Shown: positions 1 to 44,690 of the stretch, one piece after another
Numbering within the stretch: position 1 is the stretch's first letter
Layout of the letters: every line of letters begins with the position of its first letter
Assembly (NCBI RefSeq): GCF_014822185.1
Contig: NZ_QVLR01000017.1
Span: 1-44,690, forward strand
Reading direction: 5' to 3'
DNA length: 44,690 nt
From: Azoarcus sp. Aa7
Lineage (GTDB): Bacteria > Pseudomonadota > Gammaproteobacteria > Burkholderiales > Rhodocyclaceae
Position numbers and translations under genes: made by a program
The notes under the pieces: model-generated
Databases searched by the model: none
What the model was told of the DNA's origin: nothing
Seen by the model: only the letters and a program-made list of their open reading frames with translations

Positions 1-127
1 TGATCGCCGCGACACTCGGCCACCATGCGCACCGCACGCTCACGGACTTCGGGGGAGAACTTCACTGACTTCTTCATGGCTCTATCTTCTCAAGAGTTAG
101 AGCCTCCACCAAACCCGGGGCGATTCA
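1..127 (-). mobile_element. IS3-family insertion sequence, 5' end with start of orfA
   Basis: An open reading frame starts at ATG 77-75 on the minus strand and runs off the window. Its first residues, MKKSVKFSPEVRERAVRMVA, are typical of the helix-turn-helix OrfA of IS3-family transposases. Outside the start codon, positions 103-127 read on the minus strand as TGAATCGCCCCGGGTTTGGT and onward, which resembles the terminal inverted repeat of this IS group, so the element boundary is probably at 127. Only the first 25 codons are visible; OrfB and the other end lie outside. A nearly identical terminus (23 of 25 bases) occurs at 44191-44215. Confidence 0.75.
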
Positions 128-463
128 CCATAGCGGATGATGGGACGCTTAGCCATGCGGGCTTCTTCTGCCGTGTGCACTCCAAACCAGCAATGATGAT
201 CGAGCGAGAAATGCGAGGCGTTGCCGCGCCGGAGATCGCTGACACGAGGCTGCGTAAAGCTGCAGAGTTCGACCGCTTGCTGCTGTGTCTGCGATCAGCG
301 TCCTGATCCGGGAAATGAAGTCATCGCTCAGACGCTGCGTCATGGGGCCCTGCGTGGCACGAGGTTCGGTTTGTGTGTAGTCATACGGCATTATGCCATT
401 CATGGCATAAGCGCACCGCTACCAGTCCGAGCGGAGTTGGCTACTTGCGCTTGGTCAGCGAGT
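128..463. other. IS-flanking stretch without a recognisable gene
   Basis: An 84-residue minus-strand reading frame (149-403) fills much of this stretch, but I recognise no domain in it and its C-terminal half is arginine- and serine-rich like a shadow frame. Its start codon lies inside a perfect palindrome (391-410). The stretch may be debris of a gene cut by the IS3-like element ending at 127. No RNA gene was seen. Confidence 0.35.
391..410. promoter_or_regulatory. Perfect 20-bp palindrome, operator-like
   Basis: Arms TTATGCCA (391-398) and TGGCATAA (403-410) are perfect inverted repeats around TTCA. A nested GGCAT-T-ATGCC occupies 388-398. The symmetry looks like a dimeric regulator site. 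It sits at the start of an unrecognised minus-strand frame, so its target gene is unknown. Confidence 0.35.
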
Positions 464-550
464 GTAGGGCCGAAAAGCGAAGCGCCTTTAGTCGAATGAG
501 GAGCTCCTGTGTATCGACATCCGGCGGATAACGCCTGCGGCTCATCCGCC
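464..550. repeat. Dispersed REP-like repeat, degenerate copy 1
   Basis: The stretch begins GTAGGGCCGAAAAGCGAAGCGCC and ends with GGCGGATAACGCCTGCGGCTCATCCGCCC (written here in part). It is a diverged relative of the element at 11324-11418. Its right part abuts and slightly overlaps the end of the DUF1835-like gene. Confidence 0.55.
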
Positions 551-1336
551 CGGCGTCAGCAGTCTGACCTCGGCCCCGTCGAGCGATTCCGCAGGCCCAC
601 GCCACAGCAGTCGTCCGCTCCGCGCAAGGCACCGCAACCGCCAAGCGAAGAACACGTCGCCGAGAAACTCGTCGCAGTCCCACATCGCCGACCCAACCGC
701 CTGTCCGGCGGGCTGCCAGTCGTCATCGCACTGCACGAGCAGCAGCCCGTCGTAGTAGTCGTCGCCATGATGGCTGACGCGGCCGTCGACCCAGCGCCGC
801 ACGCCGGAGGCGATCGCCGCATTACGCTGCCATTCCAGCGCAAGCCGTGCGATCTCCGCCGAGTCGAGTACACGCGTCCGGGCCAGCAGCTCGCCGAACT
901 CGGCCGGCTCGAACTGGCTCACCGCCCGCCGGCCGCGGGCATCTGCCCCCGGCTCGACGGCCTCGACGAGGCGAACGTCCTCCGCCGTCGGCGGCAACAC
1001 CGCGCACAGGCGCCGCAGCCACAACTGCGACGAACTGTGCGCGCCGGTCCAGATGAACAGCGTGCCGTCCCGCGCCGCGTCGGCGGCCTGCCGATAGCGT
1101 TGCTCCTCCTCGTCGAACTCGCCGACCGTCGGCGGCGCGTCGGGTAGCAGTTCCGCCCAGTAACGCGCGCGGCTTGCCGGGCCGTCGGGAGTTCCGAGCG
1201 CGTGGAGGGGGCCGAGGCAGTAGATGTCGCGAAAGCGCAGGATCGGCGCGGTCTCAGGCGTGCCGATCGCCATCGCATCGCGTAGCACGCCTGCGGCGGT
1301 GTCGCCGAGGACCAGGTGGATCGTTCTGTCTGTCAT
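542..1336 (-). CDS. DUF1835-like domain protein
   Basis: The protein is about 264 residues when started at the ATG at 1336; an alternative ATG lies 8 codons upstream at 1360. The N-terminus (TIHLVLGDTAAGVLRDA, then FRDIYCLGPLH) matches the DUF1835 pattern as I know it, and the C-terminal half with the FFAWRLRCL segment would correspond to the companion DUF3658 region. The molecular function of this family is not established. It has no signal peptide or membrane segment and is probably cytoplasmic. It is transcribed away from the DUF29-like gene at 1537 and shows no link with the catabolic genes further right. Confidence 0.7.
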   Translation of the reverse strand: MTDRTIHLVLGDTAAGVLRDAMAIGTPETAPILRFRDIYCLGPLHALGTPDGPASRARYWAELLPDAPPTVGEFDEEEQRYRQAADAARDGTLFIWTGAHSSSQLWLRRLCAVLPPTAEDVRLVEAVEPGADARGRRAVSQFEPAEFGELLARTRVLDSAEIARLALEWQRNAAIASGVRRWVDGRVSHHGDDYYDGLLLVQCDDDWQPAGQAVGSAMWDCDEFLGDVFFAWRLRCLARSGRLLWRGPAESLDGAEVRLLTPGG

Positions 1337-1536
1337 TGTCTGATTACCGGTCTGCGGCATGTGCCGCGTCCGCCGGTAGACTCGGCCGGCGGGCGACGGT
1401 TCTCCCCGTGGGGTCGAACGCCCTCCTCAAGCCCATCGTCGCGCATCGTAGATTTCGCAAGGCCGGGATCCTTTGCACTGGTCGACGTCTAAGGGAGACC
1501 GAGTAAGGCAAATCCAGGATACACGGAGATCCGATC

Positions 1537-1968
1537 ATGTCTGCCTACGATCAAGACCTCGCGGCCTGGGCGGCCGAGCAGGCTCAGTTGCTGCGAAGTG
1601 GACAACTCGCGCAGCTGGATACCGAGCACATCGCCCAAGAGCTGGAGTCGGTGGCCCGCAGCGAGCGACGTGCGCTGGCGACCTGCATGTCGGCCCTGCT
1701 TGCGCTGCTCCTCGCCGGACAATATCAGCCCGAGCGCCGAACTGCGGTGTGGCATGCGACGATCCGCGCCGAGCGGAGGGAGATTCGGCAATTACTGGAG
1801 GAGTCGCCCAGTCTGGCGGCGAACCTGTCGGCGGCACGTTGGCGGGACATGGTCTGGAGCAGCGCCTTTGCGGAGGTGGTCACCGAGACCGGCCTCGACG
1901 CACTCCCGGTGACCTGCCCGTGGTCGCTGGCGGAGGAGGTGCTCGCGGACGGGTGGCTGCCGACCTGA
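1537..1968 (+). CDS. DUF29 family protein
   Basis: This 143-residue protein starts MSAYDQDLAAWAAEQAQLLR and continues with LDTEHIAQELESVARSERR, the typical start and helix pattern of DUF29 proteins (YDxDxxxWxxEQAxLLR...NIAEEIE). DUF29 proteins are small, helical and of unknown function, common in cyanobacteria and proteobacteria. The length is normal for the family. It is a single-gene unit, followed at 2062-2080 by a short hairpin and T-run that could end its transcript. Confidence 0.8.
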   Translation: MSAYDQDLAAWAAEQAQLLRSGQLAQLDTEHIAQELESVARSERRALATCMSALLALLLAGQYQPERRTAVWHATIRAERREIRQLLEESPSLAANLSAARWRDMVWSSAFAEVVTETGLDALPVTCPWSLAEEVLADGWLPT

Positions 1969-2037
1969 ACCCGTGCCGCACGTCGGCTGCCCGTGTGGGG
2001 TCAATAATTCATGTTCGGAGGGTGGGAGACGATCCGG

Positions 2038-2066
2038 TGAGCCGAATAGGGCTTATATTCGGCTCA
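2038..2066. promoter_or_regulatory. Palindrome at the 3' side of fic (copy A)
   Basis: TGAGCCGAATA (2038-2048) and TATTCGGCTCA (2056-2066) are perfect 11-bp inverted arms. The 9-bp core arms GAGCCGAAT/ATTCGGCTC with a 9-base spacer are repeated with exactly the same spacing at 3287-3313, on the other side of the Fic gene. Conserved half-sites with conserved spacing but different spacer sequence argue for a protein-binding site. Confidence 0.6.
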
Positions 2067-2080
2067 TTTTATGAGCTTTT
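2062..2080 (+). terminator. Short hairpin with T-run after the DUF29 gene
   Basis: GCTCAT (2062-2067) and ATGAGC (2071-2076) form a 6-bp stem with a TTT loop followed by TTTT. It overlaps the right arm of the larger palindrome at 2038-2066, so terminator and operator roles could be combined. The stem is short and the call is tentative. Confidence 0.4.
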
Positions 2081-2081
2081 G

Positions 2082-3261
2082 CTAGGAATCTCTAACTTGG
2101 AGATTGCCCTGGGCGGGCCAGCGAATCTGGTAACGGGTGGAACGGCCCCCGCCGGGAAGTTTTTCCAGACAGCCCTTGTCCACCAGGTCGGCCAAGTGGC
2201 GCGTCGCCGTGGCCTTCGAAACTTTTGCAACGGCTTGGTACTGCACGGCGCTGATGCCATGTTCGAAACCGCCCCGGCCGGGCTGATCGCCATCGAGCAG
2301 ACGGTTGAGTACCTTGATCTGTTCCGGGCTGAGTCCGTGGGTATGGTGCACCAGCCAGAAGCGGCTCTTGCCGAGTAGCCGGTCGATTTGCGCGGACGCC
2401 GTCTCGATGGCGCGCAGCAGGGTGAGCAGGAACCAGTGCAGCCAGGGCCGTGAGGTCGAGCGGGACTGCCGACGCAGTCATCTTCTGGGCGGTTTCGAGT
2501 TGAGCGTAGTAGCCCTTGCGGTCCGCAAGGATGGCCACCGACATGGCGTAGAAGCGGATGCTTTGCTGTTCGCCCTGAGCCAGGGCGAGATCGGTGAGTG
2601 CGCGCGTAATGCGACCGTTACCGTCGTCGAAGGGATGCACGGTGACGAACCAGAAGTGGGCCAGCGCCGCACGCAGGAGGGGGTCCAGGGCACCGTCACT
2701 GCCGCTGGCGTTGAACCAGGCGATAAAGTCGGCGACGCGTGCCTCCAGCCCTTCACGCGGCGGGGCTTCAAAATGAACGGTGGGGCGGTCGATGCGGCCG
2801 GAGACGACCTGCATGGGTTCTGCGCCGCGCCAATCGCCAATGTGGATCCGGCGCCCGAGGAAACCGTCATCTCCGGTGAACAGCCAGGTGTGCCACTGCA
2901 GCAGGCGGGCCTCGGTGAGCGGGGCGTCGAGGTTGGCGGTGGCGTCCCACATGATCTGAGCGAGCCCTTCGCTGCGCGGTTCGGTGGGGACGTCCCCTTC
3001 GGGCAGCCCAAGGCGGCGTGCGATGCTGGATCGCACCGAGCCGACGTTCAGGGTTTCGCCTTCGATCGCGCTGGAATCGACGATGTTCTGCAGCAAGGCG
3101 TCCAGCGTGAATTCGGCACGCAGTTCGGGCTCCGAGCCGTGAGTGCGGCCCAGCAGCACCCCTTGGGCGAGCGTGACCTGCCGCAACAACGGGGCCAGCG
3201 CGCCGGCCTGCCAGGTGAAACGCGGCCAGTCGGGGTGTTGCCAGATCCAGCGGGGGGGCAT
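2082..3261 (-). pseudogene. Fic family protein, frameshifted
   Basis: Fic enzymes transfer AMP (or another nucleotide moiety) to target proteins. The reading frame holds the class II inhibitory motif SSAIEGE near the N-terminus and the catalytic core HPFDDGNGR, both intact. A C-terminal winged-helix segment (KVSKATATRHLADLV...GRSTRYQI) follows, but in another frame: one extra base around 2448-2450 (ACGG where ACG is expected) shifts the frame, after which the first frame runs on into low-complexity sequence to 2092. Removing that base restores a normal Fic-HTH protein ending at 2082. I prefer the start at 3261 (MPPRWIWQHPDWPRF), the usual family start; an ATG at 3315 lies inside an operator-like palindrome. 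The break may be a real mutation or a sequencing error. Confidence 0.75.
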
Positions 3262-3286
3262 TCGGGCAGGGGGATGGAAGAAGTGG

Positions 3287-3313
3287 GAGCCGAATCTTAG
3301 CATTATTCGGCTC
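3287..3313. promoter_or_regulatory. Palindrome at the 5' side of fic (copy B)
   Basis: GAGCCGAAT (3287-3295) and ATTCGGCTC (3305-3313) are perfect arms with a 9-base spacer, the same half-sites and spacing as copy A at 2038-2066. It lies between the two possible fic start codons and 100 bases from the divergent ATPase gene at 3416. A plausible ligand is the winged-helix domain of the Fic protein itself (inference). Confidence 0.6.
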
Positions 3314-3415
3314 ATGCAATGCGTCGAATGAACTCCTAACTATCGGTAGGGGCTCAAACCCACCACCAGGACTACCTTCTCCATCACACAAAGAAGATAG
3401 CGATGGAGACAGACG

Positions 3416-4231
3416 ATGCAGGGGGCCTTCAGTGCCGATGATCGGCGAACGGTGGATCAGCCGTACTACCTCCCGAGCGGCAACGAGATCGAGGTGTTTG
3501 AGGCGGCGCATCGCCAGCGCCTGCCGTTGATGCTCAAGGGCCCCACGGGTTGCGGCAAGACTCGTCTCGTCGAGCACATGGCGGCGCGGCTCGGGCTGCC
3601 GCTGATTACGATCGCGTGCCACGAGGACATCACCGCCGCGGATCTGGTCGGCCGGTACCTGCTGCATGGCGGTGAGACGGTGTGGGTCGACGGCCCGCTG
3701 ACCCGTGCGGTTCGCCGCGGCGCGATCTGCTACCTCGATGAAGTCGTCGAGGCGCGCGCCGACACGACCGTCGTGATTCATCCGCTCGCCGACCACCGCC
3801 GGGAACTGCACCTGGAGCGGCTCAACGAAACCCTTCGTGCGCCGGACAACTTCATGCTGGTGCTGTCCTACAACCCCGGCTACCAGAGCGTGCTGAAGGA
3901 TCTGAAACAGTCCACCCGGCAGCGCATGGTCGGCATCGAGCTCGGCTATCCCGCGGCGGAGCGCGAGGTGCGCATCGTCGTTCGGGAAAGCGGCATCGAC
4001 GAGGCGCGGGCGGTCGAACTGGTGAAGCTCGCCCACGCGATTCGCAAGCTCGATGCGAGCATGCTGCCGGACGTGTGCTCGACGCGGACGTTGGTCAGCA
4101 CGGCCCGGCTGTTGTGCGAAGGTCTGTCCCCGCGCGCCGCGGCGACGGCGGCGATGCTGTTGCCGCTGTGCGATGACGCGGAAGTCATGCGCGGGCTGCG
4201 CGAGGTCGTGAACACCTACCTGCCCGAGTAG
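3416..4231 (+). CDS. CbbQ/NorQ-type MoxR-like AAA+ ATPase
   Basis: This 271-residue protein is the usual size for CbbQ/NirQ/NorQ ATPases. Walker A GPTGCGKT lies at residues 42-49 and Walker B YLDE at about 106-109, followed by the family-typical ARADTTVVIHPLADHRREL. The C-terminal part matches the CbbQ_C-type lid region. Such ATPases form hexamers that, with a VWA partner, remodel client metalloenzymes: Rubisco for CbbQO, nitric oxide reductase for NorQD. The partner gene follows after 13 bases. No Rubisco or NO-reductase gene is in the window; the next genes are a hydrolase, an acyl-CoA dehydrogenase and a diiron monooxygenase, so the client is open. A GGAG-like ribosome site precedes the ATG. 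Confidence 0.88.
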   Translation: MQGAFSADDRRTVDQPYYLPSGNEIEVFEAAHRQRLPLMLKGPTGCGKTRLVEHMAARLGLPLITIACHEDITAADLVGRYLLHGGETVWVDGPLTRAVRRGAICYLDEVVEARADTTVVIHPLADHRRELHLERLNETLRAPDNFMLVLSYNPGYQSVLKDLKQSTRQRMVGIELGYPAAEREVRIVVRESGIDEARAVELVKLAHAIRKLDASMLPDVCSTRTLVSTARLLCEGLSPRAAATAAMLLPLCDDAEVMRGLREVVNTYLPE

Positions 4232-4244
4232 GCGGGCGGCGACG

Positions 4245-5969
4245 ATGGCCTCCGTGTCGATCGAACCCCACCCGCTACGGATGCTGGCGGCTGCCGTGGC
4301 CGGCTCGCCGGTGGCGGTCAGTTATCTGACCGAGCCCGGCGCGCGGTGCTGGACCGACGGCGAACGCATCTACCTGTCGGCCGAGCGTCAGGCGGGGGAG
4401 GGCGGACGCGAACTGCTGGTGCAGTGCGCCTTGCTCGCCGGGGGCGCGCTGAAGGCGGTCGGCTTGCGCGCACTGATCGGCAGCATCGAGCAACGCCAGT
4501 GTTTCCTGGTGCTGGAAGTCGAGCGCTGCTGCGCGTCGATCGCCGAGCGGCTGCCGCGCGCCTTCCTGAACGCCCTCGAACCGTATCGCACGGGGCAAGG
4601 TCCGCAGGACGCGGAAGAGTCGCTCCGGATCGCGCGCAGCCGCACGCGCTTGCCGAAACCGCCCGAGTGGTACGGCACCTTGCAGCCTTGGGCGGTGCTG
4701 CGCCGGAACGTGCGCGGTGGCGGCCGCAGCATGGACGCCCGCAAGCTGGAGCAACTCGAGGCGCGGCTCGGGTCGCTCGAAGCGGAGCAGGCGGACGGCG
4801 ACGAAGACGCGCTGGTGCGCAATCCGTTCTGGAAGCTGCTGTCCTCGCCGCTCGGCAAGGATGGCTTCTTCGCCCGCTTCATGCGCGAGATCTTCGACAT
4901 GCAGTCCTCGCCCGATAAGGCCGCGGATTCCGGCATCGAGGGTTCGTCGGAAATGGTCAGCGGGCGCGCGTCGCGCCATGCGTTGGATCTCGGCAAGGCG
5001 CTGCGTTCGGGGCTCGCGGTGGCGATTCCGAGTGCGCTGCTGGTGCCCGAGGGCGGTGCGCACAGCTATCCCGAATGGGATGGGAGCAAGGGACGCTACC
5101 GCCCGGACTGGACCAGTGTCGAGGAAGTGGCGCCCGCCGCCGACGAGCCGTGCTTCGACGAGACGCTGTTGGACGCTGCCACCGACCAGCCGCTGCTGCG
5201 TTCGCTCGCGAGTTTGTGTCTCGGCTTCCGTCGCCATGCCGGCCAGACCGCCGGCGACGACCTCGTGCTCGATCGCCTGATCCGCCTGGCCGTCGATCTG
5301 CGGACGGGCCATTCCGGCGACGAGCGCATCTATTCCGCGAGCCTGCGCACGCGCCGCGACCTGGGCGTGCTGATCCTGCTCGATGCGTCCAGCTCGACGC
5401 TGGAGGGCGGCGGCAACGACCGCGTCGTCGATCGCCAGGTGCGTGCGGCGTGGAAGCTGTGCCGGACCTTCGACCGGCTGGGCGACCGCGTGGCGCTGTA
5501 CGGCTTTCATTCGTGGGGGCGGACGCTGGTCCGCTTCCAGCACCTGAAGGCCTTCGATGAGCGCCTCGGCGCCGAGACGCGCAAGCGCATGGGCCGCCTG
5601 TCGGTGGCGGGCTACACGCGCAGTGGCGCAGCGATCCGCCATGCGACGGAACTGCTCGACGCGCATTCCGGTACGCCGTTCAAGCTGCTGCTGCTGATTT
5701 CCGACGGTTACCCATACGACGACCAGTACGAAGGCGAATACGCCGACCAGGACACGCGCAAGGCGCTCGAAGAGGCCCGCGCGCGTGGCGTCGCCTGCCT
5801 TTGCCTCAGCGTCGGCAGCGATGCCGATGTGGTGCGGCTCGAGCGTGCCTGGGGATCGGCCAACTACCTCGCGATCGGCAATGCCACGGAGATGGCGGCG
5901 CGGCTGCGGGGGGCGGTGGAGCGTGCCATCGGCGCGGCTGCGCGCAAGCGGTACGTGGCGGCTGCGTGA
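4245..5969 (+). CDS. CbbO/NorD-type VWA domain protein
   Basis: This 574-residue protein carries a C-terminal von Willebrand A domain. The MIDAS motif DASSS lies at about residue 380, with the threonine segment GYTRSGAAIRHA and the family-typical LISDGYPYDDQYEGEYADQDT after it. The N-terminal 350 residues are mostly helical and acidic, as in CbbO and NorD. It is the adaptor that docks the upstream AAA+ ATPase onto its client. The pair is co-transcribed (13-base gap) and the hydrolase at 6019 follows closely. All MIDAS residues are present, so the module looks functional. Confidence 0.85.
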   Translation: MASVSIEPHPLRMLAAAVAGSPVAVSYLTEPGARCWTDGERIYLSAERQAGEGGRELLVQCALLAGGALKAVGLRALIGSIEQRQCFLVLEVERCCASIAERLPRAFLNALEPYRTGQGPQDAEESLRIARSRTRLPKPPEWYGTLQPWAVLRRNVRGGGRSMDARKLEQLEARLGSLEAEQADGDEDALVRNPFWKLLSSPLGKDGFFARFMREIFDMQSSPDKAADSGIEGSSEMVSGRASRHALDLGKALRSGLAVAIPSALLVPEGGAHSYPEWDGSKGRYRPDWTSVEEVAPAADEPCFDETLLDAATDQPLLRSLASLCLGFRRHAGQTAGDDLVLDRLIRLAVDLRTGHSGDERIYSASLRTRRDLGVLILLDASSSTLEGGGNDRVVDRQVRAAWKLCRTFDRLGDRVALYGFHSWGRTLVRFQHLKAFDERLGAETRKRMGRLSVAGYTRSGAAIRHATELLDAHSGTPFKLLLLISDGYPYDDQYEGEYADQDTRKALEEARARGVACLCLSVGSDADVVRLERAWGSANYLAIGNATEMAARLRGAVERAIGAAARKRYVAAA

Positions 5970-6018
5970 GTACCAAGCTGATATCGAAACGACCCCAACA
6001 GAGAGAAGGATCAACAAG

Positions 6019-6897
6019 ATGAAACATGAGCTGAAACGCGGTGCCGTCCAGGCCAACGGGCTGGAGTTCCACTATCTGGAGCAGGGCGAGGGGCCGCTGG
6101 CGCTGTTGCTGCACGGCTTCCCCGACAGCGCGATGACCTGGCGCCATCTGATGCCGGTGCTCGCCGCCAAGGGCTATCGCGCGGTCGCTCCATATATGCG
6201 TGGCTATGCGCCGACGACGGCGCCGGACATGTCGGCGCTGGATGCCGTGGGGCTGTTCGTCGGCTTGGGCGCGGACGCGAACGCGCTGCACGCGGCCTTG
6301 GGTGGCACCGAAGAATCGGTCGTGATCGGCCACGACTGGGGTGCCGTGGCGACCTACTCGGCCGCACTGCAAGGGCCGGCGCTGTGGAAACGCGTCGTGA
6401 CGATGGCCGTTCCGCCGCTGAAGGTGCTGGCGCGCCGGCATTCGAGTTTCGCGCAGCTGAAGCGCTCCTTCTACATGTGGTTCTTCCAGATGGCGGCGGC
6501 AGGCGAGGTCGTCGCCGCCGACGACTTCGCCTTCCTCCGCGAATTGTGGGCGGACTGGTCGCCGGGTTACGACGCGCGCGAGGATCTCGCAGAAGTCGGG
6601 CGTTGCCTCGGCGACCGCGCGCACCTGAGCGCGGCGCTGGGCTACTACCGCGCCTTCTTCGATCCGGCCGGCTTTACGTTTGCCTACGGCGAGGGCGCCG
6701 GGCCGCTGTCCCAGCCGCTGCTGTACCTGCACGGCGCTCGCGATGGGTGCATCGGGCTGGATCAGGACGCGATGGCGGAAGCGCTCGCCTGCGCAGGTCC
6801 CGGTTCCAGGGCCTTGCTGGTGCCCGAAACGGGGCACTTCCTGCACCTGGAAAGTCCGGAATTCGTCAGTAAGCAGATCATCGAGTTCATTGGGTAG
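6019..6897 (+). CDS. Alpha/beta hydrolase, epoxide-hydrolase-like
   Basis: A 292-residue protein starting at ATG 6019 behind AGAAGGA; the longer open frame upstream overlaps the VWA gene. Family marks: LLLHGFPDSAMTWRHLMP (HG oxyanion region), the nucleophile elbow GHDWGAV with Asp as nucleophile, and a late GHFLHLE supplying the catalytic His. An Asp nucleophile in GHDWG is typical of epoxide hydrolases and haloalkane dehalogenases rather than esterases. It lies 50 bases after the VWA gene and is probably co-transcribed. Hydrolysis of an epoxide formed by a monooxygenase would fit the neighbourhood, but the substrate is inferred. Confidence 0.8.
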   Translation: MKHELKRGAVQANGLEFHYLEQGEGPLALLLHGFPDSAMTWRHLMPVLAAKGYRAVAPYMRGYAPTTAPDMSALDAVGLFVGLGADANALHAALGGTEESVVIGHDWGAVATYSAALQGPALWKRVVTMAVPPLKVLARRHSSFAQLKRSFYMWFFQMAAAGEVVAADDFAFLRELWADWSPGYDAREDLAEVGRCLGDRAHLSAALGYYRAFFDPAGFTFAYGEGAGPLSQPLLYLHGARDGCIGLDQDAMAEALACAGPGSRALLVPETGHFLHLESPEFVSKQIIEFIG

Positions 6898-6951
6898 CCG
6901 ACGCCGAACGCGAGCCGCCTGCGGTTTATCCGTCGCTCAAGCGTAAAAATA

Positions 6952-6998
6952 GTACGCTACAGAATTATCTTGATGCGTTCAAAATCGTACGCTACCAT
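6952..6998 (+). promoter_or_regulatory. Promoter of the acyl-CoA dehydrogenase/monooxygenase operon
   Basis: A -35 TTGATG (6970-6975), 17-base spacer and -10 TACCAT (6993-6998) precede the gene at 7032. GTACGCTAC occurs twice, at 6952-6960 and 6987-6995, 35 bases apart; the second copy overlaps the -10. CGCTACCATAC (6990-7000) recurs in the promoter of the thiolase-etf operon on the other strand at 27115-27125, which suggests shared control. Confidence 0.55.
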
Positions 6999-7031
6999 AC
7001 GTAAAACTCAACGGACGAGACGGAGCACACC

Positions 7032-8207
7032 ATGATCAAGCGCAGCCTGTTCAGTGAAGAGCACGAGATGTTTCGAGACACGGTGCGCAAGTTCATCGAC
7101 CGGGAAATTCGCCCCTACCACGCGCAGTGGGAAAAGGACGGCATCGTGTCGCGCGAGGTGTGGCGCAAGGCCGGTGACGCCGGACTGCTGTGCTGCACGG
7201 TGGACGAGCAGTACGGCGGCCTCGGGCTGGATTACCTCTTCGACGTGATCGTGTTCGAGGAGATCGCGAAGTGCGGCTACACCGGCCCGGGCTTCCTGAT
7301 CCACTGCGACCTGGTGGCGACCTACATCAAGTCCTTCGGCACCGACGCGCAGAAGCGCCAGTGGCTGCCGCGGATGGTGAGCGGCGAGGCGATCGGTGCG
7401 CTTGGGATGACCGAGCCGCATGCCGGCTCCGACCTCAAGAACATCCGCACGCGGGCGGTGCGCGACGGTGACGACTACGTCATCAACGGGCAGAAGGTAT
7501 TCATCTCCAATGGTCAGATGTGCGACGTGCTGGTGCTCGCCGCGAAGACGGACCGCGACGCCGGCGCCAAGGGCATCACGCTGTTCCTGGTCGATACCAG
7601 CCTGCCCGGGTTCAAGCGCGGCAAGAACCTGGAGAAGCTGGGCCTCAAGGCGCAGGACACGTCCGAGCTTTTCTTCGAAGACCTGCGCGTGCCGGCGAGC
7701 GCGATCCTCGGCGAGGAAGGGCAGGGCTTCGCGATCATGATGACCAAGCTCGCGCAGGAGCGGCTCGCGCAGGCGATCCGGTCGGCGGCGGTGGCGGAGG
7801 AGGTGATCGGTTACACGGTCGACTACACCGCCAATCGCGAAGCCTTCGGCAAGACCATCGGCGACTTCCAGAACACCCAGTTCAAGCTCGCCGAACTGCA
7901 TACCGAGTCGGTCATCGGGCGCGTTTTCACCGACCGCTGCATCGAATTGTTCATGCGCGGCGAGCTCGATGCGCTCGACGCGGCGATGGCCAAGATGTGG
8001 CTGTCGAATCTCCACTGCAAGGTGGTCGATGAATGCCTGCAGCTCTTCGGAGGCTGGGGCTACATGTGGGAATACCCGATCGCGCGCGCCTACGCCGACG
8101 CACGCATCGTAAAGATCGCCGGGGGCTCCATAGAAATCATGAAGTACCTGATCGGGCGAAACCTGTTTGCCGAGAAGAAGCCGCGCGAGCTCAGCAACGC
8201 CTCGTAG
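7032..8207 (+). CDS. Acyl-CoA dehydrogenase, long-chain (LCAD)-like
   Basis: A 391-residue flavoprotein that would introduce a 2,3 double bond into an acyl-CoA and pass electrons to ETF (etfAB at 24179-25865). Typical marks are ALGMTEPHAGSDLKNI (FAD/substrate binding), FISNGQ and NREAFGKTIGDFQNTQFKLAEL. The C-terminal FGGWGYMWEYPIARAYADAR is characteristic of the LCAD branch. At the usual SCAD/MCAD catalytic-Glu site it has KIAGGSIEI, with Gly; LCAD and isovaleryl-CoA enzymes instead use a Glu further upstream, which fits the EEVIGYTVDY helix here. It is the first gene after a clear promoter and heads the monooxygenase/ring-cleavage operon. Confidence 0.88.
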   Translation: MIKRSLFSEEHEMFRDTVRKFIDREIRPYHAQWEKDGIVSREVWRKAGDAGLLCCTVDEQYGGLGLDYLFDVIVFEEIAKCGYTGPGFLIHCDLVATYIKSFGTDAQKRQWLPRMVSGEAIGALGMTEPHAGSDLKNIRTRAVRDGDDYVINGQKVFISNGQMCDVLVLAAKTDRDAGAKGITLFLVDTSLPGFKRGKNLEKLGLKAQDTSELFFEDLRVPASAILGEEGQGFAIMMTKLAQERLAQAIRSAAVAEEVIGYTVDYTANREAFGKTIGDFQNTQFKLAELHTESVIGRVFTDRCIELFMRGELDALDAAMAKMWLSNLHCKVVDECLQLFGGWGYMWEYPIARAYADARIVKIAGGSIEIMKYLIGRNLFAEKKPRELSNAS

Positions 8208-8291
8208 CGGCTCGTCGGCGAACAGCCAGGCGCAACCCCAGAGAGAGCCCGGTAACGGCACCCAAAGCCGGACCGGATTGGAGACAAGAAG

Positions 8292-9407
8292 ATGGATTAC
8301 CTCAAGTATTTCGTGCCCGTACTGCTGCAACTGGCCACGCTCGCGGGGCTGCTGGCCGGAGGGCATTGGGTGTGGGCCGGGATTGCCACGTTTCCGCTGC
8401 TCGCTCTCGTCGACAGCATCCTGCCGGCGGATTATTCGCCGCGGCGGATCAAGAGCCGCGCGCTGTCGCTGATTCCGGTGTGGATCTGCGCCATTCTCGG
8501 TCCGACCCTGTACCTGGCCCTCGCGTGGGTTGTCCTGAACGGCCACCTCGACGGTGCGCAGACGGTCGGCGCCCTGCTCAGCGTGGCGTGGCTGTCGGTG
8601 CTGCCGGTGATTCCGGCGACCCACGAGCTCTATCACCAGCGCGGCGCGATCTCGCGCTTCGCCGGGCGTTACGCGCAGGTCTGCTACCTGGACTGCACGC
8701 GCGACATCGGCCACGTCGTCACGCATCACATCCACGTCGCCACGGTGAATGACAGCGATACCGCGCCGCGCGGCATGTCGCTCTACGGCTTCGCGCCGCG
8801 TGCCGTGCTCGACACGACGCTCGACTGCCAGCGCACCGAGTGCGACGCGCTGGAAAAACGCGGCTATGGGCGCTGGTCGATCCGCCATCGGCTGTGGAAG
8901 GCGATCGTCGCCCAGCTCGTATTCCAGGCGGTCATCTACTCGATCGGCGGCTGGGAGGCGAATCTCGCGTCGCTCGGCGCGATGATCGTCGCGCGCTTCT
9001 GGATCGAAACCTTCAACTACTTCCAGCACTACGGGCAGGTGCGTGCGGTGGGCTCGCCGATCGAGAAGCGTCACGTGTGGAATCACCTCAAGCCGCTGTC
9101 GCGAATCATGACCTTCGAGATCACCAATCACGCCGATCACCACCTGAACTCCTACGCGCCGTATTACGCGCTGGTGCCCGACCGGAAGGCGATCCCGATG
9201 CCGAGCGTGTTCGTGTGCTTCCTCACCGCCTTGCTGCCGCCCATCTGGTTCAACTCGATCATCAAGCCCGCGCTGGAGCGCTGGGATCGCGAGTTCGCGT
9301 CGCCCGAGGAACAGAAGCTGGCGATGGCGCAGAACGAGCGCGCCGGTTGGCCGAACTGGATCGAATCGCGTGGCAGCGCGCGAGGCACGGCGCCGAATCA
9401 CGCCTGA
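8292..9407 (+). CDS. AlkB-like membrane diiron monooxygenase
   Basis: A 371-residue integral membrane protein with hydrophobic segments around residues 8-40, 55-82, 92-108 and 205-235. The histidine clusters of the AlkB/XylM/fatty-acid hydroxylase superfamily are present: HELYH (111-115), HVVTHH (141-146), NYFQHYG (242-248) and NHADHH (279-284). The second cluster differs from the EHxxGHH of classical AlkB, and the total is somewhat shorter than AlkB (about 400). Such enzymes hydroxylate methyl or methylene groups using O2 and electrons from rubredoxin or ferredoxin; neither donor gene is in the window. Placed between an acyl-CoA dehydrogenase and SDR genes, it probably performs the first oxidation of a hydrocarbon or terpenoid substrate (inference). 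Confidence 0.85.
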   Translation: MDYLKYFVPVLLQLATLAGLLAGGHWVWAGIATFPLLALVDSILPADYSPRRIKSRALSLIPVWICAILGPTLYLALAWVVLNGHLDGAQTVGALLSVAWLSVLPVIPATHELYHQRGAISRFAGRYAQVCYLDCTRDIGHVVTHHIHVATVNDSDTAPRGMSLYGFAPRAVLDTTLDCQRTECDALEKRGYGRWSIRHRLWKAIVAQLVFQAVIYSIGGWEANLASLGAMIVARFWIETFNYFQHYGQVRAVGSPIEKRHVWNHLKPLSRIMTFEITNHADHHLNSYAPYYALVPDRKAIPMPSVFVCFLTALLPPIWFNSIIKPALERWDREFASPEEQKLAMAQNERAGWPNWIESRGSARGTAPNHA

Positions 9408-9467
9408 TGAATGCGTAGTGCATGACTAATCCGTGGCGTCCGTCCGGATGCCCGGCAAGGAGACCGT

Positions 9468-10358
9468 ATGCTGTTCGATAAACAATGTCTGGCCGGCAAG
9501 CGCGTGCTGATCACCGGCGGGGGTACCGGCATCGGCAAGGGGCTGGCGCGGCACCTCGCGTCGCACGGGGCGAGCGTCCATATCTGGGGGCGGCGCGCAC
9601 AGGTCCTCGAAGAGGCGGCGGCGGAGATCAACAGCGAGCTCGACGCCGAGCGGGTGCATTGGCAGGCGGTCGATATCCGCAAGGCCGAAGCGGTCGACGC
9701 CGCCGTCGCGGAAATCTGGGAGAAGTGCGGGCCACTGACCGGCCTGATCAACAACGCCGCGGCGAACTTCATCGCGCCGACCAAGGAGCTGAGCCCGCGC
9801 GGCTACGAGGCGATCACCTCCACCGTGATGAACGGCGCGTTCTTCACGACGCAAGCCGTGGGTCGCCGCTGGATCGCGAACGGCCTGAAGGGCTCGGTGG
9901 TGTCGACGCTCGTCACCTGGATCTGGACCGGCTCGCCCTTCGTCGTGCCCTCGGCGATGGCGAAGGCTGCCGTGAATGCGATGACGATGTCGCTGGCGGT
10001 CGAGTGGGCCAAGTACGGCATCCGCGTCAATGCGGTCGCGCCGGGGCCGTTCCCGACCGACTACGCCTGGAAGATGCTCAACCCGACCGACGACAGCTCG
10101 GTCGGCGCGACGCAGGCCGACGAAGTGCCGGCCGGGCGCTTCGGCGAGATCTCGGAGTTGGGCAATCTCGTGCTGCTGCTGCAGTCGGACGGCTGTGACT
10201 ACATCACCGGCGAGACCATCGCGATCGATGGCGCACATCACCTCGCCGCGCCGTCCACCTTCGCCGGTCTGAACAAGCTCTCCGACGAGCAGTGGGCCAA
10301 CATCAAGGAACAAGCCAAGGCCGCGAGCGAGCACAGCAAGGCTCAGCGCACGGTCTGA
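9468..10358 (+). CDS. SDR, 2,4-dienoyl-CoA reductase-like
   Basis: A 296-residue short-chain dehydrogenase/reductase with cofactor motif TGGGTGIGKG and INNAAANFIAPT. The catalytic YxxxK of alcohol-oxidising SDRs is replaced by SAMAK, followed by AAVNAMTMSLAVEWAKYGIRVNAVAPGPF (shortened here), which is the pattern of the FadH/DECR-type SDR subfamily that reduces 2,4-dienoyl-CoA with NADPH. The C-terminal tail of about 40 residues is longer than usual. GGAG precedes the ATG at 9468. In this operon it could reduce an unsaturated ring thioester. It ends one base before the palindromic element at 10359. Confidence 0.8.
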   Translation: MLFDKQCLAGKRVLITGGGTGIGKGLARHLASHGASVHIWGRRAQVLEEAAAEINSELDAERVHWQAVDIRKAEAVDAAVAEIWEKCGPLTGLINNAAANFIAPTKELSPRGYEAITSTVMNGAFFTTQAVGRRWIANGLKGSVVSTLVTWIWTGSPFVVPSAMAKAAVNAMTMSLAVEWAKYGIRVNAVAPGPFPTDYAWKMLNPTDDSSVGATQADEVPAGRFGEISELGNLVLLLQSDGCDYITGETIAIDGAHHLAAPSTFAGLNKLSDEQWANIKEQAKAASEHSKAQRTV

Positions 10359-10492
10359 GAGGTTATGAATAAATCTACTGCGCGACCCGATTTCGCCCCT
10401 GTCGAACTTGGCAAATGCGTCGCCGTACTACTTGTACGGCTGCGCTTCTCGGGCCGAACTCGGGCCGCTCGCGACGATTTCTTCACAACCTC
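10359..10492. repeat. 134-bp imperfect palindromic element
   Basis: Terminal arms at 10359-10375 and 10476-10492 pair at 15 of 17 positions (GAGGTTATGAATAAATC against the complement of GATTTCTTCACAACCTC). At the centre GCCGTAC (10422-10428) and GTACGGC (10434-10440) form a perfect stem around TACTT. Intermediate segments also pair roughly, so the whole element could fold into one long hairpin. It carries no gene and lies exactly between two operon genes. It looks like a MITE or other dispersed palindromic unit. Confidence 0.6.
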
Positions 10493-10536
10493 TGATGTAT
10501 CGAAAACGGATTGATTAACCGCTTAACAGGAGACAG

Positions 10537-11307
10537 ATGGTGCGAGGACTCAAGGACAAGGTTGCGCTGGTCACCGGCGCGGCGAGCGGCATCGGGCTGG
10601 CGATCGCCAGGCGGCTGGCCGAGGAGGGCATGGCGGTCGGCGTGCTGGACATGAACGGCCAGGCCGCCCACGCGGCAGTTGAGCAGATCCGTGCGGCCGG
10701 CGGCAAGGCCGATTATGAAGCCTGCGACATCACCGATTACGCCGCCGTCACGAAGGCGGTGGCGGCGATCGAATCGCGCCTCGGGCCGACCTGGGCGCTG
10801 GTCAACAACGCCGGCTGGGACACCCCGACCGCCTTCCTGAAGACCACGCCGGACTTCTGGCGCAAGGTCGTCGACATCAACTACCTCGGCCCGATCCACA
10901 TGACCCACGCGGTCGTGGCGGGCATGGCCGAACGGGGCGGCGGCCGCGTGATCTTCATCGCGTCGGATGCGGGCCGGGTCGGTTCGTCGGGTGAGGTGGT
11001 CTATTCGGGCTGCAAGGGCGCGACGATCTCCTTCGCCAAGGCGCTGGCGCGCGAAGTGGCGCGCAACAACGTGCTGCTCAACTGCGTCTGCCCGGGGCCG
11101 ACCAACACGCCGGCGATGGATGCCTTCGTCGGCACCGGCGAGCAGGGCGAGAAGATCCGCAACGCGATGGTACGCGGCGTGCCGCTCGGCCGCATCGGCG
11201 AGCCGGACGACTATCCCGGCCTTGTCGCCTTCCTCGCGAGCGACGACGCCTCCTTCATGACCGGCCAGACCGTCAGCATCTCCGGCGGCTTGACGATGCA
11301 CGGCTGA
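10537..11307 (+). CDS. BadH-like 2-hydroxycyclohexanecarboxyl-CoA dehydrogenase (SDR)
   Basis: A 256-residue SDR with TGAASGIG, NNAG, catalytic Ser in FIASDAGRVGSSGE and an intact VYSGCK (YxxxK). The start MVRGLKDKVALVTG, the segment NNAGWDTP and the end SISGGLTMHG closely resemble, from memory, BadH of Rhodopseudomonas palustris. BadH oxidises 2-hydroxycyclohexane-1-carboxyl-CoA to the 2-oxo compound with NAD in anaerobic benzoate and cyclohexanecarboxylate degradation. The next gene is BadI-like, the enzyme for the following step, which strengthens the call. Ring substituents of the true substrate are unknown. Confidence 0.8.
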   Translation: MVRGLKDKVALVTGAASGIGLAIARRLAEEGMAVGVLDMNGQAAHAAVEQIRAAGGKADYEACDITDYAAVTKAVAAIESRLGPTWALVNNAGWDTPTAFLKTTPDFWRKVVDINYLGPIHMTHAVVAGMAERGGGRVIFIASDAGRVGSSGEVVYSGCKGATISFAKALAREVARNNVLLNCVCPGPTNTPAMDAFVGTGEQGEKIRNAMVRGVPLGRIGEPDDYPGLVAFLASDDASFMTGQTVSISGGLTMHG

Positions 11308-11323
11308 GCAAATCCTGACGCCC

Positions 11324-11418
11324 CGTAGGGCGGAAAAGCGAAGCGCCTTCCGCCACACGGCCGTCGAGATGGCAGGGCGAAACATTCGGCGGATAACGCT
11401 TCGCTCATCCGCCCTACG
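11324..11418. repeat. Dispersed REP-like repeat, copy 2
   Basis: Outer arms CGTAGGGCGG (11324-11333) and CCGCCCTACG (11409-11418) are perfect inverted repeats. Inside are GAAAAGCGAAGCGCCTTCCGCC and GGCGGATAACGCTTCGCTCATC (given in part), which pair further. A degenerate copy is at 464-550. It sits between the BadH-like and BadI-like genes and may affect their mRNA processing. Confidence 0.65.
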
Positions 11419-11454
11419 AACGACGCATCACCCACACTTTTCAGGCAAAAAATC

Positions 11455-12249
11455 ATGAGTACGCAATTCAAGGACATCCTCTACGAAGTCGGCGCCAACG
11501 CCGTCTACATCACCATCAACCGCCCCGAAGTCTTCAACGCCTTCCGCACGCAGACCGTCGAGGAGCTGATCCAGGCCTTCCGCATGGCCGACGAGGAGAA
11601 GTCGGTCAACGCCGTGATCTTCGGTGGCGCCGGCGACAAGGCCTTCTGCACCGGTGGCGACCAGAAGGTGCATCTCTCCGAGGACGGACTGTACGGCCCG
11701 CGCGGCATGGTCGGCCTGCCGATCGAGGAACTGCAGAGCGCGATCCGCGACTGCCGCAAGGTCGTCATCGCCCGCGTGCAGGGCTTCGCGATCGGCGGCG
11801 GCAACGTCTTCGCGACCATCTGCGACCTGACCCTCGCGTCCGAAAAGGCGCAGTTCGGCCAGGTCGGTCCGAAGGTCGGCTCGGTCGATCCCGGCTTCGG
11901 CACCGCCTACCTCGCGCGCATGGTCGGCGAGAAGAAGGCACGCGAGATCTGGTTCCGTTGCCAGCGCTATACGGCGCAGCAGGCGCTGGAAATGGGTCTG
12001 GTGAACAAGGTCGTGCCGCATGAGGAACTGGATGCGGAATGCGAACTCTGGGCTGCGGACATCAACCAGATGAGCCCGACCGCCATCGCCATCGCCAAGC
12101 GTTCGTTCAACGCCGACAGCGAGAACATCCGTGGCATCAGCTTCATGGGTGTGGCGGCGGTGAAGGGCTACTACCAGAGCGAAGAGTCGAAGGAAGGCGT
12201 GCGCGCGTTCAACGAGAAGCGCAAGCCCGAGTTCAAGAAGTACCTCTAA
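11455..12249 (+). CDS. BadI-like 2-ketocyclohexanecarboxyl-CoA hydrolase
   Basis: A 264-residue crotonase-superfamily protein of the MenB/BadI group. It follows the R. palustris BadI pattern closely, as I recall it: FKDILYEV, AFCTGGDQ (oxyanion region), GLPIEELQSAIRDC, ARVQGFAIGGGN, FGQVGPKVGSVDPGFGTAYLAR and the end FNEKRKPEFKKYL. BadI hydrolytically opens the ring of 2-oxocyclohexanecarboxyl-CoA to pimelyl-CoA. It follows the BadH-like gene and precedes a hydratase gene by 18 bases. This is the best single clue that the operon breaks a six-membered alicyclic ring at the CoA-thioester level. Confidence 0.85.
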   Translation: MSTQFKDILYEVGANAVYITINRPEVFNAFRTQTVEELIQAFRMADEEKSVNAVIFGGAGDKAFCTGGDQKVHLSEDGLYGPRGMVGLPIEELQSAIRDCRKVVIARVQGFAIGGGNVFATICDLTLASEKAQFGQVGPKVGSVDPGFGTAYLARMVGEKKAREIWFRCQRYTAQQALEMGLVNKVVPHEELDAECELWAADINQMSPTAIAIAKRSFNADSENIRGISFMGVAAVKGYYQSEESKEGVRAFNEKRKPEFKKYL

Positions 12250-12267
12250 CAGGAATCCGGGCGCGCA

Positions 12268-13872
12268 ATGGATCAGAACATCAGGGTCGAGCTGGATCAG
12301 GACGGCGTCTTGCTGGCATGCATCGACATGCCCGGCCGTTCGATGAACGTCTTCTCCATGGACATGATGGATTCGCTCGAGCGACTCGTCGTGCATGTGG
12401 AAGAGAATCCGGACGTGCGGGCGGTGGTGCTGACCTCCGGCAAGTCCGCCTTCATCGCAGGGGCTGATCTGGCGATGATCAGCAACGTGTTCGACAAGCG
12501 CGCCCGGTCCGATTCCCATGCCCAGCTGGTGGAACTGTGCGGCCGGCTCGGCCGCATCTTCCGGCGGCTGGAGAAAAGTACTAAGCCGTGGGTCGCCGCG
12601 GTCAATGGTCTGGCGCTGGGTGGCGGGCTCGAAGTGAGCCTCGCGTGCCACGCGAGGGTCGTGGCCGACGCGCCGAACGTTCTGCTCGGACTGCCCGAGA
12701 TCAAGCTGGGCCTCCTTCCCGGGGCCGGTGGCACGCAGCGGCTGCCCCGGCTCGTTGGCGCGCGGCGGGGTCTGCGGATGCTGCTCGACGGCAACCCGCT
12801 GGCCCCTGCGGCGGCGCTCGAATGCGGTCTCGTCGATGAGGTCGTCCCGCCCGCGGAACTGATCGCGGCGGCCAGGCGGCGCGCGTTGCTCTCGTTGGAC
12901 CGCAGGACGCCGCCCTGGGATCGCGCGGACGCGCCGTTCGACGACGAAGGCCTCGCCTTCGACGCCCCGGATGTGCGCCAGCGCATTGCCGACGAGTTCG
13001 GCGTGTCGGACGAAACCCTCGCGAAATATCCGGCCTATGTCGCGATCATGAACTGCGTGATCGAGGGCCGGACAATGCCGATGGATGCGGCGCTCGCGAA
13101 CGAGATGGATATCTTCGTGAACCTGATCCGGAACCCGGTCGCGGGTCACATGGTGCGCGCGCTGTTCCTCAACCGGCAGCGTTCGCTGAAGGCCACGCCC
13201 ATTTCGCTGGACCCGCGCACCGCCAAGGTGGCCGTGTTCGGCGAAGGAGCCGAAGCGGTCGCGAAGAAGCTCGCGGCGGCCAGGGCGCGAATCGTTGCGC
13301 CCGAAGCGCTGTCGCCCGGCGATGTTGCCGTGTTCACGGGGGATGCCATAGTCAGCCACGAACCATCGGTACGGTGGTTGACGGAGGACGCCACCACGCT
13401 CGGTGGGGCGGCCGCGGGTGTCTGGCTGTCCCCGAAAACCGAATACGGCCGCGCCGTCGAAGTCGTGCTCACCGCAGACGACGCGAGCGCGCGCGACGCC
13501 GGCCTCGCTGCGGCCCGCTGGCTGCGTGCGGATGCGATCCTCGAGACGCGTGGCGATGCCTCCTTGCTGCTGCAGTTGTCGCACAGCGTGACTGTCGCGC
13601 GGGAAGCGGGATGCAGCGTGGACGAACAGCTACTGGCGATCTCGCTGACAGCGATCCGCGCTTGGCAGGCGGGTGCGATTGCGGATACGCAGCTCGCGGA
13701 CTCGGCTGCCGTCGTCGCGGGAGTCGCACCGGCCTGGACTGGCGGACCGTTCGCCTATGCCGCGCAGCAGGGGCTCGAGGTGCTGCGCCGCCGCGCCGCG
13801 GGCGCGTCAGGAGTCTCGATATTCGCGTGGCCGGAGGGCGTGGAGTCGCTGTTTGCGGCGATTGCAGCCTGA
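12268..13872 (+). CDS. Enoyl-CoA hydratase fused to a degenerate 3-hydroxyacyl-CoA dehydrogenase region
   Basis: A 534-residue FadB/FadJ-like protein. Residues 1-200 are a normal crotonase domain with AFIAGADLAMI (oxyanion hole) and both catalytic glutamates, in GGGLEVSLACH and GLPEIKLGLLPGAGGTQ. The rest aligns in order with a FadJ dehydrogenase half but is eroded: the NAD-binding GxGxxG is reduced to AVFGEGAEAV, the Rossmann part is much shortened, and only the C-terminal WTGGPFAYA region is recognisable. The total is about 170 residues shorter than FadJ. Hydratase activity is likely and dehydrogenase activity unlikely. Good codon use and no stops argue for a maintained protein rather than a pseudogene. 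Confidence 0.8.
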   Translation: MDQNIRVELDQDGVLLACIDMPGRSMNVFSMDMMDSLERLVVHVEENPDVRAVVLTSGKSAFIAGADLAMISNVFDKRARSDSHAQLVELCGRLGRIFRRLEKSTKPWVAAVNGLALGGGLEVSLACHARVVADAPNVLLGLPEIKLGLLPGAGGTQRLPRLVGARRGLRMLLDGNPLAPAAALECGLVDEVVPPAELIAAARRRALLSLDRRTPPWDRADAPFDDEGLAFDAPDVRQRIADEFGVSDETLAKYPAYVAIMNCVIEGRTMPMDAALANEMDIFVNLIRNPVAGHMVRALFLNRQRSLKATPISLDPRTAKVAVFGEGAEAVAKKLAAARARIVAPEALSPGDVAVFTGDAIVSHEPSVRWLTEDATTLGGAAAGVWLSPKTEYGRAVEVVLTADDASARDAGLAAARWLRADAILETRGDASLLLQLSHSVTVAREAGCSVDEQLLAISLTAIRAWQAGAIADTQLADSAAVVAGVAPAWTGGPFAYAAQQGLEVLRRRAAGASGVSIFAWPEGVESLFAAIAA

Positions 13873-13883
13873 GGAGGACGAAC

Positions 13884-14309
13884 GTGGCGATCGACCGAAA
13901 GTTTCTCGGTTTCGCGCTGCCTCCGTTCAAGGTGACGGCAACGCCTGAGCGCATCGCGCGTTTCGCCGACGCCATCGGCGAGCGCAACCCGCTCTATCGC
14001 GAGGGCATCGCACCGCCGACCTTCCTGAAGGTGTTGGAAGGCGAAGACAACAGTTCGCGCCGAATCCTCGATGCGCTGGGCGTGCCGCTGCCGCGGGTGC
14101 TGCACGCCGAACAACAGTTCGACTACCTCGCACCGGTGCGCGCCGGCGACGAGCTCCTGGTCGAGCGCCGCGTTACCGACCTGTACGACAAGAAAGGCGG
14201 TGAGATGGAGTTCATCGTGATCGAGACGAGTTTCACCGGCCCCTCGGGAATGCTGGTCGCCCGCTCGCGCCAGATCGTGCTTGTTCGTAACGCTCCCCGG
14301 AGCCAATGA
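13884..14309 (+). CDS. FAS1-like/MaoC N-terminal-type dehydratase subunit
   Basis: A 141-residue protein started at GTG 13884 behind GGAGGA, 11 bases after the hydratase gene. The fold pattern is that of FAS1-like dehydratase (PF13452-type) domains: FKVTATPERIARFADAIGERNPLY, APPTFLKVL and HAEQQFDYLAPVRAGDELL. These half-hot-dog proteins usually pair with a second MaoC subunit to form an (R)-specific enoyl-CoA hydratase; that partner begins one base after this stop codon. Probable role: hydration of a ring or side-chain enoyl-CoA. Confidence 0.78.
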   Translation: MAIDRKFLGFALPPFKVTATPERIARFADAIGERNPLYREGIAPPTFLKVLEGEDNSSRRILDALGVPLPRVLHAEQQFDYLAPVRAGDELLVERRVTDLYDKKGGEMEFIVIETSFTGPSGMLVARSRQIVLVRNAPRSQ

Positions 14310-14310
14310 G

Positions 14311-14721
14311 ATGGCGATCGACCTGCTCAATGTCGCAGTCGGTGCGGTGCTCGCCGCCCGCGACTGTCCCGCGCGCGTCAAGGACGAGCTCGCGCAATAC
14401 GCCCACGCCTCCGGCGACATGAACCCGCTGCACCTCGACGAAGCCTTCGCCCGCAAGGCCGGTTTCGACAATCTCGTTGTGCACGGCATGCTCAACATGG
14501 CCCTTCTCGGCCGCCTGCTCACCGATCACTTCGAAACCGATACGATTCGCGGCTTCTCGACCCGGTTCGAAGGCGTACTACAGGTCGGCGAGCCAACCCG
14601 GGTGTCGATGACACTTGCGGGCCGGACAGGCGAACACGCCGAGATCGGGCTCGAAATGCTGACCCACGAAGGTCGGCGAATCGTCAGCGGTCATGCGAAA
14701 GTCCGACTCAGGATTTCGTGA
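14311..14721 (+). CDS. MaoC-like hydratase subunit
   Basis: A 136-residue hot-dog protein with the hydratase-2 motif region YAHASGDMNPLHLDEAFARKAGF (cut here) containing the catalytic Asp and His, then VVHGMLNMALLGRLL. ATG 14311 follows the previous stop after one base, so the two are translationally coupled and probably form a heterodimeric (R)-enoyl-CoA hydratase. It is the last gene of the operon starting at 7032; the next gene is on the opposite strand. Confidence 0.82.
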   Translation: MAIDLLNVAVGAVLAARDCPARVKDELAQYAHASGDMNPLHLDEAFARKAGFDNLVVHGMLNMALLGRLLTDHFETDTIRGFSTRFEGVLQVGEPTRVSMTLAGRTGEHAEIGLEMLTHEGRRIVSGHAKVRLRIS

Positions 14722-14824
14722 ATCCCGTGATCCCGGGCCGCGTCAGAGTCTTTCCGGCGCCATCCGGCCGACATGCCGCACGGACGGCAGCACGAAGGCC
14801 AGGCCGACGACGATTCCAGCCATG

Positions 14825-16351
14825 TCAGGGCGACTCCTGTCCTCTTTTCGCCCGGTACATGTCGGCGTCCGCGTGACACAGCAGGGCATCCGGGTCATGT
14901 CCGTCCTTGGGGAAGAAGCTGGTGCCGATGCTGACGGAGACGGTCGCGGATTGTGGGCCCAGTTCATACGGTTCGCGCACGATCTGGCAGATCTTGTCGG
15001 CGATGGCCTGGGCGTGGCATTCCAGGGTCGGTCCTTCGAGGAGCACGACGAATTCGTCGCCGCCCAGTCGCGCGACCGTGTCTTCTTCCCGCACGGCGTG
15101 GGATAGGCGCCTGGCCGCTTCGACGAGCAGGGCGTCGCCGGCGGCATGCCCCATCGTGTCATTGACCTCCTTGAAACGATCCAGATCCAGGAACAGCAGC
15201 GCAAAGGTCTCGTGTTTGCGTTGCGCGCGGGCAATGGCCTGTTGCAGCCGGTTGTGCAGCAAACCGCGGTTGGGCAGTCCGGTCAGCCCGTCGTGATCCG
15301 CCGCGTAGGCCAGTTCTTCCGCCCTTTGCAGCGTCTCAGTCACGTCGCGCAGGATCGACACGGCGCCCACGACCTTCCGGTGACGGTCGTACAGAGGCGT
15401 TGCCAGCTCTTCGATGACGCGCCTGTCTCCGCCTTTGCGCACCATGACCGTCTGTTTCGTGATGCGGCGGGCCGTGTTCAGCGTGTCTTCCATGGCGGTG
15501 CTGGTCCGTTCGTGCAGATGGCGGTCGAAGCTCTCGAACACCTCGCTTGCAGGACGGTCTCGCGCGCTGACGGAGGAGTGGCCGCAGATTCCTTCGGCGA
15601 CAGAATTCAGGTATTCGATGCGGCCGTCGGCGTCGATCAGCGCGACGCCCTCGCCGATGGAACTCAGGACCGTCTGCAGCCGATCCTTCTCCAGCAGCAG
15701 GGCTTGCTCGGCACGGTCGCGTCGCCTGTTTTCTTCTTCCAGCTCGCGTTTGTCGAAGCGCAGGATCATCGACGTCCGAACCGAGCGATTGAAACTCAAC
15801 GCCGTAATCAGCATTCCGATGAGGAAGATCGAGGTCATGACGCCCATGACCACGTGCAGTGTCGTACCGAGCATGAGGTAGCGAAACGCCAGGGGCAGCA
15901 GCGTCGGGAGCAGGAACGCCAGGCAGGCCTCCATCCTGAATGCCAGGACGGTAATGCTGCCGGCGGACATGCCGGCGAGGACGAAGGCGACGAATACCTC
16001 GTGGGCGGCGGACGTGCTCGGGATCATGACAAATGCCGTCGCCCCCCAGACGCAGCCGGCGAGGGCGGTTCCGGCCACGTAAGCGGAATTCCATCGGCGC
16101 GCTGCGTCGGGAGCGGGGCGCGCGCGGACGTAGCGCCGCACCAGCCAGGTGCGCAGTGCCGTCACCGACACCAGCGCCCCATACCAGGCGAGCAAGGTGG
16201 AAAAGGTGACATGAGAGCCCTGAACGAATGCCAGGATCGCGCCATTGACGAGCGTGATGGCATACGCCTGCGGCGCGTTCCTGTAGAGCAAGGCAATCAG
16301 TTCAGCGTTGAGCTGAACGGAATACTTGCGCTCGACGTCGCCATGTTCCAT
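14825..16351 (-). CDS. Membrane PAS-GGDEF diguanylate cyclase
   Basis: Started at ATG 16351 (MEHGDVERKYSVQLNAEL) the protein has 508 residues; the longer open frame upstream is unlikely coding. Residues about 25-205 hold several hydrophobic helices of a MASE-like sensor. A PAS domain (LSSIGEGVALIDADGRIEYLN) follows, then the GGDEF domain with RLGGDEFVVLL near residue 430. The RxxD inhibitory site (REED) stands five residues before GGDEF, so the enzyme is probably active and product-inhibited. It makes cyclic di-GMP from two GTP. No EAL domain is present. It lies between catabolic operons with no evident functional link. Confidence 0.88.
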   Translation of the reverse strand: MEHGDVERKYSVQLNAELIALLYRNAPQAYAITLVNGAILAFVQGSHVTFSTLLAWYGALVSVTALRTWLVRRYVRARPAPDAARRWNSAYVAGTALAGCVWGATAFVMIPSTSAAHEVFVAFVLAGMSAGSITVLAFRMEACLAFLLPTLLPLAFRYLMLGTTLHVVMGVMTSIFLIGMLITALSFNRSVRTSMILRFDKRELEEENRRRDRAEQALLLEKDRLQTVLSSIGEGVALIDADGRIEYLNSVAEGICGHSSVSARDRPASEVFESFDRHLHERTSTAMEDTLNTARRITKQTVMVRKGGDRRVIEELATPLYDRHRKVVGAVSILRDVTETLQRAEELAYAADHDGLTGLPNRGLLHNRLQQAIARAQRKHETFALLFLDLDRFKEVNDTMGHAAGDALLVEAARRLSHAVREEDTVARLGGDEFVVLLEGPTLECHAQAIADKICQIVREPYELGPQSATVSVSIGTSFFPKDGHDPDALLCHADADMYRAKRGQESP

Positions 16352-16540
16352 GAACGTCCCGCATGACCGCGCCCCGTGGGCGACGTTTGCAAGTACCGGA
16401 CCCCAAAAATACATCGAGCACGACGATCGATTCGTGCGGACGGCGTCCCGATCCCATATAAATGTAATGTAGGCGAGAATCGGTAGACTTTCGTTCGGAT
16501 CGACTAGCCGACACGATCTGCGGCAGTTGAGTCCGGACGA

Positions 16541-16693
16541 ATGGGCGCGGAAGGGCTTGTTGCAGGCCATCCGGTCGTGGTGTTGCAGAACCTCCGCCTT
16601 GATCGGGCACCCCGGTGGCACCACGCGGTGGCAGTGGGCTACGACCTGCGGCGCCACGAGGTGGTGCTGCGCTCCGGACGGGGCACGGGATCG
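16541..16693 (+). pseudogene. Remnant of a C39-like (PA2778-type) peptidase gene
   Basis: The frame reads GHPVVVLQNLRLDRAPRWHHAVAVGYDL and then RRHEVVLRSGRGTG (split here). This matches the His-containing core (VLQNLGL...WHYAVVVGYDL...VVLRSG) of the C39-like peptidase/TPR proteins often annotated as PA2778 family. Nothing of the N-terminal lipoprotein part or the C-terminal repeats is found nearby, and the frame soon runs into a terminator. It is a broken fragment of about 50 codons. Confidence 0.6.
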
Positions 16694-16720
16694 AAAAAAG
16701 GCCCGCTCATTGAGCGGGCC
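16694..16720 (-). terminator. Rho-independent terminator of the SDR gene at 16783
   Basis: A GC-rich hairpin (16700-16720, arms GGCCCGCTC/GAGCGGGCC) is followed on the minus strand by six T residues (complement of 16694-16699). It lies about 60 bases beyond the stop codon of the minus-strand SDR gene. Confidence 0.8.
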
Positions 16721-16782
16721 GAATCTCCGATTCGAGGAGGAGGGAGAGGGTTCAAACCGGAGAGAGGAGGAAGTCGTGGGGA

Positions 16783-17700
16783 CTACACCGGGTCCCAGGT
16801 GAAGACGTCGCCGGAACGGTGCAGGGGGTAGAGGTCGTTCTCGAACATCGGGAACACGCGCTCGATCACTGATTCGGGCGTCCAGCCGTCGGAGGTGTGG
16901 GCGGTGCGGATCGGGCGGGATTGCGAGAAGAGGTAGATCTCGTTGTTGCGCACGCCGAAGATCTGGCCGGTCACGCCCGCGGCGGCGTCGCTCGAGAGTG
17001 CGGTGACGAAGGGGGCGATCTTTTCGGGAATCAGTTTCATCAGGCCTTCGACGCGCTTCTGCTGCTCCTCGGTTTCCGCCGGGATGGTGTTCACCATGCG
17101 CGTCCAGGCCCAGGGCGCGACCGCGTTTGAGCGGACGTTGAAGCGCTGCAAGTCCAGCGCGATGCTCTTGGACAGGGCGACGACGCCGAGCTTGGCGGCG
17201 GCGTAGTTGGCCTGGCCGAAGTTGCCGATAAGGCCGGAGCTGGACGTGATGTGCACGTAGCTGCCGCCGTTCTGCGTCTTGAAGTGCGGCGCGGCGGCGC
17301 GGCTGACGTAGAACACGGCGTTCAGGTTCACGTTGATGACGGCCTCGAATTCCTCGCGGCTCATCTTGTGGAAGATGGTGTCGCGCAGGATGCCGGCGTT
17401 GTTCACGACGATGTCGATGCGGCCGAAGGTGTCCAGCGCCGTCTGCACCATCGCATGCGCCTCGTCCCAGTCGGCGACCGAATGGGTGTCGGCCACGGCT
17501 TGGCCGCCCGCTGCGTGGATCTCGTCGACCACCTGTTGCGCCGGGCCGAGATCCGAGCCTTCGCCGGTGGTCGAGGCGCCGATGTCGTTGACCACCACGC
17601 GGGCGCCGGCCGCCGCGAGGTCCAGTGCGATGCCGCGCCCCACGCCCCGTCCCGAGCCGGTGACGAGGGCGACTTTGCCTTCGAGCAATTTGCTGTTCAT
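16783..17700 (-). CDS. SDR, HSD17B4-type (3R)-hydroxyacyl-CoA dehydrogenase-like
   Basis: A 305-residue SDR with TGSGRGVGRG, the extended VVVNDIGASTTGEGSD loop, NNAGILRD and catalytic SSSGLIGNFGQANYAAAK (Ser, Tyr, Lys present). The loop and NNAGILRDxxFHKM pattern are typical of the dehydrogenase half of peroxisomal multifunctional enzyme type 2 (HSD17B4) and its bacterial relatives, which oxidise (3R)-hydroxyacyl-CoAs. That would fit the MaoC-type (R)-hydratases in this region. It is a single-gene unit with GGAG before the start, a divergent promoter shared with the OYE gene, and a clear terminator. Confidence 0.82.
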   Translation of the reverse strand: MNSKLLEGKVALVTGSGRGVGRGIALDLAAAGARVVVNDIGASTTGEGSDLGPAQQVVDEIHAAGGQAVADTHSVADWDEAHAMVQTALDTFGRIDIVVNNAGILRDTIFHKMSREEFEAVINVNLNAVFYVSRAAAPHFKTQNGGSYVHITSSSGLIGNFGQANYAAAKLGVVALSKSIALDLQRFNVRSNAVAPWAWTRMVNTIPAETEEQQKRVEGLMKLIPEKIAPFVTALSSDAAAGVTGQIFGVRNNEIYLFSQSRPIRTAHTSDGWTPESVIERVFPMFENDLYPLHRSGDVFTWDPV

Positions 17701-17760
17701 TTCGTCTCCATGTGTCCGCTTGTCATTCGCCGCCGAAACGCGCGGTCGGAAGAAGTATCT

Positions 17761-17806
17761 CTTGCGTTCTTGTGCATATCATATGGTATCGTACCGAGAA
17801 CGCAAG
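17761..17806. promoter_or_regulatory. Divergent promoter region inside a perfect 10-bp inverted repeat
   Basis: CTTGCGTTCT (17761-17770) and AGAACGCAAG (17797-17806) are perfect arms around a 26-base AT-rich spacer. Each arm contains TTGCGT, usable as a -35 reading inward; with 16-base spacing the -10 candidates are TGGTAT rightward and TATGAT leftward. The spacer carries GTATCGTAC (17786-17794), the complement of GTACGATAC, which is like the GTACGCTAC elements at 6952 and 6987. Confidence 0.55.
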
Positions 17807-17836
17807 CCCCCCGCACAATCGGGATACGGAGGTCGG

Positions 17837-18937
17837 ATGACTGCCTTGTTTTCGCCGTTCGAGATCGGAAGCCTCGCCCTGGACAACCGGATCTTCGTCG
17901 CGCCGATGTGCCAGTACAGCGCCAGCGGCGGCGTGCCCGGCAGCTGGCACCTGCAGCACTACGGCGCGCTGGCCGTGGGCGGCGCGGCGGCGATGTCGAT
18001 CGAGGCGACGGCGGTGAGTGTCGAGGGCCGCATCACCGACGGCTGCCTGGGGCTCTACAACGACGTGCAGGAGCAAGGGTTGGCGGGCCTCGTACAACAC
18101 CTGCGCCGCCTGTCGTCGATCCGCGTCGGCCTCCAGCTGACGCACGCCGGCCGAAAGGGCTCGTGCCACGCGCCGTGGGACGGCGGCGGCGGGCTTGGGA
18201 CCGAGGGCTGGCCGCTGATCGCACCGTCGGCGATTGCATTCGGACAAGGTCGCGCGGTACCGAAGGCGATGGAGGCTCCCGACTTCAAGCGCGTCGCCGA
18301 GGCGTTTGCGGTCGGTGCCCGCCGAGCGCTCCGCATCGGTGTCGACTACCTCGAACTGCATCTGGCCCATGGCTATCTGCTGAGCAGCTTCCTGTCACCG
18401 CTCTCCAATCGGCGCGACGACGCCTACGGCGGCAGCCTCTCCAGGCGCATGCGCTTTCCCCTCGAAGTGGCCGCGCGCGCGCGCGCCGAATGGCCGGCGG
18501 GGCGGCCGATGGGCGTGCGGATCAACTGCCACGACTGGCTCGACGGCGGGCTCTCGTTCGACGACACCTTGCACATCTGCGCGGCGCTGAAGGATGTGGG
18601 CGTGGATTTCATCTGCGTGTCGGCCGGGGCGGTCGTGGAAGGCGTCCGGATTCCGGCGGAGCCCGGCTACCTGCTCGACTACGCGGCGCGGGTGCGCAAG
18701 GCGACCGGTTTGGCGACCCGCGCCGTGGGCCTGATTCACCAACCCCAACTCGCCGAGCGCGCCATCGCGCAGGGGCAGGCCGATTGCGTGGCGATCGGCC
18801 GGGCGATGCTGTTCGATCCGCGCTGGGCACTGAAGGCGGCGATATCGCTCGGTGTCCAGGCGGCCTTTCCACGCCAGTACGGGCTGGGCAGTCCGCGCAG
18901 TTGGCCCGGGGCCGCTGCGGCGCTTCCCGGGTACTGA
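17837..18937 (+). CDS. Old Yellow Enzyme family NADH:flavin oxidoreductase
   Basis: A 366-residue FMN TIM-barrel protein started at ATG 17837 behind GGAGG. It shows the YqjM-like marks APMCQYSASGG (active-site Cys), LQLTHAGRKG and ELHLAHGYLLSSFLSPLSNRRDD (cut), with VAIGRAMLFDP at the phosphate site. Such enzymes reduce activated C=C bonds of enones. It is a single-domain enzyme, not the three-domain dienoyl-CoA reductase type with FeS and FAD parts. It heads a run of plus-strand genes (ACAD, SDR, MaoC) and could reduce a cyclic enone intermediate (inference). Confidence 0.88.
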   Translation: MTALFSPFEIGSLALDNRIFVAPMCQYSASGGVPGSWHLQHYGALAVGGAAAMSIEATAVSVEGRITDGCLGLYNDVQEQGLAGLVQHLRRLSSIRVGLQLTHAGRKGSCHAPWDGGGGLGTEGWPLIAPSAIAFGQGRAVPKAMEAPDFKRVAEAFAVGARRALRIGVDYLELHLAHGYLLSSFLSPLSNRRDDAYGGSLSRRMRFPLEVAARARAEWPAGRPMGVRINCHDWLDGGLSFDDTLHICAALKDVGVDFICVSAGAVVEGVRIPAEPGYLLDYAARVRKATGLATRAVGLIHQPQLAERAIAQGQADCVAIGRAMLFDPRWALKAAISLGVQAAFPRQYGLGSPRSWPGAAAALPGY

Positions 18938-18964
18938 TGCCGGTGGGCAAATCAAGGAGAAAGT

Positions 18965-20116
18965 ATGATTCCAGACGATGACCAGCAGGCGCTGCAGGCG
19001 AGCGTGCGGCGATTCGCGCGCGAGTGCCTGTTGCCGGGCTACCAGAAGCGCGAGGCCGATGGCCGGCTCGACCGCGCGCTGGTGCGCGAGATGGGGCAGA
19101 TGGGCCTGCTCGCCGCCGACGTGCCCGAGCGGCTCGGCGGCATGGGGCTCGATGGCGTCACCACCGGCATGATTTGCGAGGAACTCGCCTATGGCGACTT
19201 CAATCTCGCGGGCCTGTCGGTGGAGATGAGCCTGCTGGCGGCGATCCTGACCCGCAGCGCCCCGGCCCACATCGTCGACGAGTGGGTGCCGCGGATGACG
19301 CGCGGCGAAGCGATCGTCGCGATCTGCGTGACCGAGCCGCGGGGCGGTTCCGACGCCTCGAACCTGCAGATGCGCGCGCGACGCGACGGCGGCGATTTCA
19401 TCCTCAACGGCGAAAAGACCTCCATCAGCTTCGCCGACACGGCCGACGCCTTCCTCGTGTTCGCCCGCAGCGGTACGGTGGAGTCGGGCGCGCGCGGCAT
19501 CACGGCCTTCTTCGTGCCAGGCGACGCGCCGGGCATCCAGCGCACGCGTTTCACCGACGTCGGCTGCCGCATCCAGGGGCGTGGCTCGGTCTTCTTCGAC
19601 GACGTGCGGGTATCCGCCGCAAACATCCTCGGCGCAGAAGGCAGGGGCTTCACCGAGGTGATGGTCGGCTTCGACTACAGCCGCGCACTGATCGCGCTGC
19701 AGTGCATCGGCGCGGCGCAGGCCTCGCTCGACGAAGCGTGGGCCTACACCCGCGAGCGCGAAGCCTTCGGCCGGCCGATCGCGCAGTTCCAGGGCGTGAC
19801 CTTTCCGCTGGTGGATGGCGAATCGATGATCGCCGCCGTGCGCCAGCTCTCCTATCACGCGCTGGCGCTGCGCGATGCCGGCCGCCCGCACACGGCCGAG
19901 GCGGCGATGGTCAAGTGGATGGGCCCGAAGACCGCCGTCGACGTGATCCACCAATGCCTGCTGACCTTCGGCCACTACGGCTATTCGCTCGATTCTCCGC
20001 ACCAGCAACGCATGCGCGACGTGACGGGCCTGGAGATCGGCGACGGCACGGCCGGCGTGATGAAGCTGATCATCGCGCGCGAGCGTGTCGGTCGCGAAGC
20101 GGTGCAATACCTATAA
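18965..20116 (+). CDS. Acyl-CoA dehydrogenase with Asp at the usual catalytic-Glu site
   Basis: A 383-residue flavoprotein with the family marks VAICVTEPRGGSDASN, ISFADTADAFLVFAR, REAFGRPIAQFQG and the C-terminal HYGYSLDSPHQQRMRDV. Where MCAD-type enzymes have IYEGT with the catalytic Glu, it reads EIGDGTAGVMK, so Asp replaces Glu. Cyclohexanecarboxyl-CoA dehydrogenases (AliB-like) are a family I would compare first, given the BadH/BadI-like genes nearby; acyl-CoA dehydrogenases that act with hydroxyacyl-CoA kinases are the other candidate. It lies 27 bases after the OYE gene and 36 bases before an SDR gene. Confidence 0.85.
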   Translation: MIPDDDQQALQASVRRFARECLLPGYQKREADGRLDRALVREMGQMGLLAADVPERLGGMGLDGVTTGMICEELAYGDFNLAGLSVEMSLLAAILTRSAPAHIVDEWVPRMTRGEAIVAICVTEPRGGSDASNLQMRARRDGGDFILNGEKTSISFADTADAFLVFARSGTVESGARGITAFFVPGDAPGIQRTRFTDVGCRIQGRGSVFFDDVRVSAANILGAEGRGFTEVMVGFDYSRALIALQCIGAAQASLDEAWAYTREREAFGRPIAQFQGVTFPLVDGESMIAAVRQLSYHALALRDAGRPHTAEAAMVKWMGPKTAVDVIHQCLLTFGHYGYSLDSPHQQRMRDVTGLEIGDGTAGVMKLIIARERVGREAVQYL

Positions 20117-20152
20117 CGGCGTTCAAGCCGCACAGAGACGAGGAACCCCCAC

Positions 20153-21022
20153 ATGAGCTACCAGTCCATCTTCCACCCCGACCTTTTCGCGGGGAAGACC
20201 GTCATCGTCACCGGTGGCGGCAGCGGTATCGGTCGTTGCACCGCGCATGAACTCGCCGCGCTCGGCGCGACCGTCGCCATCGTCGGGCGCGACACCGCGA
20301 AGCTCGAACGCGTGCGCGAAGAGATCCTCGGCGATGGCGGCAAGGTCAGCACGCACGCCTGCGACATCCGCGACGAGGTGCAGGTCGGGCAGACCATCGA
20401 CGCGGTGCTCGCGCAGCACGGGCGCCTCGACGGGCTGGTCAATAACGCCGGCGGTCAGTGGATGGCGCCGATGAAGACGATCAGCACCAACGGCTTCGAG
20501 GCGGTGGTGCGCAACAACCTCACCGGCGGCTTCATCTTCATGCGCGAGGCCTATACACGCTGGATGGAGCAGCACGGCGGCGCGATCGTCAATATCATCG
20601 CCGACATCTGGAACGGCTGGCCCAACTTCGCCCATTCGGCGGCGGCGCGCGGCGGCATGCTCACACTGACGGAATCGGCCGCTTGCGAATGGGCCGAAGC
20701 GGGGGTGCGGGTCAATACGGTGGCGCCCGGGGGTATCGCGTCCAGCGGCTTCGACCGCTACTCCCCGGAGGCGCGACAGGAACTGCGCAAGTACGCCGCG
20801 AAGGTGCCGCTCAAGCGCTTCGGCACCGAGTCCGAGGTGTCGGCGGCGATCGTCTTCCTGCTGTCGCCGGCCGCGGCCTTCATCACCGGCAGCTGCATCC
20901 GCGTCGATGGCGGCACGCCCAACGCGCGCCAGACCTGGCCGCTCGGGGAGGCGTCCCGCAACCGGCCGTTCGAGGGCTTTCACCGCGCCGTCGCGCCGCT
21001 GATGCTGAGCGAACAGGATTGA
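20153..21022 (+). CDS. SDR, trans-2-enoyl-CoA reductase (PECR)-like
   Basis: A 289-residue SDR with VTGGGSGIGR and NNAGGQWMAPMKTISTNG. The catalytic region GGAIVNIIADIWNGWPNFAH (cut) continues SAAARGGML, with no YxxxK. This follows the pattern of peroxisomal trans-2-enoyl-CoA reductase and DECR-type SDRs (HSGAARAGV), so it is probably an enoyl-CoA or dienoyl-CoA reductase rather than an alcohol dehydrogenase. It is the second such SDR in the window (see 9468). It belongs to the OYE-ACAD-SDR-MaoC run. Confidence 0.8.
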   Translation: MSYQSIFHPDLFAGKTVIVTGGGSGIGRCTAHELAALGATVAIVGRDTAKLERVREEILGDGGKVSTHACDIRDEVQVGQTIDAVLAQHGRLDGLVNNAGGQWMAPMKTISTNGFEAVVRNNLTGGFIFMREAYTRWMEQHGGAIVNIIADIWNGWPNFAHSAAARGGMLTLTESAACEWAEAGVRVNTVAPGGIASSGFDRYSPEARQELRKYAAKVPLKRFGTESEVSAAIVFLLSPAAAFITGSCIRVDGGTPNARQTWPLGEASRNRPFEGFHRAVAPLMLSEQD

Positions 21023-21027
21023 GCGTG

Positions 21028-21501
21028 ATGAAGACCGAATCCGTCCCCTGGCTGGAACGCTATTTCGAGGACTACACCGTCGGCGAGGTCGTGGAGTTCG
21101 GCGACTACGCGGTGACCGCGGACGAAATCGTTTCCTTCGCCAAAGCCTACGACCCGCAGCCCTTCCACACCGACGCCGAAGCGGCGAAATCCTCGCATTT
21201 CGCTGGACTGGTCAGCAGCGGCTGGATGACCGGGGCGATCGTGATGCGTCTCTTCTGCGATCACTTTCTCCCGCAATGTTCCGCGATGGGCTCGCCCGGC
21301 ATCGACAAGGTCCGCTGGCTGCGCCCGGTGCGGCCGGGTGACCGCTTGCGGGCACGCGCGACCATCCTCCGCACGGTGCGCTCTCAGAGCAGAGGAGACC
21401 GCGGCGTCGTGACGATCCTGCAGGAGGCGGTCAATCAGCACGGCGAAACGGTGATGTCCTACGAGGGGAGGGCGATGTCCAGGTACCGCGAGTACGGGTA
21501 G
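21028..21501 (+). CDS. MaoC-like acyl dehydratase
   Basis: A 157-residue single hot-dog protein: FEDYTVGEVVEFGDYAVT, then IVSFAKAYDPQPFHTDAEAAKSS (cut) with the Asp/His pair of hydratase 2, and GLVSSGWMTGAIVMRL. It starts 5 bases after the SDR stop codon and is probably translated from the same mRNA. Probable (R)-enoyl-CoA hydratase acting with the adjacent reductase and dehydrogenase. Confidence 0.84.
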   Translation: MKTESVPWLERYFEDYTVGEVVEFGDYAVTADEIVSFAKAYDPQPFHTDAEAAKSSHFAGLVSSGWMTGAIVMRLFCDHFLPQCSAMGSPGIDKVRWLRPVRPGDRLRARATILRTVRSQSRGDRGVVTILQEAVNQHGETVMSYEGRAMSRYREYG

Positions 21502-21609
21502 TTATTGATTTGTTGAAGTACCGTATGCAACACTACCAAAACTGACAAGAACGCCCGCGGCGACGCCGCGAGAAGCGATCGAGACCACCAAAGCCAGGAG
21601 ACACGGAGC

Positions 21610-22809
21610 ATGCGGACCATCGACAAGAATCACCCGACCGAGGCATGGATCGCGCAGTTGCGCTCGCGCTATCCCTGCGAAACCGAAATCGACCGCATCC
21701 TGGTGCGCAAACTCCGGCAACGCAGCGGGCCAGGCTATCAGCCGGTGTCGCTCGACAAGCTCGTCGCGGGTCTGGAAGCGCTGCTGCACGCGAACGAGGT
21801 CGAGGATTTCTCGATCCGCGATCCGCGCTGGCTGTCCGGCGGGGCCTCGAAGCTGCAGATGGCGTTCGGGCTGGAATGGCTGCGGCCGGGCGTGGGCTAC
21901 GAGAAGACCGCCATGGTCCTGCGCATGGAGCCGGCGGAATCCATTGTCGAAACCAGCCGGTTGCGCGAATTCCAGCTGATCAAGGCGTTCGAGGGCGTGG
22001 TGCCGGTGCCGCCGGTGTTCTGGTGCGATCCCGACGGAAAATACCTGCCGTATCCCGCGCTAGTCTATGGTTTTGCGCCCGGTGTCCCGAAGCCCTCCGA
22101 GGCCGTCAGCGGCGTGAGCGGGCTGGGCACCTGCATGCCGCGTAATGTGCGGGAAGCGCTGGCGCCGCAGTTCGCCGACATCCTCGGGCGCATCCACCGG
22201 CATCCGATCTCCCGTGAAACCTTGTCGGCTTTCGACGTCCCGAAAGAGGGCACGACCGAATGCGCCGAGTGGGGCATCAATTGGTGGGATCGCGTGTGGC
22301 AGGAGGATTTCGACGAAAACGTCCCGATGCTGAGCGTCGCGTCGGCCTGGATGCGGCGCAACCTGCCGGTGCTCGATTTCGCGTCGGTCGTGCATTCGGA
22401 CTACCGCACCGGCAACTTCCTCTACACCGAGCACGACAACCGCATCTCGGCCCTGCTCGACTGGGAGCTCGGCCGCATCGGCGATCGCCATCAGGACATC
22501 GCATGGACCACGAGCCGCGCCTTCTCGTCGTTGGCCGAAGACGGCAAGACCCTGCTGGTATGCGGCCTGATGCCCGAAGCGGAGTTCTACGAGCGCTACG
22601 AGAAGGCATCCGGGCTCAGCATCAACCCGAAGACGGTGCATTGGTACAAGGTCTACAACGCGTATTCGATCAGCGTGCTGATCCTCGGCACGGGCTATCG
22701 CATCGCCCGCAACGGCAAGACGCACCAGGACATCCTGGTCGCCTGGCTGATCGGGATCGGCTACATGATCGTGGATGAAATGCGCAAGCTTATCGAGGAG
22801 GGCTGCTGA
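21610..22809 (+). CDS. APH-family phosphotransferase, LvaA/ACAD10-11-kinase-like
   Basis: A 399-residue protein with the aminoglycoside-phosphotransferase fold: VVHSDYRTGNFL (catalytic-loop HxDxxxxN) and ALLDWELGRIGDRHQDIAW (metal-binding Asp). The AVL(R)MEP-type N-lobe strand is also seen near residue 105. In acyl-CoA loci this family includes LvaA of Pseudomonas putida, which phosphorylates 4-hydroxyacyl-CoA so that an acyl-CoA dehydrogenase can eliminate the phosphate. The next gene encodes a small helical protein, as LvaB follows LvaA. It starts about 108 bases after the MaoC gene, behind AGGAG, so it may have its own promoter around 21500-21560. Confidence 0.82.
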   Translation: MRTIDKNHPTEAWIAQLRSRYPCETEIDRILVRKLRQRSGPGYQPVSLDKLVAGLEALLHANEVEDFSIRDPRWLSGGASKLQMAFGLEWLRPGVGYEKTAMVLRMEPAESIVETSRLREFQLIKAFEGVVPVPPVFWCDPDGKYLPYPALVYGFAPGVPKPSEAVSGVSGLGTCMPRNVREALAPQFADILGRIHRHPISRETLSAFDVPKEGTTECAEWGINWWDRVWQEDFDENVPMLSVASAWMRRNLPVLDFASVVHSDYRTGNFLYTEHDNRISALLDWELGRIGDRHQDIAWTTSRAFSSLAEDGKTLLVCGLMPEAEFYERYEKASGLSINPKTVHWYKVYNAYSISVLILGTGYRIARNGKTHQDILVAWLIGIGYMIVDEMRKLIEEGC

Positions 22810-22810
22810 C

Positions 22811-23341
22811 ATGCAGATGCGCCCGGAAGTACAGATCGCCGCGATGATCAAGGCGATGAAGGATGTCGTGATTCCCGCCGTCGCCGGCACCAACAAGCTC
22901 GCCGAGGAACAGGCGAAGCTCGTGGTTGGCATGTTGAGCCTGATGGCCCACCAGCTGCCGGTGCAGTTCCGCTTCGATCGGGACGAACTCGCACGGCTCG
23001 TGAAGACGAGCGCGGCGCTGAAGGAGGTGCAGGCGACGGAGCCGTCGGCGCGGGCCGCCTGCGGTGCGCTGATCGAGCGCGCTGCCGAGGCCGAGCAAGT
23101 GCTCGAGCAGTGCCGCCGCGACCCCGACGACTTGCGGCGTTCGGTGCACGCGATGCGCGCCGCGATCTGCGACGTGGTGGACGCGTTCGCACAAGGCGGG
23201 GCGGACGAGCAGCTGAAGATCGAGCGGATCGTGCTCGCGATGTCTGCAGAGCAATTGCTGCGCGATCGATCGCTGGTGAAACCGCAGGGCTGGGAACCGG
23301 ACCTCGCGGCGGTGCCGGATATCGAGAGTCTGATCGGTTAA
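22811..23341 (+). CDS. Small helical protein, LvaB/DUF6285-like
   Basis: A 176-residue, almost wholly helical protein with no signal peptide. It starts at ATG 22811, one base after the kinase stop. RPEVQIAAMIKAMKDVVIPAV and the following LAEEQAKLVVGMLSLMAHQL (split here) resemble the short helical partner proteins (DUF6285-type) encoded beside LvaA-like kinases, which in P. putida are needed for kinase activity. Assignment rests mainly on position and helix pattern; the similarity itself is weak by eye. Confidence 0.6.
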   Translation: MQMRPEVQIAAMIKAMKDVVIPAVAGTNKLAEEQAKLVVGMLSLMAHQLPVQFRFDRDELARLVKTSAALKEVQATEPSARAACGALIERAAEAEQVLEQCRRDPDDLRRSVHAMRAAICDVVDAFAQGGADEQLKIERIVLAMSAEQLLRDRSLVKPQGWEPDLAAVPDIESLIG

Positions 23342-23348
23342 AGAAGAA

Positions 23349-23378
23349 GACCTCGGCAGGGAAAGTCCTGCCTAGGTC
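23349..23378. terminator. Hairpin after the kinase operon
   Basis: GACCTCGGCAGG (23349-23360) and CCTGCCTAGGTC (23367-23378) pair with one mismatch around GAAAGT, 8 bases after the stop codon at 23341. There is no clear T-run. The left arm resembles the hairpin at 24091-24132 on the other side of the toxin-antitoxin genes. Confidence 0.5.
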
Positions 23379-23390
23379 GTTAGTGACTTC

Positions 23391-23424
23391 TTGATGTGAG
23401 TCCATAAAAAGACTAAATTTAGTC
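23391..23424 (+). promoter_or_regulatory. Promoter and palindromic operator of the toxin-antitoxin operon
   Basis: A -35 TTGATG (23391-23396), 17-base spacer and -10 TAAATT (23414-23419) precede the antitoxin gene. The perfect palindrome GACTAAATTTAGTC (23411-23424) covers the -10, as expected for autorepression by a Phd/YefM antitoxin. Confidence 0.65.
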
Positions 23425-23449
23425 CTGTTAACGCGTCGAGACCACCGCC

Positions 23450-23725
23450 ATGCGCTTCTCATCCCAAGTCAAACCCATCAGCTATCTCAAGGCCAACGCA
23501 GCCGAAGTGCTCTCGCAGCTTGCCGAGCAGCGGGAACCCCTGGTCATTACACAGAACGGAGAAGCCAAGGCTGTGCTGCAGGACGTGGCGACGTACGAAG
23601 AGACACAGGAAACATTGGCGCTGCTGAAGATCCTGGCACTCGGCAACCAGGACGTGGAGGCAGGCAGGGTCAAGCCCGTCGCTGACGTCGTGGCTCGCCT
23701 GCGCGCCAAGCGTGCCCGGGCGTGA
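23450..23725 (+). CDS. Phd/YefM-type antitoxin
   Basis: A 91-residue protein with the Phd/YefM N-terminal DNA-binding pattern: QVKPISYLKANAAEVLSQLAE, here cut at 20 residues as QVKPISYLKANAAEVLSQLA, then REPLVITQNGEAKAVLQDVATYEE. The flexible C-terminal part would bind and neutralise the toxin. Its stop overlaps the toxin start by four bases (GTGA). The palindrome in its promoter supports autoregulation. Confidence 0.88.
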   Translation: MRFSSQVKPISYLKANAAEVLSQLAEQREPLVITQNGEAKAVLQDVATYEETQETLALLKILALGNQDVEAGRVKPVADVVARLRAKRARA

Positions 23726-24066
23726 CGTCCAGCAAAGACACCCGATACGAGGTTCTGCTCACGGAGGGGGCTGAGCAGGATCTGGAGGCTCTCCACGACT
23801 ACATCGCCGAGTTCGACTGCGTTGAGAATGCGAACTACGTGCTCGATCAATTGATGGAAGTCGTGGAGAGCCTGTCGCAGTTTCCGGAGCGTGGAAATTA
23901 CCCGAAAGAACTGGTGGTGCTCGGTATCAAGGAATATCGGCAGACGTCATTCAAGCCCTACCGGGTGATCTATCGGATAGCTCGCGGCCAGGTCATCATC
24001 TACCTGATCGCCGATGGCCGTCGGGATATGCAGTCGGTGCTGGCGCGCAGACTGTTGGGGGCGTAG
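23722..24066 (+). CDS. RelE/ParE-family toxin
   Basis: A 114-residue protein starting at GTG 23722 inside the antitoxin stop. The pattern YEVLLTEGAEQDLEALHDYI (strand-helix start), then SLSQFPERGNYPKEL, YRQTSFKPYRVIYRI and VIIYLIADGRRDMQSVLARRLL is that of RelE/ParE toxins. ParE members poison gyrase and RelE members cleave ribosome-bound mRNA; the YRVIYRI...ADGRRDM ending fits the ParE-like branch. The pair is complete and probably functional. Confidence 0.87.
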   Translation: MTSSKDTRYEVLLTEGAEQDLEALHDYIAEFDCVENANYVLDQLMEVVESLSQFPERGNYPKELVVLGIKEYRQTSFKPYRVIYRIARGQVIIYLIADGRRDMQSVLARRLLGA

Positions 24067-24081
24067 GTCTCGGCCGACCGG

Positions 24082-24132
24082 AAAAAAGAACCTCGGCAGG
24101 AAAGGAGGGAGAGAGGGCAAGCCCTGCCGAGG
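24082..24132 (-). terminator. Terminator of the thiolase-etfBA operon
   Basis: CCTCGGCAGG (24091-24100) and CCTGCCGAGG (24123-24132) are perfect arms with a 22-base loop. On the minus strand they are followed by a T-rich run (complement of 24082-24087), about 45 bases after the etfA stop. Confidence 0.65.
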
Positions 24133-24178
24133 GATTACGAAAAACCTGCCGGGGCAGACGCGATCTGCCCCGGATTCA

Positions 24179-25114
24179 TCATTTGAGGTTCGAGACGAGC
24201 TCCGGCACCAAGGTGAAGAGATCGCCGACGACACCGTAATCGGCGACCTGGAAGATCGGCGCCTCCGGGTCCTTGTTGATCGCGACGATTACCTTCGAAT
24301 CCTTCATGCCGGCGAGGTGCTGGATCGCGCCCGAAATACCCACGGCGACGTACAACTGCGGCGCGACGATCTTGCCCGTCTGCCCGACCTGGTAGTCGTT
24401 CGGCGCAAACCCCGCATCGACGGCCGCGCGGCTGGCCCCGAGCGCCGCACCGAGGGCATCGGCGAGCGGCTCCAGAACGGCGTCGTAGTTCTCCTTGCTG
24501 CCCAGGCCACGCCCGCCGGAGACGATGACCTTGGCGCCGGCCAGTTCGGGCCGCTCGCTCGTCGCGAGTTCGCGCGAGACGCATCGGGTGCGGGCAAAGC
24601 CTGCGGGGGCCGTGATCGGCGTGATCGGCGCGCTGCCGCCGCCGCCGACGGCGCCCTCGAAGGCCGTCGCGCGCACGCTGAGGACCTTGACCGGATCGTC
24701 GCTCGACACGGTTGCCAGCGCATTGCCGGCATAAATCGGACGGACGAAAGTGTTTGCCGACTCGACCGCGACGACATCCGAGATCTGCGCCACATCGAGC
24801 AGCGCCGCGACTCGCGGCAGGAAGTTCTTGCCGAAGGCGGTGGCCGGCGCGAGGACGTGGCTGTAGCCGCCCGCGAGTTGCGTCACCAGCTTCGCGAGGT
24901 CTTCGGCCAGCAGCGCGTCGAGATGCGGCGCGTCGGCGAGCAGGACGCGAATGACGCCGTTGATGCTGCTTACCGCTTCGGCAACCGCCGAGCAGCCGCT
25001 TCCGGCGACCAGCACGTGGATATCGGCGCCGATCGCCGCGGCGGCCGTGATCGTGTTGAGCGTGGCGCCCTTGAGGGTCCGGTTGTCGTGTTCGGCAATG
25101 ACGAGAATGCTCAT
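24179..25114 (-). CDS. etfA: Electron transfer flavoprotein alpha subunit
   Basis: A 311-residue protein, normal for EtfA. It starts [20 protein letters not shown] and has the FAD-binding C-terminal half: [32 protein letters not shown] (20 residues) and [20 protein letters not shown]. It accepts electrons from acyl-CoA dehydrogenases and hands them to ETF-quinone oxidoreductase. It follows etfB with a one-base gap and ends the operon before a terminator. Co-transcription with a thiolase links it to the beta-oxidation and ring-degradation enzymes here. Confidence 0.96.
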
Positions 25115-25115
25115 G

Positions 25116-25865
25116 TTAGATCACCTTGGCCTGATTCTTGAGTCGGGACACCAGCGTCGCGATGTCCGGAACGATTTCGCCGGCTTGGCGGGTGGGCGGC
25201 TCGACGACCTTCAGCGTCTTCAGGCGCGGCGCGACATCGACGCCGAGTTCCGCGGGCGTGAGCGTGTCGATCGGCTTCTTCTTCGCTTTCATGATGTTGG
25301 GCAGGGTCGCGTAGCGCGGCTCGTTCAGACGCAGGTCAGTCGTGATGACCGCCGGTAGTTCGAGCGACAGCGTCTCGAGTCCGCCATCGACCTCGCGCGT
25401 GACCATGGCGCTGCCGCCTTCGAGCTTCACCTTCGACGCGAACGTCGCCTGGCCGCAGTCCAGCAGCGCAGCGAGCATCTGGCCGGTCTGGTTGGAATCG
25501 TCGTCGATCGCCTGCTTGCCGCAGATCACCAGCGACGGCAGTTCGCGGTCGCACAGCGCCTTCAGCAGTTTCGCGACGGCCAAAGGCTGCAGTTCGACGT
25601 CGGTATTCACCAGCACGGCACGATCCGCCCCGAGCGCCAGCGCCGCGCGCAGCGTTTCCTGGCACGCGGCGACGCCGCAGGACACCGCGACCACTTCGGA
25701 GACGCTGCCGGCCTCCTTGAGGCGCACGGCTTCCTCGACGGCGATCTCGTCGAAGGGATTCATCGCCATCTTGACGTTGTCGAGATCGACGCCGCTACCG
25801 TCCGCCTTGACGCGCGCCTTGACGTTGTAATCGATCACCCGCTTGACCGGGACCAGAACTTTCAT
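25116..25865 (-). CDS. etfB: Electron transfer flavoprotein beta subunit
   Basis: A 249-residue protein, the standard EtfB length, started at ATG 25865 ([20 protein letters not shown]) behind GAGGAG; the reading frame stays open upstream but that part overlaps the thiolase gene. Marks include [38 protein letters not shown] (cut) for AMP binding, and [20 protein letters not shown] with the recognition-loop region. It forms the ETF heterodimer with EtfA, whose start lies one base after its stop. Confidence 0.96.
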
Positions 25866-25900
25866 GGGTTTCCACTCCTCGTGTGCGTACTTACGGGGGT

Positions 25901-27085
25901 TCAGAGTCGTTCGTAGATGGCCGCGATGCCCTGGCCGCCGCCGATGCACATCGTGACGAGCGCGTAGCGCCTGCCGATGCGCTGCAATTCGTACAAGGCC
26001 TTGGTGGTGATGATCGCGCCGGTGGCGCCGACCGGATGGCCCAGCGAGATGCCGGAACCGTTCGGATTTACCTTGGCGGGGTCGAAGCCCAGTTCCTGCG
26101 CCACCGCACAGGCCTGCGCGGCGAAAGCCTCGTTGGATTCGATCACGTCCATGTCGGCGATCGACAGCCCGGCCTTTTCGAGCGCCTTGCGCGACGCCGG
26201 CACCGGGCCGATGCCCATGTAGAGCGGATCGACGCCGGCATGCGCGTAGCTCACCAAACGACCCAGCGGCGTCAGGCCGAGCCGCTCGGCCACACGCGCT
26301 TCGGCCAGCACCACCGCCGCGGCGCCGTCGTTGATGCCTGACGCATTGCCGGGGGTGACCACGCCGTCGCGCTTGAACGCCGGCTTCATCGCCGCGAGCT
26401 GCTCCAGCGTGACGTTGGCGCGCACGTGCTCGTCGCGATCGAACAGGACGGTGCCTTTGCGGCTCGCGATCTCGACCGGCACGATCTGCGTCGCGAAGCG
26501 GCCTTCCGCGATGGCGTGCGCGGCGCGCTGCTGGCTTTCGAGCGCCAGCTGGTCCTGCATTTCGCGCGTGATGCCGTAGCGCTCGGCGACATTCTCGGCG
26601 GTGATGCCCATATGCACGCGCTCCCACGGGTCGTGCAGGATGCCGTTCATGTAATCGGTGACTTCGGCGTTGCCCATCCGCGCACCCCAGCGCATGGCCG
26701 GCACGAGGTAGGGACCGCGGCTCATCGACTCCGCGCCACCACTGATTGCGACGTCGGTGTCGCCCAAGGCGATCGCCTGCGCAGCCGATATGATGGCCTG
26801 CAGGCCGGAACCGCACAGGCGGTTCACGTTGAAGGCGGGGGTTTCCTTCGGCAGCCCAGAATCGATGGCGGCGACGCGGCTCAGGTAGGCGTCGGCCGGT
26901 TCGGTCGGGATCACGTTGCCCATGACCACATGCCCGAAGCGATCCGGCTCGACACCGCTGCGCGCGATGGCAGCGCGAACCGCGGTGGTCGCCAGTTGCC
27001 GCATCGGAACGTCCTTGAGGGCGCCGCCAAAGGTGCCGATCGCAGTGCGGGCCGCGCCGACGATGAGAATCTCACGTGTAGTCAC
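25901..27085 (-). CDS. Acetyl-CoA C-acyltransferase (thiolase)
   Basis: A 394-residue thiolase started at GTG 27085 ([20 protein letters not shown]), which has GGAG at the right distance; the ATG at 27145 lies upstream of the promoter and is not used. Catalytic parts are all present: [11 protein letters not shown] (nucleophilic Cys), [17 protein letters not shown] (His) and CIGGGQG (second Cys). It would cleave 3-oxoacyl-CoA to acetyl-CoA and a shortened acyl-CoA, or condense acetyl-CoA. It is first in an operon with etfB and etfA, 35 bases apart. Confidence 0.93.
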
Positions 27086-27092
27086 AGGAACT

Positions 27093-27145
27093 CCATACTG
27101 TCTGTAGTGTGACAGTATGGTAGCGAACCAAATATCGAAGCGCAA
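27093..27145 (-). promoter_or_regulatory. Promoter and perfect palindromic operator of thiolase-etfBA
   Basis: On the minus strand a -35 TTGCGC (27145-27140), 17-base spacer and -10 TACCAT (27122-27117) precede the gene. Overlapping and following the -10 are perfect 10-bp arms, CCATACTGTC (27093-27102) and GACAGTATGG (27111-27120), with an 8-base spacer. The -10 context CGCTACCATAC equals that of the promoter at 6990-7000. A repressor bound here would block initiation. Confidence 0.65.
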
Positions 27146-27187
27146 GCGCCGATCGATATTCGGAGATGGCGGCTCCGGCGGAACTGC

Positions 27188-27961
27188 CTAGACGAGCATC
27201 AGGTCGCGGAATTGTTTGATCATGCTGTCGGAAAGGCCGATCGCTTCCCGCAGAAAGGCTTGCTCGTCCGACCAATGCTCGTCGATGGCCGCGAAGGATG
27301 CCTCGAGGTAGTCGGCGCGGACTTTCATCAGCGCCGACAGCGCGGCGTCGGGAACGCCCTTGGGGACCATGAAGCGGAGGTCGCGCGGTGCGAGATTCGA
27401 CAGCAGGTAGTCCGCGACGATATCTTTGCGCGACACGCCCAGCACCATCAGGATCAGCGCGATGCCGAAACCGGTGCGGTCCTTGCCGCTGGTGCAGTGG
27501 ATCAGCGCAGGCAACGCGTCGGGTTCGAGCAGCGCCTGAAACATCCGCGCATAGTCGCTCGCGTGGTCGAGCGGAAAGTTTCGGTAGTAGCCCGTCAGCG
27601 CCGAATGCACCGCCATTTCGTCGCTGTGCGGGCCGAGCGAGGGGATCAGATTCTTGGCGCCACGCGGGAAAAAACCGATCGCGTGCTGCCGTATCTGCAT
27701 CCCGGCAGGCAGCCGGTTGGGTCTGCGGACGCGTTCGGACTCGTGCCGCAGGTCGCAGATGGTGCGCAGGCCGATGGTTTCAAGCTGTTCGAAGTCGGCT
27801 TCGGTCAATTCGGCGAGCGAATCCGAGCGGTACAGCAGGCCGCGGCGCAGGCACCGGCCATCGGTGCTGCGGATATCGCCGAGATCGCGGCAATTGCTTG
27901 CACCCTGCAGTGCGACGATTCGCGGATTCACCGGACGCTCAGGCGGGGCCGTGCCGACCAA
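27188..27961 (-). CDS. Tyrosine-protein phosphatase (DSP/PTP-like)
   Basis: A 257-residue protein with the P-loop HCTSGKDRTG (CX5R: Cys, Arg) and the N-terminal SNCRDLGDIRSTDGR typical of bacterial tyrosine phosphatases of the PF13350 kind. These may act on phosphotyrosine, phosphoinositides or other phosphate esters. The only in-frame start near the conserved region is TTG 27961, directly after the TGA of the marR-type gene, so translation is probably coupled. A 3-gene catabolic context gives no clear substrate. Confidence 0.82.
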   Translation of the reverse strand: MVGTAPPERPVNPRIVALQGASNCRDLGDIRSTDGRCLRRGLLYRSDSLAELTEADFEQLETIGLRTICDLRHESERVRRPNRLPAGMQIRQHAIGFFPRGAKNLIPSLGPHSDEMAVHSALTGYYRNFPLDHASDYARMFQALLEPDALPALIHCTSGKDRTGFGIALILMVLGVSRKDIVADYLLSNLAPRDLRFMVPKGVPDAALSALMKVRADYLEASFAAIDEHWSDEQAFLREAIGLSDSMIKQFRDLMLV

Positions 27962-28522
27962 TCACTCGGCATCGATGTCCGACGACTCCGTCGAACCGAG
28001 CCCGAGCAGCGAATCCTTGATCGACGAGAGCATACGGATAAGTTCGTTGCGATCATTGTCGCTGAGGCTGGCGAGTATCTGTTCGTTGAAGTCGCTCTCG
28101 GTCTTCACCAGCTTTTCGAGCAACTGCATCGAACTGCGCGACAGGAACACCCGTTTCATGCGGCGATCGGTCGCATCGGGGCGGCGCTCGATGAATCCGG
28201 TCGCTTCGAGCCGGTCGAGCAGCGAACCGAGGCTGGCCTTGCCGACATCGAGCATCGACGCCAGTTGCGTCTGTGCCATTCCGTCATGACGCGAGAGATG
28301 CGCCAGCACCCACCACTGCGCGCGGGTGATGCCGAGCGGCTTCATCAGCTGGTCGAAGACCGTGCGGCGCATCCGCGACACGTCGTGGATCAGGTAGCCC
28401 AGCTTGATGTCGCGCCGCTGGGCGGCCGTGTCCACCGGCTTGGCTTTCGGGGCGGGCTCGCTGGTGGCCGATGAGGATTTGGTGACCTTGGCTGTCGCCG
28501 GGCCGGATTCCTTTGCTCGCAT
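27962..28522 (-). CDS. MarR-family transcriptional regulator
   Basis: A 186-residue protein with an extra basic, Ala/Ser/Lys-rich N-terminal tail of about 37 residues before the MarR core. The winged helix is clear: LGITRAQWWVLAHLSRHDGM, QTQLASMLDVGKASLGSLLD and GFIERRPDATDRRMKRVFLS. MarR proteins are dimers that usually repress degradation genes until a ligand, often an aromatic acid or CoA-thioester, binds. It is a candidate controller of the GTACGnnAC promoters in this window; one such element lies in its own upstream region (28605-28613). Confidence 0.9.
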   Translation of the reverse strand: MRAKESGPATAKVTKSSSATSEPAPKAKPVDTAAQRRDIKLGYLIHDVSRMRRTVFDQLMKPLGITRAQWWVLAHLSRHDGMAQTQLASMLDVGKASLGSLLDRLEATGFIERRPDATDRRMKRVFLSRSSMQLLEKLVKTESDFNEQILASLSDNDRNELIRMLSSIKDSLLGLGSTESSDIDAE

Positions 28523-28894
28523 TTTGCCTTCCTGATGTTGTTCGTGGTCGGGCGGCGCTGCGGCCCGGCGTCGTTCGCGTGGCGATGTATAGTTCGGGCA
28601 TATTGTACGACTAAATACGGTTCGGCAAGTATCCAGGGCAAATGCACGAGCTCATGCAGGGCGGGAGGAGCGCAGCGTATCCGGCCAAAACAGCGAGTGG
28701 AGACACCCGGCGTGGGTTCGGCGGTTCGGTTGCCGCATTCGGCCTTCGGCTTTTTTGCCCTGCGGATCGGGCCATCGCTGCACAAGATCCGCCGATATGA
28801 AAGTGGGCCGCGATAAATCGCTTGACAATAATAGTACGCAACAGGACGATATGTGCCAGTGTGACCGAGCCGGGTCAGATCACCAGGAGCGAAA
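28523..28894. other. Divergent intergenic region between marR-type gene and 28895
   Basis: This 372-base gap holds no convincing gene. It carries GTACGACTA at 28605-28613 near the marR-type promoter side and a second promoter with GTACGCAAC near 28834 for the rightward operon. A T6 run after a GC-rich stretch around 28750 may end a short transcript. Confidence 0.5.
28822..28850 (+). promoter_or_regulatory. Promoter of the 28895-33870 operon
   Basis: A consensus -35 TTGACA (28822-28827), 17-base spacer and weak -10 GACGAT (28845-28850). The spacer contains GTACGCAAC (28834-28842), close to the GTACGCTAC elements of the promoter at 6952-6998. Confidence 0.5.
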
Positions 28895-29872
28895 ATGACG
28901 GAAAGAGCGCAGTCGCGTGCGGAAGCGCGCACCCCATTGGAACCGACCCACGATGCACGCCATTGCCTGCGCGAGGATGCCCTGGCGCGCGAGTCGCTGG
29001 TCTTCATGCTGCAGTTGCCGGAGAGCGGGCTCGCGGCGTTCGTCTACACCTGGGTCAATGGCCTCGGCAAGGCGGGTTCGGCCTTCGTCGTGTATGGCCC
29101 CGAGGTCGGCGAGGTGGTCGCGGACTTCATCGACGGCCAGCCGGTGAGCGACGACCAGGGCTTCAACGACTGGCAGGTCGGCAAGGTGACGGTGCGTCAC
29201 GGCAAACCCTTCGAAACCGCACAGATCATCGTCGCGCCCGGTGGCCGTGCCTCGCTCGAATACAACTTCGAGGCGGTGCATCCGCCGTACAACTACGGCA
29301 GCCATCGCGACGGCTGCCCCGGCTGGGTGGCGGAAGACCGCATCGAGCAGAGCGGCCGCGTGCGGGGGGTACTGACCCTCGACGGCCGTGCCATTCCCTT
29401 CGACACGATGGGGCATCGCGATCATTCCTGGGGCACGCGCGACTGGTACTTCTCGCAGCACTGGAAGTGGCTGGAGGCGCAGGCCGGCGCGGATCTGGTC
29501 GTGCATTTCTGGGAAGTCGAGGCGCTCGGCCGCAAGGTGTTGCGCGGCTACGTCCTGCGCGACGGGCGGATGGCGGACGTGACCGGTGTCGATGTGAAGT
29601 TCGACCACGATGAACGCCTCGCCCATACCGCAGTCGTCGCAGACGTGCGCGACGACTTGGGCCGCAGCACGCGGGTCGAGGGGCGGACCTTCGCGCTTTA
29701 CCCCTTCGTCGTGAGCCCGCAGGTCGTGCTGAACGAGGCGTCGATGAGCGTGACGATCGACGGCGCGCCCGGCGTCGGTCATGTCGAAATGTGCTGGCCG
29801 ACCGCCTACCTCGAGCACGTTTGCGCCCGCGACCTTTCCGCGGGCTCGCCGGTTATCCGCGGATTGCCCTGA
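28895..29872 (+). CDS. CrtC/AttH-like protein (DUF7064/DUF7065 type)
   Basis: A 325-residue, beta-rich protein without signal peptide. The segment PFDTMGHRDHSWGTRDWYF (19 residues) is the hallmark of the lipocalin-like AttH/CrtC superfamily, which includes hydroxyneurosporene synthase (carotenoid 1,2-hydratase). Proteins of this kind, annotated DUF7064/DUF7065, recur in terpenoid- and steroid-related catabolic loci (from memory). It could hydrate a double bond or bind a terpenoid. It is first in an operon with the HMG-CoA-synthase-like gene 52 bases downstream. Confidence 0.7.
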   Translation: MTERAQSRAEARTPLEPTHDARHCLREDALARESLVFMLQLPESGLAAFVYTWVNGLGKAGSAFVVYGPEVGEVVADFIDGQPVSDDQGFNDWQVGKVTVRHGKPFETAQIIVAPGGRASLEYNFEAVHPPYNYGSHRDGCPGWVAEDRIEQSGRVRGVLTLDGRAIPFDTMGHRDHSWGTRDWYFSQHWKWLEAQAGADLVVHFWEVEALGRKVLRGYVLRDGRMADVTGVDVKFDHDERLAHTAVVADVRDDLGRSTRVEGRTFALYPFVVSPQVVLNEASMSVTIDGAPGVGHVEMCWPTAYLEHVCARDLSAGSPVIRGLP

Positions 29873-29924
29873 GCGGGCGTCGGCTGCTCTCCCCTCCATT
29901 TCCAATCGGAACAGAGATCACCCA

Positions 29925-31391
29925 ATGAATCCGAACAACGGCGCCGCGACCAATCGCGGCATCCTCGCAGTCGGTGCCTATCTGCCGCGTCTGCGCCTCG
30001 ACCGCAAGTCGGTCGCGGCCGGCCACCGCTGGATGGCGCCGGGCTTGCGCGGTCTCGCGCAGGGCGTGCGCAGCATGGCCAATTGGGACGAAGACGCCAT
30101 CACGATGGCGGTCGAGGCGGGGAGGCGCACTCTCGGTGGCGCCCAAACACCCGCCCCGCAGACGCTGACGCTCGCGTCGACGACCTTGCCGTTCGCCGAT
30201 CGGCTGAACGCCGCGGTGGTCGCGTCCGCGCTGGGTCTTCCCAAGACGCTGTCGGCCACTGATTCGGGCGGCAGCCTGCGGGCCGGGAGCAGCGCGCTGA
30301 TTCGCGCCCTGCAGGGTTCGGGCAACACCGAACTGCTGATCGCGTCCGAACGCCGCATCCCCCGGCCGGCAAGCACCGCCGAGCTGATGGCAGGCGATGG
30401 CGCCGCGGCGTTGTTGGTGGGCGAGGGCGAACCGATTGCCCGACTGCTCGGCGCGGCGAGCCTTACCGCCGACTTTATCGATCATTTCCGCGAAGCCGGC
30501 CGTGATGGCGACTATGGCTGGGAAGAGCGCTGGGTGCGGGACGAGGGCTTTTCGAAGCTCGTGCCTCCGGCGGTGAAGCAGGCGCTGGACGCAGCCGGCG
30601 TCGGCGCCGACCGGATCGACCATTTCGTCATGCCCGAACGGCTGCGCCGCGTCGGTCCGCTGGTTGCGAAAAAAGTCGGCGTGCGGTCCGAGACGATCGT
30701 CGACACGCTCTTCGAGCGCAGCGGCGACACCGGTGCTGCGCATCCGCTGATGATGCTGGCGCGCACGCTCGCGAAGGCAGGGCCGAGCGAGAAGATCCTG
30801 GTCGTGCAGTTCGGCAGCGGTTGCGACGCGCTCGTGCTCGAGACGACGGAGCAGGCGAGCGGTTCGGATGCCGAGCCCGCGTGGCTCGACGACGGGCAGA
30901 TAGAGACCAATTACCTGAAATACCTGTCCTTCACCGGCCAGCTGGACCTCGAATGGGGCATGCGCGCGGAGATGGACAACAAGACCGCGCTGTCGGCGGC
31001 CTGGCGTGCCGAGGAAACCGTTCAGGGCTTCAGCGGCGGGCGTTGCGGTGAGTGCGGCACGGTGCAGTTTCCGGCCAGCCGGATCTGTGTGAACCCGGCC
31101 TGCTGCGCGGTGGATACCCAGCAGCCGTACCGGCTGGCGGACGAGCCCGCGAAGATCCGGAGCTTCACCTGCGACTGGCTTTCGTACAAGCCGTGCCCGC
31201 CCTTCATGTTCGGTCATGTCGAGTTCGACAACGCGGCACGGGTGTTGATGGAGTTCGCCGACTGCGATCCAGGCGACCTCGCGGTCGGCGTGCCGCTGGA
31301 CATGGTTTTCCGCATCAAGGATCTGGACGCCATGCGCGGGTTCCGGCGCTATTTCTGGAAAGCGAAGCCGCAACTCAAGGCGGGAGAATAA
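29925..31391 (+). CDS. HMG-CoA synthase-like protein fused to a DUF35 zinc-ribbon/OB domain
   Basis: A 488-residue protein started at ATG 29925. Residues 1-340 follow the thiolase-fold HMG-CoA synthase/KAS III pattern (ILAVGAYLPRLRLDR, then AGDGAAALLVGEG). At the place of the catalytic Cys it has SGGSLRAG (114-121), so Ser or Gly replaces Cys. Residues 345-480 are a DUF35 domain with the zinc ribbon CGECGTVQFPASRICVNPAC and an OB-fold part ending MRGFRRYFWKAKP. DUF35 proteins are partners of thiolase-like enzymes (BbsA with BbsB; ChsH2 with the aldolase Ltp2). The SCP-x-type thiolase follows after 2 bases, so the two are probably one complex for retro-Claisen or retro-aldol cleavage of a branched acyl-CoA. 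Confidence 0.8.
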   Translation: MNPNNGAATNRGILAVGAYLPRLRLDRKSVAAGHRWMAPGLRGLAQGVRSMANWDEDAITMAVEAGRRTLGGAQTPAPQTLTLASTTLPFADRLNAAVVASALGLPKTLSATDSGGSLRAGSSALIRALQGSGNTELLIASERRIPRPASTAELMAGDGAAALLVGEGEPIARLLGAASLTADFIDHFREAGRDGDYGWEERWVRDEGFSKLVPPAVKQALDAAGVGADRIDHFVMPERLRRVGPLVAKKVGVRSETIVDTLFERSGDTGAAHPLMMLARTLAKAGPSEKILVVQFGSGCDALVLETTEQASGSDAEPAWLDDGQIETNYLKYLSFTGQLDLEWGMRAEMDNKTALSAAWRAEETVQGFSGGRCGECGTVQFPASRICVNPACCAVDTQQPYRLADEPAKIRSFTCDWLSYKPCPPFMFGHVEFDNAARVLMEFADCDPGDLAVGVPLDMVFRIKDLDAMRGFRRYFWKAKPQLKAGE

Positions 31392-31393
31392 GG

Positions 31394-32596
31394 ATGGCAA
31401 ACGGAATTCGCGATCGCGTAGCGATCATCGGGATGGGGTGCTCGCGGTTCGGCGAGCGCTGGTCGGACAATGCCGAAGATCTGATGCTGGAGGCCTTTGC
31501 CGAAGCGCTGGCGGATGCGGGCATCGAGCGGCAAAAGATCGAGGCGGCGTGGCTCGGCGTGTGCCTCGAAGAAAACAACGTCGGCAAGACGGCGGGCCCG
31601 CTGGCCCAGGGGTTGCGCCTGCCGTACATCGCCGCCACCCGCGTCGAGAACGCCTGCGCGACCGGCACCGAGGCGCTGCGCGGCGCCGTGTATGCGGTGG
31701 CCTCCGGCGCCTGCGACATCGCGCTGGCGCTCGGCGTCGAGAAGCTGAAGGACACCGGCTACGGCGGCCTGCCGGTGCGCACCCGCGGCGTGGTGGCCGA
31801 CTTGTGGATGCCGAATGCGTCCGCGCCCGGCGCCTTTGCGCAACTGGCCTCGGCCTACCAGGCGAAGTACGGCATTTCCCGCGATGAGCTCAAGCGCGCG
31901 ATGGCGCACGTGTCGGTCAAGAGCCACGACAACGCGGTCCTCAATCCCAAGGCCCACCTGCGCAACAGGATCACCATCGACGACGTGCTCAAGGCGCCTG
32001 CCGTGGCCGAACCGCTGGGCCTGTTCGACTGCTCCGGCGTCAGCGACGGCGCTGCCTGCGCGATTGTCACCACGCCCGAGATCGCCCGCGAACTGGGCAA
32101 GCGCGACATCGTGACGGTCAAGGCGCTGCAGCTCGCGGTCTCCAACGGCGAGGAAGCCCAGTTCAGCAATTGGGACGGCGCCTCGATCCGCACTGCCGAG
32201 GTGGCGGCCGCGAAAGCGTATCGCGAAGCGGGTATCGCCAACCCGCGCGAATCGCTCGATCTGATCGAAGTGCACGACTGCTTCTCGATCACCGAGCTGG
32301 TGCTGATGGAAAACCTCGGCCTGAGCGATCCGGGCCGCGCCCCGTTCGACATCCTCGAAGGCCGCTACGACCGCGGTGGCAAGATCCCCTGTCAGGTGGA
32401 TGGTGGCCTCAAGTGCTTCGGCCACCCGATCGGCGCGTCGGGCCTGCGCATGGTGTACGAGGTCTATCAGCAGGTGCTGGGCCGCGCCGGGGAGCGCCAG
32501 CTGGGCAAGGCCGACATCGGACTGACGCAGAATCTGGGCGGGCATCCGCACCAGAACGTGTGCGCGATTTCCATCATCGGGCGTCTGGGCGCATGA
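31394..32596 (+). CDS. SCP-x-type thiolase/acetyl-CoA acetyltransferase-like
   Basis: A 400-residue thiolase-fold protein. The nucleophile is in ENACATGTEAL (Cys88). The NEAF motif of classical thiolases is replaced by VHDCFSITEL, and GGLKCFGHPIGASG supplies the His; the last classical CxG cysteine is not obvious, with NLGGHPHQNVCAI at that place. This is the SCP-x/BbsB/Ltp-like branch that works with DUF35 partners. It starts 2 bases after the HMG-CoA-synthase-like/DUF35 gene and overlaps the next gene by four bases (ATGA). Substrates of the branch include branched, steroid side-chain and aryl-succinyl CoA thioesters. Confidence 0.87.
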   Translation: MANGIRDRVAIIGMGCSRFGERWSDNAEDLMLEAFAEALADAGIERQKIEAAWLGVCLEENNVGKTAGPLAQGLRLPYIAATRVENACATGTEALRGAVYAVASGACDIALALGVEKLKDTGYGGLPVRTRGVVADLWMPNASAPGAFAQLASAYQAKYGISRDELKRAMAHVSVKSHDNAVLNPKAHLRNRITIDDVLKAPAVAEPLGLFDCSGVSDGAACAIVTTPEIARELGKRDIVTVKALQLAVSNGEEAQFSNWDGASIRTAEVAAAKAYREAGIANPRESLDLIEVHDCFSITELVLMENLGLSDPGRAPFDILEGRYDRGGKIPCQVDGGLKCFGHPIGASGLRMVYEVYQQVLGRAGERQLGKADIGLTQNLGGHPHQNVCAISIIGRLGA

Positions 32597-33870
32597 ACGC
32601 CGGGGCGGCGGGGCAACATCCGGCGCGGCTGTCGATGGCCGAGGTCGTCGCCTCGTTCGAACCCCGCATGACCGTCTTCCTTGGCGGGCTGTCGGGCGAG
32701 TCGCTGGCCTTGCGTGATGCCTTGCGTGCCGCGCCCGACAAGGCCGCCGGCGTGCGCTTCGTCGGCGTGTTCTTTCACGGCATCAACGAGGGCGCGTACG
32801 CGACGCTGCACCCGCAAGCGCGTCAGCGCGCCTATTTCATGCTGCCGTCGTTCCGGCCAGATTTCCTCGATGGGCGGGTCGAACTGCTTCCGGTGGATTA
32901 CGTCGGTGCGTGGCGAGATCTCAGTCGCCTCGAGATCGATCTCGCCATCGTCCAGACGAGCGAGCCGGACGAACAGGGGCGGCTGAGCCTCGGGGTCTGC
33001 CATGATTTCGCTCCTGCCGTCTGGTCGCACGCCCGCCGGCGCATTGCCCACATCAACCCCGCGATGCCACGGACGCGGGGGAGCGTGCAAGTCTCGCTCG
33101 ACGACTGCGACGCGGTGGTGGAAGTGGGGGGAGAGCTGGTGAGCTATCGCGAGGAATCGCCGAACGCGCCGCTGGCGCAACTGGCGTCCCATGCGGCGGG
33201 GACTGTGCGCAACGGCGACACGATCCAGCTGGGGATCGGCCGGATGGTCGCCGCGGTGTTCGGAGCGCTCGGCGATCATCGTAACCTCCGGCTCCATGCG
33301 GGCATGGCGACACAGGCCGTCGTTCCACTCGTCGATCGTGGCGTGATTCGTGGTGCGGGATCCGCGAATGTCGGCGTGGCTCTCGGCGATGCAGCGTTCT
33401 ACCAGCGGGTTGCGCAGGACGAGACTTTCCACTTTGCGCCGGTGAGCGAAACCCACGATGTACGCCGCATTGCTGCACTCGACGACTTCGTCGCGATCAA
33501 TGCAGCGCTCGAAGTGGACCTTCTCGGGCAGGTCAATTGCGATTCGCTGGGTGGCCAACTGGTCGCCGGTGTCGGCGGCATGCCCGCGTTCGCCGGTGGT
33601 GCACAGCTGTCGCGCAATGGCCGCGCAGTGTTCGCACTGCTCTCCAGCGCAGCGCGCGGCACGGTCTCACGCATCGTGCCGCGGCTCGATTCGGCGGCGC
33701 TCGTCGGCGCCCCACGACATCTCGTCGACATCGTCGTTACCGAGCATGGGGTGGCGGATATGCGGGGCGCATCGTTGACCGAGCGTGCAAAGCGCTTGAT
33801 AGGCGTTGCGGCGCCGGAACACCGCGACGCCTTGCGAACTGCCTGGGGGCGGATGCGAACATCGTTCTGA
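32593..33870 (+). CDS. Acetyl-CoA hydrolase/CoA-transferase family protein
   Basis: A 425-residue protein with the class I CoA-transferase pattern: MTVFLGGLSGE, DLAIVQTSEPDEQGRLSLGV (20), INPAMPRTRG, QLGIGRMVAAVFGAL and GVGGMPAFAGGA (the VGGxxxFxxGA loop). Where 4-hydroxybutyrate CoA-transferase has HTEM with the catalytic Glu, this reads LHAGM, so that Glu is missing. It may be a hydrolase, use another residue, or belong to the subgroup with HSGM at this site. ATG 32593 overlaps the thiolase stop. Likely role: loading or unloading CoA on an acid of the pathway. Confidence 0.8.
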   Translation: MNAGAAGQHPARLSMAEVVASFEPRMTVFLGGLSGESLALRDALRAAPDKAAGVRFVGVFFHGINEGAYATLHPQARQRAYFMLPSFRPDFLDGRVELLPVDYVGAWRDLSRLEIDLAIVQTSEPDEQGRLSLGVCHDFAPAVWSHARRRIAHINPAMPRTRGSVQVSLDDCDAVVEVGGELVSYREESPNAPLAQLASHAAGTVRNGDTIQLGIGRMVAAVFGALGDHRNLRLHAGMATQAVVPLVDRGVIRGAGSANVGVALGDAAFYQRVAQDETFHFAPVSETHDVRRIAALDDFVAINAALEVDLLGQVNCDSLGGQLVAGVGGMPAFAGGAQLSRNGRAVFALLSSAARGTVSRIVPRLDSAALVGAPRHLVDIVVTEHGVADMRGASLTERAKRLIGVAAPEHRDALRTAWGRMRTSF

Positions 33871-34040
33871 ATCGGTGAAATGGCGCCGCTCGGCAGTGAA
33901 GGACGCGCAGAAGCGAATCTGGAAGCGTCGGGTGCGCAAGCGTGGGGCGACTGGGGTGAGTGGGGCCGTCGTTATACGGGTAGGGCGCGGATACTCTTGT
34001 GGTCCGAAGAGCCGGGCCATTGGCCACTGGACCGAATCCG

Positions 34041-34475
34041 ATGAGCAAGACGTCGGATGGCCTCGAGGACGACTTCGAGTGTCATTTTGCTCATATATCT
34101 GCTCGGAAGTCGGCACGGAATCACCTCCTCTATTACGACGAGCGCGACCTGACCGCGATTCGCATCGGCCCGTGGAAGGTCTCGTTCGCCTCGAAGCGTA
34201 GCGGCAAGTGGGACGACGCCTTGCTGCCATATGGCCGGCCGAACATCACCAACCTGCTCATGGACCCCTTCGAACGCCAGGATGGCGACGTCAATCGCGC
34301 CTGGACGGAAGGCAAGGGCTGGGTGTATCTGCCGGTCTTGCGGGTGCTGCAGGAACACCTGGAAACATTCAAGGAGTTCCCGCCGCGTCCGGGCACGATT
34401 CAGGGGGATGTGACGCGCATGATCCGGGACTCGATGAGCAGGATCGAAGCTGCGAAGCGGGCCGGAGCGAATTGA
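34041..34475 (+). pseudogene. C-terminal remnant of an arylsulfatase gene
   Basis: From about 34110 the frame reads NHLLYYDERDLTAIRIGPWK, VSFASKRSGKWDDALLPYG, then NLLMDPFERQDGD and VLQEHLETFKEFPPRPGTI. This is the C-terminal subdomain of type I arylsulfatases (FxYYxxxxLxAIRxGxWK...FNLxMDPFE...FLxTFKEFPPR). The catalytic N-terminal 400 residues with the CxPxR formylglycine site are absent, and the first 23 codons after ATG 34041 look unrelated. It is a truncated fragment of about 120 codons, unlikely to be active. Confidence 0.75.
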
Positions 34476-34492
34476 CCTTGGATTTCAGGCGT

Positions 34493-34511
34493 GCTCCCCG
34501 AGGAGGGGAGC
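34493..34511. terminator. Hairpin between the sulfatase remnant and tetR-type gene
   Basis: GCTCCCC (34493-34499) and GGGGAGC (34505-34511) pair around GAGGA. There is no T-run on either side, so it is a weak candidate for ending the transcript. Confidence 0.35.
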
Positions 34512-34587
34512 GCGTCAAGATCGTGTTCTGGCAGCAGGGACATCCCGCGAATGCCTTGGCCGGTTCGCCGGGGCTTGCGGAGGGGTC

Positions 34588-35190
34588 TTACGGATTCAGC
34601 AGCACCGCGATCGCGCAGTCGCACATCGCCTTCAGGCCGCTCTGGTCCTTGTAGACGCCGTCGTTCTGTAGCCGGCTCAGCCCGTGCAGGGTGCTCCACG
34701 TAACCTGGGACAGCCGCTTCGGGTCGAAGCGGTCGGACATGATGCCGTCGGCCTGCCACTGTTTCACCATTTCGCGCAGGCGGCGGAAGCAGTCGCGGGC
34801 GGTGGTGCGCAGCGCATCGTTCGGGGTGTGCTGCTTCCAGATCGTCCGGCTGAACATCAGGTCGTAGAGCTCGGCGTCCTGTGTCGCGAAGTGCACGTAG
34901 CCATGCACGAAGGTGGCGAAGCGTTCGCGCGAGGCGCCGGTTTCCGGGGCGAGGGCAGCGTCCATCAGGCGATGCAGCGTCGCGAACCCTTCGGCGACGA
35001 TCGCGCACAGCAGGTCGTTCTTGTCCTGGAAGTGGTGATAGAGGGCGGTGCGCGATACGCCCACGGCGTCGGCGAGCTTGCGCAGGGACAGGGCCTCGAT
35101 GCCGTCTTCGCAGACCATGACCCGCGCGGCGTCCAGCAGACTGCGCCGCAAGTCGCCGTGATGGTAGGGAGGTGGGAGAGTTTTGGCCAT
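34588..35190 (-). CDS. TetR-family transcriptional regulator
   Basis: A 200-residue protein when started at ATG 35190 (MAKTLPPPYHHGDLRRSLLD). The N-terminal DNA-binding region is typical: GIEALSLRKLADAVGVSRTA and LYHHFQDKNDLLCAIVAEGF. The rest is the helical ligand domain. It is divergent from the fadB-like gene, and the palindrome CTTGACA-G-TGTCAAG stands between them, so it very probably represses the fad operon and itself until an acyl-CoA or acid ligand binds. Confidence 0.92.
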   Translation of the reverse strand: MAKTLPPPYHHGDLRRSLLDAARVMVCEDGIEALSLRKLADAVGVSRTALYHHFQDKNDLLCAIVAEGFATLHRLMDAALAPETGASRERFATFVHGYVHFATQDAELYDLMFSRTIWKQHTPNDALRTTARDCFRRLREMVKQWQADGIMSDRFDPKRLSQVTWSTLHGLSRLQNDGVYKDQSGLKAMCDCAIAVLLNP

Positions 35191-35212
35191 GAAGGAAAAA
35201 TAGCAAACATAT

Positions 35213-35254
35213 CTTGACAGTGTCAAGAATTGACCGTAACTTGACAGCGTCTAG
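35213..35254. promoter_or_regulatory. Tandem TetR-type operator with promoter
   Basis: CTTGACA-G-TGTCAAG (35213-35227) is a perfect 15-bp palindrome. A second, imperfect copy, CTTGACA-G-CGTCTAG (35240-35254), lies with its centre 27 bases further right. TTGACA (35214-35219) with a 17-base spacer and TAACTT (35237-35242) would be the fad promoter, covered by both sites. Confidence 0.65.
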
Positions 35255-35317
35255 TTTAATTTTCAGGCCCGGCAGAAGACCCGAAAAGTTGCGGGGCGCA
35301 ACGTGAGGAGAAGTGTC

Positions 35318-37729
35318 TTGACCAGATTGATCGTAAGGAAGGCGGCCGTGCTGGGCGCCGGGGTGATGGGGGCGCAGATCGCGGCGCATCTCGCGAATGC
35401 CGGCGTTCCGGTGCTGCTGTACGACCTGCCCGCCGCGGAAGGCGACCGCAACGGCGTCGTGAAGAAGGCGCTCGACGGGCTGAAGAAGCTCGATCCTGCG
35501 CCGCTCGCGAGCAAGGACGTGCTCAAGTACATCGATGCCGCGAACTACGACGAGCATCTGCCGCTTCTGGCGGAGTGCGATCTCGTGATCGAGGCGATCG
35601 CCGAGCGCATGGACTGGAAGCACGCGCTGTACGCGCGGATCGCTCCGCACCTCGCGCCGCACGCGGTCGTCGCGTCGAACACCTCGGGCCTGTCGATCGA
35701 CGCCCTGGCGCAGGGCCTGCCGGACACCGTGCGGCCGCGTTTCTGCGGCATCCACTTCTTCAACCCGCCGCGCTACATGCACCTGGTCGAGATCATCGCG
35801 ACCCCGGACACCGCAACGGCGACCCTCGACGCCTTGGAAACCTGGCTCACCTCGCGCCTCGGCAAGGGCGTGATCCGGGCGTTCGATACGCCCAACTTCG
35901 TCGCGAACCGCATCGGCGTGTTCTCGATCCTCGCGGTGATGCATCACACGCAGGCCTTCGGGCTGGGCTTCGACGCCGCCGATGCGCTCACCGGGCCGAA
36001 GATCGGGCGGCCGAAGAGCGCTACCTACCGTACCGCCGACGTCGTCGGCCTCGACACGATGGCGCACGTCGTCAAGACGATGCAGGACACCCTCCGAGAT
36101 GGGAAAAATGCGGATCCCTGGCACGCCCACTTCCAGGTGCCGGCATGGCTGCGCGCGCTGATCGACAAGGGCGCGCTCGGCCAGAAGACGCGTGGCGGCA
36201 TCTTCCGCAAGCAGGGCAAGGAGATCCAGGTCCTCGACCTGGGGCTGCAGGACTATCGTCCGTCCGCCGGCGAGGTAGCCGAGGAGGTCGCCGCGATCCT
36301 GAAGATCAGGAATGCGGCCGAGAAATTCGCCGCGCTGCGGGCGTCGGCGCATCCGCAGGCGCAGTTCCTGTGGGCGATCTTCCGCGACATCTTCCATTAC
36401 GCCGCGGTGCAGCTGGAGAACGTCGCCGACAATGCGCGTGACCTCGACTTGGCGATGCGCTGGGGCTTCGGCTGGGCGCAGGGGCCGTTCGAAACCTGGC
36501 AGGCCGCCGGCTGGGCCGGGACCGCACAGGCCATCGCGGCCGACATCGCCGCGGGTCGCGCGATGAGCAGCGCGCCGCTGCCGGCCTGGGCGCTCGACGC
36601 GGGCCGCACCGGCGTGCATACGCCGGAAGGCTCCTACTCCGCCCGCAAGGACGCCTATGTGCCGCGTTCGGTGCTGCCGGTCTATCAGCGCCAGCTCTTC
36701 CCCGAGCGCGTGCTGGGCGAAGCCGCGCCGCTGCCGGCGCAGTCGGGCGAGACGCTGTTCGAGAACGAGGGCGCGCGCCTGTGGCGCCTGCCGACGGTCG
36801 ATGCCGGCATCGGCATCCTGTCGATCAAATCCAAGATGCATGCGATCGGCGACGAGGTGCTCGACGGCGTGATCGCCGCGGTGCGCCAGGCCGAGGAGAC
36901 GCTCGACGGCGTCGTGATCTGGCACGAGCCGCCCTTCGCGGTGGGCGCCAACCTGCAGCAGGTGTCCGAGGCGATTGCGGCCGGGCAGTTCGAGCGGCTC
37001 GAGCAGACCGTCGAGCGGTTCCAGCGCGCCTCGCAGGCGCTCAAGTATGCGCAGGTGCCGGTGGTCGCCGCGGTGCAGGGCATGGCGCTGGGCGGCGGCT
37101 GCGAGTTCGTCATGCACGCCGGCAAGCGCGTGATGGCGCTGGAAAGCTACGTCGGGCTGGTCGAGGCCGGCGTCGGGCTGATCCCGGCGGGCGGCGGGTG
37201 CAAGGAGTTCGCGGTCCGCGCCGCCGAGTTGGCGGCCCAGTCCGCCACCCCGAAGGAGGTATTCGACTTCCTGCAGCCGGTGTTCATGAACATCGCGATG
37301 GCCAAGGTCACCAAGAGCGCGGTCGAGGCGGTCGACTACGGCTTCACCCGGCGCAGCGACACGGTCCTCTTCAACGCCAACGAGCTGCTGTGGGTCGCGA
37401 TCCGCGAGGCGCGCGCGATGGCCGACGCCGGCTACGCGCCGCCGCAGAAGGCGCGCGGTGTCGCGGTGGCCGGCAAGAACGGCATCGCCACGCTCGAGAT
37501 GACGCTCGTGAACATGAAGGACGGCGGAATGATCTCCGCCCACGACTACAAGGTGGCCAGGGCGGCCGCGGTCGCGCTGTGCGGCGGCGAAATCGAGACC
37601 GGCAGCCTGGTCGATGAGGAGTGGCTGCTCACCGTCGAGCGCCGCCAGTTCCTCGAACTGTTGAAGACCCCCGAAACGCAGGCCCGCATCCGGCACATGC
37701 TGGAAACCGGCAAGCCGCTTCGTAACTAA
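35318..37729 (+). CDS. FadB-like 3-hydroxyacyl-CoA dehydrogenase/enoyl-CoA hydratase
   Basis: About 803 residues from TTG 35318, which sits 7 bases after GAGGAG; GTG 35303 is the alternative but would contain the ribosome site. Order is dehydrogenase first: AAVLGAGVMGAQIAAHLANAG (cut) binds NAD, SNTSGLSID and FFNPPRYMHLVE follow. A crotonase domain occupies about residues 490-720, with AVQGMALGGGCEF and the Glu-containing GLVEAGVGLIPAGGGCKE. This dehydrogenase-hydratase order and length occur in the large FadB-type proteins of betaproteobacteria and actinobacteria. It heads the operon with fadA-, fadD- and fadE-like genes. Confidence 0.92.
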   Translation: MTRLIVRKAAVLGAGVMGAQIAAHLANAGVPVLLYDLPAAEGDRNGVVKKALDGLKKLDPAPLASKDVLKYIDAANYDEHLPLLAECDLVIEAIAERMDWKHALYARIAPHLAPHAVVASNTSGLSIDALAQGLPDTVRPRFCGIHFFNPPRYMHLVEIIATPDTATATLDALETWLTSRLGKGVIRAFDTPNFVANRIGVFSILAVMHHTQAFGLGFDAADALTGPKIGRPKSATYRTADVVGLDTMAHVVKTMQDTLRDGKNADPWHAHFQVPAWLRALIDKGALGQKTRGGIFRKQGKEIQVLDLGLQDYRPSAGEVAEEVAAILKIRNAAEKFAALRASAHPQAQFLWAIFRDIFHYAAVQLENVADNARDLDLAMRWGFGWAQGPFETWQAAGWAGTAQAIAADIAAGRAMSSAPLPAWALDAGRTGVHTPEGSYSARKDAYVPRSVLPVYQRQLFPERVLGEAAPLPAQSGETLFENEGARLWRLPTVDAGIGILSIKSKMHAIGDEVLDGVIAAVRQAEETLDGVVIWHEPPFAVGANLQQVSEAIAAGQFERLEQTVERFQRASQALKYAQVPVVAAVQGMALGGGCEFVMHAGKRVMALESYVGLVEAGVGLIPAGGGCKEFAVRAAELAAQSATPKEVFDFLQPVFMNIAMAKVTKSAVEAVDYGFTRRSDTVLFNANELLWVAIREARAMADAGYAPPQKARGVAVAGKNGIATLEMTLVNMKDGGMISAHDYKVARAAAVALCGGEIETGSLVDEEWLLTVERRQFLELLKTPETQARIRHMLETGKPLRN

Positions 37730-37749
37730 TCGGGCCAGGAGACATAGCA

Positions 37750-38949
37750 ATGAGCAAACAGATTCAAGACGCCTACATCGTGGCGGCGACGCGCCTGCCG
37801 GTGGCCAAGCGCAACGGCATGTACCGCAACGTGCGGCCGGACGACATGCTGGCGGCGGTGCTGAAGGCCGTGGTCGCGCAGGTGCCGGCGGTCGATCCGG
37901 CGCGCATCGGCGACGTCATCGTCGGCTGCGCGATGCCGGAGGCCGAGCAGGGCATGAACGTGGCGCGTATCGGCGTGCTGCTCGCCGGCCTGCCGAACAC
38001 CGTGCCGGGTTACACCATCAACCGTTTCTGCTCGTCCGGCGTGCAGGCCGTGGCCGATGCCGCCAACCAGATCCGCCTGGGCCTGGCCGACGTGATGATC
38101 GCCGCCGGCACCGAGTCGATGAGCGTGATGCCGCAGATGATGGGCAACAAGGTGTCGCTGAACCCGGCGGTCTTCGCGACGGAAGAGAACGTGGGCATCG
38201 CCTATGGCATGGGCCTGACCGCCGAGAAGGTCGCCCAGCAGTGGAAGATCTCGCGCGACGCGCAGGACGCGTTCGCGCTGGCCTCGAACCAGAAGGCCTG
38301 CGCGGCGATCCAGGCCGGCCACTTCAATGCCGAGACCACGCCCTTCGCGATCCGCGAAAGCCTGCCCGACCTGCGGACCGGCAACGTGAAGGTGCGCGAG
38401 CGCATGGCCGAGGTCGATGAAGGCCCGCGCGCGGACGCGTCGCTGGAGAAGTTCGGCAAGCTCAAGCCGGTGTTCCACGCGCGCGGCTCGGTGACGGCCG
38501 GCAACTCGTCGCAGATGTCGGACGGGGCGGGCGCGGTGATGCTCGTGTCCGAGAAGGTGCTCAAGGAATACAACCTGACCCCGCTGGCGCGTTTCGCGGG
38601 CTTCGCGGTGGGCGGCGTGGCGCCGGAGATCATGGGCATCGGCCCGATCGCGGCGATCCCCAAGGTGCTGGCCCAGGTCGGCATCCGCCAGGACGAACTC
38701 GACTGGATCGAGCTCAACGAGGCCTTCGCGGCGCAGTCGCTGGCGGTGATGCAGGAACTCGACATCGACCCGGCCAAGGTCAACCCGCTGGGCGGGGCGA
38801 TCGCGCTGGGCCATCCGCTCGGCGCGACCGGCGCGATCCGCACCGCGACCGTGGTGCACGGCCTGCAGCGCACCGGCGGGCGCTACGGCATGGTGACGAT
38901 GTGCATCGGCACCGGCATGGGCGCCGCGGGCATCTTCGAGCGCGTCTGA
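37750..38949 (+). CDS. Acetyl-CoA C-acyltransferase (FadA-like thiolase)
   Basis: A 399-residue thiolase with INRFCSSGVQAVADA (nucleophilic Cys), LNEAFAAQS, ALGHPLGATGAIRT (His) and MCIGTGMGAAGIFE (second Cys). It would release acetyl-CoA from 3-oxoacyl-CoA made by the FadB-like enzyme 20 bases upstream. Together they form the usual beta-oxidation pair. It differs clearly from the thiolase at 25901, so the window has two classical thiolases and one SCP-x type. Confidence 0.94.
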   Translation: MSKQIQDAYIVAATRLPVAKRNGMYRNVRPDDMLAAVLKAVVAQVPAVDPARIGDVIVGCAMPEAEQGMNVARIGVLLAGLPNTVPGYTINRFCSSGVQAVADAANQIRLGLADVMIAAGTESMSVMPQMMGNKVSLNPAVFATEENVGIAYGMGLTAEKVAQQWKISRDAQDAFALASNQKACAAIQAGHFNAETTPFAIRESLPDLRTGNVKVRERMAEVDEGPRADASLEKFGKLKPVFHARGSVTAGNSSQMSDGAGAVMLVSEKVLKEYNLTPLARFAGFAVGGVAPEIMGIGPIAAIPKVLAQVGIRQDELDWIELNEAFAAQSLAVMQELDIDPAKVNPLGGAIALGHPLGATGAIRTATVVHGLQRTGGRYGMVTMCIGTGMGAAGIFERV

Positions 38950-38973
38950 GCCACGCCCGCACTGCGGGCAGAA

Positions 38974-38998
38974 CGGGGCACGGCACGACCGTGCCCCG
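38974..38998. terminator. Strong GC hairpin after the fadA-like gene
   Basis: CGGGGCACGG (38974-38983) and CCGTGCCCCG (38989-38998) form a perfect 10-bp stem with loop CACGA, just after a smaller GCCCGC-ACT-GCGGGC hairpin (38955-38969). No T-run follows, so it may attenuate or protect mRNA rather than terminate. Confidence 0.45.
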
Positions 38999-39075
38999 CA
39001 GGCGGCACAGACCGCCATACGACAAGACAAGACGAGGACACGCCGACGCAAGTCTGGCGGAGGAGGAGATGAGAG

Positions 39076-39651
39076 ATGGACGCACGGCATTTCATGTGCG
39101 CGGCGACACTGATCGCCGCGCTGTCGGCCGCACCGGGGCTGCATGCCGCGGAAGTGGCCGGCGTGCACGTGGACGACCGCATCCGGGTCGGCACGCAGGA
39201 ACTCGCGCTCAACGGCGCGGGGATTCGCACCAAGGTGTTTTTCAAGGTCTATGTCGGCGCGCTCTACACGGGCGCGCGCGCGACGACGCCCGAGGCCGTC
39301 TATGAGGCGGCGGGGCCGCGGCGCATCAGCCTGCACCTGCTGCGCGATCTGGACGCGCAGGCGCTGCACGAAGCCCTCGACGAGGGGCTGCGCAACAACC
39401 TGAGCACCGCTGAACTGGAGGCGCTGAAGGTGCCGGCCGGGCAGCTTGCCACGCTGATGAAGTCGATCGGCAAGGCGCGCAGCGGGACGGTGATCGCCAT
39501 CGACTTCGGCGCCGACGGCATCGCCGTCAGCGTGAACGGCGAGGTGCGCGGGCAGGTCGCCGGGGGCGCCTTCGCGAAGGCGCTGTTGCGCGTGTGGCTG
39601 GGCGAGAAACCGGCCGATGCGGATCTGAAGAAGGCCCTTCTCGGGGGCTGA
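39076..39651 (+). CDS. Secreted chalcone-isomerase-fold protein
   Basis: A 191-residue protein with a signal peptide of about 25 residues (ending LHAAEV). The mature part, [32 protein letters not shown] and [20 protein letters not shown], matches the chalcone-isomerase-like family common in betaproteobacteria. These are fatty-acid-binding-like proteins with no proven catalysis. Export plus a position between the thiolase and CoA-ligase genes suggests a periplasmic role in fatty-acid or substrate handling. Confidence 0.82.
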
Positions 39652-39667
39652 GGACGGGGAACGACAC

Positions 39668-41329
39668 ATGGAAAAAATCTGGTTGCCGAGCTACCCGCAG
39701 GGCGTCCCGCCCGAGATTGACCTGGCCGACGCGCCCTCGCTGGTCGCCGTCTTCGAAAAGGCCTGCGCGCGCTACGCGTCACAGGTCGCCTACGTCAGCA
39801 TGGGGCGCGAAATCACGTACGCCCGGCTCGATGCCGAGGCGCGCGAGTTCGCCGGCTGGCTGCAGTCGCGCGGGCTGAAGAAGGGCGATCGCGTCGCGCT
39901 GATGATGCCCAACCTCCTGCAATACCCGGTGGCACTGTTCGGCGCGTTGCGCGCCGGCTGCGTCGTCGTGAATTGCAATCCGCTCTACACGGCGCGCGAA
40001 CTGGAGCACCAGCTCAAGGACTCGGGCGCGACGGCGATCGTCATCGTCGAGAACTTCGCCCATACGCTGCAGCAGGTGCTTGCGCGCACGCCCGTCAAGC
40101 ACGTCATCGTGACCTCGATGGGCGAGCGCGTCGGGGGGCTCAAAGGGGCGCTGGTGAACCTCGTCGTGCGGCGCGTCAAGAAGATGGTGCCGGCTTGGCA
40201 CCTGCCCGGCGCGGTGTCCTTTAAGGCTGCGCTCGCCGCCGGCCGCCGGCACGGCTTCCGGCCCGCGACACTCGGCCACGCGGACATCGCCTTCCTGCAA
40301 TACACGGGCGGCACCACCGGGGTGTGCAAGGGGGCGATGCTCACGCACGGCAATATCTGCGCCAACGTGCTGCAGGCTTGGCACTGGATCCGGCCGGCGG
40401 TCCGCGAGGGGCAGGAAGTGATCGTCACCGCGCTGCCGCTGTACCACGTCTTCGCGCTCACGGCGAACTGCCTCGTCTTCCTGATGATCGGTGCGAAGAA
40501 CGTGCTCATCGCCAATCCGCGCGACATTCCGGGTCTGGTGAAGGAATGGCGCCGGCACCCGGTGAGCGTGGTGACCGGCGTCAACACGCTGTTCAACGCG
40601 CTGCTCAACTGCGCCGACTTCGCGACGCTCGATTTCTCGACGATGCGCCTCACCCTCGGCGGCGGCATGGCCGTGCAGGCGCCGGTGGCCGAGCGCTGGC
40701 GCAAGGTCACCGGCACGACGCTGCTGCAGGCCTACGGGCTGACCGAAACCTCGCCCGCGGCGACGATGAACCCGCTGGACATGAAGGACTTCAACGGTTC
40801 GATCGGCCTGCCGATCTCGTCCACGGAGGTTTCCATCCGCGACGACGACGACAACGAAGCGCCGCAAGGGCAGACCGGCGAGATCTGCATCCGCGGTCCG
40901 CAGGTGATGAAGGGCTACTGGCAGCGCCCGGGCGAAACCCACGCGGTGTTCCATCCGGGCGGCTTCCTGCGCACCGGCGACGTTGGCTACGTGGACGGGC
41001 GCGGCTTCGTGTTCCTGGTCGATCGCAAGAAGGACATGATCCTCGTGTCCGGCTTCAACGTGTATCCGAACGAAGTCGAGGAGGCCGTCGCGATGCATCC
41101 GGGTGTCGCCGAGGTGGCGGCGGTCGGGGTCGCCGACGCGCATTCCGGCGAGGCTGTGAAGATCTTTGTCGTGCGCAAGGACCCCGCGCTGGACGCGCCG
41201 GCCCTGATCGCACACTGCCGCACCGTGCTCACCGGCTACAAGGTGCCGAAACATGTTGAATTCCGCGATGACCTGCCGCGTACCAACGTCGGCAAGATCC
41301 TGCGTCGCGCCCTGAAGGAGGCTGCCTGA
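39668..41329 (+). CDS. Long-chain acyl-CoA synthetase (FadD-like)
   Basis: A 553-residue AMP-forming ligase. The P-loop [62 protein letters not shown] (20) and the catalytic Lys in [10 protein letters not shown] are all present. It activates fatty or other hydrophobic carboxylic acids to CoA thioesters at the membrane. It starts 16 bases after the CHI-fold gene and belongs to the fad operon. It is the only CoA ligase in the window and so is a candidate for activating the alicyclic acid as well. Confidence 0.93.
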
Positions 41330-41379
41330 GGCGGCCCCGGATTTTTACTGATACCCAACCTTAACGAGAGGAATCGAAG

Positions 41380-43191
41380 ATGAGCGACTATCGCGCCCCC
41401 ATCAAGGACATGCGTTTCGTCATGGACGAACTGGCCGGCTTTGCGGAGATCGGCAAACTGCCGGGGTTCGAGGAAGCGACTCCCGACCTGGCCGATGCCG
41501 TGCTGGACGAAGCCGCCAAGTTCGCCGGTGAGGTGCTGGCGCCGCTGAACCCCATCGGCGACCGCGCGGGCAGCAAGCTCGGCCCGGACGGCGTGACGAC
41601 GGCCCCCGGCTGGAAGGAGGCCTACGCGCAATACCGCGACGCGGGCTGGAACGGCATGAACGGGCCGACGGAGTTCGGCGGCCAGGGCCTGCCCGCGCTG
41701 CTGGGCATCGCCGCCAAGGAAATGTTCGCCGCCGCCAACGTGGCCTTCTCGATCGGGCCGCTGCTCACGACCGGCGCGGTGGAAGCGCTGCGGGTGTGCG
41801 CGAGCGATGAGCTCAAGCGCACCTACCTCGAAAAGATGGTGACCGGCGAATGGACCGGCACGATGAACCTCACGGAGCCGCAGGCCGGCTCCGACCTGGC
41901 GCTCATCCGTTCGCGCGCCGAGCCGCAGGCCGACGGCAGCTACAAGGTCTTCGGGCAGAAGATCTTCATCTCGTATGGCGACCACGAGATGACCGATAAC
42001 ATCGTGCATCTGGTGCTCGCCCGCCTGCCGGACGCCCCGGCCGGCGTGAAGGGCATCTCGCTGTTCCTCGTGCCGAAGTTCCTCGTGAACGCCGACGGCT
42101 CGCTCGGCGCGCGCAACGACGCGCACTGCGTGTCGATCGAGCACAAGCTCGGCATCCACGGCAGCCCGACCTGCGTGATGGCGTACGGCGATAATGGCAA
42201 CTTCGGTGGCGGCGCCGTCGGCTACCTGCTCGGCGAAGCGAACCGCGGCCTTGAATACATGTTCGTGATGATGAACGAGGCCCGCCTGGGATGCGGCCTG
42301 CAGGGCATCGCGGTCGGCGAGCGCGCCTACCAGCAGGCGCTCGGCTATGCGCGCGAGCGCAAGCAGGGGCGCGATGCGCTCACCGGCGAGGCGCTCGTCA
42401 GCATCGACAAGCACCCCGACGTGCGCCGCATGCTGATGCTGATGAAGTCGCGCGTCGAAGCCTGCCGCGCGCTGGCCTACTACACCGCCGGCCTGCTCGA
42501 TTGCGCGCACCACCATGCCGACGCGGCAACGCGCGAGCGCAGCCTGTATCTGGCCGAACTGTTGATTCCGATCGTCAAGGGCGGCAGCACCGAGATGGGC
42601 ATCGAGGTGGCCTCGCTGGGCATCCAGATCCATGGCGGCATGGGCTTCATCGAGGAAACCGGCGCCGCCCAGCATTGGCGCGACGCGCGGATCTCGACGA
42701 TCTACGAGGGCACCACCGGCATCCAGGCCAACGACCTGCTGTTCCGCAAGCTGATGCGCGACCAGGGCGCCACCGCCAAGCGCGTGTTCGGCGAGGTCCA
42801 TGCCACGGCCAAGGCGCTTGGAGCGAGCGATCGCGCCGAACTGCGGGCGATGGGCGAAAAGCTCGCGAGCGCGCTCAACGCCTGGATGGGCGCGACCGAA
42901 TGGCTGGCCGCCAACGCCAAGAGCGCCCTCGGTGGCGTGCTGACGGCCGCCGTGCCCTACCTGCATCTGGCGGTGACCGTGAGCGGTGGCTGGATGATGG
43001 GCAAGGCGGCCATCGTGGCGGCGGCCCGCCTCGCGAGCGGCGAGGGCGACCAGACCTTCTACCGCAACAAGATCGCGACCGCCCGCTTCTACGCCGACCA
43101 GATGCTGCCGCAAGCCGCGGCTTTCGCCGACACGGTCATGAGTGGTGACGCCGCGCTGGCCGGATGCGGCGACGAGCTGTTCGCCGACTGA
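41380..43191 (+). CDS. Acyl-CoA dehydrogenase, 600-residue FadE/DmdC-type
   Basis: A 603-residue flavoprotein with an N-terminal extension, the ACAD core (MNLTEPQAGSDLALIRSRAE, IFISYGDHEMTDNIVH) and IYEGTTGIQANDLLFRKL with the catalytic Glu, then a C-terminal extra domain of about 130 residues. The architecture is that of the large acyl-CoA dehydrogenases related to DmdC and FadE5. It performs the first beta-oxidation step in this operon, with ETF as acceptor. It is followed by a terminator at 43236. Confidence 0.92.
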   Translation: MSDYRAPIKDMRFVMDELAGFAEIGKLPGFEEATPDLADAVLDEAAKFAGEVLAPLNPIGDRAGSKLGPDGVTTAPGWKEAYAQYRDAGWNGMNGPTEFGGQGLPALLGIAAKEMFAAANVAFSIGPLLTTGAVEALRVCASDELKRTYLEKMVTGEWTGTMNLTEPQAGSDLALIRSRAEPQADGSYKVFGQKIFISYGDHEMTDNIVHLVLARLPDAPAGVKGISLFLVPKFLVNADGSLGARNDAHCVSIEHKLGIHGSPTCVMAYGDNGNFGGGAVGYLLGEANRGLEYMFVMMNEARLGCGLQGIAVGERAYQQALGYARERKQGRDALTGEALVSIDKHPDVRRMLMLMKSRVEACRALAYYTAGLLDCAHHHADAATRERSLYLAELLIPIVKGGSTEMGIEVASLGIQIHGGMGFIEETGAAQHWRDARISTIYEGTTGIQANDLLFRKLMRDQGATAKRVFGEVHATAKALGASDRAELRAMGEKLASALNAWMGATEWLAANAKSALGGVLTAAVPYLHLAVTVSGGWMMGKAAIVAAARLASGEGDQTFYRNKIATARFYADQMLPQAAAFADTVMSGDAALAGCGDELFAD

Positions 43192-43235
43192 AGGTTGGGG
43201 GTATCCCGTTCCCTCCCCCGGTTTCTCTCCCATTT

Positions 43236-43267
43236 CGCCCCCGCTTCGTCGGGGGCGTTTATTCTTT
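43236..43267 (+). terminator. Rho-independent terminator after the fadE-like gene
   Basis: CGCCCCCG (43236-43243) and CGGGGGCG (43250-43257) pair around CTTCGT, followed by TTTATTCTTT. Because the ribosome site of the next gene begins right after, it may act as a partial terminator. Confidence 0.75.
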
Positions 43268-43278
43268 GAGGTAAGACC

Positions 43279-44100
43279 ATGACGCTGCCTGTACTGACCA
43301 CCCTGCGGCTCGAGCTGGCCGACGGAGTGCTGGATCTCTGCCTGAACCGGCCGGACAAATCCAATGCGCTCGACGACGCGCTCTGGCGCGAACTGCGCAC
43401 GGCCTTCGACTGGGCCGATGGCGAACCGGCCGTGCGGGCCGTCGTGCTGTCCGGGGCAGGGCGGCATTTCTGCGCCGGCATCGACCTCGACATGTTGGGT
43501 GGCATCACGCAGCGCATTGCGGACGCGGACGAGGCCCGCCGGCGTGAAAAACTGCGCCGCCTGATCCTCGACCTGCAGGACTGCCTGTCGAGCATCGAAC
43601 GCTGCCGCAAGCCCGTGCTCGCCGCGATCCACGGCGCCTGCCTGGGCGGCGGGGTCGATCTCGTCGCCTGCTGCGACATGCGCTACGTGAGCGCCGAGGC
43701 CCACTTCGCGGTGCGCGAGATCGACGTCGGCATGGTCGCCGACGTCGGTACCCTGCAGCGCCTGCCTCACCTCATCCCGCACGGCCTCGCGCGCGAACTC
43801 GCCTTCACCGGGCGCACGCTGTCCGCCGATGAAGCGGTGCGCTGCGGCCTTGCCAATGCCGTCCATCCCGACCGGGACGCGCTGCTGGCGGCGGTACGCG
43901 CCCTCGCGCGCCAGATCGCCGGAAAATCGCCGCTCGCCATGCGCGGCACGAAGGAAATGCTCAACTATAGCCGCGACCACAGCGTGGTCGACGGGCTCAA
44001 CCAGGTCGCGACCTGGAATGCCGCGATGCTGCTGTCGGCCGACCTGAACGAAGCGCTCGCTGCGGCCCGCGAACAGCGGCTGCCGCGCTTCGCGGACTGA
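43279..44100 (+). CDS. Dienoyl-CoA isomerase-like enoyl-CoA hydratase (ECH1-type)
   Basis: A 273-residue crotonase-superfamily protein: LNRPDKSNALDD, HFCAGIDLDMLGG (oxyanion region), IHGACLGGGVDLVACCDMRY (20) and REIDVGMVADVGTLQRLPHL. The last segment, with Asp residues around VADVGTLQRLP, is the signature of delta3,5-delta2,4-dienoyl-CoA isomerase (ECH1), which shifts double bonds so that unsaturated acyl-CoAs can enter beta-oxidation. It pairs logically with the DECR-like SDRs in this window. Confidence 0.87.
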   Translation: MTLPVLTTLRLELADGVLDLCLNRPDKSNALDDALWRELRTAFDWADGEPAVRAVVLSGAGRHFCAGIDLDMLGGITQRIADADEARRREKLRRLILDLQDCLSSIERCRKPVLAAIHGACLGGGVDLVACCDMRYVSAEAHFAVREIDVGMVADVGTLQRLPHLIPHGLARELAFTGRTLSADEAVRCGLANAVHPDRDALLAAVRALARQIAGKSPLAMRGTKEMLNYSRDHSVVDGLNQVATWNAAMLLSADLNEALAAAREQRLPRFAD

Positions 44101-44190
44101 GCGCAGCGCCGCGTCAATCGGACGCGCCCACCGGCGTCGCCGCCGCCGACGGGGTCAGACCGCCATCGCGGCTTGACTTAAACCAACCGG

Positions 44191-44215
44191 CCTCCGCCGA
44201 ACCCGGGGCGATTCA
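44191..44215. mobile_element. IS3-type terminal remnant
   Basis: The 25 bases match 103-127, the terminus of the IS3-like element at the left edge, at 23 positions and in the same orientation. The preceding bases (about 44171-44190, with TTAAACCAACC) are typical of sequence inside such IS ends. No transposase reading frame remains, so this is a leftover end. Confidence 0.6.
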
Positions 44216-44266
44216 GTACCTTGATGTACCGAAGTTTTTATTCTCTATTTATCGGGAGGAAAGCAC

Positions 44267-44590
44267 ATGTCAGCTCTGCAGAACAAGGTTGCCATCATCA
44301 CCGGCGGTGCATCCGGCATCGGTCGCGCCACTGCGCTGCTGTTTGCACAGGCCGGTGCACGAATCGTTATCGCCGACATGAGCGAGGCGTCAGGCAAGGA
44401 GGTCGTGGCCGAAATCGAGAGGACGGGTGGTGAAGCGTTGTTCCAGCGCGTGGATGTCAGTCGTGACGAAGACTGTGCGGGGATGGTTCAGGCCACTCTG
44501 ACACGTTTCGGCAAGCTCGATATCGCATTCAATAATGCCGGCATCTCGGGCGCGATGCTACCCCAGGGCAATCGCACCTTCATGTCATAA
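44267..44590 (+). pseudogene. Truncated SDR gene
   Basis: The frame starts behind GGGAGGA with a normal SDR N-terminus: ALQNKVAIITGGASGIGRA (cofactor motif), ADMSEASG, DVSRDEDC and IAFNNAGISGAM. It then stops after 107 residues, before the catalytic Ser-Tyr-Lys region; a full SDR has about 250. The SDR-like sequence ends near 44560, where the sequence changes to what looks like an IS terminus. The gene was probably cut by a transposon insertion. Confidence 0.78.
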
Positions 44591-44690
44591 CTCCGAGCAA
44601 CTCGGCGCGAAATTCATCGAGGGTGGCAGCCAGCATGCGCTTCGACTTGATGCTCGCCTTGCGGGTGGTATTGAGCCGCAACAGGTTCAT
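44560..44690 (-). mobile_element. Probable IS element end with transposase C-terminus
   Basis: On the minus strand an open frame enters from the right edge and ends at TGA 44582-44580. Its last 36 residues include NLLRLNTTRKASIKSKRMLA and end LLGVMT, a Lys/Arg-rich ending like that of ISAs1-type DDE transposases, though the family call is tentative. The candidate terminus begins around CAGGGCAATCGCACC (about 44565), where the SDR reading breaks off. Confidence 0.5.

Follow-up and report, generated by a model that had tools for sequence, protein, structure and literature searches.

The window analysed here comprises positions 1 to 44,690 of contig NZ_QVLR01000017.1 from Azoarcus sp. Aa7 (assembly GCF_014822185.1). 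Between 7032 and 14721 it is filled by eight consecutive frames, all on the forward strand; an earlier note on this DNA had claimed such a single run, and domain and model matches bear out the families it had named, namely a BadH-like and a BadI-like protein, a DECR-like SDR, a hydratase and a split MaoC hydratase. Judged by family and order, the stretch has the content and arrangement of mrcB-C-D-E-F-G-H, plus one extra, XylM-like gene. The first frame (7032..8207; PF00441, PF02771 and PF02770) encodes an MrcB-like acyl-CoA dehydrogenase, 97% identical to that of A. toluclasticum. Between it and mrcC lies the XylM-like gene (8292..9407; PF00487), encoding a membrane monooxygenase with the FA_desaturase fold and of AlkB/XylM type. 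The MrcC-like 2,4-dienoyl-CoA-reductase-type SDR (9468..10358) is 96% identical to its equivalent in A. toluclasticum and 81% to that in Denitromonas; its best model, NF005811, gives 228.7 bits against a cut-off of 318. For the BadH-like, MrcD-like SDR (10537..11307), whose gene is conserved beside mrcE, and the BadI-like, MrcE-like crotonase (11455..12249), the best models are benzo_BadH (TIGR03206; 327.8 bits, cut-off 431.2) and badI (TIGR03210; 403.1 bits, cut-off 467.6), yet both scores are below the cut-off, a result more in line with MrcD and MrcE than with BadH and BadI. They are followed by an MrcF-like predicted perillyl-CoA hydratase (12268..13872; PF00378), consisting of an enoyl-CoA hydratase and a long C-terminal part and placed as mrcF is in C. 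defragrans, and by two dehydratase halves: an MrcG-like one of FAS1_DH/MaoC type (about 13884..14309; PF13452), for which the GTG after GAGGAG was chosen as start codon, and an MrcH-like one of MaoC type (about 14311..14721; PF01575), with its ATG taken from the sequence. Seven of the eight frames passed the codon-position GC filter; the remaining one, mrcG, draws its support from a Pfam match and from conservation.

Upstream on the same strand are genes for a CbbQ/NirQ/NorQ-type AAA+ ATPase (3416..4231; PF07728 and PF08406), which by conserved order belongs with a molybdenum enzyme module, its VWA-domain partner (4245..5969; PF00092) and an alpha/beta hydrolase (6019..6897; PF00561), which is conserved in loci L009 and L011 and for which the start was picked from the reading frame. 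Downstream, a reverse-strand SDR (16783..17700; PF00106) is likely to be the counterpart of CDM25246 of the C. defragrans island, given the order in Table 1 of PMC4109377; in Azoarcus sp. KH32C, an SDR gene adjoins mrcH. An acyl-CoA dehydrogenase (18965..20116, forward; PF00441, PF02771 and PF02770) probably belongs to the lower pathway, and a MarR-type regulator (27962..28522, reverse; PF12802) is of a kind that recurs in related clusters. Two forward-strand genes with estimated starts complete the set: an HMG-CoA-synthase-like protein fused to a ChsH2-type OB domain (29922..31391; PF08541 and PF01796; NF003274 143.8 bits, below the cut-off of 244), conserved beside mrc genes, and an SCP2-type thiolase (31391..32596; PF22691; NF004810 654.2 bits, above the cut-off of 403). 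Scanning the window against Rfam at the gathering threshold and for tRNAs gave no hits, and short inverted repeats in five intergenic stretches are weak.

The monoterpene ring cleavage (mrc) operon has already been described in Castellaniella defragrans 65Phen, as part of the mrcABCDEFGH island (PMC4109377). The assignment of the Aa7 genes was made indirectly, through Table 1 of that report and through the A. toluclasticum and KH32C sequences. According to this table, C. defragrans MrcB is 90% identical to an Azoarcus toluclasticus protein, taken here as the A. toluclasticum counterpart, and MrcE is 88% identical to a KH32C plasmid protein. Published insertion mutants of mrcC and mrcF are reported to be unable to grow on limonene and phellandrene, and MrcD, E and F to be produced on phellandrene. 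As in the C. defragrans island, genes for a MarR regulator, thiolase, CoA transferase, ETF, dienoyl-CoA-reductase-like protein and flavin oxidoreductase lie nearby, and contig C34, which is outside the window, has ligase, CoA lyase, acyl-CoA dehydrogenase and MaoC genes that follow the island's order. The tabulated mrcA and mrcB identifiers are consecutive in C. defragrans, whereas the MrcA-like gene of Aa7 is on C34 and that of A. toluclasticum is separated from mrcB by three genes. The identifiers of MrcB and MrcC are consecutive too (CDM25254 and CDM25253), and the table lists no oxygenase between them, where Aa7 has its XylM-like gene. The cluster on KH32C plasmid pAZKH (NC_020548) has mrcB, D, E, F, G and H in the same order and an MrcE 96.6% identical to that of Aa7; however, its mrcB-mrcD gap of 237 bp contains neither a XylM-like nor an MrcC gene. 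A further relative is the lrc operon of Syntrophobacteraceae LiM6, for which perillyl-CoA ring opening and a downstream HMG-CoA-synthase-superfamily enzyme have been proposed, although it comes from a methanogenic culture and activation is there attributed to limonenylsuccinate synthase, a glycyl radical enzyme (PMC12583861).

The earlier note had taken the oxygenase for an AlkB-like, O2-dependent enzyme. That the operon encodes an O2-using enzyme of the AlkB/XylM fold stands, with matches to the AlkB chains 8sbb and 8f6t in the PDB (E about 2-3e-18), but phylogeny ruled out AlkB proper in favour of a XylM-type protein. The full-length sequence is 39.7% identical to XylM, and in the tree, to which the row labels were assigned in this analysis, its clade (support 99/99) sits beside XylM and separate from it: four XylM-labelled rows form another fork (98/94), two of them (L210 and L211) carrying the annotation alkane 1-monooxygenase, whilst four AlkB-labelled rows, annotated likewise, stand apart (100/100). 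The tree omits the copy in genome G012 (L157), which has a stop inside the aligned stretch, and CymAa, itself a XylM-like protein, is not among its rows. Ten histidines (111, 115, 141, 145, 146, 246, 261, 280, 283 and 284) are conserved in 33 of 33 rows. The frame is intact, a GGAGAC-type site precedes its start, and the protein is 89% identical to its counterpart in A. toluclasticum, where the gene lies in the same place, between mrcB and mrcC.

Among 36 other genomes with close relatives of mrcE, a XylM-like gene of at least 50% identity was found in 15 (counting the G012 copy, which has one TGA), in ten of them on the same contig as mrcE; for the 44 group-B loci (L045-L088), this search covered eight genomes. 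The other 21 genomes lack one at this threshold, hence an mrc set need not include the gene. In a class-wide sample of 369 genomes, only Aa7 itself and G284 reached 50%. The latter has an 80% identical MrcB-like gene directly upstream of the XylM-like gene and, on another contig, a BadI-like protein of only 58% identity; in the same sample, G343, G455 and G550 pair BadI-like proteins (63-68%) with XylM-like proteins (36-42%). Just one of 48 matching plasmid records reached 60% identity, from Novosphingobium (60.9%), so KH32C pAZKH has no close copy. Searches of the open-licence PMC literature listed no paper that describes a XylM-like oxygenase within an mrc operon.

A candidate partner is encoded on C34 (24562-25617): a XylA-like reductase with Fer2, FAD_binding_6 and NAD_binding_1 domains, 41.4% identical to pWW53 XylA over 345 aa. 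Its gene adjoins that of a GeoA-like alcohol dehydrogenase, and aldehyde dehydrogenase and ligase genes are found on the same contig, the Geo labels having been given on family and order. Such a reductase (E <= 4.3e-98, a cut-off chosen after the gap was seen) is present in all 16 XylM-positive genomes, Aa7 included, as against one (G046) of the 23 XylM-negative genomes in the set of 39 mrc genomes; the Fisher p value of 4.5e-10 overstates independence, since these genomes were picked by mrcE similarity and contain relatives. In A. toluclasticum, the reductase, GeoA-like, aldehyde dehydrogenase and ligase genes share one contig with the mrc genes, and by analogy those on C34 are expected to be close to the window genes in Aa7. 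From these observations we infer that the XylM-like protein and the C34 reductase work together. The combination resembles the TOL upper pathway XylCMAB and, as reviewed, the p-cymene pathway CymBCAaAb, both of which join a two-component methyl hydroxylase to alcohol and aldehyde dehydrogenases; the proposed Aa7 product is, however, an alicyclic rather than an aromatic acid, and the hydroxylase gene is away from that of its reductase, inside the ring-cleavage operon.

In the route proposed here, the XylA-like reductase would supply electrons to the XylM-like protein, which would use O2 to introduce a hydroxyl group at the ring methyl of a p-menthene hydrocarbon such as limonene, and the GeoA-, GeoB- and GeoC-like enzymes of C34 would convert the alcohol via the aldehyde and acid to the CoA thioester, perillyl-CoA. 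MrcF would hydrate this compound, MrcD form the 2-oxo thioester and MrcE hydrolyse the ring to isopropenyl-pimelyl-CoA, with beta-oxidation by MrcB, MrcG, MrcH and the products of genes at 16.8-34 kb. A precedent for the first steps is that a review implicates the two-component p-cymene pathway of Pseudomonas putida in the conversion of limonene to perillic acid. On the sequence evidence, we consider it probable that 7032-14721 is an mrc operon holding a XylM-like methyl hydroxylase gene and serving this route; each catalytic step in Aa7, the exact substrate and the action of the XylM-like enzyme on that same hydrocarbon are inferred. The island would then have an O2-dependent methyl hydroxylase feeding one ring-opening route, possibly alongside a second, O2-independent hydroxylase.

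The alternative that survives best, although we think it unlikely, is that mrc serves monoterpenoids whilst the XylM-like enzyme acts on another hydrocarbon, such as p-cymene or an alkylbenzene, its place being incidental or a matter of co-regulation. Its characterised relative XylM oxidises xylenes, CymAa oxidises p-cymene according to the reviewed pathway, and several mrc genomes have three or more XylM-family copies of varied identity, hence the family is not bound to one substrate. However, this particular clade is tied to mrc genes in unrelated lineages, through the ten shared contigs and the MrcB-like neighbour in G284, and the p-cumate formed from p-cymene is aromatic and by established chemistry would have no direct entry to MrcF-D-E.

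The second hydroxylase that might join the XylM-like enzyme on the mrc route is an ethylbenzene-dehydrogenase-like molybdenum enzyme, whose alpha and beta subunits, of type II DMSO-reductase kind, are encoded on C34. The alpha subunit has EbdA (2ivf) as its best PDB match (589 bits) and TIGR03479 as its best model (871.5 bits, below the cut-off of 984.75); the beta subunit exceeds the TIGR03478 cut-off of 480.7 with 514.7 bits. Seven of the 39 mrc genomes have the alpha gene, the copies other than that of Aa7 being 75-96% identical to it; the G007 copy is partial and that of G020 has an internal stop. In six (G000, G001, G003, G007, G009 and G138) it lies beside an MrcA-like gene, and in five (G001, G003, G007, G009 and G138) an AAA+ gene is near both. 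VWA relatives of at least 58% identity were found in seven of the 39 genomes, six of which are among the seven with the alpha gene; in Aa7, the AAA+ and VWA genes that usually neighbour the enzyme are located in the window (3416..5969). At E <= 1e-100, the alpha subunit had no match among plasmid records. Both XylM-like and molybdenum enzyme genes are found in three of the 39 genomes, those of Aa7, A. toluclasticum and Rhodoferax ferrireducens. Mutual exclusion of the two was considered and rejected (three of 16 XylM-positive against four of 23 XylM-negative genomes; Fisher p 1.0).

We therefore put forward, tentatively and as somewhat less than an even chance, a dual-entry terpene island, in which the XylM-like enzyme with O2 and the molybdenum enzyme without it would feed one hydrocarbon into one ring-cleavage operon, the AAA+ and VWA proteins perhaps maturing the latter. 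If so, the molybdenum enzyme would represent a limonene-class hydroxylase of a new type and the hydrocarbon would be usable across the oxic/anoxic boundary, with a facultative anaerobe keeping two interchangeable C-H hydroxylases for one substrate. The 'hybrid' route of the earlier note may, given this enzyme, be truer than its maker could know. That activation is the work of the molybdenum enzyme only, with the XylM-like gene silent or marginal, appears very improbable: the molybdenum enzyme's link to MrcA-like genes and its accompanying genes in the window speak for it, but the XylM-like gene has the intact frame, histidines, upstream site and conserved place noted above, and 13 of the 16 XylM-positive genomes have no such molybdenum gene.

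Other hydrocarbon entry enzymes were sought in the genome. There was no P450 match at E <= 1e-10. Entry in C. defragrans is described as the flavin limonene dehydrogenase CtmAB; in Aa7, no candidate was found for it, in that four PF01593 matches (E <= 1e-5) include no tandem pair and lack the covalent-flavin motif GF[LR]x[NS][TL]HA, although the scan had no CtmAB positive control and does not prove absence. Comparison of four clusters from XylM-negative, molybdenum-negative mrc genomes with the proteins at hand revealed no hydrocarbon activator.

What is known already is the mrc ring-cleavage operon; what this analysis adds is the XylM-like gene inside it. Plants release over 500 Tg of monoterpenes and isoprene a year (PMC4097962; further literature drawn on includes PMC7794910, PMC11061730 and PMC7411048). 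The C. defragrans island is reported to begin with an oxygen-independent flavin enzyme, and an oxygenase gene amid this set suggests adaptation of an oxygen-independent bacterium's route to air. The genes of the XylM-like clade, accompanied by those of a candidate reductase and alcohol dehydrogenase, are candidates for encoding an aerobic methyl hydroxylase that would supply the mrc route in a range of bacteria.

The substrate class is further addressed by the BadI-like protein, which phylogeny did not place outside the ring hydrolases, in keeping with the BadH/BadI-type ring opening proposed earlier. In a tree with labels assigned as above, and without L006 (match too short), L089 (no match) or a C. 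defragrans row, it falls in an MrcE fork of 41 rows including KH32C and A. toluclasticum (100/99); the split between MrcE and BadI labels has support of 45/46, and the BadI-labelled L045 is inside the MrcE fork. A second BadI, in a bad-ali-type locus on contig C92, lies apart from it. Cyclic monoterpenoids of the perillyl type are therefore likelier substrates than naphthenic acids; of the two classes suggested in the earlier note, the former gains from the mrc match, whilst naphthenic or cyclohexanecarboxylic acids, with C92 at hand, do not hold up as the main substrate. The bad-ali pathway of Rhodopseudomonas palustris and Aromatoleum sp. CIB, as described in PMC9795900, shares BadH/BadI-type dehydrogenation and hydrolytic ring opening with the window operon, but occupies the other fork and has aliA, aliB, badK and badR as partners. 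That cyclohexanecarboxylate or naphthenic acids are what the operon breaks down, by this route and with its oxygenase attacking an alkyl side chain, is the least probable reading of all: bad-ali genes are reported to serve aerobic cyclohexanecarboxylate growth too (PMC9795900) and no NCBIfam models score better than benzo_BadH and badI, but the badI score is below the curated cut-off, the gene order is that of mrc with mrcB, mrcC, mrcG and mrcH counterparts, Aa7 has its own locus on C92, and the window shows no enrichment of the BadR box CAAN4TTG (four matches, 4.99 expected). A self-written crotonase signature (S-x-D-x-G type) was discarded as too strict, since only 79 of 117 rows matched it. 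In the alignment without L003, L004 and L007, which has 114 rows, Ser143 and Asp145 are near-invariant.

The eight genes listed in the earlier note are all present at 7032-14721, on the forward strand, with seven passing the codon-position GC filter, and the families assigned to them there match the Pfam and NCBIfam results. For the fourth and fifth genes the top NCBIfam models are benzo_BadH and badI, both scoring under the curated cut-offs. The gene order is that of the monoterpene ring cleavage (mrc) operon of Castellaniella defragrans 65Phen, from mrcB to mrcH. In that species MrcA-MrcH correspond to CDM25255-CDM25248 (Table 1, PMC4109377), and are described as a FAD oxidoreductase (MrcA), acyl-CoA dehydrogenase (MrcB), 2,4-dienoyl reductase (MrcC), 2-hydroxy-4-isopropenylcyclohexane-carboxyl-CoA dehydrogenase (MrcD), 4-isopropenyl-2-oxocyclohexane-carboxyl-CoA hydrolase (MrcE), perillyl-CoA hydratase (MrcF) and two MaoC-like proteins (MrcG and MrcH). 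Insertion into mrcC or mrcF abolishes growth on limonene and phellandrene, and phellandrene-grown cells produce MrcD, MrcE and MrcF (PMC4109377). The ring-cleavage reactions of the window operon would be those put forward in the same paper. The link to C. defragrans is an indirect one, made through Azoarcus KH32C and the identities of Table 1 rather than by direct comparison with C. defragrans sequence: the KH32C MrcE counterpart is 96.6% identical to the window protein and 88% identical to C. defragrans MrcE (Table 1, PMC4109377). The ring-cleavage operon itself is already known, and the interpretation originally offered, an oxygenase-initiated route ending in BadH/BadI-like ring opening, is partly supported as a whole.

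The arrangement differs between species. In KH32C the operon is on plasmid pAZKH, and lacks both mrcC and an oxygenase gene between mrcB and mrcD; in the Aa7 genome mrcA lies away from mrcB, unlike in C. defragrans. With the chosen starts, the intergenic gaps from mrcB to mrcG, oxygenase gene included, are 84, 60, 178, 147, 18 and 11 bases, and mrcH starts at an ATG at 14311. The eight genes are likely to form a single transcript, and the 178- and 147-base gaps could leave room for promoters.

Relatives of the BadI-like protein were taken as the best 80 loci of a longer list, from a scan of genome contigs with this protein. Among the matches listed, 36 loci (group A, L009-L044) are 73-96% identical to it and 44 (group B, L045-L088) 64-71%, with AliB-like dehydrogenase and ligase neighbours at many group B loci. 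In a 117-row tree, the proteins from the window, KH32C and A. toluclasticum are inside a 41-row fork (support 100/99) composed of all 40 MrcE-labelled rows and one BadI-labelled row, L045; the split between MrcE and BadI labels has support of only 45/46, and some long branches are flagged. A second BadI-like copy in the Aa7 genome (C92:23696, on another contig; 63% identity) is placed outside the MrcE fork. Its neighbours, AliB-like dehydrogenase, MarR, BadH-like, ligase-like and hydratase-like genes, resemble the bad-ali cluster for cyclohexanecarboxylate described for Aromatoleum sp. CIB (PMC9795900). Nine positions, one of them an insertion, distinguish the 40 MrcE rows from 62 BadI rows (window gene 11455-12249), for example Asn52 rather than Gly, Pro82 rather than Gly, Val103 rather than Pro and Phe167 rather than Tyr; these are possible substrate-pocket markers for a 4-substituent. 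MrcE relatives of at least 88% identity occur in 3 of 150 genomes of the family sample, Aa7 included, and those of at least 70% in one of 369 genomes of the class sample, Aa7 itself; hence the mrc operon has a scattered distribution, as an acquired island would.

The monooxygenase gene at 8292-9407 encodes a protein with hits to AlkB structures (E about 2-3e-18) and with 39.7% identity to XylM along its full length. In a 33-row tree it belongs to a 20-row clade (support 99/99), with the XylM rows in a separate fork (98/94) and the AlkB rows apart at 100/100; ten histidines are common to all 33 rows. A search of the Aa7 genome and 44 others (36 group A, eight group B) found copies of at least 50% identity in Aa7, 15 of the group A genomes (counting G012, whose copy has one internal stop) and one of those in group B. 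This XylM-like gene shares a contig with mrcE in ten of the 15, about 2 to 44 kb apart and under 28 kb in nine. At the same cut-off it is found in two of the 369 class-sample genomes, Aa7 and G284; in the latter an 80% MrcB-like gene immediately precedes the XylM-like gene, a XylA-like reductase is encoded close by, and the BadI-like protein, just 58% identical, is on a different contig. In the family sample only Aa7 has it (1/150), the next best match being 42%. By such gene associations, the clade is tied to mrc genes across several unrelated bacteria, a combination of which no description was found in open-licence PMC papers. XylM-like (58-61%) and BadI-like (63%) genes are also found together on two sphingomonad plasmids, NZ_CP017076.1 (Novosphingobium resinovorum pSA1) and L090 (Sphingopyxis macrogoltabida 203N); in L090 about 6 kb separate them, and XylA-like, ALDH, ADH and ligase genes accompany them.

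In G009, G012 and G017 the XylM-like gene adjoins both a XylA-like reductase gene and one for a zinc alcohol dehydrogenase (ADH), and in G022 and G024 the reductase gene; these neighbourhoods resemble xylM-xylA-xylB of TOL. The reductase (E <= 4.3e-98; 47-53% identity) is found in 17 of 39 mrc genomes: all 16 that are XylM-positive and one of the other 23, G046, which is 83% complete (Fisher p 4.5e-10, with the E cut chosen at a visible break in the values and with non-independent genomes). Weaker relatives (E <= 1e-40) are present in 36 of the 39. The XylM-like gene occupies the mrcB-mrcC interval in the window and in A. toluclasticum; in Denitromonas ohlonensis this spacing is about 60 bp, with no intervening gene. 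Its GC (0.658) and GC3 (0.881) are similar to those of neighbouring genes, and the XylA-like reductase and ADH genes are side by side on C34, another contig of Aa7. On a simple reading, of which we infer both the event and its direction, the oxygenase gene would, in this lineage, have left an ADH-XylM-XylA module for the mrc operon, the reductase and ADH staying together.

Other C34 genes encode an aldehyde dehydrogenase (PF00171), a ligase (the A. toluclasticum counterpart being PF00501), and acyl-CoA dehydrogenase-like, CoA lyase-like and MaoC-like proteins; judged by size and position, its large genes would correspond to those for acetoacetyl-CoA synthetase and RND efflux in the C. defragrans island. 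These genes follow the order of C. defragrans CDM25256-CDM25265 (Table 1, PMC4109377); GeoA/GeoB/GeoC-like names were assigned by family and order. An MrcA-like flavoprotein is encoded on C34 as well. C34 is probably left of the window, since A. toluclasticum has the counterparts of both on a single contig. Downstream in the window, at about 29922-32596, an HMG-CoA-synthase-like protein with a fused ChsH2-type OB domain is followed by an SCP2-type thiolase; many Burkholderiales loci keep this pair immediately upstream of mrcD-mrcE.

Further genes on C34 (L182), both on the reverse strand, encode a molybdenum (Mo) alpha subunit (4701-7613) with a twin-arginine-like RRGFLK close to its N terminus, and a 4Fe-4S beta subunit (about 7613-8760). 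The pair is of the type II DMSO-reductase family, with ethylbenzene dehydrogenase as its nearest match (2ivf, 589 bits) and with beta above its NCBIfam cut-off and alpha below its own. Mo alpha of at least 75% identity is found in 7 of 39 mrc genomes, Aa7 included, counting a partial copy in G007 and one with an internal stop in G020. As these comprise 3 of 16 XylM-positive and 4 of 23 XylM-negative genomes, the presence of the Mo gene is independent of that of the XylM-like gene. Relatives of the AAA+ (CbbQ/NorQ type) and VWA gene pair at window 3416-5969 are close to Mo and MrcA-like genes in G001, G003, G007, G009 and G138, and the VWA gene (at least 58% identity) is in 7 of the 39 genomes, six common to the Mo alpha set. 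By location, this pair travels with the Mo enzyme genes, not with the XylM-like gene, and its products may serve in the maturation of an enzyme of the type II DMSO-reductase family.

In the Aa7 genome a P450 search gave no match at E <= 1e-10 (a control search was positive in 7 of 14 known genomes), and of four PF01593 matches at E <= 1e-5 none form a tandem pair; the covalent-flavin motif reported for CtmAB (PMC11061730) is absent from all four sites, in a test without a positive control. Among the enzyme families searched, the remaining candidates for entry of the hydrocarbon in Aa7 are the XylM-like and Mo enzymes; every catalytic assignment in this organism is one that we infer. A XylM/XylA-type system acting on limonene would have a precedent in the p-cymene pathway of P. 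putida, which according to a review was implicated in limonene-to-perillate conversion (PMC4097962). The genomes of four mrc-like clusters (L031, L034, L010 and L016) have neither a XylM-like (at least 50%) nor a Mo alpha (at least 75%) gene. The Mo enzyme is a possible second, oxygen-independent hydroxylase; no description of an mrc genome with one was found in open-licence PMC papers.

Other genes lie within or around this island. On the reverse strand of the window, a Fic-domain protein with DUF4172 (2092-3315) adjoins a DUF1835/DUF3658 protein (542-1360); the interval from MrcA-like to CbbQ genes in A. toluclasticum (L172) has no room for these two. A predicted membrane protein (14825-16657, reverse strand) separates the operon from the catabolic genes that follow; a GGDEF motif can be read in its sequence, and a 39% identical relative is encoded at C34:12504-14441.
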